From assembly GCA_035504415.1 (NCBI GenBank), contig DATJRY010000012.1:124001-188000 (forward strand): a stretch of 64,000 bases of DNA. The letters run 5' to 3'. The translations under genes and the position numbers were made by a program. The notes under the pieces are model-generated. The model saw only the letters and a program-made list of their open reading frames with translations. It did no database searches and had not been told where the DNA came from. This document shows, piece by piece, positions 1-64,000 of this stretch (the stretch's first letter is position 1; every line of letters starts with the position of its first letter). This DNA is from Candidatus Sulfotelmatobacter sp. Lineage in GTDB: Bacteria; Vulcanimicrobiota; Vulcanimicrobiia; Vulcanimicrobiales; Vulcanimicrobiaceae.

Positions 1-25
1 TCCCGGCTGCGCGTAGGGATTCGAG

Positions 26-508
26 GTGACGGACGAGGGAGCGATCGTCGTCGAGCGTGCGGTGGCGCCGACCGACGACGTGCGGGCGCTGATCGGCGAG
101 CTGGACGCCGAGCTGGCGGCGGGGTACGAGCCCGAGCAGCGCCACGGGCTCGCGCTCGACGCCATCTTTCAGCCGCGGGTACGCTTCTTCGTCGCCCGCC
201 TCGACGGCGCGGCCGTCGGCTGCGGCGGGGTCGCGCTGCTCGACGGCTTCGCCGAGTTCAAGCGCATGTACGTGCGGCCGGCCGCGCGCGGCCGCGGCGT
301 CGCCGACGCGCTGGCCGCCCGCCTCGAGGCGGAAGCACGCGCGGTCGGCTACACCGTGCTGCGGCTCGAGACCGGCATCGACCAGCGTGCCGCGATGCGG
401 TTCTACGAGCGCTCCGGCTTTCGCGCGTGCGAGGCGTTCGAGCCCTACGCGTCGATGCCGCCGGCTTCGATCGTGACCAGCCTCTTCTACGAGAAGCGGC
501 TGCCGTGA
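26..508 (+). CDS. GNAT family N-acetyltransferase
   Basis: A 160-aa single-domain GNAT protein, expected to move an acetyl group from acetyl-CoA to an amine of an unidentified small molecule or protein. The acetyl-CoA pyrophosphate-binding segment is visible around residues 77-90 (RMYVRPAARGRGVADAL, the RxxGxG/A signature), and the C-terminal FYERSGF motif near residue 127 is typical of the fold. The length fits a stand-alone GNAT. The GTG start at 26 is the first in-frame start in the window; upstream sequence is missing, so a longer N-terminus cannot be excluded. Substrate unknown. Confidence 0.9.
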   Translation: MTDEGAIVVERAVAPTDDVRALIGELDAELAAGYEPEQRHGLALDAIFQPRVRFFVARLDGAAVGCGGVALLDGFAEFKRMYVRPAARGRGVADALAARLEAEARAVGYTVLRLETGIDQRAAMRFYERSGFRACEAFEPYASMPPASIVTSLFYEKRLP

Positions 509-566
509 CCTGAACCGTCGCGCCGATGCGACGGTATCGCGACGGTAGCGGGACTACGATTCGGCC

Positions 567-1130
567 ATGACCGCTCACGACCCGGTGGTCGTCCTGGTCT
601 CCCGCACCGGTCTCGCCCTGGCAGCTAGCGGCGGCGCGCTGGTCGCCCGTCCGCTGACGCCCCACGCGCGACACGGTTGGGAACGCGCGTTCCAATGGCG
701 GGTCAGCGGACTGGGCACCACCTTCGACCCTGTCTTGCAATTCGAGCACCTCGACGGCGGCTTGTTGACCGTGATCGACCGGCGCCGCGGCACGCTGGGG
801 CTGCGCAATCCGGTGGCCGCCGCCGACGATGCCGTCTGGAACGTCCGCGTGATCGGGCGCGGCGCGCTAAGCTGGCACTGGTGGTTGAACGCGCTCCCGC
901 CCGAGACGCTGGCGCGTCCCTTCGACCAGGACGCGCTCTTCGAAGGCGCCGGCGGCGGCTTCGCGATCCGGCTCAACGCCGACCCCGACCGCACGCTGAC
1001 GATCCTCAACGGCAACCTGGCCGGCGGCGGCTGCCCGGTCGTCGCGCGCGACGGCTGGCACGGCGGCGCGGAGCACGAGCTGTGGGTTCCCCTCTGGGTC
1101 CCCCGCAGCGCCGCCGCGGCCGCGTCATGA
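567..1130 (+). CDS. hypothetical protein, possible secreted or carbohydrate-binding fold
   Basis: A 187-aa protein I do not recognise. It is rich in Trp, Gly and short beta-like stretches (for example WHWWLNALPPE around residue 100 and repeated GGG/GAGGG turns), suggesting a compact all-beta protein. There is no convincing signal peptide; the N-terminus has a weak hydrophobic patch. It ends a few bases before the convergent thioredoxin-like gene and follows the acetyltransferase by about 60 bp, so it could share its transcript. Codon use matches its neighbours. Confidence 0.6.
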   Translation: MTAHDPVVVLVSRTGLALAASGGALVARPLTPHARHGWERAFQWRVSGLGTTFDPVLQFEHLDGGLLTVIDRRRGTLGLRNPVAAADDAVWNVRVIGRGALSWHWWLNALPPETLARPFDQDALFEGAGGGFAIRLNADPDRTLTILNGNLAGGGCPVVARDGWHGGAEHELWVPLWVPRSAAAAAS

Positions 1131-1137
1131 GCGGCAA

Positions 1138-2187
1138 CTAACCGAAGGTGAACACGACGGCGTGCACGCCGGGGTCGAGAAACTCGACCTCGAACAGCCG
1201 CTCCCCGATCGGACCGTGCTGCCGCACGAGCTGGTAGAGCCGCGGCGCGAGAACCGTGCCCGCGCCGTCGGGCGCGATGTCGGTGCCGTGATCGGCGCCC
1301 GGCGGCTGACCGTCGACGCGCACGACGAAGCGCACCGGTTTTCCCGGCTGCGCCGGCGTGAGCACGAGGTGCAGGTCGCGGCTGCGGAAGCGGAACGCGA
1401 TCGCGCCCGGCGCCGCGTCCAAGGCCGCGTTCTCGGCGCCGATGGTCCACCGCCCGCGCAGCGCCCAGCCGTTCAACGGGACGTGCGCGGGCAGCGTGTA
1501 GTTCGCGGGGGCATCGCGCTCGACGCGTTCCGGCGAGGCGAACTCGCTTCCGTGCTGCAGGCCGAGATAGGTTTCGTCGCTGCGCTCGTCGTTGAAGTCC
1601 GGCGGCGCCTCGATGCCGGTGCCCGTCGCGCCGACGGTCGTCGCCGGGACGTCGGTGGCGCCGTTCTCGCGCAGCAGCTGTTGGATGACCCGCTCGGTGC
1701 GTGCGTACTCGCCCTCGCCGAACATGTGATAGCGGATCCGGCCGCGGCCGTCGACCAGATAGTCGGCCGGCCAGTAGGCGTTGTCGAACGAGTTCCAGAT
1801 CGCGTAGTCGCTGTCGATCGCGACCGGGTAGCTGACCCCGAGCGCGCGCACCGCCGCGGTCACGTTCGGCGGCTGGTGCTCGAACGAGAATTCGGGCGTG
1901 TGGACGCCGATCACGACCAGGCCGCTGGCCGCGTACTTCGCCGCCCACGCTTTGACGTACGGCAGGTTGCGCAAGCTGTTGATGCAGGTGTAGGTCCAGA
2001 AGTCGAACAGCACGACCTTGCCGTGCAGCGCCGTCGTCGTGAGTGGGGGCGTGTTCAGCCAGCCGAGCGCGCCGCCCAGGTCGGGCATCGGACCCTCGTC
2101 GGCATGCGCGGGGGTGGTGGTGCCAATCGTCATCACGACTCCGATCGTGAGAAGTGCCCGAACGAGTCGGCGCAGCGTGCGGTGCAT
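1138..2187 (-). CDS. exported thioredoxin-like (TlpA/DipZ C-terminal type) protein with incomplete CxxC
   Basis: A 349-aa protein with a signal peptide (about residues 1-29, ending AHA) followed by a TlpA-like thioredoxin domain related to the C-terminal half of DipZ. The signature FDFWTYTCIN and the following LPYVKAW are clear. In DipZ-type proteins this region usually carries a CxxC redox pair; here it reads C68-I-N-S71, so the resolving Cys is missing. A dithiol oxidoreductase role is therefore doubtful; a monothiol, peroxiredoxin-like or binding role is possible. Residues ~210-349 form a second, beta-rich extension as seen in DipZ relatives. It ends 8 nt from the previous convergent gene and starts 8 nt after the alpha/beta hydrolase stop on the same strand, so these two are probably co-transcribed. 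Confidence 0.85.
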   Translation of the reverse strand: MHRTLRRLVRALLTIGVVMTIGTTTPAHADEGPMPDLGGALGWLNTPPLTTTALHGKVVLFDFWTYTCINSLRNLPYVKAWAAKYAASGLVVIGVHTPEFSFEHQPPNVTAAVRALGVSYPVAIDSDYAIWNSFDNAYWPADYLVDGRGRIRYHMFGEGEYARTERVIQQLLRENGATDVPATTVGATGTGIEAPPDFNDERSDETYLGLQHGSEFASPERVERDAPANYTLPAHVPLNGWALRGRWTIGAENAALDAAPGAIAFRFRSRDLHLVLTPAQPGKPVRFVVRVDGQPPGADHGTDIAPDGAGTVLAPRLYQLVRQHGPIGERLFEVEFLDPGVHAVVFTFG

Positions 2188-2195
2188 GGTCCCGG

Positions 2196-3098
2196 CTATT
2201 TCGCGTAGTCGTCGACGTCGAGGATCGCTTCCACGAACGGTTGCGGCGCTTCTTGCGGCACGTTATGTCCGATGCCGGTGAGCGTGCGATGCGCGTAGCG
2301 CCCGGAGAAGAGCTTGGCGTAGGCGATACCGTCGGCGTTCGCGCCGTCGAAGTCGCTGCCGATGGTGATCGTCGGCACGCCGATGACGGGCCGTTCGGCC
2401 AGACGGCGTTCGAGGTCGTCGTATTGCGGCTCGCCCTGCGCGAGGCTCTGGCGCCAGCGGTAGTTGTGGATCACGACCGCCAGGTGGTCGGGGTTCTCGA
2501 AGGACGGCGCGCTGCGCTCGTAGGTCGCGTCGTCGAAGTGCCACGTCGGCGAGGCGAGCTGCCAGATGAGCTTGGCGAAGTCATGGCGATAAGTGCCGTA
2601 TCCGAGCACCCCGCGCTCGGTGGCGAAGTAGTATTGATACCACCAGGCGTGCTCCGCCGCCGGCGCGAGCGGATTGCGGTTCGCCACCAGGTCGATGATC
2701 TGATAGCCGCTGACCGAGACGAGCGCCTTGCAGCGGTCCGGCCAAAGCGCGGCGACGACGTCGGCGGCGCGACCGCCCCAATCGAAGCCGGCCAGGATCG
2801 CTTTTTCGATCCCCAGCGCGTCCATCAGCGCGACGACGTCGACGCCCATGACGGCCTGCTGACCGTTGCGGACGGTCGCGCTCGAACGGAACCGCGTGGT
2901 CCCGAAGCCGCGCAGGTAGGGAACGATCGCGCGATAACCGCGCGCGGCCAACCGCGGCGCCGCCTCGTCGTAGCAGTGGATGTCGTACGGCCAGCCGTGC
3001 AACAGGATGACCGGCGGCCCATCGGCCGGGCCGACGTCGGCGTAGCCCACGTTGAGCACGCCGGCGTCGACCTGCTTGAGGGATGCGAGCGCCGTCAC
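2196..3098 (-). CDS. alpha/beta hydrolase (epoxide hydrolase/haloalkane dehalogenase-like)
   Basis: A 300-aa alpha/beta hydrolase. The oxyanion HGWP motif (~34-37), the nucleophile elbow GFDWGG with Asp106 as nucleophile, and the C-terminal GIGHNVPQEAP with the catalytic His are all visible. An Asp nucleophile is the hallmark of soluble epoxide hydrolases and dehalogenases rather than Ser esterases. The start is GTG at 3098, preceded by a purine-rich stretch; an ATG just upstream runs into a stop. It is a close paralogue of the hydrolase at 3601-4560 in the opposite orientation, separated by a small exported protein. Substrate unknown. Confidence 0.88.
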   Translation of the reverse strand: MTALASLKQVDAGVLNVGYADVGPADGPPVILLHGWPYDIHCYDEAAPRLAARGYRAIVPYLRGFGTTRFRSSATVRNGQQAVMGVDVVALMDALGIEKAILAGFDWGGRAADVVAALWPDRCKALVSVSGYQIIDLVANRNPLAPAAEHAWWYQYYFATERGVLGYGTYRHDFAKLIWQLASPTWHFDDATYERSAPSFENPDHLAVVIHNYRWRQSLAQGEPQYDDLERRLAERPVIGVPTITIGSDFDGANADGIAYAKLFSGRYAHRTLTGIGHNVPQEAPQPFVEAILDVDDYAK

Positions 3099-3120
3099 CT
3101 GTGCATCCCCCGGTCCGGCC

Positions 3121-3432
3121 TCAGTACGACTGGAACTGATGGCCCAAGAGGTTGCTGCGAACCCAGTCCTGCATCCTCGGCGGATCCGCCATGCCCATGC
3201 GCGTCATCGCGGCCGGGCTCGCCGGCCGACAGGCGACGCCCGTCTTCACCGACGCCTGCGCGACGACCAGGTAGAAGTAGCCGGTGACGTTGACGGGAAC
3301 GGGCGTGTCGACGCGATGGCAAACGAACGCCATCATCATCGACGTCGGGATCGCGGCCGGTTGCGAGATGCTCGTCGTGGGGAGCGCGGCAAGCGCCACC
3401 ATGATACCGAGCACCGCTAATTTCAATCGCAT
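3121..3432 (-). CDS. small exported protein of unknown function
   Basis: A 103-aa protein starting at ATG 3432, with a clear signal peptide (LKLAVLGIMVALAALPTTS, residues ~3-21) and a short mature part containing two Cys (C38 and C68) that could form a disulfide. It lies 22 nt upstream of the GTG of the Asp-nucleophile hydrolase on the same strand, so an operon is likely. It faces the second hydrolase across a 168-bp divergent intergenic region. No family recognised. Confidence 0.65.
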   Translation of the reverse strand: MRLKLAVLGIMVALAALPTTSISQPAAIPTSMMMAFVCHRVDTPVPVNVTGYFYLVVAQASVKTGVACRPASPAAMTRMGMADPPRMQDWVRSNLLGHQFQSY

Positions 3433-3526
3433 GCTGTCATCCTCGAGAAATGCTGGTTTTGTCGAGCAAGCTAACAGCGCTTGCCGCACTCGGACGATAG
3501 CAGCGGACCCGAGGGGGACGAAGTGA

Positions 3527-3556
3527 TTGACACTTCCCCCCTGGCATCGGGGGAGT
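3527..3556 (+). promoter_or_regulatory. candidate divergent promoter with MerR-like interrupted palindrome
   Basis: A consensus -35 hexamer TTGACA (3527-3532) is followed by ACTTCCCCC and, after a short spacer, GGGGGAGT. This imperfect inverted repeat occupies the usual -35/-10 spacer, the arrangement of MerR-type operators. It lies about 45 bp upstream of the hydrolase ATG at 3601 and between two divergent hydrolase units. No MerR gene is adjacent. Confidence 0.35.
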
Positions 3557-3600
3557 CGCACGTACTCGGTCGGCGCCCGACCCGTTGATACCGTGAGAGC

Positions 3601-4560
3601 ATGGAAACGACCGGACGTTACGGGGCGAGTGCGCAGCCGATTCACCCTTCGTTCGGCGACCTCAAGCAGATCAAGGCCGGTCTCCTGGACGTCGGCTACG
3701 CCGAGGCGGGACCGAGCAACGGACCGGCCGTCATCCTGCTGCACGGCTGGCCGTACGACATCCACAGCTACGTCGAGGTCGCGCCGCTGCTGGCGGCGCA
3801 CGGATACCGCGTCATCGTGCCGTACCTGCGCGGCTACGGGACGACGCTGTTCCTGTCGAGCTCGACCTTCCGCAACGGGCAGCAGGCGGCGGTCGCCGTC
3901 GACGTCATCGCGCTGATGGACGCGCTGGGCGTCGGGCAGGCGATCATCGGGGGCTTCGACTGGGGTTCGCGCACGGCCGACATCGTCGCCGCGCTGTGGC
4001 CCGAGCGCTGCAAAGCTCTCGTTTCGGTGAGCGGATACCTGATCACCAACGTCAAGGCACAGCAACAGCCGCTGCCGCCGGTAGCCGAATATGGCTGGTG
4101 GTACCAGTACTACTTCGCGACCGAGCGTGGCCGCCGGGGCTACGACGAAAACCGGGCGCCGTTCGCGCAGCTGATCTGGAAGAACGCCTCGCCGACGTGG
4201 ACGTTCTCCGAGGCGACGTTCCGACGCACCGCGGCCGCGTTCGCCAACCCGGACCACGTCGCGGTCGTCGTACACAATTACCGCTGGCGCTTGGGCCTGG
4301 CCAGAGGCGAGCCGCAATACGACGACCTCGAGAACAAGCTGTTCGCCGGCCCGCTCATCCACGTGCCGGCCATCACGATCGCGAGCGACTTCGACGGCGC
4401 CGCCGCCGACGGGAGCGCGTATCGCGGCAAGTTCGCCGGCCGCTACGCGCACCGGATCCTCGCGGGCATCGGGCACAACGTTCCGCAAGAAGCACCGCAG
4501 GCGTTCGCCAAGGCGATCGTGGACGTCGACGGCTTCACCGAGCGCCACGTCGTGAGCTGA
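3601..4560 (+). CDS. alpha/beta hydrolase (epoxide hydrolase/dehalogenase-like), paralogue of 2196-3098
   Basis: A 319-aa protein strongly similar along its length to the hydrolase at 2196-3098. It shares the HGWPYDIH stretch (~48-55), the nucleophile elbow GGFDWGSR with Asp120, the ALWPERCKALVSVSGY segment, the WWYQYYFATERG cap segment and the terminal GIGHNVPQEAP with the catalytic His. It has about 20 extra N-terminal residues. The ATG at 3601 follows a promoter-like region. Expected reaction: hydrolysis through an Asp-ester intermediate; substrate unknown. The inverted pair suggests an old duplication. Confidence 0.88.
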   Translation: METTGRYGASAQPIHPSFGDLKQIKAGLLDVGYAEAGPSNGPAVILLHGWPYDIHSYVEVAPLLAAHGYRVIVPYLRGYGTTLFLSSSTFRNGQQAAVAVDVIALMDALGVGQAIIGGFDWGSRTADIVAALWPERCKALVSVSGYLITNVKAQQQPLPPVAEYGWWYQYYFATERGRRGYDENRAPFAQLIWKNASPTWTFSEATFRRTAAAFANPDHVAVVVHNYRWRLGLARGEPQYDDLENKLFAGPLIHVPAITIASDFDGAAADGSAYRGKFAGRYAHRILAGIGHNVPQEAPQAFAKAIVDVDGFTERHVVS

Positions 4561-4626
4561 CCCGCTTCGGACGTCTTCGGGTATACCATTCGATCGGGGC
4601 GCTCGGGTGTGCTACGCTTACCGAGC

Positions 4627-7122
4627 ATGCGCGAGCGACCCGGCGAGGCGGCGCCGTTTGGCGACCTCCTCAAGCGCCATCGCGTTGCGGCCGGTATCTC
4701 CCAAGAGTCCCTGGCCGAGCGCGCTCAGGTCAGCACGGCGGCGATCGGCGCGCTCGAACGTGGGACTCGTCGTGCTCCCTACAGAGAGACCGTCGTCCTG
4801 TTGGCCGCCGCCCTCGACCTCTCGGAGCGCCAGCGTGCCGAGCTGGAAGCTTCAGCGCAGCGCGCGCGCCGGCGCGGCACGCGCGGGAACATCGCCGACC
4901 AACCCGCGCGGCACAACCTCGCGGCACGGCTGACTTCGTTCGTCGGCCGGCTCGACGAGATCGCCGAGCTCACCGCCCTCTTACGCAAGCACCGCCTGGT
5001 GACGGTGACCGGCTCGGGCGGCGTCGGGAAGACCAGCATCGCGGTCGAGGTCGCGCGCGAGCTGCACGACGCCGGCGAGCGCGAGGCGTGGTTCGTCGAC
5101 CTCTCGCCGGTCCTCGCGGGTGCCTTCGTCGCCGGCGCCATCGCATCGATCCTCGACGTGCCGCTGCCGCAGTTGGCCGATCCGCTGCCCGCGCTGGCCG
5201 TGGCGCTCAGAGAACGCCGGCTGCTGCTGGTTCTCGACAACTGCGAGCACGTGATCGGCGACGCTGCCGCCGCGGCTAGCGCGCTGCTGCGGTCCTGCCC
5301 GGGCGTGGTCGTCCTCGCGACCAGCCGCGAACGGTTGGCGATCGACGGTGAACAGGTGTACCGGTTGCCGTCGCTGCCGGTCCCCGCGCAGCCGGTACGC
5401 ACCAGCGAAGAGGCGTGCAGCTACGCGGCCGTCCGGCTCTTCGTCGAGCGCGCCACCGCGGTCGACGCGCGGCTCGCATTCACCGCCGAGCGGCTGGCGA
5501 TGGTCGCGCAGATCTGCGCCCAGCTCGAAGGGATTCCGCTGGCGATCGAGCTCGCCGCGAGCCGCTTGCCCTCACTGGGCTTCGAGGCGCTCAACAAGCG
5601 ACTGACCGAGCAGTTCGTCATCGCTTCGGCGTCGCGCGATCGGCCGCACCGTCAACAGACCATCTTCGCGGCGATTGCGTGGAGCTACGATCTGCTCGGC
5701 GACGACGAGCGGGCGCTGTTGCGCCGGTTGGCGGTCTTCTGCGGAGGCGCGACGCTCGATGCGATCGAGGACGTCTGCGCCGGAAGTGCGTTGGCGACGC
5801 GCAGCGTGCCCGACCTGTTGACCTCGCTCGTCGACAAGTCGCTGTTGAACTCCGCGCTGGCGGGCGAACGCTGCCGCTACGTGATGCTCGAGTCGGTGCG
5901 CGCGTTCGCCGGCCGGCAGTCGGCCGACGCCGGTGAACTCGGCGCGATCGCGCGCGCGCACGCGCGCTGGCTGGCACGCGTCGCCGAGCGCGGCGACCAG
6001 CGGTATCCCGACGTCGCACCCAACGTCTGGCTGGCGGAGTTCGGCCCCGAGCTCGACAACGCGCGCGCCGCGCTGGAGTGGACGCTCGCATCCGACGCCG
6101 ATGAAGACGTCCTGCTGGCCGCGCGAATCGTCGGCGGGTTGCGCCGGCTGTGGATCTCGCCGCAGCGCCGGCTCGAGTGCCGCCGCTGGAGCGAGGCCAT
6201 CTTGAGCCGCCTCGATCTCGAGCGCCACGCGCTCGTTGCCGGCGGCGTGATGCGGGCCTACATCCAATCGATCGACGGCGCGGCGATCTTGGCGGCCGCC
6301 GACGACGCGGCCGTGCTGTTCGAGCGCATCCGCGACCGGCGCGGGTTGATCTCGCTGCACGCGCACGTCGCCTGGGAGTACGGACTGCGCGGCGCGTTCG
6401 CCGACGCGGAACGGGCGCTGGCGCTGGCCTTCGAGCTCGCCAGCGCTGAGGGCTTGCAGCACTCGCGCCACTTCATCCACCTGTTGGAGACGCGCTGTCT
6501 GATCTACGGGCTGGCCGGCCGGCTGGCGGAAGCCCGGGCCGACGCTGCGCTCGCGTCGGCGCTGCGCGATGCGCTCGCCGCGCCCGACGTCAAGCTCGAG
6601 TTCTATTGGCAAGGCTTCTTCGCGTTCGCCGACGGCGATGCTCGACGGGCGGCCGAGCTGCTCGAGGTCTGCGTCGACGCGGCCCGGGCGCGTGGCGAGA
6701 GCCGTGCCGGTCCGCTCTCCGAGCTGGCCGCGGCCCGACTCGTGTTGGGCGACCTCGACGGTGCGGAGAGCGCGTTGCGGGAGTCGCTCGAGCTGGCGCC
6801 GTCCGAGCGGCTCGAAGGCGCCTGGCGCGCGATCCAGCACATGGCGACCGTCTCGGCGTTGCGCCGCCAACCGCGGATCGCGGCCCGCCTGTTGGGCTTT
6901 GTCGACGCGTGGTGCGAGCGCGAGGCCGGCTTCCGCGGGTACTACGAACGCGCGACCCTCGCGATGCTCGCCGATGCTCTGCACGCGCAGCTTTCCGCTG
7001 ATGCGCAGACGTCGCTGATGGCGGCGGGGGCGTTGCTCGACGTCGAGCGCGCGATCGACGAGGCACTCGCACCGAACGAAATGTATCTCACTCGCACGAC
7101 CTGCGGGCGACCGAGCGTCTAG
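4627..7122 (+). CDS. XRE-family HTH fused to NB-ARC (STAND) ATPase, AfsR-like regulator
   Basis: An 831-aa signal-transducing STAND protein. Domains in order: an XRE helix-turn-helix (about 10-65, with SQESLAERAQVSTAAIGALE), an NB-ARC ATPase with Walker A GSGGVGKTS (~129-137) and Walker B LLLVLDNCEH (~205-214), then a long helical TPR-like region (~430-820). Such proteins sense an unknown ligand and switch DNA binding by nucleotide exchange. A GTG at 4609 is in frame, but the ATG at 4627 gives the natural XRE start, so I prefer 4627. It follows the hydrolase by 66 bp and could control it. Typical predicted-ATPase (COG3903-like) length. Confidence 0.85.
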   Translation: MRERPGEAAPFGDLLKRHRVAAGISQESLAERAQVSTAAIGALERGTRRAPYRETVVLLAAALDLSERQRAELEASAQRARRRGTRGNIADQPARHNLAARLTSFVGRLDEIAELTALLRKHRLVTVTGSGGVGKTSIAVEVARELHDAGEREAWFVDLSPVLAGAFVAGAIASILDVPLPQLADPLPALAVALRERRLLLVLDNCEHVIGDAAAAASALLRSCPGVVVLATSRERLAIDGEQVYRLPSLPVPAQPVRTSEEACSYAAVRLFVERATAVDARLAFTAERLAMVAQICAQLEGIPLAIELAASRLPSLGFEALNKRLTEQFVIASASRDRPHRQQTIFAAIAWSYDLLGDDERALLRRLAVFCGGATLDAIEDVCAGSALATRSVPDLLTSLVDKSLLNSALAGERCRYVMLESVRAFAGRQSADAGELGAIARAHARWLARVAERGDQRYPDVAPNVWLAEFGPELDNARAALEWTLASDADEDVLLAARIVGGLRRLWISPQRRLECRRWSEAILSRLDLERHALVAGGVMRAYIQSIDGAAILAAADDAAVLFERIRDRRGLISLHAHVAWEYGLRGAFADAERALALAFELASAEGLQHSRHFIHLLETRCLIYGLAGRLAEARADAALASALRDALAAPDVKLEFYWQGFFAFADGDARRAAELLEVCVDAARARGESRAGPLSELAAARLVLGDLDGAESALRESLELAPSERLEGAWRAIQHMATVSALRRQPRIAARLLGFVDAWCEREAGFRGYYERATLAMLADALHAQLSADAQTSLMAAGALLDVERAIDEALAPNEMYLTRTTCGRPSV

Positions 7123-7213
7123 CGCTTTCCGTCTTTGCCCTTTTCTCAACTGTACGACCCAACTGTCAACGTCGTGCATGGAGCGCCGAACGGGTGCGGC
7201 CTATCATCGGCGC

Positions 7214-7558
7214 ATGCTCACCTGCGACGTGGACGCGCTCGCGAGCGCAGAGGACTCCGAACGCCGCCGTCTGTTGCGAGCGTTCCTAATGCAGTGCCGC
7301 TCACGGTTGGAACCGGTCGAGGTCGGGCTGCCCCGAACCAATCGCCGCCGCGTGCAAGGTCTGCGCCGCGGCGAGGTCGCCGAGCTGATCGGCGTCAGCG
7401 TCGACTGGTATCGCTACTTCGAGAGCGGCCGCCCGGTGCGCGTGTCGACGCGCTTCGTGTCTCGCCTCTCGAACGCGCTACGGCTGAGCGCGACGCAACA
7501 GCTCATGCTGTTCCAGTTGGCGTTGCCGGAGATGTATCATCTCGGTGGTCAGGCCTGA
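7214..7558 (+). CDS. short XRE-family HTH regulator, lacks the sensor half
   Basis: A 114-aa DNA-binding protein of the family in which an HTH is followed by an MmyB/GAF-like sensor domain. The visible blocks are LRRGEVAELIGVSVDWYRYFE and the FQLALPE motif at the end of the HTH domain. It stops where its relatives at 7560-8411 and 11502-12368 continue into a sensor domain, so it is either a stand-alone DNA-binding protein or a truncated copy. The start is chosen at ATG 7214; a further upstream in-frame ATG at 7178 is less likely. It converges on the next gene with a 1-bp gap. Confidence 0.7.
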   Translation: MLTCDVDALASAEDSERRRLLRAFLMQCRSRLEPVEVGLPRTNRRRVQGLRRGEVAELIGVSVDWYRYFESGRPVRVSTRFVSRLSNALRLSATQQLMLFQLALPEMYHLGGQA

Positions 7559-7559
7559 G

Positions 7560-8411
7560 TTAGGACAGCGCGACCGACGTCAACTCTGCCAGCGTACTCA
7601 TGATCGCCCGCTGCTCGACGGAATAATCGTGCTCGCCCAGATGCTTGACGGTGAAGCCGCCGATGAGGCCGCTGCGCGAACGGACCCGCGCGTGGAGCAG
7701 CGTGCCGAGGTTGAGTTTCGGATCGCAGAAAATGCCGCGATACGCGGCGCGCACGGTCTTCGAGGTGTAGACGTCGGGCGTACCGACGTCGCCGGCTAGC
7801 GAGAGTTGCGGATAGAACAGAAACTCGTCGACCTCGGCCGGTGTCATCCGCGACGTCGCCGCGGCGTAGGCCTCGCGGTTGTGCTGCCCCATGCCGCGGT
7901 CGAGGACGTACGGCCATTCCCACTCGCCCTCGCGCAGCCGGCGAACGTAGAAGACCAGATCGGCGTCGTCGACGACGGCGGCGACCTGTTCGGCGACCGT
8001 CTCGAGCGCCTCGACCTCCGTGGTCGCGGACCAAAGACGTCTCATCGCGGCGCGGACGACGGCGAAGCTCTCCAGCACGAGGGCGGACTCCGCACCCACC
8101 TCGAGCGGGCCCAGCTCGGGCATCGCCAGGTGAAAGAGTCTCGCCCGCTCCGGCGCGTCGAGCATGAGCACGACGGCGAGGCGTTCGAGGACTTTTGTCG
8201 ACGTCCGGATCGTCGAGCCGGTCTCCAGCAACGAGTACCACACGCGACTGACGCCGACGGCTTCAGCCATCTCTTCTTGCGTCACCGGGCGTCCGCGGCG
8301 CGTGGGCAGCCGCTCGTGATCGCCGAGCACGCGGACGTGCGGGTCGATTCGCTGCCGGTGCCGGCGCAGAAAGACGTTCAGCTGCCTGGCCTCGGGATCT
8401 GCGATCGCCAT
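7560..8411 (-). CDS. XRE-family regulator with GAF-like sensor domain
   Basis: A 283-aa one-component regulator. An N-terminal HTH (TQEEMAEAVGVSRVWYSLLE, ~42-61) ends in the conserved FHLAMPEL block. A C-terminal ~170-residue domain (SATTEVEALETVAEQVAAVV to TLAELTSVALS) has the look of a GAF-type ligand sensor, including a KTVRAAYRGIFCDPKLN stretch. It is paralogous to 11502-12368. It is divergent from the SDR gene at 8538 across 126 bp, which makes that SDR a plausible target. The start at ATG 8411 gives the usual N-terminus; an upstream in-frame start at 8489 exists. Confidence 0.75.
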   Translation of the reverse strand: MAIADPEARQLNVFLRRHRQRIDPHVRVLGDHERLPTRRGRPVTQEEMAEAVGVSRVWYSLLETGSTIRTSTKVLERLAVVLMLDAPERARLFHLAMPELGPLEVGAESALVLESFAVVRAAMRRLWSATTEVEALETVAEQVAAVVDDADLVFYVRRLREGEWEWPYVLDRGMGQHNREAYAAATSRMTPAEVDEFLFYPQLSLAGDVGTPDVYTSKTVRAAYRGIFCDPKLNLGTLLHARVRSRSGLIGGFTVKHLGEHDYSVEQRAIMSTLAELTSVALS

Positions 8412-8537
8412 GGTACAGATGGGAACCGCGCGACGGTCGGAATGGTGGCGTCTCGTCGTCGGACGCTCGCTTGCCGGCAGCGATGCCAAGTATCAGTTAA
8501 TAGACGCCGCATCCCCCTTGCGATACGACGTCACGAG

Positions 8538-9218
8538 ATGAGTCACGGAGAACCGGAGCGACAACCGGCGTGCGTCATCGCCGGGGCCGGGCCGCATCTC
8601 GGCCTGGCGATCGCGGCGCAGTTCGCAGCGCAAGGATTTGCGGTATACATCTTGTCACGCTCGCCGGCGCGGCTGGAGACTCGGCTCGAAGCGCTTCGGG
8701 CGGGAGGCTTCGCGGTCGAGGCGGCGCACTGCGACGTGACCGACTCGCGATCGGTCGATGTCGCGCTCGGCCGCGTGCGCCGGTGTCACGGCCACTGTGA
8801 CGTCTTGATCTACAACGCCTTCGCGGCCTCGCCGAAGAACGCGCTCGAGCTCGACGCGCAGACGCTGAGCGACGACGTTCGGGTCAGCGTCGGCGGCGCG
8901 CTGACGCTCGTTCACCAAACCGTCGCGGGGATGCGGGCCGCGGGCGGCGGGACGGTCTTGTTCACCGGCTGCTTGGAGCCCGCTGCCGAGGAGAACACCT
9001 CGCCGTCGGGTGCGATCGGCAAAGCCGGACTGCACGCCCTGGCCGAGTATCTGATGCGCGAGCTCGAGCCGGACGGCATTCGCGTCGGCGTGGTCTCGGT
9101 CAGCGCGGAGATCCACACCGCCGCCGGCTACGCCGGGCGCGCCGCCGAGTGCTTTTGGGACATGTTCGTGACCAGCGAGCGAAACTACGAGCCCCACGTG
9201 CGGGTGGTCGGATGTTAA
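8538..9218 (+). CDS. SDR-family oxidoreductase-like protein with degenerate active site
   Basis: A 226-aa Rossmann protein of the short-chain dehydrogenase superfamily. The nucleotide-binding turn is present in variant form (AGAGPHLG, ~15-22), and the DVTD motif (~67-70) and the strand VLIYNAF (NAG-equivalent) are recognisable. The catalytic Tyr of YxxxK is Gly158 (SGAIGK, Lys162 kept), and the usual catalytic Ser position reads Cys144 (LFTGCLE). It may bind NAD(P)H without classical SDR chemistry. The ATG at 8538 is chosen; the frame stays open far upstream without domain support. It is divergent from the XRE-GAF regulator. Confidence 0.8.
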   Translation: MSHGEPERQPACVIAGAGPHLGLAIAAQFAAQGFAVYILSRSPARLETRLEALRAGGFAVEAAHCDVTDSRSVDVALGRVRRCHGHCDVLIYNAFAASPKNALELDAQTLSDDVRVSVGGALTLVHQTVAGMRAAGGGTVLFTGCLEPAAEENTSPSGAIGKAGLHALAEYLMRELEPDGIRVGVVSVSAEIHTAAGYAGRAAECFWDMFVTSERNYEPHVRVVGC

Positions 9219-9267
9219 GCCGTGCTTTGCAGCCACCGCGCGCGTTCCGCGTTATGGTGAGCGCACG

Positions 9268-10188
9268 ATGACGACCAGGCAGACGTTGGTGTTCCGGTTC
9301 GCCCCGATGCTGGCGATGGTGGGGTTCGTGCTCATCTTCGGCTACAACTGGGTCGTCATGAAGGTCGGCGTCGCCGACATTCCGCCGTTCGCGTCCGCCG
9401 CGGCGCGTGCGCTCATCGGGGCCGCGACCCTGTTCGTCGTCATGCTCGCGATGCGCCGCTCGCTGCGGCCGCCCGCCTGGCGCCCCACCGTCGTGGTCGG
9501 ACTGCTGCAGACGACGGGGATGCTGGCGCTGGCGACGTGGGCCGTCGTCTCCGGACCGTCGGGGAAGGCGGCGGTCTTGGTCAACAGCATGCCGCTGTGG
9601 ATCCCGCTCTTCGCGTGGCCTCTGCTGGGCGAGCGCGTCGGCGCACGCTGGACGGCGATCGTCGTCGGCGTGCTCGGCATGGCGCTGATGATCGACCCGC
9701 GCAGCCCGACCGGTTGGCTCAGCGATCTTTCGGGCCTTTGCGCCGCGGTGGTATGGGCGGCGGCGGCCGTGGTGACGCGGCAGGCGCACCACGACGAAAC
9801 GTTCGATCCCCTCTCCTTCACCGCGTGGCAAGTGCTCATCGGCAGCGTGCCGCTGATCGCGCTGGCGCTGATCGTGCGCGGTGCGACGCCGCTCCTCACC
9901 ACCTCCGCACTGCTCTCCGTCGCCTATAACGGCGTGTTGGCCACGGGTCTCGCGTTCGCGCTCTTCACGTACGCGATCAAACGGCTACCGTCGTCGGCCG
10001 TCGGCGCCGCTTCCTTGAGCGTGCCGATCGTCGGCGTCGCGGCTGCCTGGCTGCAGCTCGGCGAACGTCCGTCGGCGCTCGAGTGGAGCGGCATGGCGTG
10101 CGTCGTCGGCGCGCTCTACTTGATGGCCCATCCCGTCACGCTTCGCCGTACGCGCTCCCCCGAGCTGGCGCTGCCGCCGCACGTCTGA
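9268..10188 (+). CDS. EamA/DMT-superfamily transporter
   Basis: A 306-aa integral membrane protein with about ten hydrophobic segments in two EamA repeats (roughly residues 10-145 and 155-290). The first repeat begins FVLIFGYNWVVMKVG, the usual opening of drug/metabolite exporters of the RhaT/YdcZ type. The length is typical of a full ten-TM permease. Substrate cannot be predicted. The aldo/keto reductase start lies 18 nt past its stop, so the two are probably co-transcribed. Confidence 0.88.
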   Translation: MTTRQTLVFRFAPMLAMVGFVLIFGYNWVVMKVGVADIPPFASAAARALIGAATLFVVMLAMRRSLRPPAWRPTVVVGLLQTTGMLALATWAVVSGPSGKAAVLVNSMPLWIPLFAWPLLGERVGARWTAIVVGVLGMALMIDPRSPTGWLSDLSGLCAAVVWAAAAVVTRQAHHDETFDPLSFTAWQVLIGSVPLIALALIVRGATPLLTTSALLSVAYNGVLATGLAFALFTYAIKRLPSSAVGAASLSVPIVGVAAAWLQLGERPSALEWSGMACVVGALYLMAHPVTLRRTRSPELALPPHV

Positions 10189-10205
10189 AGAAAGAGGAAG
10201 TGGTC

Positions 10206-11243
10206 GTGGAACTCACCGAGATCGACCGGACGAACATTCGCCTTTCGCGCATCGGCTTGGGCACGTGGGCAATCGGTGGCTGGATGTGGGGCGGGCCCGA
10301 CGACGAGGCCGCCATCGCGACGATTCGGCGCGCGCTCGACCTCGGCGTCACGCTGATCGACACGGCGCCGGCGTACGGACAAGGTCACGCTGAAGAAGTC
10401 GTCGGCCGGGCGCTCGAAGGCAGGCGCGCGGGGGCGGTCATCGCGACGAAGGTGGGCCTCGAATGGGACGAGCACGGGACGCCGCACCGCAACGGCTCCG
10501 CTGCGCGAATCCGAGCCGAAGTCGAAGACTCGCTGCGGCGCCTGCGTACCGACTACATCGACGTCTACCAGGTGCATTGGCCCGATCCCGACACGCCGAT
10601 GGAAGAGACGGCGCGTGCGATGGGATCGCTCTACGAGGCGGGCCTCATTCGCGCGGTGGGCGTGAGCAACTTCTCGCCGGCGCAGATGAGCGAATTCGCG
10701 AAGTTCGCGCCGCTGCATACCGTGCAACCCCCATACAACCTGTTCGAACGCGAGGCCGAGCGTGACGTGCTCCCGTTCGCACGCCGGCACGAACTGACCA
10801 CGCTGACCTACGGCGCCCTCTGCCGCGGGCTGCTGAGCGGGACGCTGACCGCGCAGACCAGATTCACCGGTGACGATCTGCGGCGTGTCGACCCGAAGTT
10901 CCAACCGCCGCGTTACGAGCAGTACCTGCGCGCCGTCGCGCGCCTGGACCAGCTCGCGCGCACGCGCTTCGGCAAACGGGTGATCCACCTCGCGCTGCGG
11001 TGGGTACTCGGCCAGCCGGGCGTCGGCGCGTCCCTCTGGGGCGCGCGGAAGCCCGATCAGCTGAGCGCGTTGCCGGGAGCGCTCGACTTCACCCTCGACG
11101 ACGCGACGAAAGCCGACATCGACCGCATCGTGGCGGAAGAAGTCCACGATCCGGTCGGTCCCGAGTTCATGGCTCCGCCGCTTCACGCGACGGTGAGCGG
11201 CGGAGGACGGTTCAGACGCTCTGCTTCTTGTGCGCGCAGCTGA
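10206..11243 (+). CDS. aldo/keto reductase
   Basis: A 345-aa NADPH-dependent aldo/keto reductase. The catalytic tetrad is complete: Asp52 and Tyr57 (DTAPAYG), Lys82 (ATKVG) and His124 (QVHWPD). The SNFS motif and the GALCRGLLSG loop that precede cofactor binding are present. The start at GTG 10206 has AAGAGGAAG at good spacing; the frame is open further upstream but overlaps the transporter. The last ten codons overlap the convergent small metal-binding-like gene. Likely reduces a carbonyl substrate; no specific substrate inferred. Confidence 0.88.
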   Translation: MELTEIDRTNIRLSRIGLGTWAIGGWMWGGPDDEAAIATIRRALDLGVTLIDTAPAYGQGHAEEVVGRALEGRRAGAVIATKVGLEWDEHGTPHRNGSAARIRAEVEDSLRRLRTDYIDVYQVHWPDPDTPMEETARAMGSLYEAGLIRAVGVSNFSPAQMSEFAKFAPLHTVQPPYNLFEREAERDVLPFARRHELTTLTYGALCRGLLSGTLTAQTRFTGDDLRRVDPKFQPPRYEQYLRAVARLDQLARTRFGKRVIHLALRWVLGQPGVGASLWGARKPDQLSALPGALDFTLDDATKADIDRIVAEEVHDPVGPEFMAPPLHATVSGGGRFRRSASCARS

Positions 11244-11409
11244 AGTAGTCGGGCCGGCCGTGCACGGGCGTGCAGGTGACCTCCATGTGCCGCGACACGT
11301 GATGATCGTGGCGACAGGACGCTTCTTTGCAGATTGCGCCTTGGTTGGTGGCGTCACACTGCGGGCCGGGATGCTCGTGCACTTCGGTTTCCATCGTCGG
11401 TGCGGTCAT
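11212..11409 (-). CDS. small Cys/His-rich protein, putative metal binding
   Basis: A 65-aa protein with five Cys and several His in a short span: CDATNQGAICKEASC, then HDHH, then single Cys residues near VTCTP and FSCAH. This pattern suggests a zinc or iron-binding mini-protein. The ATG at 11409 has a strong ribosome-binding site (AGAGGAG). It overlaps the 3' end of the aldo/keto reductase by 32 bp on the opposite strand. No family recognised. Confidence 0.6.
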   Translation of the reverse strand: MTAPTMETEVHEHPGPQCDATNQGAICKEASCRHDHHVSRHMEVTCTPVHGRPDYFSCAHKKQSV

Positions 11410-11501
11410 GTCGAGAGCTCCTCTGCGGGATCGGTGAGGGCTCGATTCTATCATCGGGGACGGCGAAAGTCTGCCAAGCGACAGTGGACAATTCGTATCC
11501 C

Positions 11502-12368
11502 GTGAGCAGTGTGTGGCGCGCGGACGATGAGCGATCGGGGACGCTCGGCAGCCTCCTCAAACGGTGTCGCGCCCGCCTCGAGCCGGACTGCCGTTCGTTC
11601 GGCCCACATTTGCGCCTCCCGGTTCGCGTGGGGAAGGCGGTCACGCAGGAAGAGCTCGCCGAGGCCGTCGGGATCAGCCGCCAGTGGTACGCAATGCTGG
11701 AGAACGAGCGCCCGCCGCGCGTCTCGGCCGCGCTGCTCGCACGTCTCGCCGAGGCGCTCGTGATGGATCGTACGGAGCGCGACGAGCTGTTCCGGCTCGC
11801 GCTCCCCGAGCTCCGTTCCGCGCAACTGACGGATCGCTCGCGCGCGCTGCTGGGGATCCTGCGACCGCTGCGACGGCTCACGCGACACTTGTTGGCTGCC
11901 ACCTCGGAAGCGGAGGTGCTCACGATGATCTGCGAGCACGCGATGACGGAGTTGCGCCCCGACCTCGCGGTGGGCCGAACGCGAGTCGGCGTCGGCCGCT
12001 GGGAGTATGCGGGGGCGGGCGACGACTCCGGCGGCGAGCGCGTGCAGCGGCTCGACGAGTTGCTTCGCGAGCGCAAGGGAGAAGCGGCCGTCGATCACGC
12101 GCTGTGCTACCCGGTCATCGCCCAGCCCGGCGAGATCCTGACCCGCTACGAACGCGACCATCGTCTCCCGGACCAATCGGCGACCGATCGCGGGGAGCTC
12201 GATGCCGTGGGTTGGCCCGACCTCTCGTTTGCGATCGCGTGCGTTCGAACCCCGCGCGGCTTCGTCGGTCGCGTCCTGCTCGTTCACCAGAGCGGTCACG
12301 AATACTCCGAGACCGAACGCGCGGAGCTGAGCACGCTCGCGGAGTTGGCATCGCTCGTTTTGCGCTGA
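11502..12368 (+). CDS. XRE-family regulator with GAF-like sensor domain
   Basis: A 288-aa paralogue of the regulator at 7560-8411: N-terminal HTH (TQEELAEAVGISRQWYAMLE), the FRLALPEL block, then a ~170-residue sensor domain ending TLAELASLVL. The start is uncertain; GTG 11502 and GTG 11511 both fit, and I chose the first. The region upstream contains no other gene on this strand after the aldo/keto reductase. Expected to regulate a nearby gene in response to a small ligand. Confidence 0.75.
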   Translation: MSSVWRADDERSGTLGSLLKRCRARLEPDCRSFGPHLRLPVRVGKAVTQEELAEAVGISRQWYAMLENERPPRVSAALLARLAEALVMDRTERDELFRLALPELRSAQLTDRSRALLGILRPLRRLTRHLLAATSEAEVLTMICEHAMTELRPDLAVGRTRVGVGRWEYAGAGDDSGGERVQRLDELLRERKGEAAVDHALCYPVIAQPGEILTRYERDHRLPDQSATDRGELDAVGWPDLSFAIACVRTPRGFVGRVLLVHQSGHEYSETERAELSTLAELASLVLR

Positions 12369-12384
12369 CGCGGCAGCGCGCGCG

Positions 12385-13263
12385 TTACCGCTGCGGCGTC
12401 AAGGCGAGATAGGCTCCGACGACGTCGCGATCGCCGAAACCCGCGGCCAGCGCACGGTCCCATTGGCCCGCAACCGAGTCCGCTGCCGGCAGCTGCTGAT
12501 GCCGTCGCTGCGCCTCATCGATTGCGAGGTGCAGGTCTTTGGCCGCGAGTGCGAGCGAGAAATCCGGATCGAACGCGTCGTGTTCGATTCGGTCGAGCTT
12601 CGCCAGCGCCCAGGGCGCGTTGAGGGCGGTGCTGGCGAGACACGCGGAGACGTCGCTCAACGCGAGGCCCAAGGACTGCGCCAGCGCGGCCGTCTCGGCG
12701 ATCCCTTCGCCGAGTATGGCGAGCCACGTGTTGAGCACCAACTTCATACGGGAACCGGTTCCGGGTTGGTCCCAACGTATCGTCTTCTTCCCGAGCGCCG
12801 CGAACACGGGCTGCAGCGTATCGAGCGCCGCGGGCGCACCGGATGCGAGGATCAGCAACGCTCCCTGCTCGGCGACGCCTTTGGACCCCGAGACGGGCGC
12901 GTCGACGAACTGGACGCCGGGTCCGTGCTCCGCCGCGAGCGCGATCGCGCGTTCCGTCCCTTCGACCCCGATCGTGCTCATCTGGAGCCAGATCGCGCCG
13001 CTGCGCATCGCCGCCAGCGCCCGCGGCATCGTCTCTTCGAGCGAAGCGATCGTCGGGACCATGGTGAGCACGACGTCCGCGCCGCGCACCGCGTCTTCGG
13101 GGGAGCTCGCAACCTGGACTCGGGACCGGTCGTCACCGAGCCGTTCGATCGCCGCCGGCGATCGATCCCAGACGCGAACCTGCATGCCCGCGCCGAGCAA
13201 GCGCCGGACGAAGGCCGTTCCCATCGTCCCCGTTCCGAGAACCGCGATGTCGAATGCTGCCAT
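12385..13263 (-). CDS. NAD(P)-dependent beta-hydroxyacid dehydrogenase (HIBADH/GLYR family)
   Basis: A 292-aa member of the 3-hydroxyisobutyrate dehydrogenase/glyoxylate reductase family. Residues 8-15 give the dinucleotide fold (VLGTGTMG); DAPVSGSKGVAEQG (~121-134) is the family substrate-binding signature; Lys174 in GSRMKLVLN is the conserved catalytic Lys. The length is typical. The ATG at 13263 is the natural start; the frame upstream is not homologous. It is convergent with the XRE-GAF regulator (16-bp gap) and downstream of the FUSC gene. Confidence 0.9.
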   Translation of the reverse strand: MAAFDIAVLGTGTMGTAFVRRLLGAGMQVRVWDRSPAAIERLGDDRSRVQVASSPEDAVRGADVVLTMVPTIASLEETMPRALAAMRSGAIWLQMSTIGVEGTERAIALAAEHGPGVQFVDAPVSGSKGVAEQGALLILASGAPAALDTLQPVFAALGKKTIRWDQPGTGSRMKLVLNTWLAILGEGIAETAALAQSLGLALSDVSACLASTALNAPWALAKLDRIEHDAFDPDFSLALAAKDLHLAIDEAQRRHQQLPAADSVAGQWDRALAAGFGDRDVVGAYLALTPQR

Positions 13264-13313
13264 GGTCCCCGGAGCGTAGCACGGCCGAAAACACCGGGCT
13301 GCAAAGCCTGGCT

Positions 13314-15185
13314 TTACATCGCGGTCGGGCGTGGAGTCTCCACCAGGCGATCGAGCGCCGCGCCCAGCGCTGCGACGAACGCAGCGGCGCTTCCCTCCAC
13401 GAACGCCGGCTCGGCGGGATCGGGCGGCGTAGCCGACGGGTTCGGCCACGCGGGGTCGTCGTCGATCATGTTCGACAAGCGGTCGAGCGTCTGGCCCACG
13501 CCGGCAACGACCGCCGCACCGGGCTGGTCGCGCGGTGCGCAGGCGGCGTTGCGCGCGTAGTACGTGCACAACTCGACGGAGCGCAGCCAGAGCCGCGCGA
13601 AGCGTGAGGCGCCGGCGAACGTCGGCCCGGAGCGGAGCGGCCGCACGCGCGTGCGCAGGCGCCGTACGGCGGCGTCGAAGCGACGGCTCGCGCTCTGCGC
13701 GTCAGCGACTCCCCCGCCGGCGATGGTGTCGATGCCATCCCGTAACGCTTGCAGCGCTGCGCGCGCGTCGGCGCGGAAGATACGTCGCGTCGAGGTCGGG
13801 AGGATCACGAAGGCGGCGAGGCCACCGCAGACGACGCCCGTCGCGACTTCGAACAGCCGCGTGAGCAGGACCCCTTCCGTGAACCGGCCGAGCAGCTCGT
13901 AGATCATCACCAGGCACACCGTCACGAAGAACCACGCGACGCCGAGGCCGACGCGTAGAAAATAGGCCGCGAACAGCAAGCCCAGAAAGAGCACGACGCT
14001 TTCGAGGGTGACGTCGTGCCGCACGAGCAAGCCGGCCCCGGTGCCCACGACGACGCCCAGCACGGTCCCGAGAAAAGCCGCCCAGGCGCGCGCCAGCGTT
14101 TCGCCGGCCGACGTCGTTCCGGTGTAGACGACGAACGTCGTCAGGACCGCCCAGTACCAGCGATCCGGCGCGATGCGCTCGCCCAGAACGATCGCGAGAG
14201 CCGCGGCGAGGGTCACTTGGATCGCTTGCCGCGTCGACGGTCGCAGCCGGTAGGCGACGGCATCGCCCGACTTCGTTGCTTCCGTGACGATGGCATTTCG
14301 TTGCGGGCTCGATGCATTCGGGTCGCCGGCGGCGGACGGCGTGACGTGATGAACCTCCGCGATCACCTCCGCCAGTGCACGATCCGTCGCCGCTCGATGG
14401 CCTCGGTCCGCGTCGAGGCCGACGTGCACCACGGTCCAATTCTCCGCGGCCACCTCGGTGCGGAAGATGAGGTCGTCGAACATCCCCGCGACGACGCCTT
14501 GCTCTTGCACGGCGAGCATCGTTTCGTTGACGCGAGCGTTGTTCATGACGACGAGCGCCGCGCGGTCGTCCGCCGACGCGGGACGCGCGGTCTCTTCCAG
14601 GACGAGGCGCAGCTGCGCGCGGACGGCTTCGATCACCCAAAACAGCGAGCCGCGCCGGTGTTTGGGCAATACGACGAATCGCGTAAAGAACGTCGATGCC
14701 GTCCCCAGGACGAGCGCCCCGGCGAGCGCCGGCAACAGCGCCGTTTGCGCTTCCACGAACAGCCCGAAGAAATACGCGAACGTCGCGACGATGCCCAGCG
14801 CCGTCCAGCGCGGTCCGTAGCGCCGAATGTAAATGCTGACGAACAGCACGACCAAGAACACGAGGTCCTCGTGAAGGACGTCGCCCATCGTCGCGCTCGC
14901 CAGCGCTAATCCGCCGATCGCGGGCAGCGGGACGAGCGCGGTCGTCAGCCGCCGGCACGCGACGGTGACGTCGTTCACCGCGATGCCGCTGATCCAGCTC
15001 GCGATCGCGCCGACCAGCACGACCACCTGCGCGCCGCCGTGCCGATCGGCGAACGCGAGCAGGACGACCGTCGTCAGGGCGACGGCGGCCGTCGTGCGGG
15101 CGGCCGTGTCGAGCCGCGCCAGACCGGGATCCGCGATGAGAACGCGGTCCCGGATGCGCTCGCCCATACTCGCTAGAAGCGCCAT
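13314..15185 (-). CDS. FUSC-family inner-membrane protein (aromatic acid exporter type)
   Basis: A 623-aa protein with two sets of hydrophobic helices (about residues 35-170 and 335-470) separated and followed by soluble helical domains, the layout of YccC/YhcP-type FUSC proteins that export aromatic acids or similar compounds. The ATG at 15185 follows GGGAGGGG, an excellent ribosome-binding site; the frame upstream of it is not plausible membrane protein. It is divergent, 26 bp apart, from the secreted hydrolase at 15212. Confidence 0.85.
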   Translation of the reverse strand: MALLASMGERIRDRVLIADPGLARLDTAARTTAAVALTTVVLLAFADRHGGAQVVVLVGAIASWISGIAVNDVTVACRRLTTALVPLPAIGGLALASATMGDVLHEDLVFLVVLFVSIYIRRYGPRWTALGIVATFAYFFGLFVEAQTALLPALAGALVLGTASTFFTRFVVLPKHRRGSLFWVIEAVRAQLRLVLEETARPASADDRAALVVMNNARVNETMLAVQEQGVVAGMFDDLIFRTEVAAENWTVVHVGLDADRGHRAATDRALAEVIAEVHHVTPSAAGDPNASSPQRNAIVTEATKSGDAVAYRLRPSTRQAIQVTLAAALAIVLGERIAPDRWYWAVLTTFVVYTGTTSAGETLARAWAAFLGTVLGVVVGTGAGLLVRHDVTLESVVLFLGLLFAAYFLRVGLGVAWFFVTVCLVMIYELLGRFTEGVLLTRLFEVATGVVCGGLAAFVILPTSTRRIFRADARAALQALRDGIDTIAGGGVADAQSASRRFDAAVRRLRTRVRPLRSGPTFAGASRFARLWLRSVELCTYYARNAACAPRDQPGAAVVAGVGQTLDRLSNMIDDDPAWPNPSATPPDPAEPAFVEGSAAAFVAALGAALDRLVETPRPTAM

Positions 15186-15211
15186 CTGCCCCTCCCGTGC
15201 TAGACTGGCGT

Positions 15212-16621
15212 ATGGGCGCCCTGCGCACAACATCCTTCGCGGCGACCGTGGTGCTCGCACTCTGCTCGACGACGGTCTCGGCGCGCGGTCAGAGCGTGCT
15301 CGAGTCACGCGGCGTTCCCGCGGTGGTCATCCTCGATCCCGGTGCGGCCGCGGTGTCGGCGCCGAGCCGCACGCTGGGCCGCCTGCTCCAGCGTGCCGGG
15401 TTCGCGACCCTCACGGTGACGCGCGACCCGCTCGGCGGCGCCGCCGTCCTCGCACGCCGGCCGTCGGTGCGCGGCGACGACGTCGCGATCGTCGGCTACG
15501 GAAGCGGGGCGTCGACGGTCCTCGCGACGATCGTCGAGCGCTACGCCCTCGCTGTTGCGCACCGGCCCGTCTTTCGATCCGCCGTGGCGTTCGCACCGGT
15601 ATGCGCGCGCCGCTATGGAGATTGGATCGGCCGGTCGCTGGCGGGCCAGGCCGGTCGGGGTTCGACCGGTGCGCCGCATCAGGGCGACGTCGCGCGCAGC
15701 GGACTGTATCGCACGGCGACGCCGCTCCTGATCGTCGGCGGCCAAGCGCAGTGCCGCGAGCTGGCGCGCGATTCGTACATGCACGAGTATTTCGTCCGCT
15801 ACGCGAGCGACGACGCCTCTGCCGGCGTGCAGTCGTTCCTTGCGCAGAACGCGCAGTATACCGACGTTTCGTTCCCGTCCACCCAGCCGGGCACCACGTT
15901 GACCGGCGAGCTCACGCGGCCCGCCGGTTCGGCGAGCGTGCCGACGATCATCATCTCGCCGGGCACCGCCGGCATCGAAGGCTTTTCGTTTTGGGAGCGC
16001 CCGTGGGCCCGGCGCCTGCGCGATCTCGGCTACGCGTCGCTCATCGTCGACAGCTACCTCTCGCGCGGCTCCGCCTGGAAGAACCACTGGCGGATCGACG
16101 CGCGCGCGACACGCGCGCGCGACCTGCTCGACGCGCGCGCGTATCTCGCCGCGCAGCCGTTCGTCGCGGCGTCATCCATCGGGCTCCTCGGGCGCTCGAG
16201 CGGTGGGACGACGATCTTCGCGGCGATCGTTCAGGACGCGAACGCGCCGGCGAGTCCACCGCCCTTTGGGCTCGAGAGCCCGCCGCCGTTCGCGGTGGCG
16301 GTCATCGACTACGGCTACTGCCAGCTTGCCTACGGCGATTGGCCCGGAGGCGTGCCGGCACCCAGCGCCGCCATCGGGTACCGCACGACGGTTCCCGTGC
16401 TGCTCCAAGTCGGCGCGGACGATACCACGGTGTCCGCCGCCGCCTGCGGAGCGCTGGCGCGAAGCGCGCACCAGGTCGGCACTCCCCTCACGCTCGTGGT
16501 CTATCCGGACGTCGGCCATCGTTTCGACGCCGGGGTCGTCGAAACGCCGCCGGCCACCGTCCGCGCCTCGATCCAGCGCATCACGTCGTTCCTGGAAACG
16601 CAGCTCCGCGGTGCGCGCTAG
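15212..16621 (+). CDS. exported dienelactone-hydrolase-like protein with two alpha/beta halves
   Basis: A 469-aa protein with a signal peptide (about residues 1-26). The C-terminal half (~235-469) is a dienelactone-hydrolase-like domain with nucleophile elbow GRSSGG, acid in QVGADDT and His in VGHRFDAG. The N-terminal half (~30-215) looks like a second, incomplete alpha/beta-hydrolase unit with a GYGSGAS elbow but no obvious triad. The duplication within one chain is unusual. The ATG at 15212 is preferred over an upstream in-frame start at 15197. The lipoprotein esterase starts 4 nt after its stop, so they form an operon. Confidence 0.8.
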   Translation: MGALRTTSFAATVVLALCSTTVSARGQSVLESRGVPAVVILDPGAAAVSAPSRTLGRLLQRAGFATLTVTRDPLGGAAVLARRPSVRGDDVAIVGYGSGASTVLATIVERYALAVAHRPVFRSAVAFAPVCARRYGDWIGRSLAGQAGRGSTGAPHQGDVARSGLYRTATPLLIVGGQAQCRELARDSYMHEYFVRYASDDASAGVQSFLAQNAQYTDVSFPSTQPGTTLTGELTRPAGSASVPTIIISPGTAGIEGFSFWERPWARRLRDLGYASLIVDSYLSRGSAWKNHWRIDARATRARDLLDARAYLAAQPFVAASSIGLLGRSSGGTTIFAAIVQDANAPASPPPFGLESPPPFAVAVIDYGYCQLAYGDWPGGVPAPSAAIGYRTTVPVLLQVGADDTTVSAAACGALARSAHQVGTPLTLVVYPDVGHRFDAGVVETPPATVRASIQRITSFLETQLRGAR

Positions 16622-16625
16622 TCGC

Positions 16626-17735
16626 ATGCACGGTCCTCACGGCCCGCTCATGGCGGGCTTGTTGGCAACGCTCATCGGCGGGTGCGCGGGCAGCAGCGGC
16701 CGCGCCGCCGCGATCGCGGCGGCGACCGCGAGTCCGACGCTAGCGGCCGTCGGTGTCGGCGCCCCGGGCGAGTCCTCGTCGGCGATCCAGCACACGCTCG
16801 GCAACCAGACCTTCACCGCCACCAACGTCAACGGCACCGGGACCATCCCCGTTTTCGCGGCCAGCGCGGTCGTCGCGCCGCATCCCGGCATCACCCGCGT
16901 CGTCGTGATCGTCCACGGCGAGCAGCGCGACGCGGGCCAGTACTACGACGACGTGACCGACGCCGCGACCGACGCCGGCGCCGAGGCGAACGGCGCCTTC
17001 ATCGTGGCGCCGCAGTTCCTGAACACGACCGACGTGGACGATCCGCAGAACGCCGCGACGCTGCCCTCGACGACGCTCGGCTGGCGTGTCGACGAGTACA
17101 GCGACGGCAAGGATGCCCAGATCCCGGCCGCCGTCAGCGCGTTCGACGTGCTCGACGACCTGGTGGCCGCCTTCACCAACCGCGCCGACTACCCGAACCT
17201 GCAGACGATCGTCATCGCCGGTCATTCGGGCGGCGCGCAGCTGGTGGGCCGCTACGCGATCGTCGGCACCGGATACGAGAGCGCGATCGGCGCCGGGTAC
17301 GCCGTGCGCTTCGTCGTGGCGAGTCCGTCGAGCTTCCTCTACTTCGACGCCGACCGTCCGCGCCACGGCAGCTACGAACCCGGCAACGCGACCGCGTGTC
17401 CGACGTTCAACTCCTGGCGCTACGGTTTCGGTTCGGCCCCGCGCTATGTCGGCGGCGCCGACCCGTCTCAGCTGTGGCAGCGCTTCGTCGGGCTGAACGT
17501 CACCTATCTCTCGGGTCCGCGCGACACCAAGCGGAACGGCTCGATCGACCAGTCGTGCGGCGCCGAGGACGAGGGCGTCGACCGCATCGACCGCGCGCTC
17601 AAGTACTACGGATACCTGACGTTCCGCAACGGCGGCACGCCGATTCAACTGGAGCACGTCGTGCAAGGCGTCGGGCACGACGACCACGCCATGTTGACCT
17701 CGGCGCCGGCGATCGCCGCGCTCTTCGGTCCCTGA
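16626..17735 (+). CDS. lipoprotein with alpha/beta-hydrolase fold
   Basis: A 369-aa lipoprotein. The N-terminus has a short basic/hydrophobic stretch and a lipobox LIGGC with the acylated Cys at ~20. The mature protein carries VVVIVHGEQRD (oxyanion strand), a GHSGGAQ nucleophile elbow (~200) and a terminal GVGHDDHAM segment providing the His. It resembles poly(aspartate)-hydrolase/PHB-depolymerase-like secreted hydrolases. The start at ATG 16626 is needed for the lipobox. It is downstream of, and coupled to, the DLH-like protein, suggesting extracytoplasmic ester or polymer breakdown. Confidence 0.8.
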   Translation: MHGPHGPLMAGLLATLIGGCAGSSGRAAAIAAATASPTLAAVGVGAPGESSSAIQHTLGNQTFTATNVNGTGTIPVFAASAVVAPHPGITRVVVIVHGEQRDAGQYYDDVTDAATDAGAEANGAFIVAPQFLNTTDVDDPQNAATLPSTTLGWRVDEYSDGKDAQIPAAVSAFDVLDDLVAAFTNRADYPNLQTIVIAGHSGGAQLVGRYAIVGTGYESAIGAGYAVRFVVASPSSFLYFDADRPRHGSYEPGNATACPTFNSWRYGFGSAPRYVGGADPSQLWQRFVGLNVTYLSGPRDTKRNGSIDQSCGAEDEGVDRIDRALKYYGYLTFRNGGTPIQLEHVVQGVGHDDHAMLTSAPAIAALFGP

Positions 17736-17744
17736 CCGGGCGCT

Positions 17745-18902
17745 TCAGGACGACGGCCCGATGCGCGTGATAGCGAAGTCCCGGAAACCCAGCGCCTCGG
17801 CGGCCGGCTCGCGGCCGTTCGCGGCGGCGACGATCCACGCGAAGATCTCGTCGCCGACATTCTCGAGCGTGCGCGTTCCGCTCAGAACCGTCCCCGCGTC
17901 GACGTCCATGTTCTCGCGCATCCGCTCGAAGAGCGGCGTGTTGGTCGCGACCTTGATCACGGGCGCGATCGGCGAACCCGTCGGCGTTCCGCGCCCGGTC
18001 GTGAAGACGACGATCTGCGCTCCGCCCGCCACCATGCCGGTGAGCTGCTCGATGTCCTGACCGGGCGTGTCCATCACCACCAGGCCGCGCTCCGAGGGCC
18101 GCTCCGCGTACTCGACGACCTCGCGCAGCGGCGTGGAACCGCCTTTGTAGGCGGCGCCCAGCGACTTCTCTTCGATGGTGGTGATACCGCCGGCGATGTT
18201 GCCTTGCGTCGGATTGCCGTAGCGCATGTCGACGCGCATCGTGCGCGCACGAGCCTCGACCCGCTCGATCAGCTCGTAGAGCTTGGCCGCGACCGGCGGC
18301 GTCGCTCGCGCGCCGAGCAGATGCTCCGCGCCGACCAGCTCGGGCACCTCGGCCAGAATCACCGTTCCGCCTTCGCCGACGACGCGGTCGCTGGCGTGGC
18401 CGAGCGCCGGATTGGCGGTGATCCCGGAGAAGCCGTCGCTCCCGCCGCACTCGGTCCCGACGATCAGCTCGCTCACCGAGCACGTCGTGCGCGCATAGCC
18501 CGCGACCTCGGCGAGCAGCGAGCGCGCTAACTCGATGCCGCGCGCGATCGTCTCGGTCGTGCCGCCGGCGTCTTGGATGCCCAGGACCTCGACCCGCTGC
18601 CCGCGCGCGACGATCCCGGCGGCGAGCGCCTGCGACTCGTTCGTCTCGCAGCCCAGGCCGACGATCAGGACGGCTGCGACGTTCGGGTTGGCGGCGAACC
18701 CGGCCATGGTGCGCTGCGTCTGCTCGAAGTCGGCGCCGACCTGCGAGCGCCCGGCCGGGTGCGTGACGGTGACGGCCTCCGGAACCGCCCGTCCGATCCG
18801 CTCGACGACGTGGTTCGCGTCCATCACCGCTGGGAGCACTAGGACGTGATTGCGGATCCCAACCCGCCCGTCGGGGCGCCGGTAGCCCTGGAACGTCGTC
18901 AT
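17745..18902 (-). CDS. UxaA-family lyase (altronate/galactarate dehydratase large-domain type)
   Basis: A 385-aa protein matching the C-terminal catalytic part of the UxaA/GarD family, which dehydrates sugar acids using Fe. Family blocks are visible: GRVGIRNHVLVLP near the N-terminus, VGLGCETNE (~103), TECGGSDGFSGITANP (~150) and the end block TTGRGTPTGSPIAPVIKVA. The SAF domain present in full-length UxaA is absent, so a separate small subunit or a different sugar-acid substrate is likely. The ATG at 18902 is separated by 4 nt from the next gene upstream on the same strand. Confidence 0.85.
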   Translation of the reverse strand: MTTFQGYRRPDGRVGIRNHVLVLPAVMDANHVVERIGRAVPEAVTVTHPAGRSQVGADFEQTQRTMAGFAANPNVAAVLIVGLGCETNESQALAAGIVARGQRVEVLGIQDAGGTTETIARGIELARSLLAEVAGYARTTCSVSELIVGTECGGSDGFSGITANPALGHASDRVVGEGGTVILAEVPELVGAEHLLGARATPPVAAKLYELIERVEARARTMRVDMRYGNPTQGNIAGGITTIEEKSLGAAYKGGSTPLREVVEYAERPSERGLVVMDTPGQDIEQLTGMVAGGAQIVVFTTGRGTPTGSPIAPVIKVATNTPLFERMRENMDVDAGTVLSGTRTLENVGDEIFAWIVAAANGREPAAEALGFRDFAITRIGPSS

Positions 18903-18906
18903 GACG

Positions 18907-19188
18907 CTACTTTTTCTCGATCGTGAAGCCGAGCTCTTCGAGCACTTTGACGGCGCCGGATTTGCCGCCCTCGAAATCGGCCGAGGCCAGCTTCTCGCCG
19001 GTGGCCAGTTCGTAGGCCACGCCCAAGATTGCTTTGGGCGGGTAGCGGTGCTTGTTCACCACCAAATCGTAGGTCGTGGTCGGACCGAACCCGCTCTGCG
19101 CGAAGAATCGGTCCGCTCCCACCTTGTCGTACTCGTGGATCGCGCGCACCACGTGATCGCGAGTCACGCGGGACCAGGTTATCACCAT
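18907..19188 (-). CDS. stand-alone ScoMcrA-like N-terminal head domain protein
   Basis: A 93-aa protein resembling the N-terminal head domain of ScoMcrA-type modification-dependent (type IV) restriction enzymes; key pieces are VVRAIHEYDKVG, YDLVVNKHRYPPKAILGVA and GGKSGAVKVLEELGF. In the enzymes this head precedes an SRA and an HNH nuclease, neither of which is encoded here. It may be an orphan DNA-binding or accessory module. The ATG at 19188 follows GAGGATGAGC. It forms an operon with the upstream 71-aa gene (10-nt gap). Confidence 0.65.
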   Translation of the reverse strand: MVITWSRVTRDHVVRAIHEYDKVGADRFFAQSGFGPTTTYDLVVNKHRYPPKAILGVAYELATGEKLASADFEGGKSGAVKVLEELGFTIEKK

Positions 19189-19198
19189 GTGCTCATCC

Positions 19199-19414
19199 TC
19201 AGTCGGGTGCCGGTGCCCACGCCAGGTCCGAGGCGGGTACGTCGAGCAGCAGGTTGAGGTCGTCGTCGCGGAGGTCGAAGACCCAGACGTCCCGGTGCGC
19301 GCGCCGGTCGATGACCGCGAACGCGTGACCTGCCGCGAACGTCCCGTCTTTGTTCGAAAGCGGGCGGACGATGGTAACGCGGTCGCCGACGTCGATCTCG
19401 CGAGGTGTGAACAT
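19199..19414 (-). CDS. small hypothetical protein, beta-barrel-like
   Basis: A 71-aa protein starting at ATG 19414 with a good ribosome-binding site (GGAGGGCAG). The sequence (VGDRVTIVRPLSNKDGTFAAG, then RDVWVFDLRDDDLNLLLDV) suggests a small SH3-like barrel. It is immediately upstream of the ScoMcrA-head gene, so the two products may act together. No family name recognised. Confidence 0.5.
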   Translation of the reverse strand: MFTPREIDVGDRVTIVRPLSNKDGTFAAGHAFAVIDRRAHRDVWVFDLRDDDLNLLLDVPASDLAWAPAPD

Positions 19415-19561
19415 CTGCCCTCCAGCGCAGGCCCCACGTTGCGTTTTCCATACCTTCCGAACGCCTCCCCTGCCACGAGCGCGCCCTTCTTCGCTTAGGG
19501 AGGGAGTGGCAGGGGCGGCATCGGGAAGGTACTCCTCACCCCCTAGTGTCATCGAGGGAAA

Positions 19562-19909
19562 ATGCACGTGAAGGAAGTCGATCCGACCGTAAAGCCGTCG
19601 GGGACGGGTTGCGTCGAGTGCCTCGCCTCCGGCAGCTGGTGGCTGCATCTGCGGCGCTGCACCGCGTGTGGGCACATCGGGTGCTGCGATAACTCGCCGA
19701 ACCAGCACGCCCGCAAACACGTGCACGAGAGCGGTCATCCGATCATCGCGAGCTTCGAGCCGGGCGAAGACTGGTTCTACGACTTCCGCTCGGACCAGAT
19801 GTTGCCGACCCAACCGCTGGCGCCGCCGCTTTCACATCCCGCCGATCAGCCGGTCCCGGGCCCACGCGGACACGTCCCTCACGACTGGGAAGCGCGCCTC
19901 CACCCGTAG
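19562..19909 (+). CDS. UBP-type zinc finger protein
   Basis: A 115-aa protein that is essentially one ZnF-UBP domain. The metal ligands follow the family spacing: CVEC (17-20), CTACGHIGCCD (~33-43), then HARKHVHESGHP. A C-terminal Pro-rich tail follows. In eukaryotes the domain binds ubiquitin tails; bacterial stand-alone copies are common but of unknown role, perhaps binding C-terminal diglycine-like peptides. It follows a divergent 71-aa gene by 148 bp. Confidence 0.8.
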   Translation: MHVKEVDPTVKPSGTGCVECLASGSWWLHLRRCTACGHIGCCDNSPNQHARKHVHESGHPIIASFEPGEDWFYDFRSDQMLPTQPLAPPLSHPADQPVPGPRGHVPHDWEARLHP

Positions 19910-19943
19910 CGCACGGCGCGGCTCGAGGATCGGGACGAGAGAC

Positions 19944-20462
19944 TCACCATCGCGGCTGCTCGTCGCCGATCGTTGCGTCGTACCAATGCACGAACGCGAA
20001 CAGGAACAGCAGCCCGGCGCCGATGAGTATCGCGGTCACCGCCGCGGCGTAGACGCCCGCCAACAGCTCGCCCGGCACGACAATCGCGTTCGCTGTCAAT
20101 GCCAGCGCGGTGAGGTCCATCGCCAGCGCATAGATCACCACCTGGAACGGCAAACGCGTCGGGTTCACCGCGCGCCGGCGGTGCGGAAATGTCAACGCCC
20201 AGCTCCCGAGAATGACCGCCATGACGCCGCTCGAGACACGCCAAGCGATCGGCGCCGGGGTTCCGGAGAGCATCAACAGCGGCGAGAGGATCGAGCCGAA
20301 GGTCGTCATGAAGCCGAGCTCGACCCACGTGCGCGTCACGAAGCTGTCCCACTTGGTCATGCGACCCCCGAGCATTTGCCGAAGGATCATCGTCAGGACG
20401 GACAGGCCCGTAAAGGTCATGCCGACGGTCGCGATCGTGTAGAGATAACCGGATGCGTCCAC
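19944..20462 (-). CDS. integral membrane protein of unknown function
   Basis: A 172-aa protein with four to five predicted membrane segments (about residues 5-27, 47-67, 75-95, 110-130 and 138-158). The GTG at 20462 has a strong ribosome-binding site (GAGAGGAGC); an in-frame ATG at 20483 has none. No family recognised. It converges on the UBP-type zinc finger gene. Confidence 0.6.
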   Translation of the reverse strand: MDASGYLYTIATVGMTFTGLSVLTMILRQMLGGRMTKWDSFVTRTWVELGFMTTFGSILSPLLMLSGTPAPIAWRVSSGVMAVILGSWALTFPHRRRAVNPTRLPFQVVIYALAMDLTALALTANAIVVPGELLAGVYAAAVTAILIGAGLLFLFAFVHWYDATIGDEQPRW

Positions 20463-20776
20463 CGCTGCTCCTCTCAGGCGCATCGAAAGCGAGTGCTGCA
20501 TTGTCGCAACCGAGCGCGAACTCTTGCCCGGTCGCGCGGAACGCGGAAGGACGATCGAGCCGATCTTGCGGATCGTCGACTGAGAACGGGTTCGTATCAA
20601 TGTGGCTCAGGGGATGGGTCGATACGGGCGTACACAGCCGAGGTATTCATTGCCGCCGCTCCGTTGAAGATCTCGGCCGGCTGCATCATAACTCCATCAT
20701 GACGGCGGCGGTCCGAGCGGATATGCTGATGAAGCGTCCAACGTCTTGGCGGACGCTCGCAGTGAAGGAGAGTCCG

Positions 20777-21013
20777 ATGCCGCTCATTCAGGTAAGCGTG
20801 ATCAAGGGCGTGTTTTCGCCCGAGCAAAAGACACAGATGATCTCGCGTTTGACCGACGCGATGGTATCGATCGAGGGTGAGAACATGCGCGGCGTCACGT
20901 GGGTGAAGGTCGACGAGATCGAGAGTGGTGACTGGGGTATCGGCGGGCAGGCGCTCACGACCGAGGCTGTCAAGGCGCTCGCTGCCGGAAAGACGCCCGC
21001 CAGCGTCGGGTGA
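20777..21013 (+). CDS. 4-oxalocrotonate tautomerase-like protein
   Basis: A 78-aa tautomerase superfamily protein. After Met removal the N-terminal Pro (PLIQVSV) is the catalytic base of this family. FSPEQKTQMISRLTDAMV and the WVKVDEIESGDWGIGG segment match 4-OT-type enzymes. The ATG at 20777 follows GAAGGAGAG. Its stop overlaps the start of the STAND ATPase (GTGA), so the two are translationally coupled, an unusual partner for a tautomerase. Confidence 0.85.
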   Translation: MPLIQVSVIKGVFSPEQKTQMISRLTDAMVSIEGENMRGVTWVKVDEIESGDWGIGGQALTTEAVKALAAGKTPASVG

Positions 21014-22983
21014 TCGCGACCGAGGGACGCCGCGACGATCTTCCGTTCGTCGGGCGTGACGAAGAGCTGGCGTTCCTCGATCGCTTGACGCGTGCAGCGG
21101 TCCCGTCGATCTGTTTCGTCACCGGCATCGGCGGGATCGGAAAGTCGGGCCTGCTCGACGCATTTGCGCGACGTAGCAGGGGCGCCGGCGCAGCGGTCGT
21201 GCGCATTGACTGCCGGCTGGTCGAGCCGACGGAGCGGGGCTTCTATCGGGAGCTCAGCCGCGCCGCGGGCGGCGAGATCGCTTCGTGCGAGGACGCCGCG
21301 CAGCGGCTCGGCGCGCTCGGGAACGTCATGCTCGTGCTGGACGACATCGATGCGTTGCGGCTGCTCGATACGTGGCTGCGCCGCCGCTTCGTGCCCAGCT
21401 TGCCATTGAACGTTCACGTCGTCTTCAGCGGCCGCGACCCGCCGCTCTCGGCGTGGCTGCAGATGCCGTGGCGCGGCGCCTTCCTGAACCTCGAACTGAC
21501 GCCCCTCGCCGATAGCGACGCGGTGGCGTTGCTGACCGCCGCCGGCATCGAGCCCGCGCAAGCCGTCCGCGTCAACCGCATCGCTCGCGGCCACCCGCTC
21601 GCCTTGACGCTCGCCGCCATCACGCTGCAGAACGCCGACGACCCCGCACTCGAAGAGGTCGCGTTTCACCGCATCATCGATGAGCTGGCGCGACGGCATC
21701 TGGCCGAGATCCGGGATCCGGTCACCCGTCGTGCGATCGAGGCGGCGGCACTCGTGCGATCCGTCACGGTGCCGCTGCTCGGTGCGATGATGCCGGACGT
21801 CGCGCCCAGCGATGCCTACGAGCGCCTCCGCGCGCTGCCGCTCATGCGGCTCTCCCGGGACGGCCTCAAGCTGCACGATACGGTACGTGACGCGATCGCG
21901 CGCGAGCTGCGCTCCGCGGATCCACAGCGGTACCTCGTGCTTCGCCGTGCCGCTTGGAGCCGCTTGACGCGCGAGCTGCGCACGGCGCCGGCGTCGGAGC
22001 TTTGGCGATACACTGCCGATCTGCTCTATCTGCTCGAGAATCCCGTCGTGCGTGAGGCCTTCTTCCCGTCCGGCGCGCAGCGCTACGCGGTCGAGCCCGC
22101 TCGCGCGTCCGACCGGGTCGCGATCGTCGCCATCACCGAACGCCACGAGGGCCCTTCGATGGCACGGACAGTCGCCGCGTGGTGGGAGCACGGCGCCGAT
22201 GCGTTCAGCGTCGCGCGCGACCACGACGGCGAGGTGGTCGGCTACTACGTGATGTTCGATGCCGCACGTCTGGAGACGATGCCGGCCGACCCCGACCCGG
22301 TGCTGGCCCAATGGGCTGCGCACGTGGTCGCGAATCCGGTCGCGCCCGGCGAACGAATCCTGTTCTTGCGTCGCTGGCTGTCACTGGTCGACGGCGAGGC
22401 GCCGTGCGCCGTCCAGGCCGCGTGCTGGCTCGACATCAAGCGCGCCTACATGGCGTATCGCCCGCATCTGCGGCGCGTCTACCTCGCACTGCGCGACGTG
22501 GGCCCGTACGCCGCGGCAGCGACCGAGCTCGGCTTCACCGTCCTGGACGAGTGCGCGACGACGATCGCCGGCGATCGCTACTCCACCGCGATGCTCGACT
22601 TCGGCCCCAGCTCGGTCGATGGGTGGTTCGCAAGCCTCGTCGCCGCCGAGCTCGGCATCGCGACGAACACGTTGCTCGACGTCGGCTCCCGTGCGTTGCT
22701 CGTCGGATCGCGGCGCGTCCCGCTGACGCGTCGCGAGTTCGACACGCTGCACTGCCTGGTCCAGCGCACGGGCGACGTCGTGCACCGCGAGAAGCTCCTC
22801 GCGGAGGTGTGGGGCGACGACGCCGACGTCGCCAGCAACGTCGTCGACGTGGTGGTGCGCTCGCTGCGCAAGAAGCTCGCCGAACGCGCGCACGTCATCG
22901 AAACCGTCTCCGGCATCGGCTACCGCCTCCACGAGGAGCCGGTGCTCGAAGCGCCCGTCAAGGCCGAGGGCAACTCTTTGTGA
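21010..22983 (+). CDS. STAND ATPase with C-terminal OmpR-type winged helix
   Basis: A 657-aa regulator. An N-terminal AAA/STAND ATPase carries Walker A GIGGIGKSG (~39-47) and Walker B LVLDDIDAL (~108). A middle region (~360-540) has GNAT-like features (SVARDHDGEVVGYYVM). The C-terminus (~560-645) is a winged-helix DNA-binding domain of the OmpR/PhoB type (LTRREFDTLHCL to ETVSGIGYRL). It starts at GTG 21010 inside the tautomerase stop. The target is unknown; coupling suggests response to the tautomerase pathway. Confidence 0.82.
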   Translation: MIATEGRRDDLPFVGRDEELAFLDRLTRAAVPSICFVTGIGGIGKSGLLDAFARRSRGAGAAVVRIDCRLVEPTERGFYRELSRAAGGEIASCEDAAQRLGALGNVMLVLDDIDALRLLDTWLRRRFVPSLPLNVHVVFSGRDPPLSAWLQMPWRGAFLNLELTPLADSDAVALLTAAGIEPAQAVRVNRIARGHPLALTLAAITLQNADDPALEEVAFHRIIDELARRHLAEIRDPVTRRAIEAAALVRSVTVPLLGAMMPDVAPSDAYERLRALPLMRLSRDGLKLHDTVRDAIARELRSADPQRYLVLRRAAWSRLTRELRTAPASELWRYTADLLYLLENPVVREAFFPSGAQRYAVEPARASDRVAIVAITERHEGPSMARTVAAWWEHGADAFSVARDHDGEVVGYYVMFDAARLETMPADPDPVLAQWAAHVVANPVAPGERILFLRRWLSLVDGEAPCAVQAACWLDIKRAYMAYRPHLRRVYLALRDVGPYAAAATELGFTVLDECATTIAGDRYSTAMLDFGPSSVDGWFASLVAAELGIATNTLLDVGSRALLVGSRRVPLTRREFDTLHCLVQRTGDVVHREKLLAEVWGDDADVASNVVDVVVRSLRKKLAERAHVIETVSGIGYRLHEEPVLEAPVKAEGNSL

Positions 22984-23078
22984 AAGACGCAATCGCAGGC
23001 AAGCAGCCCTCCTTCGAAGCCACGCTCGGGACCCGTCGGGCGGGGACGTGTATGCCGGAATTCGACATGGGCGGCTAG
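22980..23078 (+). pseudogene. relic of a DUF1905 gene start
   Basis: Starting at GTG 22980, the first ~16 codons (KDAIAGKQPSFEATL) are nearly identical to the N-terminus of the intact DUF1905 gene at 26304 (KDAIVGKQLSFEATL). Homology then ends and the frame closes at 23078. The fragment overlaps the stop of the STAND gene. It looks like a truncated duplicate left by a rearrangement 3.3 kb from the full gene. Confidence 0.6.
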
Positions 23079-24613
23079 GCGCGGCCGGCGCGGGCCAGCC
23101 CGGCCGCGTCGGAAGCCGCGCTGAGGACCGCGCGCGCGTGGCTGCCGCCGTGCGGCCGTTTCGTGACGTAAAAGTCGTCGGCCAAGCGCGCGACGATGAA
23201 GAGACCGCGGCCGGTCTCGCTGAGCGGGTTGTCCGGCAATTTCGGGAGGTACCGAAAACCGGGGCCGCCGTCGAGTACGTGGAGCACGGGGGCCGGACCG
23301 CTCCAGTCGAGGGTCACGTCGACCCATTTCGGCGCGTAACGCACGACGTTGCCGATCAATTCGGCGAATACGAGCTCGGCATTGGAAACGGCGTCCACCG
23401 GGAGCTTGCCTTTGACCAGCTCCGCCATGAACTCCTCACGTACGTCGCGGAACGCGTCCGGGTCGCGCGAATCGAACGACCAGTGCACGAGCCGTTCGCT
23501 GGCCAGCGTGCGCTCGACGTGTGCAACGGTGAGGACCGCGACGTCGTCGGGCGAAGCCTCGCGGATGATCGCGTCGTGAATCGCGAGCGCGACGTTGGGG
23601 GCGGCGATGACTTCCGCGTCTTGCAGCGCCCGGCGAAGTGCCTCTTCGCCGCCGATCGGGTCGCGATCCGCTTCGGTCAATCCGTCGGTGTAGAGCACGA
23701 GCAGCGATCCGATCGGCATGCTGGTCTCGTGCACGGTCCTCTCGACGTCGAACGGAAGGCCCAGCGGGCCACCGGAGCATTCCAGCTCGACCACGCCGCC
23801 GTCCGGCGTCCGCAGGAGCGGGCGCGGATGTCCGGCCGAGGCGTAGATGAGGAGCGCCGTGACCGGGTCGAAGATCGCGACGAACGCCGTGACGAGGCTC
23901 TCGGGGTTTTCGGCGTGCAACGTACGGTGCGCGGCGTCGAGCAGCATCCCAGGATCGGGGTTGATGTGCGCGGCCCCGCGGAAAACTTGGCGCACGCTCG
24001 CCATCGCGACCGCGGCGTCGAGGCCCGAACCGCACACGTCGCCGATCGAGAACAGGACGCGTCCGTCGGGAAGGCGCAGCGCGTCGTACCAATCGCCGCC
24101 GATCTGCGCTTCGTCCATCCCCGGGCGGTAGAAGGCGCCGAAGGTCAGCCCCGGGACCTTAGGAAGCGCCCGCGGCAGCGCCGCCTTCTGGAAGCGCTGA
24201 GCGACGCGCCTCTCGTGGCGGTAGGCATGCGACATCGACTGCAAGCGCTGCGAGAGCCGGCGCGCGCGAACGAGGCTCTCGACGCGCGTGCGCATCTCAC
24301 GCTTCTCGAGCGGCCGCAGCACGACGTCGTCGACGACGCGCCACAGATCCTTGGACATCGTTCCGACGCTCTGGCGGTCGCTCATCAGGAGCACCGGAAT
24401 CAGCACGGGATCGCTCTGGTGCCGCAGGGCGGCGATGCGCGAGGCCGCGTCCTTGAGCGAGAGACCGTCGGTGATGATGAGATCGATGTCGATCTCGTCC
24501 TCGTGATCGTCGGAGACGGGCAGGTCGAACACGACCTCGTAGCGTGGCACCAGGAACTGCGCCAGAAGACTCTTGTTCTCGCGATTCGCGAAAAGGACGA
24601 CGAGACGGCTCAC
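23075..24613 (-). CDS. receiver-like/SpoIIE phosphatase/HATPase fusion regulator
   Basis: A 512-aa protein with three parts: a receiver-like N-terminus (~1-115), a PP2C/SpoIIE phosphatase (~145-350; GGDWYDALRLPDGRVLFSIG and GDVCGSGLDAA carry the metal-binding Asp and Gly residues; LYTDGLTEA near 305 is the second metal motif), and a C-terminal GHKL ATPase of the anti-sigma kinase type (~375-505, ELIGNVVRYAP and GRGLFIV). A phosphatase and a RsbW-like kinase in one chain suggest control of an anti-anti-sigma/sigma pathway. It starts 6 nt after the KaiC-like gene stop, so they form an operon. Confidence 0.85.
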   Translation of the reverse strand: MSRLVVLFANRENKSLLAQFLVPRYEVVFDLPVSDDHEDEIDIDLIITDGLSLKDAASRIAALRHQSDPVLIPVLLMSDRQSVGTMSKDLWRVVDDVVLRPLEKREMRTRVESLVRARRLSQRLQSMSHAYRHERRVAQRFQKAALPRALPKVPGLTFGAFYRPGMDEAQIGGDWYDALRLPDGRVLFSIGDVCGSGLDAAVAMASVRQVFRGAAHINPDPGMLLDAAHRTLHAENPESLVTAFVAIFDPVTALLIYASAGHPRPLLRTPDGGVVELECSGGPLGLPFDVERTVHETSMPIGSLLVLYTDGLTEADRDPIGGEEALRRALQDAEVIAAPNVALAIHDAIIREASPDDVAVLTVAHVERTLASERLVHWSFDSRDPDAFRDVREEFMAELVKGKLPVDAVSNAELVFAELIGNVVRYAPKWVDVTLDWSGPAPVLHVLDGGPGFRYLPKLPDNPLSETGRGLFIVARLADDFYVTKRPHGGSHARAVLSAASDAAGLARAGRA

Positions 24614-24619
24614 GAGCGA

Positions 24620-26101
24620 TTACACGGCGACGCGATTGTTGAGGTCGTGTGTTTCACCGAGCATGCCGCCGAGATGTGCGAGCGGCTGTCCGATGCTGAC
24701 GCCGTGCGGGGTCATCTCGAAATAGCGTAGCTCCTTCTCGAAGTCGCTCAATCGCTTCTTGAGAACGCCCAGCGCGCGGCCGATCTCCGCGCCCGATGAC
24801 GTTCTGCGCTCGACGTAACGCAACAGGACGACGTTGTCCGCCAGGTAGGTGATACCGATGTGCGTGATGCCGATGTCGGAGATGTTCGGCAGCTCGTTGA
24901 TCAGCAACACGGTCACGCCGACGTTCTGCAAGTAGCGGCAGAGCGCATGGAGCCGTTCATTCAGATCGTGCTCGGAGACCGAGAGGCGATATCCGCTGAT
25001 GCTGTCGATCATGACGATTCTGGTGTGATGCTGCTCGACGTCACGGCGCACCATATTCGCGAACTCGTCCGGGGAGAAGCGAAGCGCCTCGACGGGCACC
25101 ACGGAGAGCGTTCCTCGCGCGATCATCTCGGTGACCGGAATGTTGACGCCCTCACAACGCTCGGTGAGCGTCTCGGCGCGTTCGTCGAAGGTGTAGATGA
25201 CCGACCGCTCTCCGCGCGTTGCGGCTTCCTTCATGAATTGCGCGGCCAGGGTGGTCTTGCCGACGCCGCTCGGTCCGGTGATCAGCGTGACGGTCCCCCG
25301 TTCGATTCCGCCGTGCGTGAGCGTGTCGAGCTCGGCGATGCCCCACGAGAGCGTGCCGCTCGTGTACGGCTCATGGTGAGCCTCGGGCAGCAGGCGTGGG
25401 AAAACCGCCGCGCCGTGCCCGCTCAAGCGCAGCGTGTGCGCCCCGGCACGATAGTCGGAGCCGCGAAACTTCGCGACCGTCAGCGAGCGCGCTCGCTCGC
25501 TGGGCGCCAACTCGATCACGCCGTCGGAGAGAAACCGCAGATCGTCGTCGGGGAGCTCGGCGCTGGACTCCGAGGTCATGAGCACGCACGCACCGCGTTC
25601 CTTGATGTAGCGCAGAAACGCGAGCGTCTGGCGGCGGAACTCCTGCGCGTCCTTGGAGAGATAGCGCAGCGCGGTCATCGAATCCACGAACACGCGTCGC
25701 GGCTTCGTCTGCTCGACGGCCTCGATGATTCGCGCGGTCGTCGGCTCGAGCTCGACTTCGGACGGCGAGAAGATGTCATAGCTGCGCACGTTCTCGAACA
25801 GATCCGACGACGGGCTCAGATCGCAGAATCGCACGCCGGCGCTGTCGAAACCGAGGTAGCCGGCGTTCTTCACCAGGTCCGCTTCCGGCTCACCGAAGGT
25901 GATGAAGAGCACCGCTTCTCCGGCGGCCGCGCCGGCGCACAGGAAATGCCAACCGAGCGTGGTCTTGCCGCCACCGGGGGGGCCGCTCAGGAGATAGGTG
26001 CGTCCCTCGATGTAACCCCCGTGTAGCACTTCGTCCAGGCCCGCGATTCCCGTCGCGACACGTACCGGCAGCGTTTGCGTCACGCCTCTCTTCCTCACCA
26101 T
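24620..26101 (-). CDS. two-domain KaiC-like RecA-superfamily ATPase
   Basis: A 493-aa protein with two KaiC domains. Walker A motifs are GPPGGGKTT (~40-48) and GPSGVGKTT (~276-284); Walker B-like strands RRVFVDSMT and IVMIDSISGY follow each. Acidic residues after the ITFGEPE and YTFDERAE strands fit the KaiC catalytic Glu positions. No kaiA or kaiB is nearby, so a clock role is not implied; KaiC homologues next to kinase/phosphatase genes usually act in signalling. First gene of the operon with the SpoIIE/HATPase protein. Confidence 0.85.
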   Translation of the reverse strand: MVRKRGVTQTLPVRVATGIAGLDEVLHGGYIEGRTYLLSGPPGGGKTTLGWHFLCAGAAAGEAVLFITFGEPEADLVKNAGYLGFDSAGVRFCDLSPSSDLFENVRSYDIFSPSEVELEPTTARIIEAVEQTKPRRVFVDSMTALRYLSKDAQEFRRQTLAFLRYIKERGACVLMTSESSAELPDDDLRFLSDGVIELAPSERARSLTVAKFRGSDYRAGAHTLRLSGHGAAVFPRLLPEAHHEPYTSGTLSWGIAELDTLTHGGIERGTVTLITGPSGVGKTTLAAQFMKEAATRGERSVIYTFDERAETLTERCEGVNIPVTEMIARGTLSVVPVEALRFSPDEFANMVRRDVEQHHTRIVMIDSISGYRLSVSEHDLNERLHALCRYLQNVGVTVLLINELPNISDIGITHIGITYLADNVVLLRYVERRTSSGAEIGRALGVLKKRLSDFEKELRYFEMTPHGVSIGQPLAHLGGMLGETHDLNNRVAV

Positions 26102-26222
26102 GACTCGGTCTGCGCGAAACGCGCTCGAAAAAAAGACCAGCCCCTTGCTACCCGCTCAGCGAGCAGGTCTAACCTCCCCGGTGCACCCGCGCGGCCGATC
26201 ACCCAGCCGCACCCCGCTCGCC

Positions 26223-26303
26223 CTGGGACAAGGAGCAGGTGGGTGGCGCGGCTAGAGAAGCAGCACAAACGTTCGTTCAAATCCGCGACGATGGAAGAAA
26301 TCC
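26223..26303 (+). promoter_or_regulatory. leader element A, shared with 29339-29410
   Basis: The block GGGACAAGGAGCAGGTGGGT (from about 26225), followed by a GGCTA and an A-rich/TTC-rich tail, recurs almost identically at 29341 upstream of an unrelated gene. Both copies end in ATGGA(A/G)GAAA, which serves as the ribosome-binding site of a GTG-initiated gene. This is probably a common promoter/5'-UTR element. Confidence 0.45.
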
Positions 26304-26804
26304 GTGAAAGACGCAATCGTAGGCAAACAGTTGTCCTTCGAAGCCACGCTCGAGAACTGGGTGGAAGGAATGGACTATTGCGCCGTTCCGGTTCCGGCCA
26401 AGATTACCGAAGCGCTCGGGACGTACGCCGCCGTAGCCGTTATGGCTCGTCTCAACGACTCCGCGCCGTTCAGAGTAAGCCTCTTTCCCGTCGGCGGCGG
26501 TCGGCATTATATCCGCATCAAAGCCAAGGTTCGAAAAGAGACCGGAACCAAAACCGGCGAGACGGTGCACCTGCGAATCACCGTCATCGACCAGGCAGCC
26601 CTGACGTACCCGTCCGATTTGCTCTCGGCACTGCGGGCGCAAGGAGCCACCAAGGCGTTCAACGCCCTCCCGCCCGGCCGGCGCGACTTCATCGCCCGAC
26701 GCATCGAGGAGGCGGTGAAACCCGAAACGCGCCGGAAGCGGATTGACGCTGCCGTTGCGGAGGTTCAGCGAACGAGACCGACGCGTACGGGCCGCGCAAA
26801 GTGA
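26304..26804 (+). CDS. DUF1905/YdeI-like (bacteriocin-protection) protein
   Basis: A 166-aa protein. Residues ~8-95 form a DUF1905 domain (AbrB-like barrel; VPAKITEALG and HYIRIKAKVRKE) and residues ~105-160 a YdeI/OmpD-associated region (AFNALPPGRRDFIARRIEEA with the KPETRRKRI helix). Such proteins are linked to peptide/bacteriocin tolerance in some bacteria; the mechanism is unclear. Starts at GTG 26304 with GGAAGAAA from the shared leader. A truncated copy of its first codons lies at 22980. Confidence 0.8.
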   Translation: MKDAIVGKQLSFEATLENWVEGMDYCAVPVPAKITEALGTYAAVAVMARLNDSAPFRVSLFPVGGGRHYIRIKAKVRKETGTKTGETVHLRITVIDQAALTYPSDLLSALRAQGATKAFNALPPGRRDFIARRIEEAVKPETRRKRIDAAVAEVQRTRPTRTGRAK

Positions 26805-26807
26805 TCG

Positions 26808-27380
26808 TCAGCCGGAACGTTGAAGGCTACCGCCAGGAGCCACGGTGCAGCGGGCCGTGCGGCCGGGGATCACGGTACGGCGCAGCGTCCCCGGGATCAC
26901 GGTCTCGTGCAGCAGAACGGATTTCCAGCTCCCGTTCTTCCAAACCAAGACATCGGTTTGCCGCTCCTTGACGTCGAAACAGTCGCTGACGATTTGTCCG
27001 TTCCGTTCCTTGATCGAACGGCCTGCGGCATTCAGATGCGTCGTGACGAGCGCCGTGTTGCCGTAGAGACGAACGCGCGGGTCCGAGAGAATCATCTTGC
27101 TGCGCGTGAAGTCTCCGGCTCGAACGTATGCGATGAAGTCCTTGCGCTCGCCAATGCCGCCGAAGCCGCTAACGACGATCCAACCGTCAGCGAGCAGGGT
27201 TTCGAGCGCGTCGGCGTCGCTGTTCAATAACGCTTGGTTAATTGATTCCTCGGCACTCAAGGCGCTCTTCGCCGATGGCTGAGGAACTGTGGCTCGTGCG
27301 GCCGCCGCCGGAGACAGCACGAGTACCAACGATGCTATAATCAATGCCATGAAGTCGTTCGTCGCCGCGCGCGATGCCAT
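26808..27380 (-). CDS. exported NTF2-like (DUF4440/SnoaL-type) protein
   Basis: A 190-aa protein with a signal-peptide-like hydrophobic segment (ALIIASLVLVLSPAAAARA, ~12-30) and an NTF2-like fold (~42-160: SINQALLNSDADALETLLAD, the VRLYGNTALVTTHL strand, DVLVWKNGSWKSVLLHET). This fold covers many small enzymes and binding proteins. The mature C-terminus has a repetitive TVIPG-containing tail. The ATG at 27380 is used. It is divergent from the LytS gene. Confidence 0.78.
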   Translation of the reverse strand: MASRAATNDFMALIIASLVLVLSPAAAARATVPQPSAKSALSAEESINQALLNSDADALETLLADGWIVVSGFGGIGERKDFIAYVRAGDFTRSKMILSDPRVRLYGNTALVTTHLNAAGRSIKERNGQIVSDCFDVKERQTDVLVWKNGSWKSVLLHETVIPGTLRRTVIPGRTARCTVAPGGSLQRSG

Positions 27381-27482
27381 CCGGTGCCTCCGCTTTACGG
27401 TGTGTGCATCACCCATCCTAGCACGGGCCACCGCCGAGCGTGACGAGCAATCTGCAGTCCGAGTTGGTTTTGCGGTGAGGCG

Positions 27483-28550
27483 TTGACTTTGAGCGCTGAA
27501 GTGAAACTGCGTTCCGCGGAGCTTCCCGGCTTTTGGACGCTGCAGGCGGCGGGGTGGGGTTGTATGGCCCTGTCGGCGCTTATTGCCGACCTGCCATCGC
27601 TCGCAAATGTTCACGTGCTGCGGTACAGCGGTTCGTTTCTGGTCTGGACGTTTGCCGCTAGCTGCTGCCTGCGATTTCCATGCAGGTCTCTCGCGGGACG
27701 CGGCCTATCGTGGATCGCCCTCGAAGGACGAGCATTTTTCTTGTGCGCGTTTGCCGGCTTGATCAGCGGATATCTCGCTGAAGTGACAGGGCGTGGCTAT
27801 CCTCTCGATTGGTACGAATGGGTCGCAAGGTCCGTCCAAAGCGCGTTCATTCTCTTCGTCTGGTGCAGTCTCTACTTCAGCATCAAGACGTGGCGGCAAG
27901 TCACGCGAGAACGGGAGCGGCTTCTTCGAGCGGAGGGCGAGGCTCGCGACGCCAGGCTGAGCGCGCTGCGCTACCAACTCAATCCGCATTTTCTCTTCAA
28001 CGCGCTTAACGCAGTATCGACGCTGGTCCTCGAAGGGGATTCCGCCGCCGCCACCCGTATGCTCGCGCAAATCGGCGATTTCTTGCGGACGATGTTGGAT
28101 ACGGAAACCAAACTCGAGGTACCGCTGTCCGACGAGGTCGCTTTCGTCGAGCAATATTTGGCAATCGAGCAGACACGTCTTGGATCTCGCCTTCGTACCA
28201 ACGTCTCCATTTCTGCCGACACCTTGGACGCGCTGGTGCCTAGCATGCTGCTCCAGCCATTGGTCGAGAATGCCGTTCGCCACGGCGTCGCACCCTGTCT
28301 CGAAGGGGGAGGGATCGAAATTCGCAGCCGGCGCGACGGCATTCAGTTGAAACTCGCCATTCGAAACTCCGGAGCAGCCGATCAAGGGATGTTGCAGCGC
28401 CGCCTCACGACGGGAATCGGACTCAGCAATACCACCGAGCGGCTGAAGACATTGTATCCGGATAGCCACGGATTTTCGTTGGAGTGGCTGGCGCTCGGGG
28501 GCTGCGAGGTGCGCATCGAGCTTCCGTTCCGCAAAGCCGAGACGACATGA
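27483..28550 (+). CDS. LytS/YehU-type sensor histidine kinase
   Basis: A 355-aa membrane kinase. Three to four hydrophobic segments (about 25-60, 85-100 and 118-135) precede the His_kinase block LRYQLNPHFLFNALN, with His169 as phospho-acceptor. The N-box LLQPLVENAVRHG and the G-box GIGLSNTTERL complete the ATPase. No extracytoplasmic ligand domain is seen, so it may sense the membrane. Starts at TTG 27483 (AGG upstream; TTG 27489 is possible). It overlaps the response regulator by ATGA. Confidence 0.87.
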   Translation: MTLSAEVKLRSAELPGFWTLQAAGWGCMALSALIADLPSLANVHVLRYSGSFLVWTFAASCCLRFPCRSLAGRGLSWIALEGRAFFLCAFAGLISGYLAEVTGRGYPLDWYEWVARSVQSAFILFVWCSLYFSIKTWRQVTRERERLLRAEGEARDARLSALRYQLNPHFLFNALNAVSTLVLEGDSAAATRMLAQIGDFLRTMLDTETKLEVPLSDEVAFVEQYLAIEQTRLGSRLRTNVSISADTLDALVPSMLLQPLVENAVRHGVAPCLEGGGIEIRSRRDGIQLKLAIRNSGAADQGMLQRRLTTGIGLSNTTERLKTLYPDSHGFSLEWLALGGCEVRIELPFRKAETT

Positions 28551-29320
28551 GCGACGCCTTGCGCGTCTTGATCGTCGACGACGAGCCGCTCGCGCGGCGC
28601 GGCATCGCATTACGGCTTGGTCGATTCGCCGACATCGAGATCGTCGGCGAGTGTGGCGACGGCAAAGCAGCGGTTGAGGCGATCCTCAACCTCACTCCCG
28701 ACCTGGTGTTTCTCGACATCGAGATGCCGGTAATGAATGGGTTCGACGTACTCGGGGCATTGCCCGCGGAGCGAGTGCCCGCGATCATCTTTCTGACCGC
28801 CTATGAACAGCATGCGGTGCGTGCGTTCGAGGTGCATGCTCTGGACTATCTCCTCAAGCCGGTGGACGACGAACGCTTCGCGGCCTCGATCCGCAGCGCG
28901 CGGCGCTTACTCGATTCCGCGACTCAGATGCAGATCGCCGCGCGGATCCTCGGCATGCTCGGGGAGCGCCCGAAGCAGTATGCTTCTCATTTCGCCGTCC
29001 GGACGGGATCGCGAATTCAGATCGTGCTGGTTGAAGAGATCGAATGGATAGCAGCGTCCGGAGACTACACGGAGCTGCACGTCAGGGGCCGTTCGCATCT
29101 CTTACGGGAAGCGATGAACTCACTTGAAAGGAAGCTGGATCCCGTGACGTTCTTGCGGATTCACCGCTCTCGAATAGTCCAGGTCCGCTGTATCACGGAA
29201 CTGCGAAGCATCGATAACGGGGAGTATTCCGTAACGCTCTCCGACGGGTCCGAGCACCGTTCCAGTCGGACGTACGCGAAGCGGCTCGACTCCTGGCTGA
29301 ACGGCTTCCAACGCGGATAG
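28547..29320 (+). CDS. LytTR-family response regulator
   Basis: A 257-aa partner of the LytS kinase. The receiver (~5-120) has Asp57 as phospho-acceptor (FLDIEMPVMNG), DDE near the start and the LKPVDDERF motif. A LytTR DNA-binding domain follows (~150-250: EEIEWIAASGDYTELHVRG, LRIHRSRIVQV). The ATG at 28547 overlaps the kinase stop. LytTR regulators usually bind direct repeats upstream of exported or cell-envelope genes; the carboxylesterase downstream is a candidate target. Confidence 0.9.
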   Translation: MSDALRVLIVDDEPLARRGIALRLGRFADIEIVGECGDGKAAVEAILNLTPDLVFLDIEMPVMNGFDVLGALPAERVPAIIFLTAYEQHAVRAFEVHALDYLLKPVDDERFAASIRSARRLLDSATQMQIAARILGMLGERPKQYASHFAVRTGSRIQIVLVEEIEWIAASGDYTELHVRGRSHLLREAMNSLERKLDPVTFLRIHRSRIVQVRCITELRSIDNGEYSVTLSDGSEHRSSRTYAKRLDSWLNGFQRG

Positions 29321-29338
29321 AACGGGCCAAACGGGAGC

Positions 29339-29410
29339 CCGGGACAAGGAGCCGGTGGGTGTTGTGGCTACATAGACGGTAACAACATTCTTTCATGGAG
29401 GAAACCGGCG
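29339..29410 (+). promoter_or_regulatory. leader element B, shared with 26223-26303
   Basis: GGGACAAGGAGCCGGTGGGT (from about 29341) matches the leader upstream of 26304 with few changes over about 50 bp, including a following GGCTA and the final ATGGAGGAAA that supplies the ribosome-binding site of the carboxylesterase GTG. The downstream genes are unrelated, so the conservation belongs to the leader itself. Confidence 0.45.
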
Positions 29411-31087
29411 GTGAGAATTTTCCTGATGCCGCTCCGCACGATCGGTTTGCTCACGGCTGCGGGTCTTCTTTTGACGAGCTGCGGCCTCGGCGGCCGCTCC
29501 ACCGCCCCGCCGGCGCCGTTCGTTTCCGGCAGCTCGTTGACGCTCGTGACGGACCGGGGGTCCGTCTACGGCACGTCTGCGAACGGCGTGCGCAAATTCT
29601 ACGCGATTCCGTATGCCGCGCCACCGGTCGGGGCGCTCCGGTTTGCCCCTCCGGCCCTGCACGCGAAGTTCGCCGGCGTCCTCAACGCGACCGCGCCCGG
29701 GAATGTCTGCCCGCAACCGGGGTCGACCGCCCCGCTCGTGCAGAGCGAGGATTGCCTCAACCTCAACGTGACGACGCCGTACCCCGCCGGAACCGGTTTA
29801 CCGGTGATGGTCTGGATCCACGGCGGTTCGTTCACGAGCGGCGCGGGCGTCGAGTACGACCCGACGCAACTGGTAACGGTCGGCAACATCATCGTCGTGA
29901 CCATCAACTATCGCTTGGGCATCCTGGGCTGGCTCGGTGCCGCCGCGCTCGACAACGGCTCGGGCAACACCGGGAACTACGGTATCGAAGATCAGGTCGC
30001 CGCGCTGGGCTGGGTCCAACGCAACATCGCGCAGTTCGGGGGAAATCCGAGCAACGTCACAGTTGCGGGCGAGTCCGCGGGCGCGATCAGCGTCGCGCAG
30101 CTCCTCGCCGTCCCGAAGGCAAGCGGCCTCTTCGCACGTGCGATTCTCGAGAGCGGCCCGCCGGCCGCGCCGACGAACCCAGTTTCACTCGCGGAGACGG
30201 AGGTCGGCCCGCTGGTGACCTCGGGCTTGGGATGTACCGGCACGAACGCGCAGGTCGTCACCTGCCTGCAAAGCCCGGCGATCACGTTCCAGAAAGTCCT
30301 CAGCGTCCAAGCAACGTTGCCGGCTTTCAAGATTGGACCGACCATCGGCGCCGACATCACCGCGCAACCGCGCTCGCAGCTCGGGAAAGTTCCGTTGCTC
30401 GAGGGCGGGAACGAGCTCGAGCTCGCGACGTTTCTCGAAGGCTTCAACGTGGCGTTGCCGACGGCGCTCATCCCGGGGCAAAGCGTCACGCAGACCCAGT
30501 ACACGAACGATCTCGCCGTGCTGTACGGCTCGGCCGGGTTCGCGGATGCCATCGCCGCGGAGTATCCGCTCACGAGCTACCCCGACGGTTACACCGCAGT
30601 CTCACAGGTGATGACCGACTACAACGTCCCGCTGCAAGTCCTCACGTTGTGCGAAGACGTGACGAGTTGGAACGTGCAGGCGGCCGCGGGCGCGGCGCCG
30701 GCGTACGCGTACGAATTCGACGATCCGAACGCGCCGGCGATCGAACCCGGCCTCCCGCGCGGTCCCGACCACGGGAGCGAACTCATCTACCTCTGGCCCG
30801 CGCTGGACATCGGTGGCCAGCCGCTCTTGGCGTCATCGCAGCCGCTTGCGACCGCGATGCAGGAGTATTGGACCAACTTCGTGCGCACCGGAAATCCGAA
30901 CGGAGACGGTCTGCCGAACTGGCCCGTCTACACCACGCCGACCAGCGCGTTGCAGCTCGCGCCGACCATCCAGACCGGTGTCGACGTGAATCTCGAGCAC
31001 AAGTGCCCGTTCTGGAACAGCTTCGGGCTCGCGACGAGCATGGCGCGGTCCCCCGCCTGGAAGGGCACCGGGAAATTCTATCCGTGA
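29411..31087 (+). CDS. type-B carboxylesterase lipoprotein
   Basis: A 558-aa carboxylesterase of the cholinesterase/carboxylesterase family, lipid-anchored (lipobox LLTSC, Cys24). The signature EDCLNLNV (~113-120), nucleophile elbow GESAGA with Ser222, VMVWIHGGSF oxyanion strand and the DHGSELIY segment with the catalytic His are all present. Expected to cleave esters outside the cytoplasm. Starts at GTG 29411 after GGAGGAAA. The 3' end carries a tandem duplication of the last codons. Confidence 0.88.
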   Translation: MRIFLMPLRTIGLLTAAGLLLTSCGLGGRSTAPPAPFVSGSSLTLVTDRGSVYGTSANGVRKFYAIPYAAPPVGALRFAPPALHAKFAGVLNATAPGNVCPQPGSTAPLVQSEDCLNLNVTTPYPAGTGLPVMVWIHGGSFTSGAGVEYDPTQLVTVGNIIVVTINYRLGILGWLGAAALDNGSGNTGNYGIEDQVAALGWVQRNIAQFGGNPSNVTVAGESAGAISVAQLLAVPKASGLFARAILESGPPAAPTNPVSLAETEVGPLVTSGLGCTGTNAQVVTCLQSPAITFQKVLSVQATLPAFKIGPTIGADITAQPRSQLGKVPLLEGGNELELATFLEGFNVALPTALIPGQSVTQTQYTNDLAVLYGSAGFADAIAAEYPLTSYPDGYTAVSQVMTDYNVPLQVLTLCEDVTSWNVQAAAGAAPAYAYEFDDPNAPAIEPGLPRGPDHGSELIYLWPALDIGGQPLLASSQPLATAMQEYWTNFVRTGNPNGDGLPNWPVYTTPTSALQLAPTIQTGVDVNLEHKCPFWNSFGLATSMARSPAWKGTGKFYP

Positions 31088-31108
31088 GGTTCTATCCGTG
31101 AGGTTCTA
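31076..31108 (+). repeat. 14-bp tandem duplication at the carboxylesterase stop
   Basis: TTCTATCCGTGAGG occurs at 31076-31089 and again at 31090-31103, followed by a partial TTCTA. The first copy encodes the final FYP and the TGA stop; the second repeats the same end after the stop. Confidence 0.8.
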
Positions 31109-31133
31109 GCCCGTTTCGATCCGAGGACCGAAA

Positions 31134-31167
31134 AGAGCGGCGGCTTGCAAATGCAGGTCGCCGCTCT
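31134..31167. terminator. hairpin, possible bidirectional terminator
   Basis: AGAGCGGCG pairs with CGCCGCTCT around a loop containing TGCAAATGCA. There is an A-run on the left (a T-run for the minus strand) but no T-run on the right, so it may end minus-strand transcripts or act as a weak terminator for the carboxylesterase. The loop resembles that at 42405. Confidence 0.45.
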
Positions 31168-31487
31168 GCGTCATCGGTGCATCTTTTCGGGAACGAACGG
31201 AAGAGCTCTACGACGTGGGGTGCGGCAAGTGCAGCACATCCATGTCGGCTTAAGGCTTCAGTTGCGACCGCAGCCGCTGACGTGATTGCAGGACGTATTT
31301 CACTCACGTGATCAGGGCCCGAGCCTGCTTGAAAATCGCCGGCGGCATGGATGCGGACGCCATCATCCGGTACTACGGCGTGGCCGCCGACGATGAGTAG
31401 GAGCCGGCCGGAGCCGAAAGAACTTGCGCGCGACGCTGTCGATGTCCGGTTCCGATGCATTACGAGGTTCCGATTGAATCCTATCGC
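31168..31487. other. 320-bp stretch without a supported gene
   Basis: No open frame here has a plausible start with ribosome-binding site or a recognisable product. It marks the boundary between the GC-rich chromosome-like region and the lower-GC patch. Confidence 0.5.
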
Positions 31488-31883
31488 TTAGTATCGGAAG
31501 AACAATAGTTCAGCTCCTATCGATGCCAGCCGCAGTACGATATCGGCGTCGAGCGTGGCATCGATATGCTCCTGCCCAATGTAAAGCGCAATCTCTACTT
31601 CTATTCTTGCCCGCTGGGAAAGCTCTCGTAGAACTTGCCAATCCGAGAAATTGTCGAGAAGCGCCCGAACAACGGGAGAAAGGCCGCCGGACGCTCTGGC
31701 TTCCGATCGCACTTCCCAGCGATTTTCAGGGGCGGTAATACCGCTACGGAGCAATCGCCCCGCTGCCAAGGTAGTCGCGGGTTTAATCCCAAGCATATTT
31801 GAGACTTCACTAGGGTCGACCCCCACGATCGCCAGGTAGGCGCGAATGAGGCCCGGCTCCGCGCCGGCTGGACGATCAACCAT
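31488..31883 (-). CDS. DUF4279 domain protein
   Basis: A 131-aa protein fitting DUF4279: an N-terminal strand then SEVSNMLGIKPATTLAAG, ENRWEVRSEA, a helical LSPVVRALLDNFSDWQVL segment and a final strand-rich end (DADIVLRLASIGAELLFFRY). Often found near polymorphic toxin and toxin-antitoxin genes as a possible immunity-like protein. The ATG at 31883 has AGGA upstream; an in-frame ATG at 31910 is possible. Confidence 0.7.
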   Translation of the reverse strand: MVDRPAGAEPGLIRAYLAIVGVDPSEVSNMLGIKPATTLAAGRLLRSGITAPENRWEVRSEARASGGLSPVVRALLDNFSDWQVLRELSQRARIEVEIALYIGQEHIDATLDADIVLRLASIGAELLFFRY

Positions 31884-32077
31884 TGTCCTGCTTCTTTGTG
31901 GGGGTCTCATTCGAATGAATGATACGCGAAGAAAAGCCTCGGGGCAGTGAGGACAAACGACGATACTTTCTCAGCCGAAGTGCGGCTTCGCCTCGGCTTT
32001 GCGGCACAGGTTGTAGTGCGCGACGTTGAGCGCAAGAGCGCGTTATAGGTTCTGCGCCTTCTGCGAGAAGCCGTTCG

Positions 32078-32625
32078 TTAGCCGCGTGAACCGGCGCATC
32101 GACATACGCATGGTGAGGTCCGAATACCGCCTTTGGCCCCACGGGCACGCTCCGCGACCCCGAGGCGGAGCGCGGCGAGGCAGAAGATACGCGCAACCTG
32201 TTTGCTGGTGCCATCGCGGCTTTCAAAAATCCATCCTTGCATCGTGCGGTAGACGAGCGGAGACCCGATCAGGTATTGCGCCTTCTGGCGCTGACTAGCG
32301 TGCTTCGAACGATCGTCGATGAGCGCGCGGGCCTCGCCCAACGGCGTACGCAGGGCTCTCCGTGACGCGTTATCGCGTGCAACTACGAGTAGAATGCTTC
32401 GGAAAGTTCGGGGATCGTCGCCATGGTCATTCCAAACCTCCCGAAGTAGCATATCACCGCGGACTCCAGTCCCCTTGCAAAATGCCTTGAACCTTCATCA
32501 ATCCGGCCTGAGCGTTCTACCGCCAGAAGCCCCACGCGCCGAAGCGGATGGCGCAATGCAATATCGAGACCCTGATGGAATCCGTTCAGCCCGAAGGCGT
32601 ACCACCGGACCTTGTACCTCGCCAT
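32078..32625 (-). pseudogene. hypothetical gene split by a frame change
   Basis: Two overlapping minus-strand frames read as one protein. The first (ATG 32625: ARYKVRWYAFGLNGFHQGLD...) continues sensibly in another frame after ~32500 (GDMLLREVWNDHGDDPRTF... QYLIGSPLVYRTMQGWIFE) and ends at 32078. A further frame change near 32150 may extend it leftward. No family recognised. Either a decayed gene or a consensus error. Confidence 0.35.
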
Positions 32626-32668
32626 GCCGGTAATCGTGTGCCACTCCGTGGCCTCTTCATCGATACAG

Positions 32669-32983
32669 TCAACAGGCGCTGAAAAAAGCGAGCTTTAGCA
32701 GCACGACCGCTATTAAGAGAAAGCCTACGGCGCTCAGGACGACGGTCGCTGTCGCCAGACGCTTCGCGTCCTCACTCGAGCCCATGAACGTTAAGAAACC
32801 GTACGCGATGCGAGGATTAGCTGGGCGGCGGACTGTCCTAGCTCGAGTAGCCCGCTTTACTTGGCTCAGCATGAAGATACCAAGCGCCGCGCAGAGAACA
32901 GCCGCTACGACCGCACTCGAGTTTCCTGCGTATTTAAAGGGTCGCAGATCCAGCAGGCAACTAGCGACAAAATAGGGCCGCAA
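32669..32983 (-). CDS. small membrane protein of unknown function
   Basis: A 104-aa protein with two hydrophobic segments (about residues 22-42 and 78-100) separated by a basic loop. The only start near the N-terminus is TTG 32983, and the true start may lie elsewhere. No family recognised; it sits among damaged genes. Confidence 0.4.
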   Translation of the reverse strand: MRPYFVASCLLDLRPFKYAGNSSAVVAAVLCAALGIFMLSQVKRATRARTVRRPANPRIAYGFLTFMGSSEDAKRLATATVVLSAVGFLLIAVVLLKLAFFSAC

Positions 32984-33001
32984 TAGACGGATCTCCTTTA
33001 T

Positions 33002-33576
33002 CTACCTGGACGGCAAAACTACCCCAACGCTGAGCGTTGGCGCTCCAAAGCCATTGCCTGTCGCATACCCGTTGAGATTCCCCAAACCTTCGTTCCCATA
33101 GAACCAGAACATCGACGCGGATCCGGAAGGACATCGTCCGCGGTTTTGCCGTGGTTCGGATGTACCTCGCCGCTCGTCGCGGTGAACGTTTTTTGCTGCT
33201 CCGATGCCTACTGAACGCTGCAGCCCGACAAAGACCGAGCCCTGTCCCGTGGCGTGATTGAAACTCCGCCGCCTGCAGCAACCAGAGGAGCGAAAGGGAG
33301 ATTCCCGGATACTCCTTCCGAAAGCTCGACAGAAAAAGTGCCGCTTGTTGACGCATATAGGAATAGCGAAGGCGGCAAGAGCGTCGACGGAGCAGGGCCG
33401 TACATATGCCACGTCGATGCGCTCGCCTCGTGCATGCCCGCTAGTGTTCCAGTTAGATCAAAATCGTATGCGGCAAGTCCGCCTTGAGGCCCTGTCTTTC
33501 TCTGCCATGCGTGGGATGACCGGGCTGGAGCCGTACCGGTCACAAGATAGCATCGTTGTGATCGACTAGCGTTCAT
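33002..33576 (-). pseudogene. hypothetical gene with frame change near 33255
   Basis: The frame starting at 33576 (…YDFDLTGTLAGMHEASA… GTFSVELSEGVSG) ends shortly after 33255, but the neighbouring frame continues in the same style (FNHATGQGSVFVGLQ… YGNEGLGNLNGYATGNGFG… LSVGVVLPSR) to 33002. The two halves look like one Gly/Ser-rich, possibly exported protein. Family not recognised. Confidence 0.35.
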
Positions 33577-33722
33577 GGGAGGCCCGACTCTACGGAAGTC
33601 GTGATCATAGATCGCGGCCCTTCAGATTTGGGCGATGCTCGGGGTCAATCCACGGAAACGAAAACACCCTGGTCGCATTTGTCTGGTCAATCCAGCATGC
33701 TTACAATCAGGCGAACAACATC

Positions 33723-33977
33723 GTGAGGCTGATCGAGGACGCGACCGAACCGGTGCGGTTCTACGACAAGAGCGGCCGCGTTCTCGTGGAAAGTACGGCC
33801 AGTAGCGCGGACGAAATCTTCGCGATCTGCGTCACGATGGAAAGCTTCGGATGTGTTCGCCGGGAAGCTGTATCCGCTTGTCGTAAACCGCATTCGACCT
33901 TGAGAACGCCTGAGCGCCTAGATCAGACTTCGACGCCAGCGCCTCATCGGACGGTCGCGGGAAGCTCGCGCTCGTAG
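33723..33977 (+). other. possible gene fragment
   Basis: From GTG 33723 the frame reads RLIEDATEPVRFYDKSGRV..., which resembles real protein for about 40 codons, then loses character. The same frame is open upstream without a start codon (…QHAYNQANNIV). It overlaps the 3' end of the minus-strand locus at 33944. Probably a remnant. Confidence 0.2.
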
Positions 33978-34673
33978 TCATCTGGTTTGTTCAGAACGTC
34001 GGGATAGCGTACAACGTGCGGCTCTCCGAATGAGTCCTCGAAGCTGATTTCAAAGCGCCGCACTTCGCGCTTATCGAAATAGGAGCCCGGCTCGGGCCCG
34101 ACGAGATACGGTATGGAGATGGAGCGTTGTTCGCTCTTCGGCAGGTATGAAAAGAACATGCTCTCAGTGTCGATGACGGACTCGCCCGCATCGACCATCT
34201 TTGGTGTAGCAGTCGACAGGACCACTACGTCGCCGTTCATTGGCTCAACGTCCTGTTTCTTGAAATGGGCCCGTGCACTAACCGAAATGTGCACGTTCGT
34301 AGCGGGACCTTCACCGATATTCTCGATGATGAACTTCGCCCCCTCACCGTCGAGTTCAATAGCAGGGTTGGGGCGTTCGAGAAACGCCGGATGTGAAACG
34401 AGGGCGTTCAGGTTGGACGAGGACGACTACGGGTACGCGGCTTTGAACGAAGCGTCTATCCTCGCCACTGATGACGCGCTGCGTCTCCAAGACTGACAAG
34501 CAGGTGACAACCGCCAGGAGATAGGTTCCAAGCGCGACCGCGAAGTTAGTCCAGAACGTCGCTTTGGCTTCGATGCTCAGGCGGTCGTACCAGCCATGAT
34601 CGAATCCGAAGAAAATCCAGAAAGCGATAAATGGAACAACTGCAAAGCCGAGAGCCCACCAAACTAACCTCAC
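33944..34673 (-). pseudogene. membrane-anchored hypothetical protein, frameshifted
   Basis: The first part (from 34673) has two membrane helices (ALGFAVVPFIAFWIFFGF and FAVALGTYLLAVVTCL), then VISGEDRRFVQSRVPVVVLV. It closes at 34356, but from about 34431 the adjacent frame is open and continues NPAIELDGEGAKFIIENIG... to 33944. The switch must fall between about 34356 and 34431. The joined ~240-aa protein resembles a common class of two-TM proteins with a C-terminal beta domain. Frame loss by one base. Confidence 0.55.
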
Positions 34674-34743
34674 CCTTCTGACTTCAATTCTCGGTCTGAA
34701 CTGCCGCGGCGCCGCGCCGCTCGTCGGACACGCGCCATGTAGG

Positions 34744-35247
34744 TCAGGACGTCGGGGGCGCGGGCGCCGCTGTGGCCGGCTTCGGCGGCGTCGGGATTCC
34801 GGGTGTGCCGAACTGCGGCGGAAAGACGGATAAGTGCAGCATGCGCAGCGCCAACAAGCGCTTCACCATGTGGTAGACGCATCCGACGAACCAGACGATC
34901 AGAACGGCAATGACCGCGCCGCGCAGCATCGGCTGCCATTTCGGGGTCGCGGTGCAGACTACGTAGAGGCAGCCGGCCAAAAGCGTCGAGAGCCAGCAAC
35001 TGACGATCATCATCCCGATCTCGGCGCCGATGAACGCGACCGAGGCCTGCGCGTCGGCCTTTGCCTTCTCAAGAATCGGGGCAAACTTCGTGACGTTCTT
35101 GAACTCATCGCTCACGCGGTGAGGTATGAACGATACGAGAAAATGAAGTAGCTGGACCAGGGGCCGGAATAACAGAATCGCGGCGAGTGCCACGACGAGG
35201 TCGACCAGTCTATCGGTGGTCCAGAGATGGTTGAAGAAGTCGTTCAC
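34744..35247 (-). CDS. membrane protein of unknown function
   Basis: A 167-aa protein with hydrophobic segments at about residues 15-40, 70-105 and 110-130 and a Pro-rich cytoplasmic tail (IPTPPKPATAAPAPP). The GTG at 35247 has GAGGG upstream; the longer open frame is not supported. No family recognised. Confidence 0.5.
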   Translation of the reverse strand: MNDFFNHLWTTDRLVDLVVALAAILLFRPLVQLLHFLVSFIPHRVSDEFKNVTKFAPILEKAKADAQASVAFIGAEIGMMIVSCWLSTLLAGCLYVVCTATPKWQPMLRGAVIAVLIVWFVGCVYHMVKRLLALRMLHLSVFPPQFGTPGIPTPPKPATAAPAPPTS

Positions 35248-35269
35248 TGCTGCCCTCGCTAAGTGAGGT

Positions 35270-35725
35270 TTGACCGTCCCATCGTTCGTGACGCGAAGAA
35301 CGACTTCCGTGCGGCGCATCCCGACGACGCGGTCTGCGGCATGGGCGGGCGCGTTCGGGTCAAGCGTAGCCGCATCTGCCCTGGCACTTGGGAAGTCTTC
35401 GCAATACCTCAACGACACCCCGACTGCTCCGAGCCTTCAAGGGCCGGCATTGATGCTGGTCGATCGCATCGGCCTGCTGACTTCCAAGCTCGGCGAGGTG
35501 CAGGTCGTGCTCGCTGGGCTGAAGACGTCGACTTCGGAGCTGGCACGTCGAAGTGCCACGGCTTTGATCACGAGCGGGAGTCTCGATCAAATTCTCCGAG
35601 AAGTGCGAACTGCCGTAGTAGAGCCTCAGCGCAAAGCGGCAACGCATCACTCAGCGCCCCGATGCAGGAAATGCGGACGGGAAGTGCAGATCGCGCGCAT
35701 CCGTGCGGGGGGGGGGCGGCGTTGA
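35270..35725 (+). CDS. hypothetical protein with possible C-terminal zinc ribbon
   Basis: A 151-aa open frame from TTG 35270; ATG 35453 is an alternative start. Residues ~60-110 look helical (LMLVDRIGLLTSKLGEVQVVL, LARRSATALITSG), and RCRKCGREVQIARI resembles half of a zinc ribbon. A run of ten G (from about 35706) sits just before the stop and makes the C-terminal frame uncertain. No family recognised. Confidence 0.35.
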   Translation: MTVPSFVTRRTTSVRRIPTTRSAAWAGAFGSSVAASALALGKSSQYLNDTPTAPSLQGPALMLVDRIGLLTSKLGEVQVVLAGLKTSTSELARRSATALITSGSLDQILREVRTAVVEPQRKAATHHSAPRCRKCGREVQIARIRAGGGRR

Positions 35726-35884
35726 GCAGGCGCCGAGTTGCGCCGGTCTCTTAAGATTAGACGGAATGGGGCGCAGTCCGTCAGGGGCATGCAAGACGCC
35801 GCGGCTGACCTCGGTGCCCTTGCCTACGCGATAGGCATCCCCGCATGAGTTCACTATCGAGTCAGCTTTCTGCCGACTGCGCCG

Positions 35885-36619
35885 CTAAGTGCTCGTACCC
35901 AGCGCGCGTTGTCTCGCCTTCATAAACTGCTCCGCTGCTTCGCGTGAGGCATCGTTCGTCGACGTGAGATACGGTCTCACAGCATCTGCGTAAGACCACG
36001 CTCGAGCGCGCTTCAGCGCAGTGATGGCCGCCCAAACGCTGTCTCCAGTTTTGAGGAAGCCAACGAGCACCAGGACGATTCGCGGATCGTTCCACGCCGA
36101 GATCCTACGCGCGACTTCGTCACGTCCGCTCCCGAGCTTTGCGTCGGAGACAACCTCAAGGAGCACGTCCAGGTCCCTCTTCTCCGCGTTCGCTGCGATT
36201 GCCAGGCCGAGCGCGAACTTCAACCTATCCGTATAAGACTCAGGAAGATGGCGAGCGAGCCAGACCAGCTTCGAAAACGGAGGGTCACCGTAGGTATGAG
36301 CTAGCGCTCGAAGGATGGACTCGGTAACACCCTCGGGATACGGCTTATCCAGTGCCGCCAGCAGTACGGGAACCGCATCTGGATAGCGGAGGCGAACATT
36401 CGCCAAGTCCCAGACAGATGCGAGAGGTATTCCGAGCCCTCGCAACTCTGCGACCAGCGGTGCCTCTGCCTGAGTCTCGTCGTTAATGCGCGCGCGGCGC
36501 TTTGCGTCCCAATCGGACCGTGGCGCCTCTAATGGCGCCCCAAGCCCATCCCACGATCGGATCTCAGCCCATGCTTCGGTGGTAGTTGTGGGGTCTGCCG
36601 CTTTCGGCTTTTTCATCAT
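35885..36619 (-). CDS. HEAT-repeat protein, candidate immunity protein
   Basis: A 244-aa protein made of helical repeats (for example DAVPVLLAALDKPYPEGVTE, DPRIVLVLVGFLKTGDSVWA and ALKRARAWSYADAVRPYLTS). Its ATG overlaps the stop of the Rhs-type toxin fragment (ATGA), the usual arrangement of toxin followed by immunity gene. HEAT/Armadillo-like immunity proteins are known in polymorphic toxin systems, so this is a sensible but unproven role. Confidence 0.6.
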   Translation of the reverse strand: MMKKPKAADPTTTTEAWAEIRSWDGLGAPLEAPRSDWDAKRRARINDETQAEAPLVAELRGLGIPLASVWDLANVRLRYPDAVPVLLAALDKPYPEGVTESILRALAHTYGDPPFSKLVWLARHLPESYTDRLKFALGLAIAANAEKRDLDVLLEVVSDAKLGSGRDEVARRISAWNDPRIVLVLVGFLKTGDSVWAAITALKRARAWSYADAVRPYLTSTNDASREAAEQFMKARQRALGTST

Positions 36620-37112
36620 AGTTTGACCCGTGGCACTCGTTCGATGACACCTTTGCCCGACTTTACGAGCGCGTCCATCGCGTCCTGGAGCGGCTTCGAC
36701 AACTGGGTATCGTCGGTGATCCGCAAGACAAAGGTCTTACCGGTGGCTTCCGCCTCTGCCATCTCGTCCTTAATCTGGGACGTGAGGGACTGTTTTACGA
36801 CGTGCTTCGCTTCGCTTCGCCTACCATCGTCTTTGTCAGATTGTCGGCGATGCGCCTTCTGCCGCTCGCCGTCCTGAAGGCACCTTTGACGCAACCCCCG
36901 GCTTCCTCGAATGCTTTTGCCGCGGCGCGTTGAGCCACCGAGAGGCCGCCTCGAATTGGGCCTGCAAGTTCGACCTCGCCCACTGCTTCCGCGCCAGCTG
37001 CGGCCAGTTCTGCCCCTCCGACGACGACCGCTCCTTCGACGACGCATGCGTCCTCGAGACAGTAACCGGACGGATCGGCGTAGGAGTAGGGGTTGTTGCG
37101 ATTCCACATGTA
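36616..37112 (-). pseudogene. C-terminal end of an Rhs-type polymorphic toxin, frameshifted
   Basis: The minus-strand frame from ~37112 reads PYMWNRNNPYSYADPSGY, a characteristic Rhs core end, followed by a variable toxin tip. The tip reads RIADNLTKTMVGEAK and then, in another frame, HVVKQSLTSQIKDEM...LSKPLQDAMD. This order (D, ExK, Q, then LS..L) fits a restriction-endonuclease-fold Tox-REase toxin. The two frames are split by three tandem GCGAA units (36806-36820); removing one unit joins them in frame exactly at the ExK site. The N-terminal Rhs body is absent. Confidence 0.65.
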
Positions 37113-37234
37113 GGGCCGCGGGCGGAGTCTTCGTTGAAGCCGGCTTCATGGGAAACCAGTCGACCAACAAGCAGTTCCTTCCGGTGAACGGTCACGAATC
37201 GGGCGGCTTCGCCGGGGTCGGCCTGCACTTCTGA
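37110..37234 (+). pseudogene. C-terminal fragment of a beta-barrel-like protein
   Basis: On the plus strand the frame reads GGVFVEAGFMGNQSTNKQ then ESGGFAGVGLHF and stop at 37234. Ending with an aromatic Phe after alternating residues is typical of the last strand of outer-membrane barrels. It starts where the opposite-strand Rhs fragment begins, so both are truncated at the same point. Confidence 0.45.
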
Positions 37235-37236
37235 GC

Positions 37237-37656
37237 ATGGACGTCTCGGTCTCGAAGCCCGTGCTGGATTCCGTCGTACACACGCTGTCGGCGATCGAAT
37301 ATCTGCTGCGTCTCGGTTTGACGTCGATCACCGACAACGCCGATGCACTTGCGACACTCGGGTTTAAGCCTGCCTATCCCCAAATCAAGAGCGGATACGA
37401 GTCAACGATTTGGGAGCGGAGGATAGAGAGGGGTCGCCTCAATCACGACGGACACCATTTGTTGCGACGTGGTATCGTCGCGAGGCGTTGCTCGGCTGAA
37501 AGCGGTCCGCGCGGAGGCAAGGGCGCGTCTAACCACCGGCTGCACCGCGCTGTAGATGCGAAGGTCCCAGCCGCTAGGTATTGCGCGCGTGACGTGACGC
37601 CAAGGCAACCCCGCGGCAACGTGATGCTCTGGGTTGCGCGCGCCTCGTCTAAGGCG
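37237..37656. other. 420-bp stretch, possible start of an unknown plus-strand gene
   Basis: From ATG 37237 the plus frame (DVSVSKPVLDSVVHTLSAIE then LGLTSITDNADALATLGFKP) looks coding for about 60 codons with high GC3, then degrades. The same frame continues over the minus-strand remnant at 37657. Nothing here is recognised. Confidence 0.3.
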
Positions 37657-37848
37657 CTAGGGGCGGCCCTTGAGAACCTGCGCCAGGCTTTCGGCGCCGA
37701 CGCGGTCGACGTAGTTTCCGAGTTTCATGTCGCCGCGGACGCCGGAAGCGAAGTCGTCTCCGTACTCGTTGCGCAGCGTCCGAATGAGCGTGTCGCTGCG
37801 TTTGCGGTGGATCTCGCCGTCGACGTCCCCGACGCCTGGCTGCTTAGG
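37657..37848 (-). pseudogene. remnant of the DUF2442-protein C-terminal module
   Basis: A 63-codon minus-strand frame without a start codon, directly after a TAA, ending at 37657. It reads EIHRKRSDTLIRTLRNEYG then GVRGDMKLG, a clear relative of the last ~52 residues of the intact protein at 38242-38862 (HIHHKRGDTLVRTLRDTYG, GVRGDMRLD), by eye about 60 percent identical. A truncated duplicate of that gene in the opposite orientation. Confidence 0.6.
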
Positions 37849-37987
37849 TTACTGAGCCATCTGAGTTAGATCTAGTCTCCATGGATAGGTAGGCGTCCTC
37901 GCCAAGATGCCTGCTCGGTATGCCAGCCTATTGGCATCCCGGCGTCCCTGTGAAACCGAAACACGCTTCGGTTACCTGTAGGTTGCG

Positions 37988-38245
37988 GTGAGCACGGTTC
38001 ACGGCGGCGGGGTCCGCTTTCGAATTCACCCGCAAGACCACGAGCCGGTCCATGCTCACGGCAGGTACGCTGAGACGGTGGTGGTCGTGGACCTTTACGC
38101 CGATGGGTCCGTCGGGCTCGCCGACCGCGACGATGCGATCATCCCGCGCAACGCGAAGGCGAGCGACGTTCGCCGTATTCTTAGGGCCGCAGGCGAGCAC
38201 TACGAGGCGATCGTTGAGGCTTGGATGCGGATGCAGGGACAATGA
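37988..38245 (+). CDS. DUF4160 protein, candidate partner of the DUF2442 gene
   Basis: An 85-aa DUF4160-type protein: VRFRIHPQDHEPVHAHGRYA (~9-28) is the HxPxHxH-like hallmark and VRRILRAAGEHYEAIVEAW (~61-79) the C-terminal helix. Starts at GTG 37988. Its stop overlaps the ATG of the DUF2442 gene (ATGA). Adjacent DUF4160 and DUF2442 genes are often proposed to form toxin-antitoxin-like pairs. Confidence 0.75.
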   Translation: MSTVHGGGVRFRIHPQDHEPVHAHGRYAETVVVVDLYADGSVGLADRDDAIIPRNAKASDVRRILRAAGEHYEAIVEAWMRMQGQ

Positions 38246-38862
38246 GCAAGCAAGTCAGTCACCCCATTCGGACCACCGAGGCCCAACTTGAGGCCGCTCT
38301 CGCAAAGGCGCGCGACTACGATGCCGTCCGACCGCGAGCTCTTGATGTCAGCTATCGCGACGCAGATGACATGGTCATCATGCGGCTCGCCACCGGTATT
38401 GAAATGGCATTTCCCCGCCAGCTGCTTCAAGGGCTCGAGAATGCTACCCCCGAGCAGCTTCGCGATGTGAGTATTGACGACTTCGGATCGTCGCTCCACT
38501 GGAACCAGCTCGACGTGGACCATTACGTTCCAGGCCTCATTGAGGGCATTTTAGGAACGCGGGCCTGGATGAGCCGAATCGGTAAGAGGGGTGGGTCCGC
38601 AAGAAGCGATGTGAAGGCGGCGGCGGCGCGAGAAAATGGCGCAAAAGGTGGCCGCCCCTCACAGCCTGGCTTAGATGCTCGCAATCGCGATACGGGCGGC
38701 CATATTCATCACAAGCGCGGTGATACTTTAGTTAGAACGCTGCGAGACACATATGGAGACAGCTTCGCCCCAGGTGTTCGAGGCGATATGAGGCTCGACA
38801 CGCTGCTCAAGCGAGAGAATGCGAAATCACTTGACGATCTCCTAAAGCGACGAAGAAAATAG
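38242..38862 (+). CDS. DUF2442 protein with extended C-terminal module
   Basis: A 206-aa protein. Residues ~32-100 form a DUF2442 domain (DMVIMRLATGIEMAFPRQLL, then SIDDFGSSLHWNQLDVDHYVP). A linker rich in Ala, Gly and Lys (GKRGGSARSDVKAAAARENG) leads to a separate basic module (~150-206: HIHHKRGDTLVRTLRDTYG). That module recurs alone as a remnant at 37657. DUF2442 is usually only about 80-100 residues, so the extension is the notable part. Likely binds DNA to regulate the pair. Confidence 0.75.
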   Translation: MSKQVSHPIRTTEAQLEAALAKARDYDAVRPRALDVSYRDADDMVIMRLATGIEMAFPRQLLQGLENATPEQLRDVSIDDFGSSLHWNQLDVDHYVPGLIEGILGTRAWMSRIGKRGGSARSDVKAAAARENGAKGGRPSQPGLDARNRDTGGHIHHKRGDTLVRTLRDTYGDSFAPGVRGDMRLDTLLKRENAKSLDDLLKRRRK

Positions 38863-38995
38863 CGTCGCTCGAGTTAGCCTGATCACCTCACGCGTCGCCG
38901 CTGCTTTCGATGGAACATAGCCGAGCTGCCGACGGTTCAAGGCTGCATCCTGACGCGGTGGGGCGAGCGAACCCCCTACCTCCGAAGTCAAGAAT

Positions 38996-39352
38996 GTGAA
39001 ACTGATTGCAGGGATAGCGAGTACCACCCATGCTGACGCCCACGAGGAGGTGGTTCCGCTCAATGCCTTAGAGAGCATGGCGCGCCAAGTCCGCGAGCGC
39101 TTCATTCCACAACTGATCGATCACGACCCGAATCAGCAGGTTGGCGTGAATCTTTGTGCTCGAGTCGACGAGCTCGAAGATGGAGAGTACGCGCTCGTTG
39201 TCGTCAGCGGCATCTTCGAGAAACCCGAGGAGCGCCTTCTCTACCGGACCTTCGCGGCGAACACGGTGTGGAAAAACTACCTGCCGTACCTCGATAGCGT
39301 GCTTGAGGATGCCGATCTGCCCGAGGAGACCCTTGCGCCAGACTCGCTCTAA
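38996..39352 (+). CDS. hypothetical protein, weakly prohead-protease-like
   Basis: A 118-aa protein from GTG 38996. Its beginning (KLIAGIASTTHADAHEEVVP), HDPNQQVG and the following beta-rich DGEYALVVVSGIFE recall the N-terminal part of phage prohead proteases or XkdF-like proteins, but it is short and lacks an obvious catalytic set, so I do not assign that function. It lies 70 bp upstream of a damaged DUF4160 gene. Confidence 0.5.
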   Translation: MKLIAGIASTTHADAHEEVVPLNALESMARQVRERFIPQLIDHDPNQQVGVNLCARVDELEDGEYALVVVSGIFEKPEERLLYRTFAANTVWKNYLPYLDSVLEDADLPEETLAPDSL

Positions 39353-39421
39353 ATCGATGTAGACGTCATTTCGTCGTTGCTTGAACGGTGGTTAGATTCG
39401 ACGCCGGAGCGGGGCGAGTAC

Positions 39422-39669
39422 GTGATCAAGCACCTCGTCGCCAAGACGAGGGATCTTGCCATTGAGGTCTACCACGACCACGATCCGCCACACTTCCACG
39501 TGGTCTCAAGCCGCGACGGATCAACGCGCGCTTCCACCTTGACACGCTCGAGCCGTTTGCTGAAACCTGCATCAGCGCTCGGGACGTTAGAAAGATCCGC
39601 GATTTCTTCCGAGAACGGCTCGGACTCGCCGACAAGTTGAGGGAAGAGCACGCGCGGATGCAGAGTTAA
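39422..39669 (+). pseudogene. second DUF4160 gene, frameshifted
   Basis: From GTG 39422 (ribosome-binding site GGAGCGGGG) the frame reads IKHLVAKTRDLAIEVYHDHD then PPHFHVVSSRDG. It then loses sense but is continued in another frame (NARFHLDTLEPFAE ... RDFFRERLGLADKLREEHAR) to a stop at 39669. Adding one A to the GGATC at about 39519-39523 joins the two into a normal ~83-aa DUF4160 protein. Confidence 0.65.
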
Positions 39670-40084
39670 TGAACGCAAGGCGCTCCAGGCATATTTGAAC
39701 CGGAAGAAAACCCGCGATGCGGCCTACAACGATTTCATTACTGAGCTCGAGGCTGGAATTGGTGGGTGAGCTGCCGCCGGATGGCGAGCTTGTTTTTGTC
39801 TTTCCAATTGGTCATGGTCGCTTTGAGGCAACCAATGCAGACCTATCACCGCTGGGCCAAGGGACTCTTCCTCCCGGGGCGACGCTTCGCGAATCGGGAG
39901 AACGAGCTCGCGTCGAGGAAGGGCGGATTGTGCCGCATCGTGTCCTTTGGTTCTAGGGAAGCTATTCGCGACGGAGGTCGCCCGCGGCTCGGCGGACGCG
40001 AAGTCGAGAAATGTGACGCAGGTAGAAGCTGGGAAAACGCGGCGGTATTCTCCTGGTCCCCATCGGGTGAAGAAGTGAGCAGCT
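39670..40084. other. 415-bp stretch without a secure gene
   Basis: A short plus frame (ERKALQAYLNRKKTRDAAYN, ~39670-39770) is protein-like but has no start. Two longer plus frames from 39717 and 39766 overlap each other and neither is convincing. Possibly more decayed toxin-antitoxin sequence. Confidence 0.35.
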
Positions 40085-40508
40085 ATGGGTGCTAAGATGC
40101 CTCTCGATGGCCTACGCGCGTGGCTCTTCGAAATCATCGGAGAGGTCGTTCCCGGAGTGTTCGCGGGACTTCTGATCTTCACGGCCGTTTGGACACCTGA
40201 ACGTAGTGCTGCGTTGGAAACTCGGAGCAGCCCTAAAACCGCTTGCCGACGTCCCGTTTCCTGTTGCTCTGCTGCTTGTGGGAGCGGCCTACTGCTCGGG
40301 CAGCAGGGCGGCGATGTCCGAGGACGCCCCAGCCCCCAAGCTCGCCAAAGAGAATGCGCGCCACCTCCTGTCTGGGGTGAAGGCGGGTACGTCAAGCGCG
40401 ACTAGTCCCGACCTAGCGCGCATTGTTGGCCGTGGTCTCCTCCCGTGGCTTCAACTGTACGATCGCGATCGGGCGGCGCTCCGCTGGCGGCCGGGATGGC
40501 GCACATGA
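40085..40508 (+). pseudogene. small membrane protein, frameshifted
   Basis: From ATG 40085 the protein starts with a hydrophobic segment (IIGEVVPGVFAGLLIFTAV). The reading continues sensibly in the adjacent frame (FGHLNVVLRWKLG, VPFPVALLLVGAAYCSG, ... ARIVGRGLLPWLQLYD) to 40508. The change lies between about 40160 and 40200. The joined ~140-aa product has two membrane helices. It overlaps the start of the next locus. Confidence 0.5.
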
Positions 40509-41619
40509 ACGACGATGCGCAGCCCACGCCGGTCGTTGTCGCCCGACCGAGCGAGAGGTGCCAGCCGGGTCCGAAACCGCGCCGGCTCACCAAGCGGCGA
40601 TTACGCAAACTCGATAAAGCCAAGAAAAAGCGGAAATCGAAATGGCGCCAAGAGCATCTTTCTCCCCTCGAGCGGCTGATCCGTTGGGGTGTGCCGTCGA
40701 CGTCCCTGCACTTATACGCGAAGTGGTGGCAACTCGAGCGGTGGCTGCGCGACCTCGCGCAACTCGAACTCCAAGCGCGGTTTAAGCGCGAGTGGAAAGC
40801 GCAGATTGCGCGGATCGAGAACCGGCGGGACCTTCAGGCGCCCGGCCTTCGCTACATGCCCTCTTCCGATGACTCCAATCCGCTGGGCTTCGCCGATTTC
40901 GGCGATTTGCGAAAGCTCTTGATGTCCATTGGGATCTCTTCGCTTATGCCTTACCACCAAAGGCACGCTGGACCGGTACAATCGACACTCCGACGGCGGT
41001 GCGTCGTCGCATTGCGCATTGCCGTACGCCGCATCAGGACGATCTCGCGCGCGTCGAGCAGACACTACGCGACCTTGAGGATGGTGCGCGCGCCTGCCTC
41101 CAAGCATACACTTCGTGGGAGTGGATTACACCTGAATCCGACGCCGAGCTTGGGGCTTTCTCTCCAGGCGGGCGGCTCTACGGGCGCTTGGAACATGCGC
41201 GCGATCAGTATGAAACGACGATCCGGCTCCATCGCACGACGCGCCCTTGGTCGACGGAGTCGAGCCCAGGCACCCTGTATCATGCGCATTTCCACTGCAG
41301 CAGACGGCCGCCTGATCCGGTGCACGTTTGGAACTATCTTGGCGGTTCGGACGAGCTGCCGGATCTGGTGCACTTGAACTTCTACGCGTTCAATAATGTT
41401 GAAGCGGTGTTCACGCTGTCAAGTCCGGACGCCGCCGTGCAACTCATTGACAGCGTTCTTGAGGCCGTCCTGGTCTCCGAGCGACCGCGACCGGACGCAT
41501 GGTATGACGATTGGGCACAAGCAGCGCAGTCTTTGGATTATCGCATTCACGCCGATGACTACTTCGCTAAGGCAACAAATCTTGCGCGTGACGGTCGGGT
41601 ATTCTTTGAGCAAATCTAA
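40496..41619 (+). pseudogene. hypothetical ~373-aa protein, frameshifted near 40913
   Basis: From ATG 40496 an N-terminal basic segment (KRRLRKLDKAKKKRKSKWRQ) is followed by helices to LGFADFGDLRK. The frame then loses sense, but one extra A in the CGAAAGC at about 40911-40917 continues it as ALDVHWDLFAYALPPKARWT and onward through QDDLARVEQTLRDLEDG to 41619. The second half (LYHAHFHCSRRPPDPVHVWN, LPDLVHLNFYAFNNVEAVF) is well-behaved protein. Family not recognised. Confidence 0.55.
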
Positions 41620-41673
41620 CGGGAGCTACCCTAAAGGTTAGAGCAATTGTCTTCGGAGCATTTTGATGAAACT

Positions 41674-42330
41674 TCAATCGCTTGCCGGATAGCCGCGGAT
41701 ACCGAAGCACAGGAGCGGTTCAATCGACTGAGCATCTGCGATGACGCGGATAGCACCGCAGCGATCGGTACGGTAGACGCGCGCGCGGGCGGCGGCGAGG
41801 CGGTCGAGTGTCTCTGGTGATGGATGGCCGAAGCTGTTGTGCCGACCAACGGAAATCAATGCAACGTGCGGACGAACGGCGGCGAGGAACGCGGCCATGC
41901 TCGCCCAGCGCGATCCGTGATGGCCGACCTTGAGAAGGTCCGCGCGCACGTCGGCGCCGCGCGCCAACAGGCGCGCTTCGCTACCTTCGCCAGCGTCGCC
42001 GGTGAAGAGTGCGCGGTAGGCCCGTCCATCCGGAAGCCGATACGACAGCCGCAGCACGATGCTGTTCTCGTTGACGTCGTCGCCGGTATCGGCGAGGAAC
42101 GGTTCCGAAGGCGCCAGCACGTCGAGCACGACACCGTCGTCGGTCTGCCACTGCATGCCCGCCCGCACGACGCGCACCGGGACGCCGCGCTCACGAGCGG
42201 CGGCAAGACAATCGACGTACGCCCGCCCACCATACTGCTGACCGCTATCGGCGATCGTATCGACCCGCAGCGCTCGCACGATGGGCGCGCATCCACCGAC
42301 GTGATCGCCAGGTCCCGTTTCTGAAACAGC
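41674..42330 (-). pseudogene. ComEC/Rec2-type metallo-beta-lactamase domain, N-terminally truncated
   Basis: The minus frame from about 42330 begins inside a metal motif (PGDHVGGCAPIVRAL) and continues as the C-terminal MBL-fold half of ComEC-like proteins: ENSIVLRLSY, ALFTGDAGEGSE, LLKVGHHGSR and RHNSFGHPSPETL. The membrane part of ComEC and the N-terminal strands of the MBL domain are missing. The break abuts the transposase element, which suggests disruption during insertion. Confidence 0.65.
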
Positions 42331-42404
42331 TCGTTTAGAAACACGTGAATGAGCATTTCGAAACAAAACGGCGAAATTTGAAACGGCAGGCAGAGAAAAA
42401 AGAA

Positions 42405-42429
42405 GACCGCCTGCATTTGCAAGGCGGTC
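42405..42429 (-). terminator. rho-independent terminator of the transposase operon
   Basis: GACCGCCT pairs with AGGCGGTC around GCATTTGCA; read on the minus strand it is followed by a run of T (TTCTTTTTTCTC). It lies about 30 bp past the transposase stop. Confidence 0.75.
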
Positions 42430-42459
42430 GCTCTTCCTTCTCGGCGCTCCTGCGCGTCG

Positions 42460-43467
42460 CTAGAGCCTCAGGCTGGACGGATACAGATCCGGAATCCGCG
42501 GGATGTACCCGGCGAGACTGGTGAGCTGGAGGAAGCGCCGCACGTTCAGCGTGATGGCGATCATGAGCATCTGGTTGACCGGTCCGTGCTTCCGCATAGA
42601 CGTGAGTTTGGGCCACTCGCGCTTGATCACCGAGAAGACGTTCTCCATCTTCGCCCGTTTCGAATAGAGCGAGTGGAATCGCTCAGGCTCGTCCCGCCAC
42701 AGCGCGAACATCTCCCCGATCTGCGGATGGTCGAGCAGTACCTGCTCCATCCCGAGCTTTACCGCCCTCTTCGCGTTCTCGGGATACGGGATCGTGGACT
42801 TGGCGCCGTACTTCGCGATCAGGGACCGGGTGGTGGTTCCATTGAAGCCGCCGTCTGCGAGCACGTCCTTCAGCGGCATTCCCAGCGATGCCAGCCAGGT
42901 CAGCATGTCGTCCAGGGCGGAGCGCTCGCCGACCGAGGGAGAGTAGACTCGGACGTCGCCGATGATCATGTACGGGAAGGCCGCGATCGCGACAACGCGC
43001 TGCCACCCCTCCTTGACGTCGACGATGTCGCCCCACCGCAGGTGGCCGCGCGACCCGACGTCGGCCGTCTCGCCCTCGCCGACCTCTTCGTAGATCGGAG
43101 CGTCCCCGTCGTTCCCCCTGGCTTTCATCTTTCGGACGTCCTTGCGGTATCGGAAGTAGCCGTTGCCGGACATGCCCGTTCCGTCCGTCGCCCAGTTGCC
43201 GTCCATAAACGGCGCGAGCAAGAGCAACGTGACGGCCAGCAGGAGGCGCAGGTAGGACTCCGTCGACTTCGCCGTCGTCAGGCGCGAAATGATGGGCGGA
43301 CTCGGAATCGATTTCTCCGCCTGCTTCTTGGCCTCGGTCGGGGTGAGGATCCCGCAGTCGGGAAGATGGAGCCGGCGGCCGGGCACCACCAGTCCGCGCA
43401 CCGTTTCGAGCGCTGCGTACGCGCCGATCGAGACGTCCACGTTACGCCGCCTCCCCGAGCTGCTCAC
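42460..43467 (-). CDS. DDE transposase (IS4/IS5-like catalytic half)
   Basis: A 335-aa DDE-type transposase. Catalytic positions are visible: Asp in NWATDGTGMSG (~91-101), Asp in DVLADGGFNG (~200-209) and Glu in KRAKMENVFSVIKRE (~283-297). It lacks a DNA-binding N-terminal domain; the SWIM-type protein immediately upstream (overlap 26 bp) appears to supply it. Starts at GTG 43467 or at GTG 43440 just past the upstream stop. One of a three-gene unit. Confidence 0.82.
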   Translation of the reverse strand: MSSSGRRRNVDVSIGAYAALETVRGLVVPGRRLHLPDCGILTPTEAKKQAEKSIPSPPIISRLTTAKSTESYLRLLLAVTLLLLAPFMDGNWATDGTGMSGNGYFRYRKDVRKMKARGNDGDAPIYEEVGEGETADVGSRGHLRWGDIVDVKEGWQRVVAIAAFPYMIIGDVRVYSPSVGERSALDDMLTWLASLGMPLKDVLADGGFNGTTTRSLIAKYGAKSTIPYPENAKRAVKLGMEQVLLDHPQIGEMFALWRDEPERFHSLYSKRAKMENVFSVIKREWPKLTSMRKHGPVNQMLMIAITLNVRRFLQLTSLAGYIPRIPDLYPSSLRL

Positions 43468-44143
43468 GACGCGCCTCGATGCGCCCGGCCTGCTTGGCGA
43501 GGATGAGTTCCGTGGTCCGCTCGACTTCGGCCCCGTGGGCCTTGCGCAGGCTCAAGCCAGCGGACACTCCGAGCAGCGCGAGCGTCATGGCCGCGCGCCG
43601 CTGAATCCGCGGGCGGCCGGACTTGTTCCGCGGATCGTTGTCGATCACACCGGCGACCAGCTCCCGCAGCATCGGCATGGTCTCCGAACTCGCGTGCGCG
43701 AGCGCTTCCTCGTACGCGGCGGAGTCCTCGGTGAGGTGGCGGACGAGGGCGGGAGCGAGCGCGTGAGCCGGCGTGAGGTCGCGAGCCTGCCCGGCGGGGC
43801 GGGGCGTTTCCCTTCCGACGGCGGGTCCAGACGGGTCGTGCGTCGGCGGCGCCTGGACGTACCGGACGGCCCAGATGTGGGCGCAGGGATACCGCTTCTT
43901 TCGCGCCTTCCGATACTGGTCGCACGAGCAGTCGCATTGGCCGCCGTTGTCCCAGGCGACGATCGGCCCACGCCGATCCCCCGACTCGAACTCGTACGTC
44001 GTGCCCTCGCCGCCCTCCGACTCGCGGTAGGCCCCCGCGAACGTGAGGACCAGGCCTTCGCGCTGATCGGGCGAGGTGACCGCGGGGTATTCGCCGGCGG
44101 CGATCCGCCGACGGATGACTTCCACCGTCGCCTCCACGCTCAT
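43442..44143 (-). CDS. SWIM-type zinc-finger protein of the transposase unit
   Basis: A 233-aa protein with a SWIM zinc finger (CDCSC ... CAHIWAV, ~72-94). Its C-terminal part (NKSGRPRIQRRAAMTLALL, then GLSLRKAHGAEVE) resembles the region that precedes the DDE core in single-chain SWIM transposases. It ends inside the DDE gene start and begins in an ATGA overlap with the upstream gene. Probably the DNA-binding half of a split transposase. Confidence 0.72.
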   Translation of the reverse strand: MSVEATVEVIRRRIAAGEYPAVTSPDQREGLVLTFAGAYRESEGGEGTTYEFESGDRRGPIVAWDNGGQCDCSCDQYRKARKKRYPCAHIWAVRYVQAPPTHDPSGPAVGRETPRPAGQARDLTPAHALAPALVRHLTEDSAAYEEALAHASSETMPMLRELVAGVIDNDPRNKSGRPRIQRRAAMTLALLGVSAGLSLRKAHGAEVERTTELILAKQAGRIEARREQLGEAA

Positions 44144-44598
44144 CGGCCGACTCTCCGCGCGCGCATCCGGAAATACGCGCGCTCGACCTGAGCGCGGAAT
44201 CGGTAGGCCCCATCGGCGACGAACCCGTCGAACTGGGGCCCACGTCTGGCGAGCAGTGCCAAGATGCGGGCAGCGACCTCGTCGCTGATCGCGTCTCGGA
44301 AAGGGTGTCGGCTGGCTTGCCGCCGCGAGCGGTTCCGATGCTGGTCCACGCTGTCGCTCCTGTCGGGTCGTACCGACGTCTCGTGGACGTCCGAGGGACA
44401 GGATACCGGCGCGCCTGTGCCAGCGGGGTGACCTTGTGCTCCCCGGATTCGTGCCGGGCGGCGGACGGGTTCGGCCGGGGAGGCCGGGCGGCCGCGCCCG
44501 CCGCCTGCGGCGACGGCGGGCGCGTTGCCCGGCCGCGCCGCGTCTCGAAAGGGACGTTGCGCGTTCGGGTGCGCGCTGGGGGCCGTCGGGTCGTTCAT
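44140..44598 (-). CDS. first gene of the transposase unit, unknown function
   Basis: A 152-aa, Arg/Ala/Pro-rich protein starting at ATG 44598 with AAAGGAACGAA as ribosome-binding site. A low-complexity N-terminus is followed by a helical C-terminus (DAISDEVAARILALLARRG then FDGFVADGAYRFRAQVERAY). Translationally coupled to the SWIM gene. No family recognised; it may be an accessory or DNA-binding protein of the element. Confidence 0.55.
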   Translation of the reverse strand: MNDPTAPSAHPNAQRPFRDAARPGNAPAVAAGGGRGRPASPAEPVRRPARIRGAQGHPAGTGAPVSCPSDVHETSVRPDRSDSVDQHRNRSRRQASRHPFRDAISDEVAARILALLARRGPQFDGFVADGAYRFRAQVERAYFRMRARRVGR

Positions 44599-44900
44599 TT
44601 CGTTCCTTTGGCGAGGTGACCGCGCCTTAGGAATCTCGAGCCGTTGCTGCGGCTCGGGGTTCCCCCCACGTCGGGACGCTGGCGTCATTCCTCCATCTGA
44701 AGCCAGCCTGCCACATCGCGCGACGAACGCACGAACGGGAGTCAAGTGTGCGAGGGGGAGAAGGGCGAAAATCGCGCCCGCTGCTCTCCCCCCGCGATCT
44801 GCGCCCATTTCGATGGTTCACGCACGGGCACGCGCAGCGGGCGGAGAGTCTACCACTCGCGCACGCAGCGAGGGAAATTTAGAACGGCGTTTAGGTCTGA

Positions 44901-44919
44901 AGTGTGACGGCATCACACT
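44901..44919. repeat. perfect 19-bp interrupted palindrome
   Basis: AGTGTGA and TCACACT flank CGGCA. This looks like an operator for a dimeric regulator rather than a terminator, as no T-run follows on either strand. It lies between the divergent transposase unit and the zinc-ribbon gene. Confidence 0.5.
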
Positions 44920-44950
44920 CGCGACGCTCGCACGCCGCGACGGACATGGA

Positions 44951-45010
44951 GGAAGCGACGACGCCGGGTGTAGGCGTCCCCCCTCGCGGTCGACGCGCGT
45001 CGCCGCTTCC
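44951..45010. repeat. structured repeat R1
   Basis: A 14-nt stem (GGAAGCGACGACGC with GCGTCGCCGCTTCC, one A-C mismatch) encloses a 32-nt loop (CGGGTGTAGGCG...GCGGTCGACGC) nearly identical to the loops of R2 and R3. The stem sequence differs from the other copies but remains paired. Confidence 0.75.
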
Positions 45011-45111
45011 ATCCCTGACCGTGCCCGGCGACGGACGGAATCAGTCGCGTTGAGATCCGGCTTCCCCCCTGCGGCCGGGGCTCGGCTCCGGCACGGCGAA
45101 ACGTCGATCCC

Positions 45112-45300
45112 ATGCCTCGCGTCCAGCTATGGGGATGGGAGTGCCTTCGATGCGGGCACCAATGGCTGGCGCGCGATCCGGACGCCGAGCCGAAGGTCTG
45201 CCCGAGGTGCAAGTCGCCCAACTACAACAGCCCGCCTCCGCCCTCGCCGCCTCCCCGGCCGAAGAGGCCGAAGCCCTGGGAGCGGAGGGCGGAAAACTGA
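45112..45300 (+). CDS. small zinc-ribbon protein
   Basis: A 62-aa protein with two CxxC knuckles (CLRCGHQW and CPRCKSPNYN) and a Pro-rich tail (PPPPSPPPRPKRPKPW). The fold is rubredoxin/zinc-ribbon-like; such mini-proteins often bind nucleic acid or partner proteins. Starts at ATG 45112, followed by a hairpin terminator. Confidence 0.75.
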   Translation: MPRVQLWGWECLRCGHQWLARDPDAEPKVCPRCKSPNYNSPPPPSPPPRPKRPKPWERRAEN

Positions 45301-45304
45301 TGGA

Positions 45305-45337
45305 GAGAGGGTCACGTCACGCCGACGCGACCCTCTC
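45305..45337. terminator. rho-independent terminator
   Basis: GAGAGGGTC pairs with GACCCTCTC, followed by CTTTTCCC on the plus strand. It ends the zinc-ribbon gene and overlaps the 3' end of the convergent gene at 45317. Confidence 0.7.
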
Positions 45338-45631
45338 CTTTTCCCTTCCGCCAGCTTCGGTGTACACCGGACCGTCGGCGTCGGATATCGCGAAGACGAC
45401 GGTCGTCGTGCCGTCGTGCCGGGTGAACATCCTCGTCGGTCGCCACGCCCGCGCGTGCCAGACGGTGACCATGCGGCAGCGCGGTTCGGGCCGCTCGACC
45501 TCCAACTGCACGTCGCCGGCGTTCGTCCGCGGCGGCTCCTCCGGCGGCCCCATGCGTGCGAAGTCGATCGCCGGGAAGAGCGGCAACTGCACCGCTCCGG
45601 ATGGCACGGGTCGCCGTTGTACCTTGCCCAT
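45317..45631 (-). CDS. hypothetical protein
   Basis: A 104-aa protein from ATG 45631 with a purine-rich ribosome-binding site (GAGAAGAGGG). It contains LPLFPAIDFARMGPPEEPPR and beta-type TTTVVFAISDADGPVYTEAG. No family recognised. It overlaps the terminator of the convergent zinc-ribbon gene. Confidence 0.5.
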   Translation of the reverse strand: MGKVQRRPVPSGAVQLPLFPAIDFARMGPPEEPPRTNAGDVQLEVERPEPRCRMVTVWHARAWRPTRMFTRHDGTTTVVFAISDADGPVYTEAGGREKERVASA

Positions 45632-45760
45632 ACACCCTCTTCTCGTTCGGAACGGCCCGCGGGCGCGGACCGTGCCATCAATCTACCGGAGCGTATGTGC
45701 CAGCAGGGTGGCAGTGTTCTTCGGCATTTTGCGGCTCTCGAAGGCGACCCGCAGCGTTCG

Positions 45761-46153
45761 CTACTTCCACCGGCAGATCGGCGTCGGGTCGGCGAGCCCC
45801 ATCAGGACGCGCAGCTCCATCGTCATCGAACCCCGCTCGAACGCCGTCACGAGCGCGACGAGGCCGCCGGTGCACCGGATCTCGCGACGCGTGCCGACGT
45901 ACTCGGCGAGCGAGAGCAGCAGCGCCATCACCTCGATGAGAATGCGGTCGTCGGCCGGCGCCTGCCGTAGCGCATGGACGCGGTGCCCCAGCTCGCGCAC
46001 CTGCCATTGGACCTGGACGAAGCGGTCCGCGGCCAACTCCTCGCGGACGCCCTCGTAGGGGCGTCGGACATCGTCCTGGCCCCCGATCTCCTCCATGAGG
46101 ACGACAAGCACATCGACGTCGTCGAGCAGCTCGTCGTACCAGGTCTCCGCCAT
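45761..46153 (-). CDS. hypothetical helical protein
   Basis: A 130-aa acidic, helical protein (TWYDELLDDVDVLVVLMEEI at the N-terminus). ATG 46153 with GGAGAAGGCG upstream. The same ribosome-binding site and first codons recur in a remnant at 51100-51159. No family recognised. Confidence 0.55.
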   Translation of the reverse strand: MAETWYDELLDDVDVLVVLMEEIGGQDDVRRPYEGVREELAADRFVQVQWQVRELGHRVHALRQAPADDRILIEVMALLLSLAEYVGTRREIRCTGGLVALVTAFERGSMTMELRVLMGLADPTPICRWK

Positions 46154-46253
46154 CGCTTTTCGCCTTCTCCGGCGCCGCCGGAAGGCGATGACATCGAAAG
46201 CGACGGCCAGCGGGTTGGCACGGTCAGCGTCGACGAGCTAGTCAGGCTTCGAG

Positions 46254-46691
46254 CTACTCGGGCTTCAAGACGAAGTCCGCGAGCCGGACGTCGAGGAAAT
46301 CGCAGATCATGAGAAGCCGGGGCAAGGCAAGGTGCTTCCCGCCTTCCATCTGGCTGACTTGCGCGTTTGTCGAACCGATGGCTACCGCGACTTCGGCTTG
46401 CTTGCGACCGCGAAGCTTTCTCACTTCGCGCACGCGCCGATGATCGAGCCTTTGCTCCGCAGGATCCAGCGAGACGCCGTGCGCGTCGAGGTGCCTGGTC
46501 AACGCCTCGATCGCTAGACGCGGCTCCCCTTCGGCGATCGCGAGTTGGGCTGTGCGGACGGGACCCCCGGTACGGCCGGGCGGCAGCTTTGCAAGCTCGT
46601 TGGCCAAGTTGTATGCTGCCAGCTCCCGCGTCGGCAACAGGGCCGGATCGAACTCGGATGCGACGAGGGACAGGCGCGGACGTTCCGCCAC
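46254..46691 (-). CDS. XRE-family transcriptional regulator
   Basis: A 145-aa protein: a helical N-terminus (~1-80; LPTRELAAYNLANELAKLPP) and an XRE HTH (~90-140: VREVRKLRGRKQAEVAVAIG then STNAQVSQMEGGKHLALPRL). GTG 46691 with AAGGGAG is preferred over a longer in-frame start. It is divergent from 46754; the AT-rich spacer with repeated TATATTCAC is its likely operator. Confidence 0.75.
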   Translation of the reverse strand: MAERPRLSLVASEFDPALLPTRELAAYNLANELAKLPPGRTGGPVRTAQLAIAEGEPRLAIEALTRHLDAHGVSLDPAEQRLDHRRVREVRKLRGRKQAEVAVAIGSTNAQVSQMEGGKHLALPRLLMICDFLDVRLADFVLKPE

Positions 46692-46710
46692 GATGAACTC
46701 CCTTGAACAG

Positions 46711-46747
46711 CTATATTCACTTATATCGCTTTCTATCCTATATTCAC
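46711..46747. promoter_or_regulatory. AT-rich divergent operator region with direct repeat
   Basis: CTATATTCAC occurs at 46711-46720 and 46738-46747 (27 bp apart) in an unusually AT-rich 60-bp spacer between the XRE gene and 46754. Likely promoters plus an autoregulatory operator. Confidence 0.45.
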
Positions 46748-46753
46748 AAGTAG

Positions 46754-47119
46754 ATGGAACCTCATTGGGAATCGTTCGCAATTGATGCGGGACCAGACTG
46801 GCCGCGCGGGTTCGAAGCGGCGGTGCCAGCTCTGGCGGAGGTCCGACGATCCATACGCAGCCGTCTCCCCGAGCGGGTTCGACTGCTTCTTGAACTCGCA
46901 GAATGGGTCGGCATCGACGCGGCGTGCGAGATGTCAGTCGCGGAGTTGGACGCTCTCGTAGGGGAGATGCCCGAGCCGGTGCGGGCCCGGTGCGCGGTCA
47001 TCGCGACCTCGCCGCACGTCTTCGACGTCGAAGGTCGGCCGGCGTCCGTCGCGGACGTGATTCGATGGCTGGCGATGGCATTCGAAGAGGCCAGGCTAGA
47101 CCGGCTCATGTCAACGTAA
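46754..47119 (+). CDS. hypothetical helical protein
   Basis: A 121-aa protein from ATG 46754, mostly helical (AEVRRSIRSRLPERVRLLLE, ELDALVGEMPEPVRARCAVI). Divergent from the XRE regulator. No family recognised; it precedes the QueC-like operon by 58 bp. Confidence 0.5.
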   Translation: MEPHWESFAIDAGPDWPRGFEAAVPALAEVRRSIRSRLPERVRLLLELAEWVGIDAACEMSVAELDALVGEMPEPVRARCAVIATSPHVFDVEGRPASVADVIRWLAMAFEEARLDRLMST

Positions 47120-47142
47120 GCGCGTATGGACTGCCAGAATCG

Positions 47143-47171
47143 TTGACTTTGTCGAATATCTCGGTTAACCT
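47143..47171 (+). promoter_or_regulatory. candidate promoter of the QueC-like operon, giving a leaderless mRNA
   Basis: TTGACT (47143-47148) and TAACCT (47166-47171) are spaced by 17 bp. Transcription would start about at 47178, the GTG of the first gene, consistent with the lack of a good ribosome-binding site there. Confidence 0.4.
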
Positions 47172-47177
47172 CAGGAC

Positions 47178-47729
47178 GTGGCCACCGACTGCGATCGCTG
47201 TGCAGGCGTCCTCGATAAGCGATTTTCGAGCTCCGCGTATCTTCTGACGACGGGATCGCAGGAGGCGGCCGAATCGTCGGCCGCCTATGCGCTCCGTCGG
47301 GAGCGTGAAGCGGAGCCCGAGCTTCGAGATCTCTTCGTTCGTCTATTGAACGTCGTGCGCCGCGAGCGACGCTCCCCACGGCTGCCAGGCATGGGCGATG
47401 ACTCCGAGATACGGTCGTTGCGCGAGCGCGCGATGCAATCCAAGCCCGGGATGCGTCTTATCGCCGCCTTCGACGATGCGATGCGCGACGGATCCGATCT
47501 GGCCGGCGCCTTCGCGGCGCGCAGTTACAACTGGATGCGCGGATGTCTAGAGGTGATGAACGACTGGCCCGGGGCTCGCCATCCCTTCCGGGACTGCGAG
47601 AGCGAGTTCAAACGGCTGCTGGTCGGCAAGATTCGGCGGGCGTTCCTCCATGTCGGCGAGCCGGCCGAGAAGTCGGCGCCGGCGACCCAGGGCCAGATCC
47701 TGGAAACCCCCTTTCCGGTCAATACCTGA
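47178..47729 (+). CDS. hypothetical protein, first gene of the QueC-like operon
   Basis: A 183-aa protein starting at GTG 47178. It has CDRC near the N-terminus and is largely helical (ESSAAYALRREREAEPELRD, RRAFLHVGEPAEKSAP). Its TGA shares one base with the ATG of the QueC-like gene, so expression is coupled. No family recognised. By analogy with QatB in Qat systems it might be the substrate or partner of the QueC-like enzyme, but I see no sequence proof. Confidence 0.55.
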   Translation: MATDCDRCAGVLDKRFSSSAYLLTTGSQEAAESSAAYALRREREAEPELRDLFVRLLNVVRRERRSPRLPGMGDDSEIRSLRERAMQSKPGMRLIAAFDDAMRDGSDLAGAFAARSYNWMRGCLEVMNDWPGARHPFRDCESEFKRLLVGKIRRAFLHVGEPAEKSAPATQGQILETPFPVNT

Positions 47730-49063
47730 TGGGCATGCCGGTAGTCGATGCCGCCGTCTACTTCGACGGCTGCTGGATGCGCGTCGAGACGCGCCGTGCG
47801 CCGTTCGAGCCCGCGCAAGTCGAAGCGCGGATCAATCTCGACGATCTCAATCCGCTCACGCCGCGCGCCAGCGCGCCGGAATTGTTCGAGCTGCTCGACT
47901 TGCTGATCGCCGTGTATGCTCTCGACCGGTCTGTTAGCCGACCGGCCGACGGCTGGGCACGCGAATTCAACATCTGCTTTCCTGTATATCGCGTCGAAGA
48001 CTGGCGTCGGCATGCCCCTCTGGTTCGCGAGTGGCTCTTTTCCCTCACCGGCGACTTCGTCGAGGTCGCGCCCATGCCCAGAACGTCAAGCGCGGGACAT
48101 CACGGACGCCCACCAAGCTTGGACCTGAACGGCGGCGCGGACGTGATCGGGCTCCTAAGCGACGGCCTCGACTCGCTTTGCGGCATCGACACCGCGGTGC
48201 GCGACAGGACGCGCAGACTGGCTCTCGCATCCGTGATTACCAGCGATACGCGCGGACGCCGGATTGACGAAATGGCTCGGTGGGCGACCGCGGCCGCCGG
48301 ATACGATGTTGAGCACCTGCGCCTGCGGACCAAGTTGCGCCGGAAGCCAAGAGCCGAGAAGACGCAGCGTTCTCGTACGGTACTTGCGCTCGTTACGGGG
48401 CTCACGGCGGCGAGCGCCCTAGGCGCGAAGTATGTCGAGTCGTACGAGAACGGAATCGGCGTGCTCAACTTGCCGGTGCCGGATCTGCAATACGGCACCA
48501 TGTCCACGCAGGTATTGCAACCCCGGTACCTTCCGATTTGGGATCGCATCGCCCGTGCGTTCTTCGGCGCGGACATCCGAGTGCGGTACCCCAACCGGTT
48601 CAGTACCAAAGGTGAAATGGTAGCCGGACTCTCGCCCGAAGCCTCACGCCTGGTGCGCGACGGAACGTTCTCGTGCGACGCGGAGCATCGAGCGAACGGG
48701 CACATACTCCACTGCGGGAGCTGCGGTTCCTGCCGCTACCGTCAGCTCTCGCTCGCGTCCAGCGGTATGCCCATCGTCGACGCGGAGTACGTCTTCCGGA
48801 AGGTCAAGGAGTACCGTGCCGACCCCCTCAACATGATGCGTTATCACGCGGACCTTCTCGCGGAAGCGCTCTCGGAGGCGGATCCGTGGTCGGCGCTTCT
48901 GCGGTTGCAGCCTGAACTGTGTGGCGTCGACTCGGCCGAATACGCGCGCGGCGGAGATGCCGCGGACGCCTGGCGCGTGGACGCGCGCGAGCACACGATC
49001 GAGCTGCTGCGGCGTCACGTCCGAGAAGTGCAAGGATGGCGAGTCGCTTCACATGCCGCTTGA
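47729..49063 (+). CDS. QueC-like PP-loop ATPase (QatC/Cap9-type), N-terminally extended
   Basis: A 444-aa protein, about twice the size of housekeeping QueC (7-cyano-7-deazaguanine synthase). Residues ~1-135 form an unknown extension. The PP-loop reads SDGLDS (144-149; QueC has SGGxDS). ENGIGVLNLP (~240-249) and the zinc site C316 ... C329-G-S-C332-G-S-C335 (CGSCGSCRYR region) follow. Such divergent QueC proteins occur in Qat (QatC) and type IV CBASS (Cap9) antiphage systems, where they act on deazaguanine or protein substrates. No other queuosine genes are nearby, so a defence or modification role fits better. ATG 47729 overlaps the upstream stop; downstream gene overlaps by 11 nt. Confidence 0.82.
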   Translation: MGMPVVDAAVYFDGCWMRVETRRAPFEPAQVEARINLDDLNPLTPRASAPELFELLDLLIAVYALDRSVSRPADGWAREFNICFPVYRVEDWRRHAPLVREWLFSLTGDFVEVAPMPRTSSAGHHGRPPSLDLNGGADVIGLLSDGLDSLCGIDTAVRDRTRRLALASVITSDTRGRRIDEMARWATAAAGYDVEHLRLRTKLRRKPRAEKTQRSRTVLALVTGLTAASALGAKYVESYENGIGVLNLPVPDLQYGTMSTQVLQPRYLPIWDRIARAFFGADIRVRYPNRFSTKGEMVAGLSPEASRLVRDGTFSCDAEHRANGHILHCGSCGSCRYRQLSLASSGMPIVDAEYVFRKVKEYRADPLNMMRYHADLLAEALSEADPWSALLRLQPELCGVDSAEYARGGDAADAWRVDAREHTIELLRRHVREVQGWRVASHAA

Positions 49064-50237
49064 TGGCATAGACCTGGACCCTGGCCGGATCGGCGCAAAC
49101 ATCGCGAACGCCCGAAAGCGGGCGGAGCCGCCGCTCAATCAGAAGGAACTCGCCGACCGTGTTGGCGTCTCGCGCGCGACCTTGGTGTCGATCGAGAGCG
49201 GACAGCGCCCGCCGTCGTCGACCGTCCTGGCTGCGATCGCCGACGCCCTGAAGGTCCGCGTTCGGGACATCGTCGCCCTGCCCGTCCAGGACGAAGCGGC
49301 GACGATTCGCTTCCGCAATCCGCTGCGCGGCGACGAGTCGGCCGAAGCAGCCGTGAACGCGCTGATCGATTTCGCGCGTCGCTACGCGATCCTCGAAGAG
49401 CAGATCGGTCGTCGTCGGGTCCGCACCATTCCGCCCCTGGCGTTGAACGACGGAGATGACGTCGAGCACGTCGCAGAGGACCTCGCGACCGCCGAGCGTT
49501 CGCGCTTCAATCTCGGAGACGGACCGTTACTCGACCTCAGGTCGGTCCTGGAAAATGACGTCGGGATGCTGATCTTCGGCCTGCCCGAACTGGGCAAGAC
49601 GAAGATCGCCGGGCTGTTCACTTTCGCGCAGGATCTTCCCATGGTCGGCTTCAACGTGCGGCAGGCCGACCCAAGAAGACGGCGATGGACCCTGGCGCAC
49701 GAGTACGCGCACTACCTCACCAATCGGTTCGACGCGGAAGTGACCTACGAGGCGGGCGAACGACGCTCGCGCGATCCATATGAGCAGCTCGCCGAGCGAT
49801 TTGCCGCGCACTATCTCATGCCCGCCAGCGGCGTGACCCGCCGATTCGCGGAGCTGATCGGCGGAGCTAAGAGCGCCACCGTCGCGCACGTCGTCATGCT
49901 CGCGAATCAGTTCCGCGTATCGTTCCAGGCCATGTGTGAGCGCCTGGAGCGACTGGACCGGATACCGAGAAACACGTACGACTACGTGATGGCTCAAGGT
50001 TTCCGCCCGATCGAGGCCGAGCTTTCTCTCGGCATCGAGCGCAAAGACGAGAAACTCTCGTCCTACCCGGCGCGCTACATCTACCTGCTGTCGGTCCTGC
50101 ATCGCCGGGGTGCCGTGAGCGAAGGCGACGCGGCGGCATATTTGCAAACGGACCGTCTAAGCGCGCGGGAAGCGCTCTCGACGATCGAAGCCGATCCGTT
50201 CTTCCCGATGGACATGTCCCTGGAGGACCTGTCCTGA
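49053..50237 (+). CDS. XRE HTH-ImmA/IrrE zinc metallopeptidase
   Basis: A 394-aa fusion. N-terminal XRE HTH (~13-72: NQKELADRVGVSRATLVSIE) and an ImmA/IrrE peptidase with zinc motif HEYAH (216-220, in WTLAHEYAHYLTN), followed by E in YEQLAERFAAHYLMPA (~244-259). These proteins cleave or control partner repressors and are common in toxin-antitoxin and mobile-element operons. ATG 49053 lies inside the QueC-like gene; the stop overlaps the PIN start (CTGA). Confidence 0.87.
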   Translation: MPLDGIDLDPGRIGANIANARKRAEPPLNQKELADRVGVSRATLVSIESGQRPPSSTVLAAIADALKVRVRDIVALPVQDEAATIRFRNPLRGDESAEAAVNALIDFARRYAILEEQIGRRRVRTIPPLALNDGDDVEHVAEDLATAERSRFNLGDGPLLDLRSVLENDVGMLIFGLPELGKTKIAGLFTFAQDLPMVGFNVRQADPRRRRWTLAHEYAHYLTNRFDAEVTYEAGERRSRDPYEQLAERFAAHYLMPASGVTRRFAELIGGAKSATVAHVVMLANQFRVSFQAMCERLERLDRIPRNTYDYVMAQGFRPIEAELSLGIERKDEKLSSYPARYIYLLSVLHRRGAVSEGDAAAYLQTDRLSAREALSTIEADPFFPMDMSLEDLS

Positions 50238-50752
50238 ACGTCCTGGCCGCAGATGCCTCGTCCCTCATCAATCTCTTCGCGTTCACGGACGGAGCAGGCT
50301 TCGGTTATCCTCTGGAATGCGTCGTGGGGCCGGCCTTCGCTAACGAGGCGCTCTACGCGTATGCGGACGACACGTTGACGGAGCGGGTAAGACTCAGCGT
50401 CGAGAAGTTCGCGGCCGCCGCGATCAACATCTCGGAGCTTCGGCTGACCGATCCCGAGGTAGACGGCTGGGTCAAGTACGCGAGTCGGCTCGACGACGGC
50501 GAGGCTCAGGCGTTGGCGCTCGCCGCCGGACGCGGATTGGCAATACTTACCGACGATACTGCCGGCATCCGTCTCGGGAACGAGATCGGCGTAGAGGTGG
50601 TGACCAGCCTGGATCTCGCCCACTCCTGGTCGGCCACCGCGACGGCGGACGGCATTCGCGCCGCCTGTCGACGGTTGCGGCACAGGGCGCGATTCGCGGT
50701 GCCGCGGCAAAGCCCGCACGCAGACTGGTACCGATCGATGCTCGACGGCTAG
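50234..50752 (+). CDS. PIN-domain protein starting at CTG
   Basis: A 172-aa PIN-fold protein. Active-site acids: Asp7 (VLAADASSLINL), Glu90 (RLDDGEAQALALAAG) and Asp107/108 (ILTDDTAG). PIN nucleases cut RNA and are often toxins. No ATG, GTG or TTG precedes the conserved N-terminus; CTG 50234 has GGAGG at 7-nt spacing and overlaps the upstream TGA as CTGA. Co-expressed with the ImmA/IrrE gene, a known toxin-antitoxin-like combination. Confidence 0.78.
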   Translation: MNVLAADASSLINLFAFTDGAGFGYPLECVVGPAFANEALYAYADDTLTERVRLSVEKFAAAAINISELRLTDPEVDGWVKYASRLDDGEAQALALAAGRGLAILTDDTAGIRLGNEIGVEVVTSLDLAHSWSATATADGIRAACRRLRHRARFAVPRQSPHADWYRSMLDG

Positions 50753-51297
50753 GTACGACGCGTTTCTGTCGGCAGGCCATTGACCGCCGCCACGCTCGTC
50801 GCGTAGAACCCGGCCACTCGGCGCGGATCGAGCATATAGGGAACCCCTCCAGACGAGGCGGTCACGGTAAGCTGCCTTGTCGCATGCGTTCGGTACCATG
50901 GCCCTCATCCTCGGCGTCAAGAGCCCGGTCCAGAAGCACCCTGATCACGACGCGGTCAGGAGCCTTCCACCCGTGCGCCCTACACGCGATGGCGAAGGTC
51001 CAGCGCCTGACCCTCGACGCCGACGAAGTCGTCCGAGCACAGTTCCTTCCGGACCCGGTCGAACGGCCGGCCGCGGTCGTCCGCCTCCCCACTGGTCGAT
51101 CAGGTCGGCAGCGCGTCGACGCGCGAGAGCATCTCGTCGTACCAGGTGCAGACCGCCACCTTCTCCCCCTTCCGACCGGAACCGGACGGAGGGACAGTAG
51201 ACCTCGGGGGAGGCCTACTGGGTGGCACACCCCCAACAACGACGGAACTTGCATCACAGGGCGGGACGGCCAGGGTGGAACCCGAACCGGGGGAGGA
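50753..51297. other. 545-bp stretch with a gene-start remnant
   Basis: No intact gene seen. At 51100-51159 (minus) a 19-codon frame from GTG reads VAVCTWYDEMLSRVDALPT, with GGAGAAGG upstream. It copies the ribosome-binding site and first codons of the gene at 46153, then stops. Confidence 0.5.
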
Positions 51298-52419
51298 ATG
51301 TCACTCCGCCCTGATCGGCAAGCTGATGCCATGCCCGCACGTGATGACGAGCCAGATCCCCTCAAAGTAGCCGCTGATGCTGTCGCAGAAAAGTTAGACG
51401 CGGACATCCTGCTGGTAAACGGGGACCTGAGTTTCGGCCTTCAGGAAACTGTGATCGAGCTGGTCCGCGAGCGACGTCGCCGGACGAACGTAGCCCTCGT
51501 TCTGGTGACATACGGCGGCTACGCTGATCCAGCGTACCGGATCGCTCGCACGTTACAAGACAAGTACGAGAAGTTCTACGCCTTCGTGACAGGGATGTGC
51601 AAGAGCGCTGGCACTCTCCTCGTCATTGGGGCGGACGAGATCGTCATGTCGGACTACGGCGACCTGGGCCCGCTCGACATCCAGGCACTCAAGGACGACG
51701 AACTTGGGCAGATGTCGTCCGGCCTCACGACGCAGTTCACCTTCGACGAACTCCGTCATGAAACCAGACTTTTGTTCGAACATCTATGGCGGGACATCAA
51801 GCGGAGCACGTACGACCGGATCTCGTTCCGCACTGCCGCGGAGTACGCCACGAACATGACCATCGGGCTCATGAGCCCGATTTACAGCCAGATAGCTCCC
51901 CTCGCGTTGGGCGAGATCGGGAGAGCCAACAACATCACGCGCGACTACGGAGAGCGCCTGGCGGAGGTTTCCAAGAACCTCCGAGATGGCACACTGGACA
52001 AGCTGACAGACTCGTATTCTCACCATGGCTTCGTGATCGACCGGGCCGAAGCAAGCAGGCTATTCGAAAACGTACGGGAACCAGATGACGGGGAGTGCCG
52101 TTTCTTTGATGCCCTGGGCAAGCAGGGGCGGCAGCCACATCCCCGTTCGGGTGGCCCGCGCGAGGGGACGGTCGCGTCCTTTCTCTCCGAGGAAGTGGCG
52201 CAACCGCCCGAGATCGGCACCGAGTCTCAAACGGCGCACCCTTCAGACCGAAAGAAAGAACAGCATGGCAACGACGCTGAAAAAGCCGAAGCCCGAAACC
52301 CCAAGCCGGCAAAGCCACAGCGAGCGTCGATTCCAAGCAAAGCGGGACCGCATGCTGGAACGCATGGCTCGCACGGAAAGACGCCGCGAACGGGGAGGAA
52401 CGGAACCCCTACTCGATGA
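51298..52419 (+). CDS. SDH_sah/ClpP-class serine protease
   Basis: A 373-aa protein of the SDH_sah (serine dehydrogenase proteinase) group in the ClpP/S49 fold. Key blocks: LVLVTYGGYADPAYRIARTL (~67-86), nucleophile Ser103 in GMCKSAGTLLVIGADEIVMS, then DYGDLGPLDIQ. A long disordered basic tail (~270-373) follows. It may be soluble, as no signal peptide is seen. Start at ATG 51298 is uncertain (SD very close); a downstream ATG is possible. Confidence 0.75.
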   Translation: MSLRPDRQADAMPARDDEPDPLKVAADAVAEKLDADILLVNGDLSFGLQETVIELVRERRRRTNVALVLVTYGGYADPAYRIARTLQDKYEKFYAFVTGMCKSAGTLLVIGADEIVMSDYGDLGPLDIQALKDDELGQMSSGLTTQFTFDELRHETRLLFEHLWRDIKRSTYDRISFRTAAEYATNMTIGLMSPIYSQIAPLALGEIGRANNITRDYGERLAEVSKNLRDGTLDKLTDSYSHHGFVIDRAEASRLFENVREPDDGECRFFDALGKQGRQPHPRSGGPREGTVASFLSEEVAQPPEIGTESQTAHPSDRKKEQHGNDAEKAEARNPKPAKPQRASIPSKAGPHAGTHGSHGKTPRTGRNGTPTR

Positions 52420-52447
52420 CGAGTTCGCGAAAGTCTTCGCGTACTAA
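52265..52447 (+). CDS. small basic protein overlapping the protease tail
   Basis: A 60-aa basic protein (ATG 52265, GAAAGAAAGAA upstream), with ERRFQAKRDRMLERMARTE and an acidic end LLDDEFAKVFAY. It overlaps the last 155 bp of the protease gene in another frame and ends just before a terminator. No family recognised. Confidence 0.5.
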   Translation: MATTLKKPKPETPSRQSHSERRFQAKRDRMLERMARTERRRERGGTEPLLDDEFAKVFAY

Positions 52448-52453
52448 CTGACC

Positions 52454-52483
52454 AGCGGAGGCGCCCCCAGGGGCGCCTCCGCT
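52454..52483 (+). terminator. rho-independent terminator
   Basis: AGCGGAGGCGCCCC pairs with GGGGCGCCTCCGCT, followed by GCTTTCC. Ends the protease unit. Confidence 0.8.
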
Positions 52484-52536
52484 GCTTTCCGGGGGCGACG
52501 CGGACGCCGACGATCCCGCGGCGAATCTAGCCTGAA

Positions 52537-53493
52537 ATGATCCCGCTCCTACTGGGCGATACGCCCCCGGACGTGAGCAAGACCCCCGAAGCCGTCAAGG
52601 ACGCGACCGCGGCGTTCCTCGATTGGATGAACGGGCACGTGCCCTTCTTCGCGTGGATCATGCTCGTGCTGCTCGTCGTGATAGTGGTGCTCGTCGCGCG
52701 CGCTCTTCTCGTCAAGATCCGCATCGATGAGAAGAACCGGAAAGATGCCGAAGACGCGATCGCCGGGCAGCGCGCGGCCGAGAACGTTGCGGAGATAGCG
52801 AACGCGGAAAACGATCGACTGCGGCTCATCCTGAAGATGATCGACCGTTCCCTCCGGCGACAGGACGACATCGAGCACGAAGAAGGCAATGCCGTTCTGC
52901 CAGACGGTGTCCGGTATCTGACCGAGTGGATCGTCAGAGGCCTGACGTTCGAGAAACCGGACATCAACAAGCTCGTGGTCTTCCAACCCAGCCGCGAAGA
53001 TCCGAACGTCCTCACCGTGATCGAGCAGAGCGGGATGAGCCCGGAGAGCGGGAGAGCCATTCGCTGGCCCGTCCGTCCCGAGACGGACGACCGCGACAGC
53101 TTCGCCGCGAAGGCGTTCCGCAATAACCGGATCGAGAGATGCGACGACACGCAGCTAGACCCGCGATACGTGCACATCGACGGGCACGCCCCGACGCAGT
53201 CGTACCGGAGCATCGTGGCCGTTCCGATCAGGCACGGTTCGCGGGTCATCGGGGTCTACACGATCGATTCGCGAGAGGCCGCCCGGTTTTCGGCTGGCCA
53301 GCCGATCATCGAGCAACTTGACCTGTACGGTCGCCTGTTTGCCTTGTTCATGGTGCCAACCGTTGGCGACGTGAGTATAATGAACTCGAACGAGGCGCGT
53401 GCCGTTCCCCAGTCAGGCCCGACTGGCTCTCCCCCCGCGCCAAAGGATGAAACCCATGAGCCGCCTCCTGGCGAAGCTCTTCGGACTAACTAA
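52537..53493 (+). CDS. membrane-anchored GAF-domain protein
   Basis: A 318-aa protein with one membrane helix (~37-59: FFAWIMLVLLVVIVVLVA), a coiled-coil/linker (~60-105) and a GAF sensor domain (~115-285: SYRSIVAVPIRHGSRVIGVY, TIDSREAARFSAGQPIIEQL). No output domain is attached, so it may bind a ligand and act through a partner. A small gene starts inside its 3' end. Confidence 0.75.
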   Translation: MIPLLLGDTPPDVSKTPEAVKDATAAFLDWMNGHVPFFAWIMLVLLVVIVVLVARALLVKIRIDEKNRKDAEDAIAGQRAAENVAEIANAENDRLRLILKMIDRSLRRQDDIEHEEGNAVLPDGVRYLTEWIVRGLTFEKPDINKLVVFQPSREDPNVLTVIEQSGMSPESGRAIRWPVRPETDDRDSFAAKAFRNNRIERCDDTQLDPRYVHIDGHAPTQSYRSIVAVPIRHGSRVIGVYTIDSREAARFSAGQPIIEQLDLYGRLFALFMVPTVGDVSIMNSNEARAVPQSGPTGSPPAPKDETHEPPPGEALRTN

Positions 53494-53656
53494 GAGCGCT
53501 TCGCCCTCTGTCCCGCTACCGGAAGAAGGAATCGCCCGCCAGCTACTGTTGGGCAAGATCGCGCCGCCGACTGACTTCATGCGAAGTCCGAAGCTGGACG
53601 CGGCCGTCGAGACGTACCGAGAGATCGTCGGTCGCCAAGAACGGCGAGCCAGTTAG
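53456..53656 (+). CDS. small hypothetical protein overlapping the GAF gene
   Basis: A 66-aa protein from ATG 53456 with AAAGGATG upstream (SRLLAKLFGLTKSASPSVPL, EGIARQLLLGKIAPPTDFMR). It overlaps the GAF gene by 38 bp and is followed by a strong terminator. No family recognised. Confidence 0.5.
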   Translation: MSRLLAKLFGLTKSASPSVPLPEEGIARQLLLGKIAPPTDFMRSPKLDAAVETYREIVGRQERRAS

Positions 53657-53658
53657 CA

Positions 53659-53686
53659 GAGAGGCCTCCCTTCGGGGAGGCCTCTC
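53659..53686 (+). terminator. rho-independent terminator with UUCG tetraloop
   Basis: GAGAGGCCTCCC and GGGAGGCCTCTC flank a TTCG loop, a very stable hairpin. Ends the GAF unit. Confidence 0.88.
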
Positions 53687-53732
53687 GCATTCAGATAGCT
53701 CCGCCGCGCGGAAGGCTTAAGCCATAGGACGA

Positions 53733-53785
53733 GGCGGCGACGCCGGGCGTGGGCGCCTCCTTCGCGGTCGACGCGCGTCGCCGCC
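53733..53785. repeat. structured repeat R2
   Basis: A perfect 11-bp stem (GGCGGCGACGC / GCGTCGCCGCC) encloses a 31-nt loop (CGGGCGTGGGCG...GCGGTCGACGC) matching R3 in length and most bases. The stem differs from R1 and R3 but is fully paired. Confidence 0.78.
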
Positions 53786-54364
53786 CACCGCTGCCAGCGC
53801 CCGGAACACGGCGGAGCAGTCGCTGTGGCTCGCGCACGGGGAGCACGAACATACGTTCGTGGAACCTGGCTTGGCAAAGGCGAAACGTCGGGCCGTGCGC
53901 GATGAGGGCCGTCCTGATTAGGCCTGGATCGCCCTCCGCGGCGCCGCACTGGCGATCGACGACGTTCTCCCGCCTAGGGAGTTGCGGGCGGTGGCTGATC
54001 AGCGGCCTAAACGCCTGCGGAGAGCCCAGAGAACGGTACCGCGAACCCGCGGACCCGGCGACCGCAGTGATCGTCGCCGGCCTCCTCACACTTCCTGGGA
54101 TGGACCGGGTCCGATGGCGCAAGTGGCTCACACGATGGACCGACGAGTCGGGTCGCATCATGCTACCTCGCGACGGGCGCCGACGCACGTAGTGCAACGA
54201 GCTGCACATCGGGACGCCTTGGGGATCAATCGGACAGGACCCGCACGAGCTGCGCCAGCAGCGACCTCTCCTTCTGGATCGCCGCCTCGGCGACGAGGTA
54301 AATGGAGGCGCCGAGCGCGATGACCGCTGCCGCTTTATTCATGATCCGTTATCCGCGAGCAATG
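53786..54364. other. 580-bp stretch without a secure gene
   Basis: Open frames on both strands (plus to 54192, minus to 53691) are typical of GC-rich non-coding DNA; neither has a ribosome-binding site or recognisable domain. It follows structured repeat R2. Confidence 0.5.
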
Positions 54365-54661
54365 TTACTGACCGTTCCGCGTGTCACGGTCGCCGGCCGC
54401 GTCAGCTTCCTTGCGGCAGACGTACGCGCCGGCTTTCGTGTTGCCGTACCAGCGCATGCCCTTCTCGTGGTAGATGCCGCTGTTGGTATTTAGCCACACG
54501 ACCTCGTCGCGCGGACAGTGACGTTGCGCCGCCACCCCCGTCGCGAAGAGACGTAGCTGCCCTTGCGCAACCGGCGCCGTCGACGTCTTCGCGTGACCTG
54601 GGGCCGAGCCCCCAAAGAGCAATGCAAGACCAAGAAGCGCCGAAAGAAGACGACGAGTCAC
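54365..54661 (-). CDS. small secreted protein with YHxxG-xxWYGxTK motif
   Basis: A 98-aa protein with a signal peptide (RRLLSALLGLALLFGGSAPG) and a compact domain VVWLNTNSGIYHEKG...WYGNTKAGAYVCRKEADAAG. This pattern recurs in many bacterial exported proteins, usually as a single small domain of unknown role. GTG 54661 with AAAGGA upstream. Confidence 0.7.
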   Translation of the reverse strand: MTRRLLSALLGLALLFGGSAPGHAKTSTAPVAQGQLRLFATGVAAQRHCPRDEVVWLNTNSGIYHEKGMRWYGNTKAGAYVCRKEADAAGDRDTRNGQ

Positions 54662-54791
54662 GGCAAGTCCTTTCACCCGAAAGAATACGAGCAAGCAACC
54701 GTTGTCTGCCGTGAATAACGTATCCTGCCGGTTTTTCGAGGTCGTATTGCACGTAAAGGTGCACGGACGGTATCTTGTAAAAATCGCCACC

Positions 54792-55376
54792 GTGAACGCG
54801 AAGCGGCTTGCGTCGACAAGCCTGTGGGAGCGCGCCTCCAGTCTGCCGGTCGCGAGCGACGACGACTTCGTCGATCGCCGGCCGCGAGGAGTAGAGGCCG
54901 CCGAATTGCGCGTGGTCGAGGACCTCGCATTCCGACGGAAGTTGATCGCTGCCGGCTACGCCGAACCGGTCCAAAGCCCGCGAGGACGCAGAAAGTGCGT
55001 TCCGATCATCCGTCTCGTCCGCGATGGATCCGGCAACGCCCCGAGGCGCCGAGCCTCGGAGAACGAGGCCGCGATATCCGCCTTACCAACGGTGGAGGAA
55101 CTCGTCGAACTCCTTGCGCGAATCGATGCGGTCGAACGCGAAATAGGCGCCGAGATGCACCTGCGCGCGAACCACGAGATCAGCGTTCTTAAGAGCCGAG
55201 TTGGCAAGGCGCAGGGTGACGACTTCGAGCGGACGTTCCGCGAGTTGGAAATGGCGATGCGTCAGCGCGCCGCACTGCGTTCGGCGGTTCGTCAGGAGGC
55301 GTTCCGCCGTATCGAAGCTGACTCCGGCTTTGCGCCGAGAAAGCACCTGCGCATACTTTCTCCGGAGCGCATATAA
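54792..55376 (+). CDS. hypothetical helical protein
   Basis: A 194-aa protein, mainly helical (VEELVELLARIDAVEREIGA, HEISVLKSRVGKAQGDDFER). GTG 54792 is used; the open frame begins at 54702. It precedes 55395 by 18 nt and likely shares an operon. No family recognised. Confidence 0.5.
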   Translation: MNAKRLASTSLWERASSLPVASDDDFVDRRPRGVEAAELRVVEDLAFRRKLIAAGYAEPVQSPRGRRKCVPIIRLVRDGSGNAPRRRASENEAAISALPTVEELVELLARIDAVEREIGAEMHLRANHEISVLKSRVGKAQGDDFERTFRELEMAMRQRAALRSAVRQEAFRRIEADSGFAPRKHLRILSPERI

Positions 55377-55394
55377 CCTGAGCGGAGGACCAAG

Positions 55395-56033
55395 ATGACG
55401 CGCAAGGCTCAGCGCCTCCGGAATGCAACGACGATCGAGATCGATCGCCGCATTCGTAGTGCCGGCGATCATATCGGCGCCCTCATTCAGCATGAGAGGG
55501 TAGTTGCGGAATCGGCGGAGAGCAACGCCATCGAGACGGAACTCGACGCCCGCCGTCGGTTTGACCGGGATCTTCAGGCGTTTTTCGCAGCGGCGCGCAC
55601 GGCTCGAAATTATCTCATTCAGAAGACCGACGAGGTTGGCCAAAGAGGATGGCTGGAAATCCGTCTTGAGCCGAAGCTCTTCGAATTTCACGCGGCCCTG
55701 GCGAATCAGGACATGCACGACCACGCGGCCGTAGTCGCCAAGACCTATGATGTGAGCTACGCGGTCCGAGCGGACGTCGTCCGGCTGGTCGACGGCGGGC
55801 GCGCAATTCTGATTCCGTCGGACATTCAGAAGCCAAAGTACACGAGAATGCGTCTCACTTACGTGGAGGCAGACTTGGAACCCGCTGCCCGTGACGCGTA
55901 TCAGTCCCTCAAGGACGGACCACAAGGGCCGCGTGGCGTCATTGAGCTTGCCGGAGAATATATCCAGGGTCTACGAGAGATCGTCCGCGATGCCGAACGA
56001 GATGGCCTATTCTCTGCCGTCGGTCCTACATAG
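55395..56033 (+). CDS. hypothetical protein
   Basis: A 212-aa protein from ATG 55395 (GGAGGACC upstream). Helical N-terminus (HIGALIQHERVVAESAESNA, FFAAARTARNYLIQKTDEVG) and a C-terminal region containing VVRLVDGGRAILIPSDIQKP. Operon with 54792. No family recognised; paired small genes of this kind often sit in defence or mobile islands. Confidence 0.55.
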   Translation: MTRKAQRLRNATTIEIDRRIRSAGDHIGALIQHERVVAESAESNAIETELDARRRFDRDLQAFFAAARTARNYLIQKTDEVGQRGWLEIRLEPKLFEFHAALANQDMHDHAAVVAKTYDVSYAVRADVVRLVDGGRAILIPSDIQKPKYTRMRLTYVEADLEPAARDAYQSLKDGPQGPRGVIELAGEYIQGLREIVRDAERDGLFSAVGPT

Positions 56034-56290
56034 ACGGTCGGAGGCGCGGTGAGAGGGAGCCAGCTACGCTGCTTACCAGCGCAGCACTATATCTTTACCT
56101 TGCTTGATCGCCACTCCCAGAACAACTGCGGGCGACGACGATCCCGACAATACGTCTCTTAGAGAGCCTGTTCTTGCTTCAACCGCTCGTAGGCCAAGTT
56201 CTGGATCTGAGCCGCGCTGGCGGCTGCGAATGAAGAACATCGACTCGTGCGGCCCAATACTCGACCATCTTCTTGCGTTTCCGCGAACCG

Positions 56291-57112
56291 CTAAGTATTC
56301 ACAGACGGATGAAAGCTCGTCGGATATCCCTTCCCGATCCGTTCGAAAGTCGCTTCGCCCTCGGTGTGCACCGCCAGGACGGCTTCGGGCCCGAGCGGGC
56401 GGATAGCGCAGAGATCGAAGGATTCGTAACTAGTGTCGCAGCCGAGACTTCGCGCGAAGGTTGCCAAGACCGCCCTGGCCGCACGGTAGCCGTGCTCCGT
56501 CGCGCTGAGCGGAACCGCGAGTTCGAGGACGCGCGGTTGGCCAATGCCCCCGACAACACGCTCCAGATACTCGTCCTGGAGCCAGAAATACACGACCTCT
56601 CCGCCCCAGTTGTTGAGGAGCAAGGTTACGTCGTCGTCGTCGACCGCCGTGGGTTGGGAGGTCATCCAGAAGCGGTTCACACGCGAATCGGCCTGCTGGC
56701 GGTCACGTAACGGGCTCGCCTCAAAAAGTGCATTCGCAATTTCGACCGATATCTGTCCGTCGGTAACTTGCGCATCGAGACGCTCGCGCGTAGTTTCCAC
56801 GGTCGAAAGGTAAAGGCCGGTCGTTTTCAGCGCGTCGACTTCGGACTCGGTCAGCCGCGTGTAGTGCCAGGCGCGAATCGTGCTGAGCTCCATCTGACGG
56901 CCGAGATTCTCCAGAAAATGATGATACCTGTCAGCGTAGGCATTACTCTGATAGACCAATCTTCCGCGAGAAGCCTCCCGTTGGATGGAGATGTCCTTGT
57001 CCGCTGCGATATAGCTGCGCACAAGGTCCGCGTTCGACCGCAGCGGAGCCATCAGGCCTTCGTCAAACGTCTCGGCGTCCCAAACATCAACGAGATTCGC
57101 CACGGACGTCAT
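56291..57112 (-). CDS. hypothetical protein, possible ADP-ribosyltransferase-like
   Basis: A 273-aa protein with a recognisable but unnamed conserved core: WHYTRLTESEVDALKTTGLY (~82-101), LYLSTVETTRERLDAQV, FWMTSQP, WGGEVVYFWLQDEYLE and PLGPEAVLAVHTEG. The H-Y-T...GLYLST pattern is faintly reminiscent of ADP-ribosyltransferase folds, but I would not assert it. Starts at 57112; 17 nt past the next upstream gene. Confidence 0.55.
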   Translation of the reverse strand: MTSVANLVDVWDAETFDEGLMAPLRSNADLVRSYIAADKDISIQREASRGRLVYQSNAYADRYHHFLENLGRQMELSTIRAWHYTRLTESEVDALKTTGLYLSTVETTRERLDAQVTDGQISVEIANALFEASPLRDRQQADSRVNRFWMTSQPTAVDDDDVTLLLNNWGGEVVYFWLQDEYLERVVGGIGQPRVLELAVPLSATEHGYRAARAVLATFARSLGCDTSYESFDLCAIRPLGPEAVLAVHTEGEATFERIGKGYPTSFHPSVNT

Positions 57113-57128
57113 CTGGCGTGATGCGCGG

Positions 57129-57434
57129 TCAAGACGTCTTCTTCGTCAAAGCGGCGCTACAGTATTCCGTCTGATACACTTCGCACACCCATAGCGAGTA
57201 GTTGAAGCCCGTCTTCGCAGCGGCAGCGCCGGCGTTCCCACGAACGGTGTCCTTGGTCTTCGTCGGTGCCTCGACGACGTACTCGGCTGGTGGCAACCAA
57301 TACGACTCTCCACTGGGGTACCTTACGTAGTTCTTGAAGCCGCGTTTATGCATCTCTCCGTGAAGCGTATCGTAGGCGGCCTTGTTTCCCTCGGCCCCGT
57401 GGAGTTCGACACGAATGGTATAGAGAGCACCCAT
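57129..57434 (-). CDS. DUF2622 (GhoS-like) protein
   Basis: A 101-aa protein of the DUF2622 group: LYTIRVELHGAEGNKAAYDT (~4-23), YDTLHGEMHKRGF and YWLPPAEYVVEAPTK. The family includes the endoribonuclease antitoxin GhoS, which cleaves the mRNA of the membrane toxin GhoT. No GhoT-like hydrophobic peptide is seen nearby, so this may be an independent member. Same strand as 56291 and 57507. Confidence 0.68.
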   Translation of the reverse strand: MGALYTIRVELHGAEGNKAAYDTLHGEMHKRGFKNYVRYPSGESYWLPPAEYVVEAPTKTKDTVRGNAGAAAAKTGFNYSLWVCEVYQTEYCSAALTKKTS

Positions 57435-57506
57435 TTTTACTTTCCGTTTCTGACGGTTAGGTCAAGCGCAACTATTCGGGCGCGACGCGGGGCAAGTGAG
57501 TAGGAA

Positions 57507-58601
57507 TCAACGCTTGTCTTTCTCAGGATTCTTGGAGGTCCGACCGTCGAGTGGGCCTTCGCGACGAGATGCCCTCGGCGCAAAAACCATGTCCGAGATT
57601 CCACGTGTTTCAAAACGGGCTGAGTCGCTGCTCAGTACGATACGTCCGTACACCCAGCACGTTACATAACCGCCTCGCGTAGCAAGTACCTGATCGAGGA
57701 CTTCACGGTAGTAACGGCCGTCCCGACTCGCATCGAGTTCCGCTGTAGTGACGACGATGCCAAGGGGAACCAGTCTATCGACGCTTACGGCGATTCGATC
57801 GTAGAAGCGTACCGAGTAACGCTCTCCATATTTACGAACGCTGGCGCCCCCGTACCATATTCGATTCTCGTCTTGCGCCGCCGCCCGTCCCATCGGGCAG
57901 AACCACTCGTAGTACGTCCGCCACACACCACCGATCCTCAGCTTAGCTTTGTCTGCAACGCGCGCAGCCGCAAGGCGCTGGTGGCACGACACGATGCTTT
58001 GCAAGACCCGCGATTCGGTCAAGTTCGCCCGCAGCGCGGCTCTGCGTTCGACGACCAGAGTACGCCGGCGCTCGAAAGATGAGACTCGACCTGGCGAAAG
58101 CAGGTCACGCGAAGTGGGTCCCTTCGCGCCCCGCTTCGGCAGCTCGATGACGAAGACATCGACGTAGTCGGTCGCCTTGTAAGTCGTGAGCCGCTGACCA
58201 AGCGCATCGTCCGGTGAGGCAACCGGACCGGCCTCCTTCGCGACCTCTGCGCGTGCGAGCGCATCGACGACGAGTTCACAGGTAGCGGAGTGAGCAGCGG
58301 CCTCGATCCAACGAAAGTGCGGTGCGCGCAGATGATTTCCCAAGTCTCGGTCGTTCACGAGCTTGTCGTAGTTCACACCGGCGATCGTCGGGTGGAACAA
58401 TTCACGGCACTCGTCGTCCGGGCACTCGAATCGGAACCGTCGACGCGTATCCGGTGCTTGCGCCCAGAAGGCGTTGCGCGCCCCGAATATCTCTAACGTT
58501 TCGTTCAGATCGACGCAGTGCGCTCGCTCGATCTGATGCTCCGCGCCATGAAGGCGGACGAATTCGCGTCCATTGTCGTCGCTCGTCGCTTCGAGCCGCA
58601 T
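57507..58601 (-). CDS. hypothetical protein with CPxxxC motif
   Basis: A 364-aa protein from ATG 58601 (GGGAAGCGG upstream). RFRFECPDDECRELFHPTIA (~51-70) resembles a metal knuckle, and ERRAALRANLTESRV and RYYREVLDQVLATRGGYVT are helical. No family recognised. Structured repeat R3 lies about 84 nt upstream. Confidence 0.55.
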   Translation of the reverse strand: MRLEATSDDNGREFVRLHGAEHQIERAHCVDLNETLEIFGARNAFWAQAPDTRRRFRFECPDDECRELFHPTIAGVNYDKLVNDRDLGNHLRAPHFRWIEAAAHSATCELVVDALARAEVAKEAGPVASPDDALGQRLTTYKATDYVDVFVIELPKRGAKGPTSRDLLSPGRVSSFERRRTLVVERRAALRANLTESRVLQSIVSCHQRLAAARVADKAKLRIGGVWRTYYEWFCPMGRAAAQDENRIWYGGASVRKYGERYSVRFYDRIAVSVDRLVPLGIVVTTAELDASRDGRYYREVLDQVLATRGGYVTCWVYGRIVLSSDSARFETRGISDMVFAPRASRREGPLDGRTSKNPEKDKR

Positions 58602-58684
58602 CCGCTTCCCAGCCTGAGGTCCGCGCGACAAAGCGTGCACCGGGCCACGGCTCACAGGCCGTGTCACGTCAGGTACCAGAGGGA

Positions 58685-58737
58685 GACGGCGGCGCCGGGT
58701 GTGGGCATCTTCCTCGCGGTCGACGCGCGCCGCCGTC
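58685..58737. repeat. structured repeat R3
   Basis: A perfect 11-bp stem (GACGGCGGCGC / GCGCCGCCGTC) around a 31-nt loop (CGGGTGTGGGCA...GCGGTCGACGC), homologous to R1 and R2. Located between the stop of the 540-aa gene and the start of the 58601 gene. Confidence 0.78.
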
Positions 58738-58800
58738 CCGTAGTGGACCGTGCCCACCCCCTTGGGGACCTATTCCAGGCGAATTCGGAGCACCCGGAAC

Positions 58801-60423
58801 TCATTCGACACTCCCCGTCTGCGTCGACGTCGGTCCGGGAACACCGGGCACGCGGAGCGGCGCAGTGTGTCGTCCGCCTTTCGGCGGAGGCTTCGGGTGC
58901 GGCGTCTTGCTCGCTGACGGCTTACGGGTTCCGTCCACGAAGATGACGGTCGGCTTCGGTCCGTCCCACGGCTCCGCCATCACCTTGCGAAGGTTCGCGA
59001 TGTTTCTCGCGCTTGCGCCGGTGCCGACGTTCAGCACGAGGTAGATAGCACGTGCGGTGCACTCCGCCTTCTTGTACTCCTGAAGCTGCACCGAATAGCC
59101 GTGCGCGAGCCGGCTGTTGTCCGAGAGCTTAAGCTCGACCAACGTCGCGAACGCCGCCCCGTGGCTGAGCTTGAAATCGACGGGGCCTCGGCCGCCATCG
59201 GTCTCAGCCGAAACGTCGAGGTCGTTGTAACCGCAGTGCACACGGGCGATAGCATGGAACACCGACTGGACGACCTTCTCGCGGCGGGGATGATCGCCAA
59301 CGAAGAGCGCGTCGCGAAGCCGGTTGTTCTCCACCATTCCCTTGAACTGTTCGACGATCTTCACGACGACGTTGAAGAGATCGTCCCCGCTCGGTTCTGC
59401 GGGAAGCTCCAGCTTCGGCGGCCCATCCTCGATATAGCGGCGCGCCATCTCGTACCAGAGCTTCCGTGCCTCCGGATCCTTTTCCAGGTCGTAGACGTGC
59501 GCTTCGGCGTTGCGATAGCGTTCGATGAACGCACGCAAGACCTCCGGATACTCCAGGAACGACTCGCGGGTCAGGGTCTTACCCTTCGAGTCGCGCACCA
59601 TGGCTTGCCAGTCACCCTCAATCGTCGCATTGAGATGCTGTCGGAGCCCTTCGTTCTGCGACATCACGGAGGAGATGTCGCTACGATCCAGGGCCACCGG
59701 CAGTGCGCTCAGGACGTCGCGCGGGGCGAGGATGATGTAGCGCTCTTGCGCGTCCTCGTTCATGTACCACGGCAGCTCGGCATAGGTCGTCCCGCTCTTG
59801 TCGAGCGGGAAGGACTTCATGCCGACGCCGAGTTGCCCGCAAACCCGCTGAGTGTAGGAGACCAGATCGTCGCGGATGATCGTCCCGATCATGTCCGAGA
59901 TCCGGTCGGCCCCGATGTTCCGCTCGAACAGCGCGAGCAACTCGAAGAACTCCGGGTCGCGCAGGCCGGCTTGCACGACCGCTCTCGCCGTCTCCAGAAC
60001 CTGAGAACGGATTGTGTCGGCCCAACCGCTGCCGTCGACCGATTCCCGCGCGTAGCCCAGGCCAACGCCGCGGAATTCAGGGAAGTCGGTCAGCCGGTAG
60101 GCGGCCCGGTCGAATTCATCGCCCCGAAACTGGCTGGAGGCGAGCAGCTTGAAGATCTGGCGGTACCGGCGAAGCAACTTCGCCCGGGCTCCCTTAAGCT
60201 CCGGAGCGCTCGTCGTCGCGAGCAGTTTCGGGTCGATCATGAGCTTCGTGTCGCGATTCACGATCAGGTCGAAGGCGCCGATCTTCGAGAACGCTGCCTT
60301 GTCGAGCCCGAAGTAGTCGGTGAAGCTGGCGGCACCGCAGAGCGGCACCTTTTGGGAGTGGGTGACCGACTTCGGCGGTTTGGGAGGGCGCTTGGGCCCG
60401 CCGGGTTTCTTGCGCGGGGGCAT
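58801..60423 (-). CDS. large hypothetical protein with PD-(D/E)XK-like C-terminus
   Basis: A 540-aa protein from ATG 60423. After a basic Pro-rich N-terminus it is mostly helical. Near residues 425-475 the order GPVDFKLS ... LVELKLSDN ... YSVQLQEYKKAE gives the D, ExK and Q of a PD-(D/E)XK nuclease. A Pro/Thr-rich tail follows. Restriction-like nucleases of this kind are common in defence islands; the target and partners are unknown. Confidence 0.62.
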   Translation of the reverse strand: MPPRKKPGGPKRPPKPPKSVTHSQKVPLCGAASFTDYFGLDKAAFSKIGAFDLIVNRDTKLMIDPKLLATTSAPELKGARAKLLRRYRQIFKLLASSQFRGDEFDRAAYRLTDFPEFRGVGLGYARESVDGSGWADTIRSQVLETARAVVQAGLRDPEFFELLALFERNIGADRISDMIGTIIRDDLVSYTQRVCGQLGVGMKSFPLDKSGTTYAELPWYMNEDAQERYIILAPRDVLSALPVALDRSDISSVMSQNEGLRQHLNATIEGDWQAMVRDSKGKTLTRESFLEYPEVLRAFIERYRNAEAHVYDLEKDPEARKLWYEMARRYIEDGPPKLELPAEPSGDDLFNVVVKIVEQFKGMVENNRLRDALFVGDHPRREKVVQSVFHAIARVHCGYNDLDVSAETDGGRGPVDFKLSHGAAFATLVELKLSDNSRLAHGYSVQLQEYKKAECTARAIYLVLNVGTGASARNIANLRKVMAEPWDGPKPTVIFVDGTRKPSASKTPHPKPPPKGGRHTAPLRVPGVPGPTSTQTGSVE

Positions 60424-60733
60424 TCTGTGATGGACCTCCTAGTTCGGATAGGGGAGCTACCGAACAGGAGGCCTAGCCGCGCGCGGCGCAATACGTCTGC
60501 AACGCCGACACGCGGAGCGACCATTCCTTGGGAGCGCGCGATTCGGAGAGGACGACCGCCGGCTGCCAGGCTGATAAGCGGTCGTTCTGCTTTTTGCGCT
60601 ACTTCGAAGGGGCTCGGTGCTTAGACGCGCCGTGACCGGCGCCTGAGGGCCTTCTCGATCGCAATCCTCTTGAGAGGGAGGCTACTCGGTAACCCGAGCG
60701 GTGGACGTTCCGCCCGCAGTTACCCCCGGTAGC

Positions 60734-61000
60734 GGGAAAGTCCTCTGTCCTTGCACGGAAGACGTGAGAGGTTCCACCATCCAGATGGTAGCGGTTCCAA
60801 CCGCCTCATCTCCCCCCATTCGCGCTGAAGGCCTAAGATAAACGTTTGCGCGACGCGTCGCGGGTCACTCTGGGGGAAAGTCCGGCGCGCGCGCACGGCC
60901 CAGGGGAAAGTTCTCCACCGAACGCAGGTTCGGGAGGAGTGGGTAATCTGTGGATGAAACGATAGCACCTTGGTGCTATCGTTTGAGCACCTGTGGATAA
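60734..61000. other. candidate replication origin or regulatory region
   Basis: GGGAAAGTCC occurs at 60734 and 60874, with GGGAAAGTTC at 60904 (iteron-like). TGTGGATGA (60948-60956, one mismatch) and TGTGGATAA (60992-61000, a perfect DnaA box) flank a 28-bp palindrome. No replication initiator gene is recognised nearby. Confidence 0.4.
60957..60984. promoter_or_regulatory. perfect 28-bp palindrome upstream of 61013
   Basis: AAACGATAGCACC and GGTGCTATCGTTT are separated by TT. It lies between two DnaA-box-like sites and upstream of the ATG at 61013. A dimer-binding operator or an initiator site is likely. Confidence 0.55.
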
Positions 61001-61012
61001 CGGGAGGAAACC

Positions 61013-61525
61013 ATGCATGACGCCGATCGCCAGGTGGACCGAACCGACGATCGCTCATCGACAGGGGTCTTATGGCGCGCCCCGTCGCCCCTCAGGAATA
61101 GAATAAGGAACTCCGCCAAAGCTCTGGACATCAGTCAGAACACCTACCTGACGACGACCGCGATCTTCGGCGAACTGATGATCAAACGCGGTCCTGAAGG
61201 CATGCCCGAAAACGTGAGGACGCTGTTCGTTCACATGAACGAAGCGGTTCAGCGCGGAGAACGCATGGTGATGGACGCTTGCCACGAAGACGATTGGAGC
61301 ACGCTTCAAGACGTTCTCTCGGTCTTGCAGGACGCACGGCTCCTACGCGACGTCGCTGACCGAAAGCCTACGGGCGTTGATGCATCGGTCGTCGTCTATG
61401 GCTTCAGCTTTACGCGGGAGGGAGTCGTCGTTTGGAAACGAGTCGGTCCTCTCCTTACAATGTTATTGGATGCCGTAGTGCTTATGAAGAAGCCGCAGCT
61501 TTCAAACAGCCTCGCAACGATCTAA
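61013..61525 (+). CDS. hypothetical protein
   Basis: A 170-aa protein with a strong ribosome-binding site (GGGAGGAAACC). Helical segments include LDISQNTYLTTTAIFGELMI and DACHEDDWSTLQDVLSVLQD; the C-terminus has VYGFSFTREGVVVWKRVG. Downstream of the candidate origin, so an initiator or copy-control role is conceivable, but no Rep family is recognised. Confidence 0.5.
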   Translation: MHDADRQVDRTDDRSSTGVLWRAPSPLRNRIRNSAKALDISQNTYLTTTAIFGELMIKRGPEGMPENVRTLFVHMNEAVQRGERMVMDACHEDDWSTLQDVLSVLQDARLLRDVADRKPTGVDASVVVYGFSFTREGVVVWKRVGPLLTMLLDAVVLMKKPQLSNSLATI

Positions 61526-61610
61526 GCTGTTTCGTTCGAGTCGCTGCAATCTAAGCAGCCGCGCACTGCGGTCTGCGTAGAGCCGCATTGACCGAACGAG
61601 GCTCCCATAA

Positions 61611-61961
61611 CTACTCGGCGAGAAGAAAACGCGCTATATCATCGGCGGCTTTGAGCGCCGCCGGCCGGGTGCGGTGATAGTAGCGCTCCTCCCATGGCTT
61701 CGTCGGAAAACCGGGAACCACCGGAGAAACGAACACCGCGCGGGCCTGATCTTGCACGTCACTTGGAGGCCAGATCGACACAAAGGCTCCTTGATTCAGC
61801 CAACATGGTTGATCGAAGGCCTCCTCCGGAACGCCGGAGCCGGAAAGAACCTCGAAGACGCTCTTTCCTTCTAAATGAAACTCCAAGCCCGGCGCGATCT
61901 CGATGAGTCTCGCGTCGACCGCCTTCGCCCAGGCGCGCATTGTCGGGAAACGATCTGACAA
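61611..61961 (-). CDS. hypothetical protein
   Basis: A 116-aa protein starting at TTG 61961 (ATG 61940 possible). Segments AWAKAVDARLIEIAPGLEFH and FVSPVVPGFPTKPWEERYYH suggest a small alpha/beta protein. No family recognised. Confidence 0.45.
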   Translation of the reverse strand: MSDRFPTMRAWAKAVDARLIEIAPGLEFHLEGKSVFEVLSGSGVPEEAFDQPCWLNQGAFVSIWPPSDVQDQARAVFVSPVVPGFPTKPWEERYYHRTRPAALKAADDIARFLLAE

Positions 61962-62041
61962 CGACTTAGCCCCCTATGATGAACCTGCAGGACTCATCCG
62001 GAATGATCCGGCTGCAAACGAGATACGGGCGGTCAAGCTCC

Positions 62042-62428
62042 TCAGACGCGTAGGTGTATCCGCCGGAGCGCGCTGTAACAGGCAAACGCCAGAAGCGTCA
62101 CGGCCACGATGACGAAGGTCGATTCGCCCTGTTCATCTTCCGCGTAGACGATCGGAACGGAAATCTTTTCTAAACGCTGCCGAAAAGAAGCGTGGCGTCG
62201 CCGAAGAGATCGAAGATGCTTAGCGGTGACACCTTCGACGTCGAGCAGCTCGTCCGCCGAGGCGAATAGTCCGTTCGTCTCGGAACGCGACGATCGGCTC
62301 GGCGAACTTCGGACGATCCCGGCGCACGAGGCAATGAGGGACCTCGTCTCGTCAGTTTTCCGACGAGGGTGTCGTCCGCAGGGCGGAGCGCCGCAGACAT
62401 CTCGACGGCAAGTTCGCAGCGTCGGCAT
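62042..62428 (-). CDS. hypothetical protein with HhH-like motif and C-terminal TM
   Basis: A 128-aa protein (ATG 62428): SADELLDVEGVTAKHLRSLR resembles a helix-hairpin-helix unit of ComEA type, and the C-terminus is a membrane helix (STFVIVAVTLLAFACYSALR). The N-terminal ~50 residues are uncertain. Low-confidence gene. Confidence 0.4.
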   Translation of the reverse strand: MPTLRTCRRDVCGAPPCGRHPRRKTDETRSLIASCAGIVRSSPSRSSRSETNGLFASADELLDVEGVTAKHLRSLRRRHASFRQRLEKISVPIVYAEDEQGESTFVIVAVTLLAFACYSALRRIHLRV

Positions 62429-62469
62429 CGGCAGACCTCGGCAACGGACGACGAATCGCCGCGAAAACC

Positions 62470-62763
62470 TCAGCCTTTCGTCTCCTTGTCCTTGCGTGGC
62501 GCGCGCTTTCGCGCCGGGCGGTCTCGCGGCTGCGGCGATAGCAGCTCGACCACATCGAGATCCAGCGCGCGGGCGATGAGGTACAGCGCCCGGAGGCTGG
62601 GATTCAACGTATCGGCGTCGCCGTCGGCCTCGATCTGCTGCACTCGGCGCAGGGAAACACCCGACCGACGCGCGAGGTCCGGCTGGCTCATCTCCAACGC
62701 GAGGCGGCGATCGCGGACCGCCCGCGACACGCGCCGCACGATCGTCGTCCAGCCATCCGCCAC
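62470..62763 (-). CDS. XRE-family DNA-binding protein
   Basis: A 97-aa XRE protein: HTH at ~14-73 (SQPDLARRSGVSLRRVQQIE) and a short basic tail. ATG 62763. Likely a repressor of the neighbouring unit; it is divergent from the lipoprotein gene. Confidence 0.78.
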   Translation of the reverse strand: MADGWTTIVRRVSRAVRDRRLALEMSQPDLARRSGVSLRRVQQIEADGDADTLNPSLRALYLIARALDLDVVELLSPQPRDRPARKRAPRKDKETKG

Positions 62764-62871
62764 CCTTCCGCATTCCGGCGGCCTCGCCGACCGACCAGCG
62801 CAATATATTGCGGGTTACGAATGCTCCCGCGGAGAAGACCGCCGCCCACTCCCTTCGGGCCGGAGGTCCTC

Positions 62872-63432
62872 GTGCGTCCCATCCTCGCCACCCTCGTCAT
62901 GATCGTTTCGCTCTCCGCGTGCGGAGGCGGCGGGACGGATGGAGGAACGGGCGACGCGAGCAGGGCGGTACGCGAAGCGCTCGCAGCCCGGCCGCCGACC
63001 GTCGAGGTCCCCCTCTCGTTCTGCAACCCGCGCACCGACGCGTTGGGCCGCGCATTCATGCGCGACCAGGTCGCGAAGTGGGCGGGACTCCCTGGCGTCG
63101 CGGTCTCCCCCGTCACCTCGGGCCGGAGCGGCCTCTGCGCGAAGCTCACCTGGTCCGCCCAGGACCGCATGACGACCACGCCGGCATCCTCCGCCGACGA
63201 TGCCGGCTACGTCCCGATCGGGGCGATGGTCGCGACCCGGATCGGATCCCCCGAGGGCTCCTCCGTCCGCTTCGACGCGAAGTTCGTCCCGAACGCGCTC
63301 GGCGCCGCGATGATCGCGCGCAAGCTGGTGCGCGTCCTCCCCGCGGACGTCACCGACGCGGACGCGACGATCCATCGCGACGCCGGCGGCGCCACCGTGG
63401 CCGACCTTCCCGCCTCGGTGATCTACCAGTGA
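62872..63432 (+). CDS. lipoprotein of unknown function
   Basis: A 186-aa lipoprotein: hydrophobic N-terminus with lipobox LSAC (Cys ~18) followed by a Gly-rich linker. GTG 62872 with GGAGG at good spacing; the upstream ATG 62821 would move the lipobox away from the start. The mature domain (VPLSFCNPRTDALGRAFMRD, KFVPNALGAAMIARKLVRVL) is not recognised. Its stop overlaps the next start (GTGA). Confidence 0.65.
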   Translation: MRPILATLVMIVSLSACGGGGTDGGTGDASRAVREALAARPPTVEVPLSFCNPRTDALGRAFMRDQVAKWAGLPGVAVSPVTSGRSGLCAKLTWSAQDRMTTTPASSADDAGYVPIGAMVATRIGSPEGSSVRFDAKFVPNALGAAMIARKLVRVLPADVTDADATIHRDAGGATVADLPASVIYQ

Positions 63433-64000
63433 CCCGGCGCGTCCTCGCGATCGCGGCGCTCGCGCTGCTCGCCGCGTGCGCGGGCGGAGGCGGAAGCTCG
63501 GGCGGCGGCCCGGTCCCCGCCGGCGGAGGAGCGACGCCTTCGCCCACGCCGACCGCCTCGGGCGCTACGCCGTCCTCCACGCCGCGCGCCACAGCGTCGC
63601 CGACGGCTTCCCCCACGGCGTCGCCGGCGGCCGCGACCGTTGCCGGGCTGGTGAAGGACTCCAACGACAATCCGGTCTCGGGAGCCGCGGTGTACGTCGG
63701 CGCGGCCTTCCCGGCCGGGACCACGGCGCCCGCCGGCACGCCGACCACGAACGCCAGCGGCTCGTTCCTCGTGAACGCGACTCCGGGCCAGGCGTGGATC
63801 GTCGTCTTCCCGCCGGCGTCCTCGACCCTGCCGGTCTACCACGCGCAGACGACGATCGCGGCCGGCGCGACCGCGCTGCCGCAGATCACCCTGGACGTCG
63901 TCGACGCGACCGACCTCCAAGGCCTCGCGTCGATCAACGCCTACCGCTCCTCGCTGGGCGAACCGCCGTACGCGATCGACGAGATCGAGACGGAGGCCGC
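63429..64000 (+). CDS. lipoprotein with carboxypeptidase-regulatory-like and CAP-like domains (partial)
   Basis: A protein running off the right edge (190 codons seen). Lipobox LLAACAGGGG (Cys ~17), a Thr/Pro/Ser-rich linker, a carboxypeptidase-regulatory-like beta domain (VAGLVKDSNDNPVSGAAVYV) and the start of a CAP/SCP-like domain (LQGLASINAYRSSLGEPPYA). GTG 63429 overlaps the upstream stop. Probably a surface protein; the C-terminus is missing. Confidence 0.68.
   Translation, partial: MTRRVLAIAALALLAACAGGGGSSGGGPVPAGGGATPSPTPTASGATPSSTPRATASPTASPTASPAAATVAGLVKDSNDNPVSGAAVYVGAAFPAGTTAPAGTPTTNASGSFLVNATPGQAWIVVFPPASSTLPVYHAQTTIAAGATALPQITLDVVDATDLQGLASINAYRSSLGEPPYAIDEIETEA

Follow-up and report, generated by a model that had tools for sequence, protein, structure and literature searches.

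The closest described relatives of the locus reported here belong to two separate kinds of defence system. In Qat, the MGTS tip of QatB is essential, and the reaction of QatC itself still awaits reconstitution (PMC13279940). XRE-ImmA proteins are the antitoxins of RosmerTA anti-phage systems and are linked to PIN proteins (PMC10440598, PMC2701414). A search of PMC, outside which subscription papers and preprints mostly fall, returned no paper that joins QueC, ImmA and PIN. The first-pass annotation held that the gene set matches no known defence system. This stands for the set as a whole, which matches no system in the PMC papers searched, but not for its last two genes, which are of the RosmerTA or Xre-COG2856-PIN type. 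Judging from its sequence, the module is probably an undescribed anti-phage system.

Organization of the locus

The locus occupies positions 47178-50752 of the window, the 64,000-nucleotide stretch of DNA that was analysed, and consists of four forward-strand genes, each touching or overlapping its neighbour. Gene 1 (47178..47729, +) has a GTG start and encodes a 183-aa all-alpha protein, a candidate partner or substrate of the enzyme encoded by the next gene. Gene 2 (47729..49063, +) encodes a 444-aa QatC-like PP-loop ATPase with N- and C-terminal extensions, identified by profile matches and alignment. Gene 3 (49053..50237, +) encodes a 394-aa, RmrA-like protein in which an XRE HTH is fused to an ImmA/IrrE (Peptidase_M78) metalloprotease (Pfam, PADLOC). 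Gene 4 (50234..50752, +), which has a CTG start, encodes a predicted PIN-fold RNase of 172 aa (AlphaFold2, Foldseek and homologues).

The coupling of the four genes was described correctly in the first-pass annotation at every junction. Stop and start form TGATG at 47727-47731 between genes 1 and 2, the ATG of gene 3 (49053) lies 11 nt ahead of the end of gene 2 (49063), and the CTG start of the PIN gene (50234) falls within the stop of gene 3 (CTGA), a 4-nt overlap. There is no ATG, GTG or TTG in the PIN frame upstream of this CTG, GGAGGA is located 6 nt upstream of it, and the CTGA junction is repeated in both other PIN-carrying Eremiobacterota loci. The CTG start and the stop-start overlap may limit how much PIN is translated and couple its translation to that of the antitoxin.

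Two further genes upstream appear to be optional. The first encodes a 121-aa unknown protein (46754..47119, +); of the three other Eremiobacterota loci, L009 (tblastn E=1e-12) and L008 (3e-10) have it, and L010 gives no tblastn match. The second, for a divergent XRE-type regulator (46254..46781, -; Pfam HTH_3 1e-7), is likewise conserved in L009 and L008 (tblastn E=5e-8 and 7e-8).

The QatC-like enzyme

Gene 2 matches the PADLOC QatC profile (E=4.6e-36), which spans residues 51-365 of 444, and QatC in the PDB (9vlk, E=2e-14). The NCBIfam QatC score of 136 bits is under the cut-off of 280, though the protein is clearly homologous, and the PF06508 (QueC) score of 16.2 bits is under the cut-off of 22. 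The PP-loop is SDGLDS (S[DENK]GxDS across homologues), and the four zinc cysteines (C316, C329, C332, C335) are invariant in 21 homologues. With the PADLOC match, these motifs bear out the original description of an N-terminally extended QueC/QatC-like enzyme with an SDGLDS loop and a four-Cys zinc site. The catalytic residues are kept (S144/G146/D148/S149, R216 and the four Cys). The MG start of gene 2 was considered as a substrate tip and rejected, as it is not conserved.

The Tyr-x-Asp nucleobase motif of QueC and Cap9 is present in nearly all alphaproteobacterial QatC-like enzymes, where Tyr-x-Asp-x-Arg aligns with YPDCR of QueC. In the alignment, the motif is lost both in QatC and in the window's clade. 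At the positions of the invariant T278/T280 of QatC, the window's clade has [ST]-x-[VA] and the alphaproteobacteria have Tyr-x-Asp. The enzyme had been likened to the QueC proteins of Qat and type IV CBASS; the QatC homology supports this, but several QatC features and Tyr-x-Asp are missing, and the comparison with type IV CBASS suits the alphaproteobacterial homologues better than the window's copy. Because they keep the QueC/Cap9 nucleobase motif that is lost in QatC, the alphaproteobacterial enzymes lend themselves naturally to in vitro reconstitution with CDG, and they make the question of what QatC-type enzymes do easier to test.

Gene 2 might produce a small 7-deazaguanine, a preQ0 replacement for use in tRNA or DNA, in place of an absent QueC. 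The window's genome encodes QueD, QueE and TGT homologues and no canonical QueC. However, canonical QueC is absent class-wide, yet just 4 of 149 genomes carry the module; neither que nor dpd genes adjoin it; Tyr-x-Asp is lost in the window's clade; and one QatC could not substitute for QueC in E. coli (PMC13329287). We consider such a role highly improbable. Queuosine or preQ0 synthesis was also rejected as a classification of the locus, given the absence of que neighbours and the PF06508 score.

The helical partner

Gene 1 has no match in Pfam, PADLOC or NCBIfam. Its AlphaFold2 model (pLDDT 84) is all-alpha, with nine helices, and matches no PDB structure below E=1. The model shows an ordered N-terminal tip (block pLDDT 80). 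This tip reads MATDCDR in the window and M(A)TDxDR in homologues at the three other Eremiobacterota loci; alphaproteobacterial equivalents start M[STR]DG, and an N-terminal M-(x)-x-D is common to both phyla. In the alphaproteobacteria the gene is fast-evolving save for this tip, with a mean pair identity of 0.83 vs 0.26 for the rest. In Eremiobacterota the tip reaches 0.58 vs 0.67 for the best internal stretch, figures from four sequences, too few to judge. Gene 1 was rejected as a QatB homologue, as there was no profile match and hhalign against five QatB proteins gave E>=0.1. Gene 1 is also without Gly2; thus, modification of the tip rests on analogy.

It is very unlikely, in our estimate, that gene 2 activates a protein C-terminus and uses no free nucleobase, so that the C-terminal carboxylate of gene 1 is adenylated and linked to a second molecule. 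The last 21 aa of gene 1 are modelled as disordered in the window's protein (residues 163-183, pLDDT below 50 in AlphaFold2), most alphaproteobacterial members end in D-x-G-P/V, and the window's enzyme is without the nucleobase motif. The C-terminal ends nevertheless differ between the phyla, whereas M-(x)-x-D at the N-terminus is common to both.

The XRE-ImmA and PIN proteins

Gene 3 matches Pfam Peptidase_M78 (6e-15) and HTH_3 (2e-12), as well as PADLOC RmrA, the RosmerTA antitoxin (2.7e-24). Its HEYAH is the local form of an HExxH that is invariant across 22 homologues, and the initial assignment as an HExxH XRE-ImmA/IrrE protein is confirmed. On plasmids, its 25 top matches fall in just those 25 records that carry the module; module members match at 1e-22 to 1e-32, and other plasmid XRE-ImmA proteins at about 1e-15 or worse.

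The identification of gene 4 as a PIN nuclease gene also held. The AlphaFold2 model (pLDDT 84) has Foldseek matches mostly to PIN/VapC structures (best E=9.7e-4), and a Sinorhizobium homologue is above the Pfam PIN cut-off. The PIN genes at the alphaproteobacterial loci are relatives of gene 4 (blastp E=3e-11, hhalign E=9e-10), and the acids D7, E38, D88 and D107 are conserved. Catalytic residues are intact in all three enzymes of the module.

Distribution and co-inheritance

Carriers of the module are soil Eremiobacterota and plasmids of alphaproteobacteria. Three of the four Eremiobacterota loci have the four-gene order, and the fourth (G115) keeps genes 1-3 without PIN. All 18 fetched alphaproteobacterial plasmid loci share the order, which was read from ORFs in the unannotated Sphingobium, S. 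fredii, Shinella and E. adhaerens records. Within a set of 72,556 plasmids, a full-length QatC-like gene occurs in 25 records, the same 25 that carry the XRE-ImmA gene. The PIN gene occurs in 26 records, 25 of which are module records, the exception being an orphan PIN. Compared as distance matrices, the four genes track one another (r=0.86-0.98; Mantel p=0.0005, the lowest value that the permutations allow). A conserved neighbourhood around the 444-aa protein, which the first-pass annotation had suggested looking for, is evident beyond chance from the order shared by two phyla and the identical record sets (25/25). A QueC-like gene that never occurs with the other three, or that lies among queuosine genes, had been named as evidence against a defence role; neither was seen. 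The four-gene set forms a genuine conserved unit that is horizontally mobile, as read from these records.

The QatC-like tree does not discriminate between single and separate origins of the association in the two phyla. Three scans of viral contigs gave no phage-borne copy of the module; in two Listeria phage records there is just a weak match, covering 36% of gene 2. The contig scan of genomes recovered nothing beyond the Eremiobacterota loci and a pair of halobacterial relatives, and chromosomal copies are under-counted because the peptide patterns of the scan were derived from four sequences.

The same data bear on whether the two halves of the locus are independent, with genes 1-2 as a Qat-like pair and genes 3-4 as a RosmerTA-type pair that have a common promoter and no common mechanism, the toxin-antitoxin merely stabilising the locus. 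QatBC by itself defends against some phages (PMC13279940), RosmerTA by itself defends (PMC10440598), and the G115 locus has no PIN. Independence is unlikely, however, as the QatC-like and module XRE-ImmA genes are never apart on plasmids, the reading frames of genes 2 and 3 overlap, and the distances of all four genes correlate.

Also present beside the module, at many loci, are defence genes. These include AbiE, Lit, Shedu, AbiJ-NTD4, Fic, reverse transcriptase and restriction-modification genes, and a type IV restriction enzyme at L010. Such defence-type surroundings support the first-pass reading. An addiction or stress toxin-antitoxin with a trigger other than phage, in which genes 1-2 modify or stabilise the XRE-ImmA antitoxin in the role of chaperone or co-antitoxin, would fit the 20 of 25 copies on conjugative or mobilisable plasmids and the prediction of Xre-COG2856 as a three-component toxin-antitoxin (PMC2701414). 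Given the flanking defence genes and the role of QatC family relatives in defence, we judge it quite unlikely.

Proposed function

The sequence directly shows which genes are present and in what order, that their catalytic residues are intact, that they are inherited together and that their neighbours are of defence type; the nucleobase or protein modification suggested in the first-pass annotation, its substrate and the anti-phage activity of the module we infer. We give roughly even odds (about 0.5) to a four-gene mobile anti-phage module in which a QueC-family, Qat-type core is joined to a RosmerTA-type toxin-antitoxin pair and works as follows. The QatC-like enzyme would bind the helical gene 1 protein, as QatC binds QatB, adenylate a carboxylate and attach it to gene 1 at the N-terminal tip. 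In alphaproteobacteria the carboxylate may be a 7-deazaguanine, for instance CDG; the window's clade may use a different substrate. Together, enzyme and partner would hold a resting state or report it to the XRE-ImmA protein, which would repress the operon and neutralise PIN. Phage infection would upset this state, upon which the ImmA metalloprotease may cut the antitoxin (or the partner), and the freed PIN would cleave RNA, leading to growth arrest.

More tentative, and somewhat doubtful, is a new anti-phage class: a QueC-family ligase would attach a small molecule (7-deazaguanine in alphaproteobacteria, another in Eremiobacterota) to a helical sensor at its N-terminal tip, and this tag would control the metalloprotease antitoxin and, through it, the release of the PIN RNase. 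Points counted against the four-gene anti-phage module include the following: gene 1 has no Gly2 and no QatB homology was detected, its C-terminal tail is partly conserved too, its N-terminal tip is modelled as ordered, the window's clade has lost the nucleobase motif, and G115 has no PIN. If the module does work in this way, the defence core of the QueC family is built in modular fashion and can be coupled to a toxin-antitoxin pair as effector.

Comparison with known systems

The halobacterial QatC-like loci (L016, L017) resemble the module in having an SDGLDS enzyme and no adjoining QatA/QatD. They differ in that neighbouring XRE-ImmA or PIN genes were not found, and L016 has a 158-aa protein starting MGSATS ahead of the enzyme. 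Unlike VapBC, the PIN protein is partnered by XRE-ImmA, with no VapB-type antitoxin adjoining. As in type IV CBASS, a QueC-family enzyme adjoins a partner with a conserved N-terminal tip, and nearly all alphaproteobacterial enzymes keep the Tyr-x-Asp of Cap9, which the window's clade has lost. In contrast, there is no CD-NTase (profile searches of the operon) or Cap10, the module enzyme is about 450 aa vs about 185, and the partner is unrelated and without Gly2. The module is neither type IV CBASS nor a queuosine synthesis locus.

As to Qat, gene 2 is homologous to QatC across the core and N-terminal extension, zinc site included, and an all-helical partner gene with a conserved N-terminal tip lies ahead of the enzyme gene. 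However, neither QatA (KAP ATPase) nor QatD (TatD) is found at the window or annotated plasmid loci, whereas both are present in canonical Qat loci of the same phylum and of plasmids. The partner has M(A)TD or M[STR]DG in place of the MGTS tip, and the tip of gene 1 is modelled as ordered, unlike the long flexible tail of QatB. QatC has an SGGxDS loop and T278/T280, and module enzymes have S[DENK]GxDS with [ST]-x-[VA] or Tyr-x-Asp. With QatA, QatB and QatD missing, classification as plain Qat was rejected.

The second half of the module resembles RosmerTA and Xre-COG2856-PIN pairs, in that a fused XRE-ImmA protein gene overlaps a toxin-type PIN gene. It differs in that genes 1-2 precede this pair in every locus found and the module XRE-ImmA proteins form a branch apart from other plasmid XRE-ImmA proteins. 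The module is most likely an undescribed QueC-family/RosmerTA hybrid, in which the enzyme and its partner would act as a sensor governing release of the PIN toxin.

Gene order and distribution

The four genes at positions 47178-50752 (forward strand) lie on a 305-kb contig of a 4.2 Mb genome and encode a 183-aa helical candidate partner (gene 1), a 444-aa QatC-like enzyme (gene 2), an XRE-ImmA/IrrE protein (gene 3) and a PIN protein (gene 4). They are in contact as the first-pass annotation described (TGATG, an 11-nt overlap and CTGA). ATG, GTG and TTG are all absent upstream in the PIN reading frame, and GGAGGA occurs six nucleotides ahead of the CTG. CTG is likely the real start, because a CTGA junction lacking a usual start codon recurs in both other PIN-bearing Eremiobacterota loci.

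Homologues of gene 2 (38-51% identity) were identified in three other genomes among the 149 of the phylum searched. All three have genes 1, 2 and 3 in identical order, and two have the PIN gene. Searches with genes 1 and 4 return the same loci and no other strong match. The conserved neighborhood suggested for checking at first pass is thus present in Eremiobacterota, and also on alphaproteobacterial plasmids, where a Labrenzia record annotated as 7-cyano-7-deazaguanine synthase is the four-gene unit. The Labrenzia enzyme matches 25 plasmid records at a coverage of at least 80%; the XRE-ImmA protein matches the identical 25 and the PIN protein 26, of which 25 are shared with the enzyme set and the last is an orphan PIN in Microvirga. 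The same 25 are the best plasmid matches of the window's own XRE-ImmA protein (E=7e-22 to 7e-32; the next are about 1e-15 or worse). The order is retained in all 18 plasmid loci fetched, including one with gene 1 frameshifted (L051) and one with gene 2 split (L054); the Sphingobium, S. fredii, Shinella and Ensifer adhaerens loci lacked usable annotation and were read from ORFs. Pairwise distances for the four genes are correlated (r=0.86-0.98, 19 loci), as joint transfer predicts, which alone is no proof of physical interaction. We conclude that the four genes form one conserved functional unit (probability about 0.9).

In a tree of 30 enzymes, the alphaproteobacterial sequences, those of Eremiobacterota together with Halobacteria, and canonical Qat each form a group. 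Because the tree is unrooted and has long branches, it does not separate one origin of the unit from two. Genes 3 and 4 are related across the two phyla (gene 3 at about 33% identity over its length); for gene 1 the relationship is marginal (hhalign E=0.0035). In a Halosimplex locus (L016:6867-9185), the gene for a QatC-like enzyme with SDGLDS comes after those of a 158-aa protein that begins MGSATS and a 143-aa protein; QatA and QatD are absent from this locus. It may be one more QueC-family system, whose partner has Gly2.

The QatC-like enzyme

Against PADLOC QatC, gene 2 gives E=4.6e-36, and it also matches solved QatC structures; it scores 136 bits against NCBIfam QatC (cut-off 280) and falls below the Pfam QueC cut-off. 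S144, G146, D148, S149, R216 and four cysteines are invariant in 21 homologues. The PP-loop is S[DENK]GxDS in module enzymes, whereas it is SGGxDS in canonical QatC (n=7). At the position of QatC T278/T280 (PMC13279940), enzymes of the window's clade carry [ST]-x-[VA] and the alphaproteobacterial ones Y-x-D-x-R (Tyr in 16/17, Ala in Roseomonas; Asp and Arg invariant). The latter aligns with QueC YPDCR (hhalign; also a PDB QueC match), and in Cap9, the QueC-family enzyme of type IV CBASS, the corresponding Tyr and Asp hold 7-deazaguanine (PMC13279940). The resemblance to QatC proposed at first pass holds; the Tyr-x-Asp of Cap9 and QueC is present in nearly all alphaproteobacterial homologues and lost in the window's clade. 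Given these matches, alphaproteobacterial enzymes may still use the 7-deazaguanine candidate substrate (CDG), with a pocket that may be remodelled in the window's clade.

CDG is probably available in the window's genome, as QueD-type and QueE-like radical-SAM genes are encoded near each other (G000:C17:121617-123142; L064:4618-5193 and beyond), the QueE assignment being from reading of the sequence and not a family model. A TGT gene occurs elsewhere. No canonical QueC above cut-off was identified in this genome or any genome of its class.

The candidate partner protein

Gene 1 has no match in Pfam, PADLOC or NCBIfam searches, and no homology to QatB was detected among five QatB proteins compared. 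Its predicted structure, all-helical with a disordered C-terminal tail, has no PDB match. The 17 alphaproteobacterial proteins share about 17-33% identity with the first, yet pair identity in columns 2-5 is 0.83 versus 0.26 in the remainder (best internal four-column stretch, 0.54). Across all 21 proteins the tip reaches 0.67 versus 0.22; in Eremiobacterota alone (n=4) it is 0.58, below the 0.67 of their best internal stretch. Alphaproteobacterial proteins begin MSDGP or MTDGP, and those of the window's clade M(A)TDxDR; both tips lack the Gly2 of QatB (MGTS) and CBASS CD-NTase (MGGS). The alphaproteobacterial C-terminal end is also conserved (D-x-G-P/V), so the N-terminal tip is not the sole candidate for a modified end.

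The XRE-ImmA and PIN proteins

Gene 3 combines XRE and ImmA/IrrE (Peptidase_M78) domains, retains HExxH across homologues and matches RmrA (E=2.7e-24), the antitoxin of RosmerTA. Gene 4 itself does not match Pfam PIN; its model (pLDDT 84, from a 3-sequence alignment) has mostly PIN and VapC structural matches, and the Sinorhizobium homologue exceeds the Pfam cut-off. The PIN acids are conserved in homologues, D7 missing solely where annotated starts are truncated. The first-pass identities of both partners are thus confirmed, but their pairing is already known in kind: RosmerTA is an anti-phage toxin-antitoxin with an ImmA protease antitoxin, the ImmA node is associated with PIN-like domains (PMC10440598), and a 2009 study had already predicted Xre-COG2856 fusions beside toxins of the PIN or RelE type (PMC2701414).

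Genomic context

On the plasmids, AbiE is a neighbor of the module in three loci (L035, L040, L055), with AbiJ-NTD4 also near it in L040. Other neighbors are Fic (L039), a reverse transcriptase (L042), Lit (L043), Shedu (L046), an Eco57I-type methylase (L050) and VapBC with an integrase (L045, L047). A type IV restriction enzyme lies downstream of PIN in the Eremiobacterota locus L010. In L008 (genome G115), where PIN is absent, gene 3 is followed on the same strand by a 304-aa protein (L008:4785-5699; weak MarR-type match), possibly a different effector. In L009 (G114), a 649-aa protein (L009:9215-11164) closely follows PIN on the same strand; it has apparent membrane helices near its C-terminus and, except for weak MarR, no family match.

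Downstream of PIN, the window encodes a ClpP-like SDH-family serine protease (51298-52419) with a strong match to the phage family phrog_21683 (E=2.5e-69), then a GAF protein (52537-53493) and a 540-aa protein (58801-60423) matching PADLOC candidate PDC-M36A (E=1e-10). The G+C content at 26000-42000 is 0.58-0.62 versus about 0.69 further left; this drop and a transposase at 42460-43467 make a mobile island adjoining the module likely.

Proposed function and known systems

An anti-phage role for the unit is probable. In the mechanism we propose, which builds on the observed parts, residues and co-inheritance and which as a whole has an even chance of being right, the tip of gene 1 would be modified, a complex would form and signal to the protease, and the toxin would be released, with an anti-phage outcome.

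Among the PMC papers searched, none joins QueC with ImmA and PIN, in keeping with the initial view that the set matches no known defense system. Roughly one third of the QatC cluster is reported to have qatA and qatD nearby (PMC13329287), so other QatC-like contexts are expected. The four-gene module is one such context, apparently undescribed, and both of its halves have known relatives.
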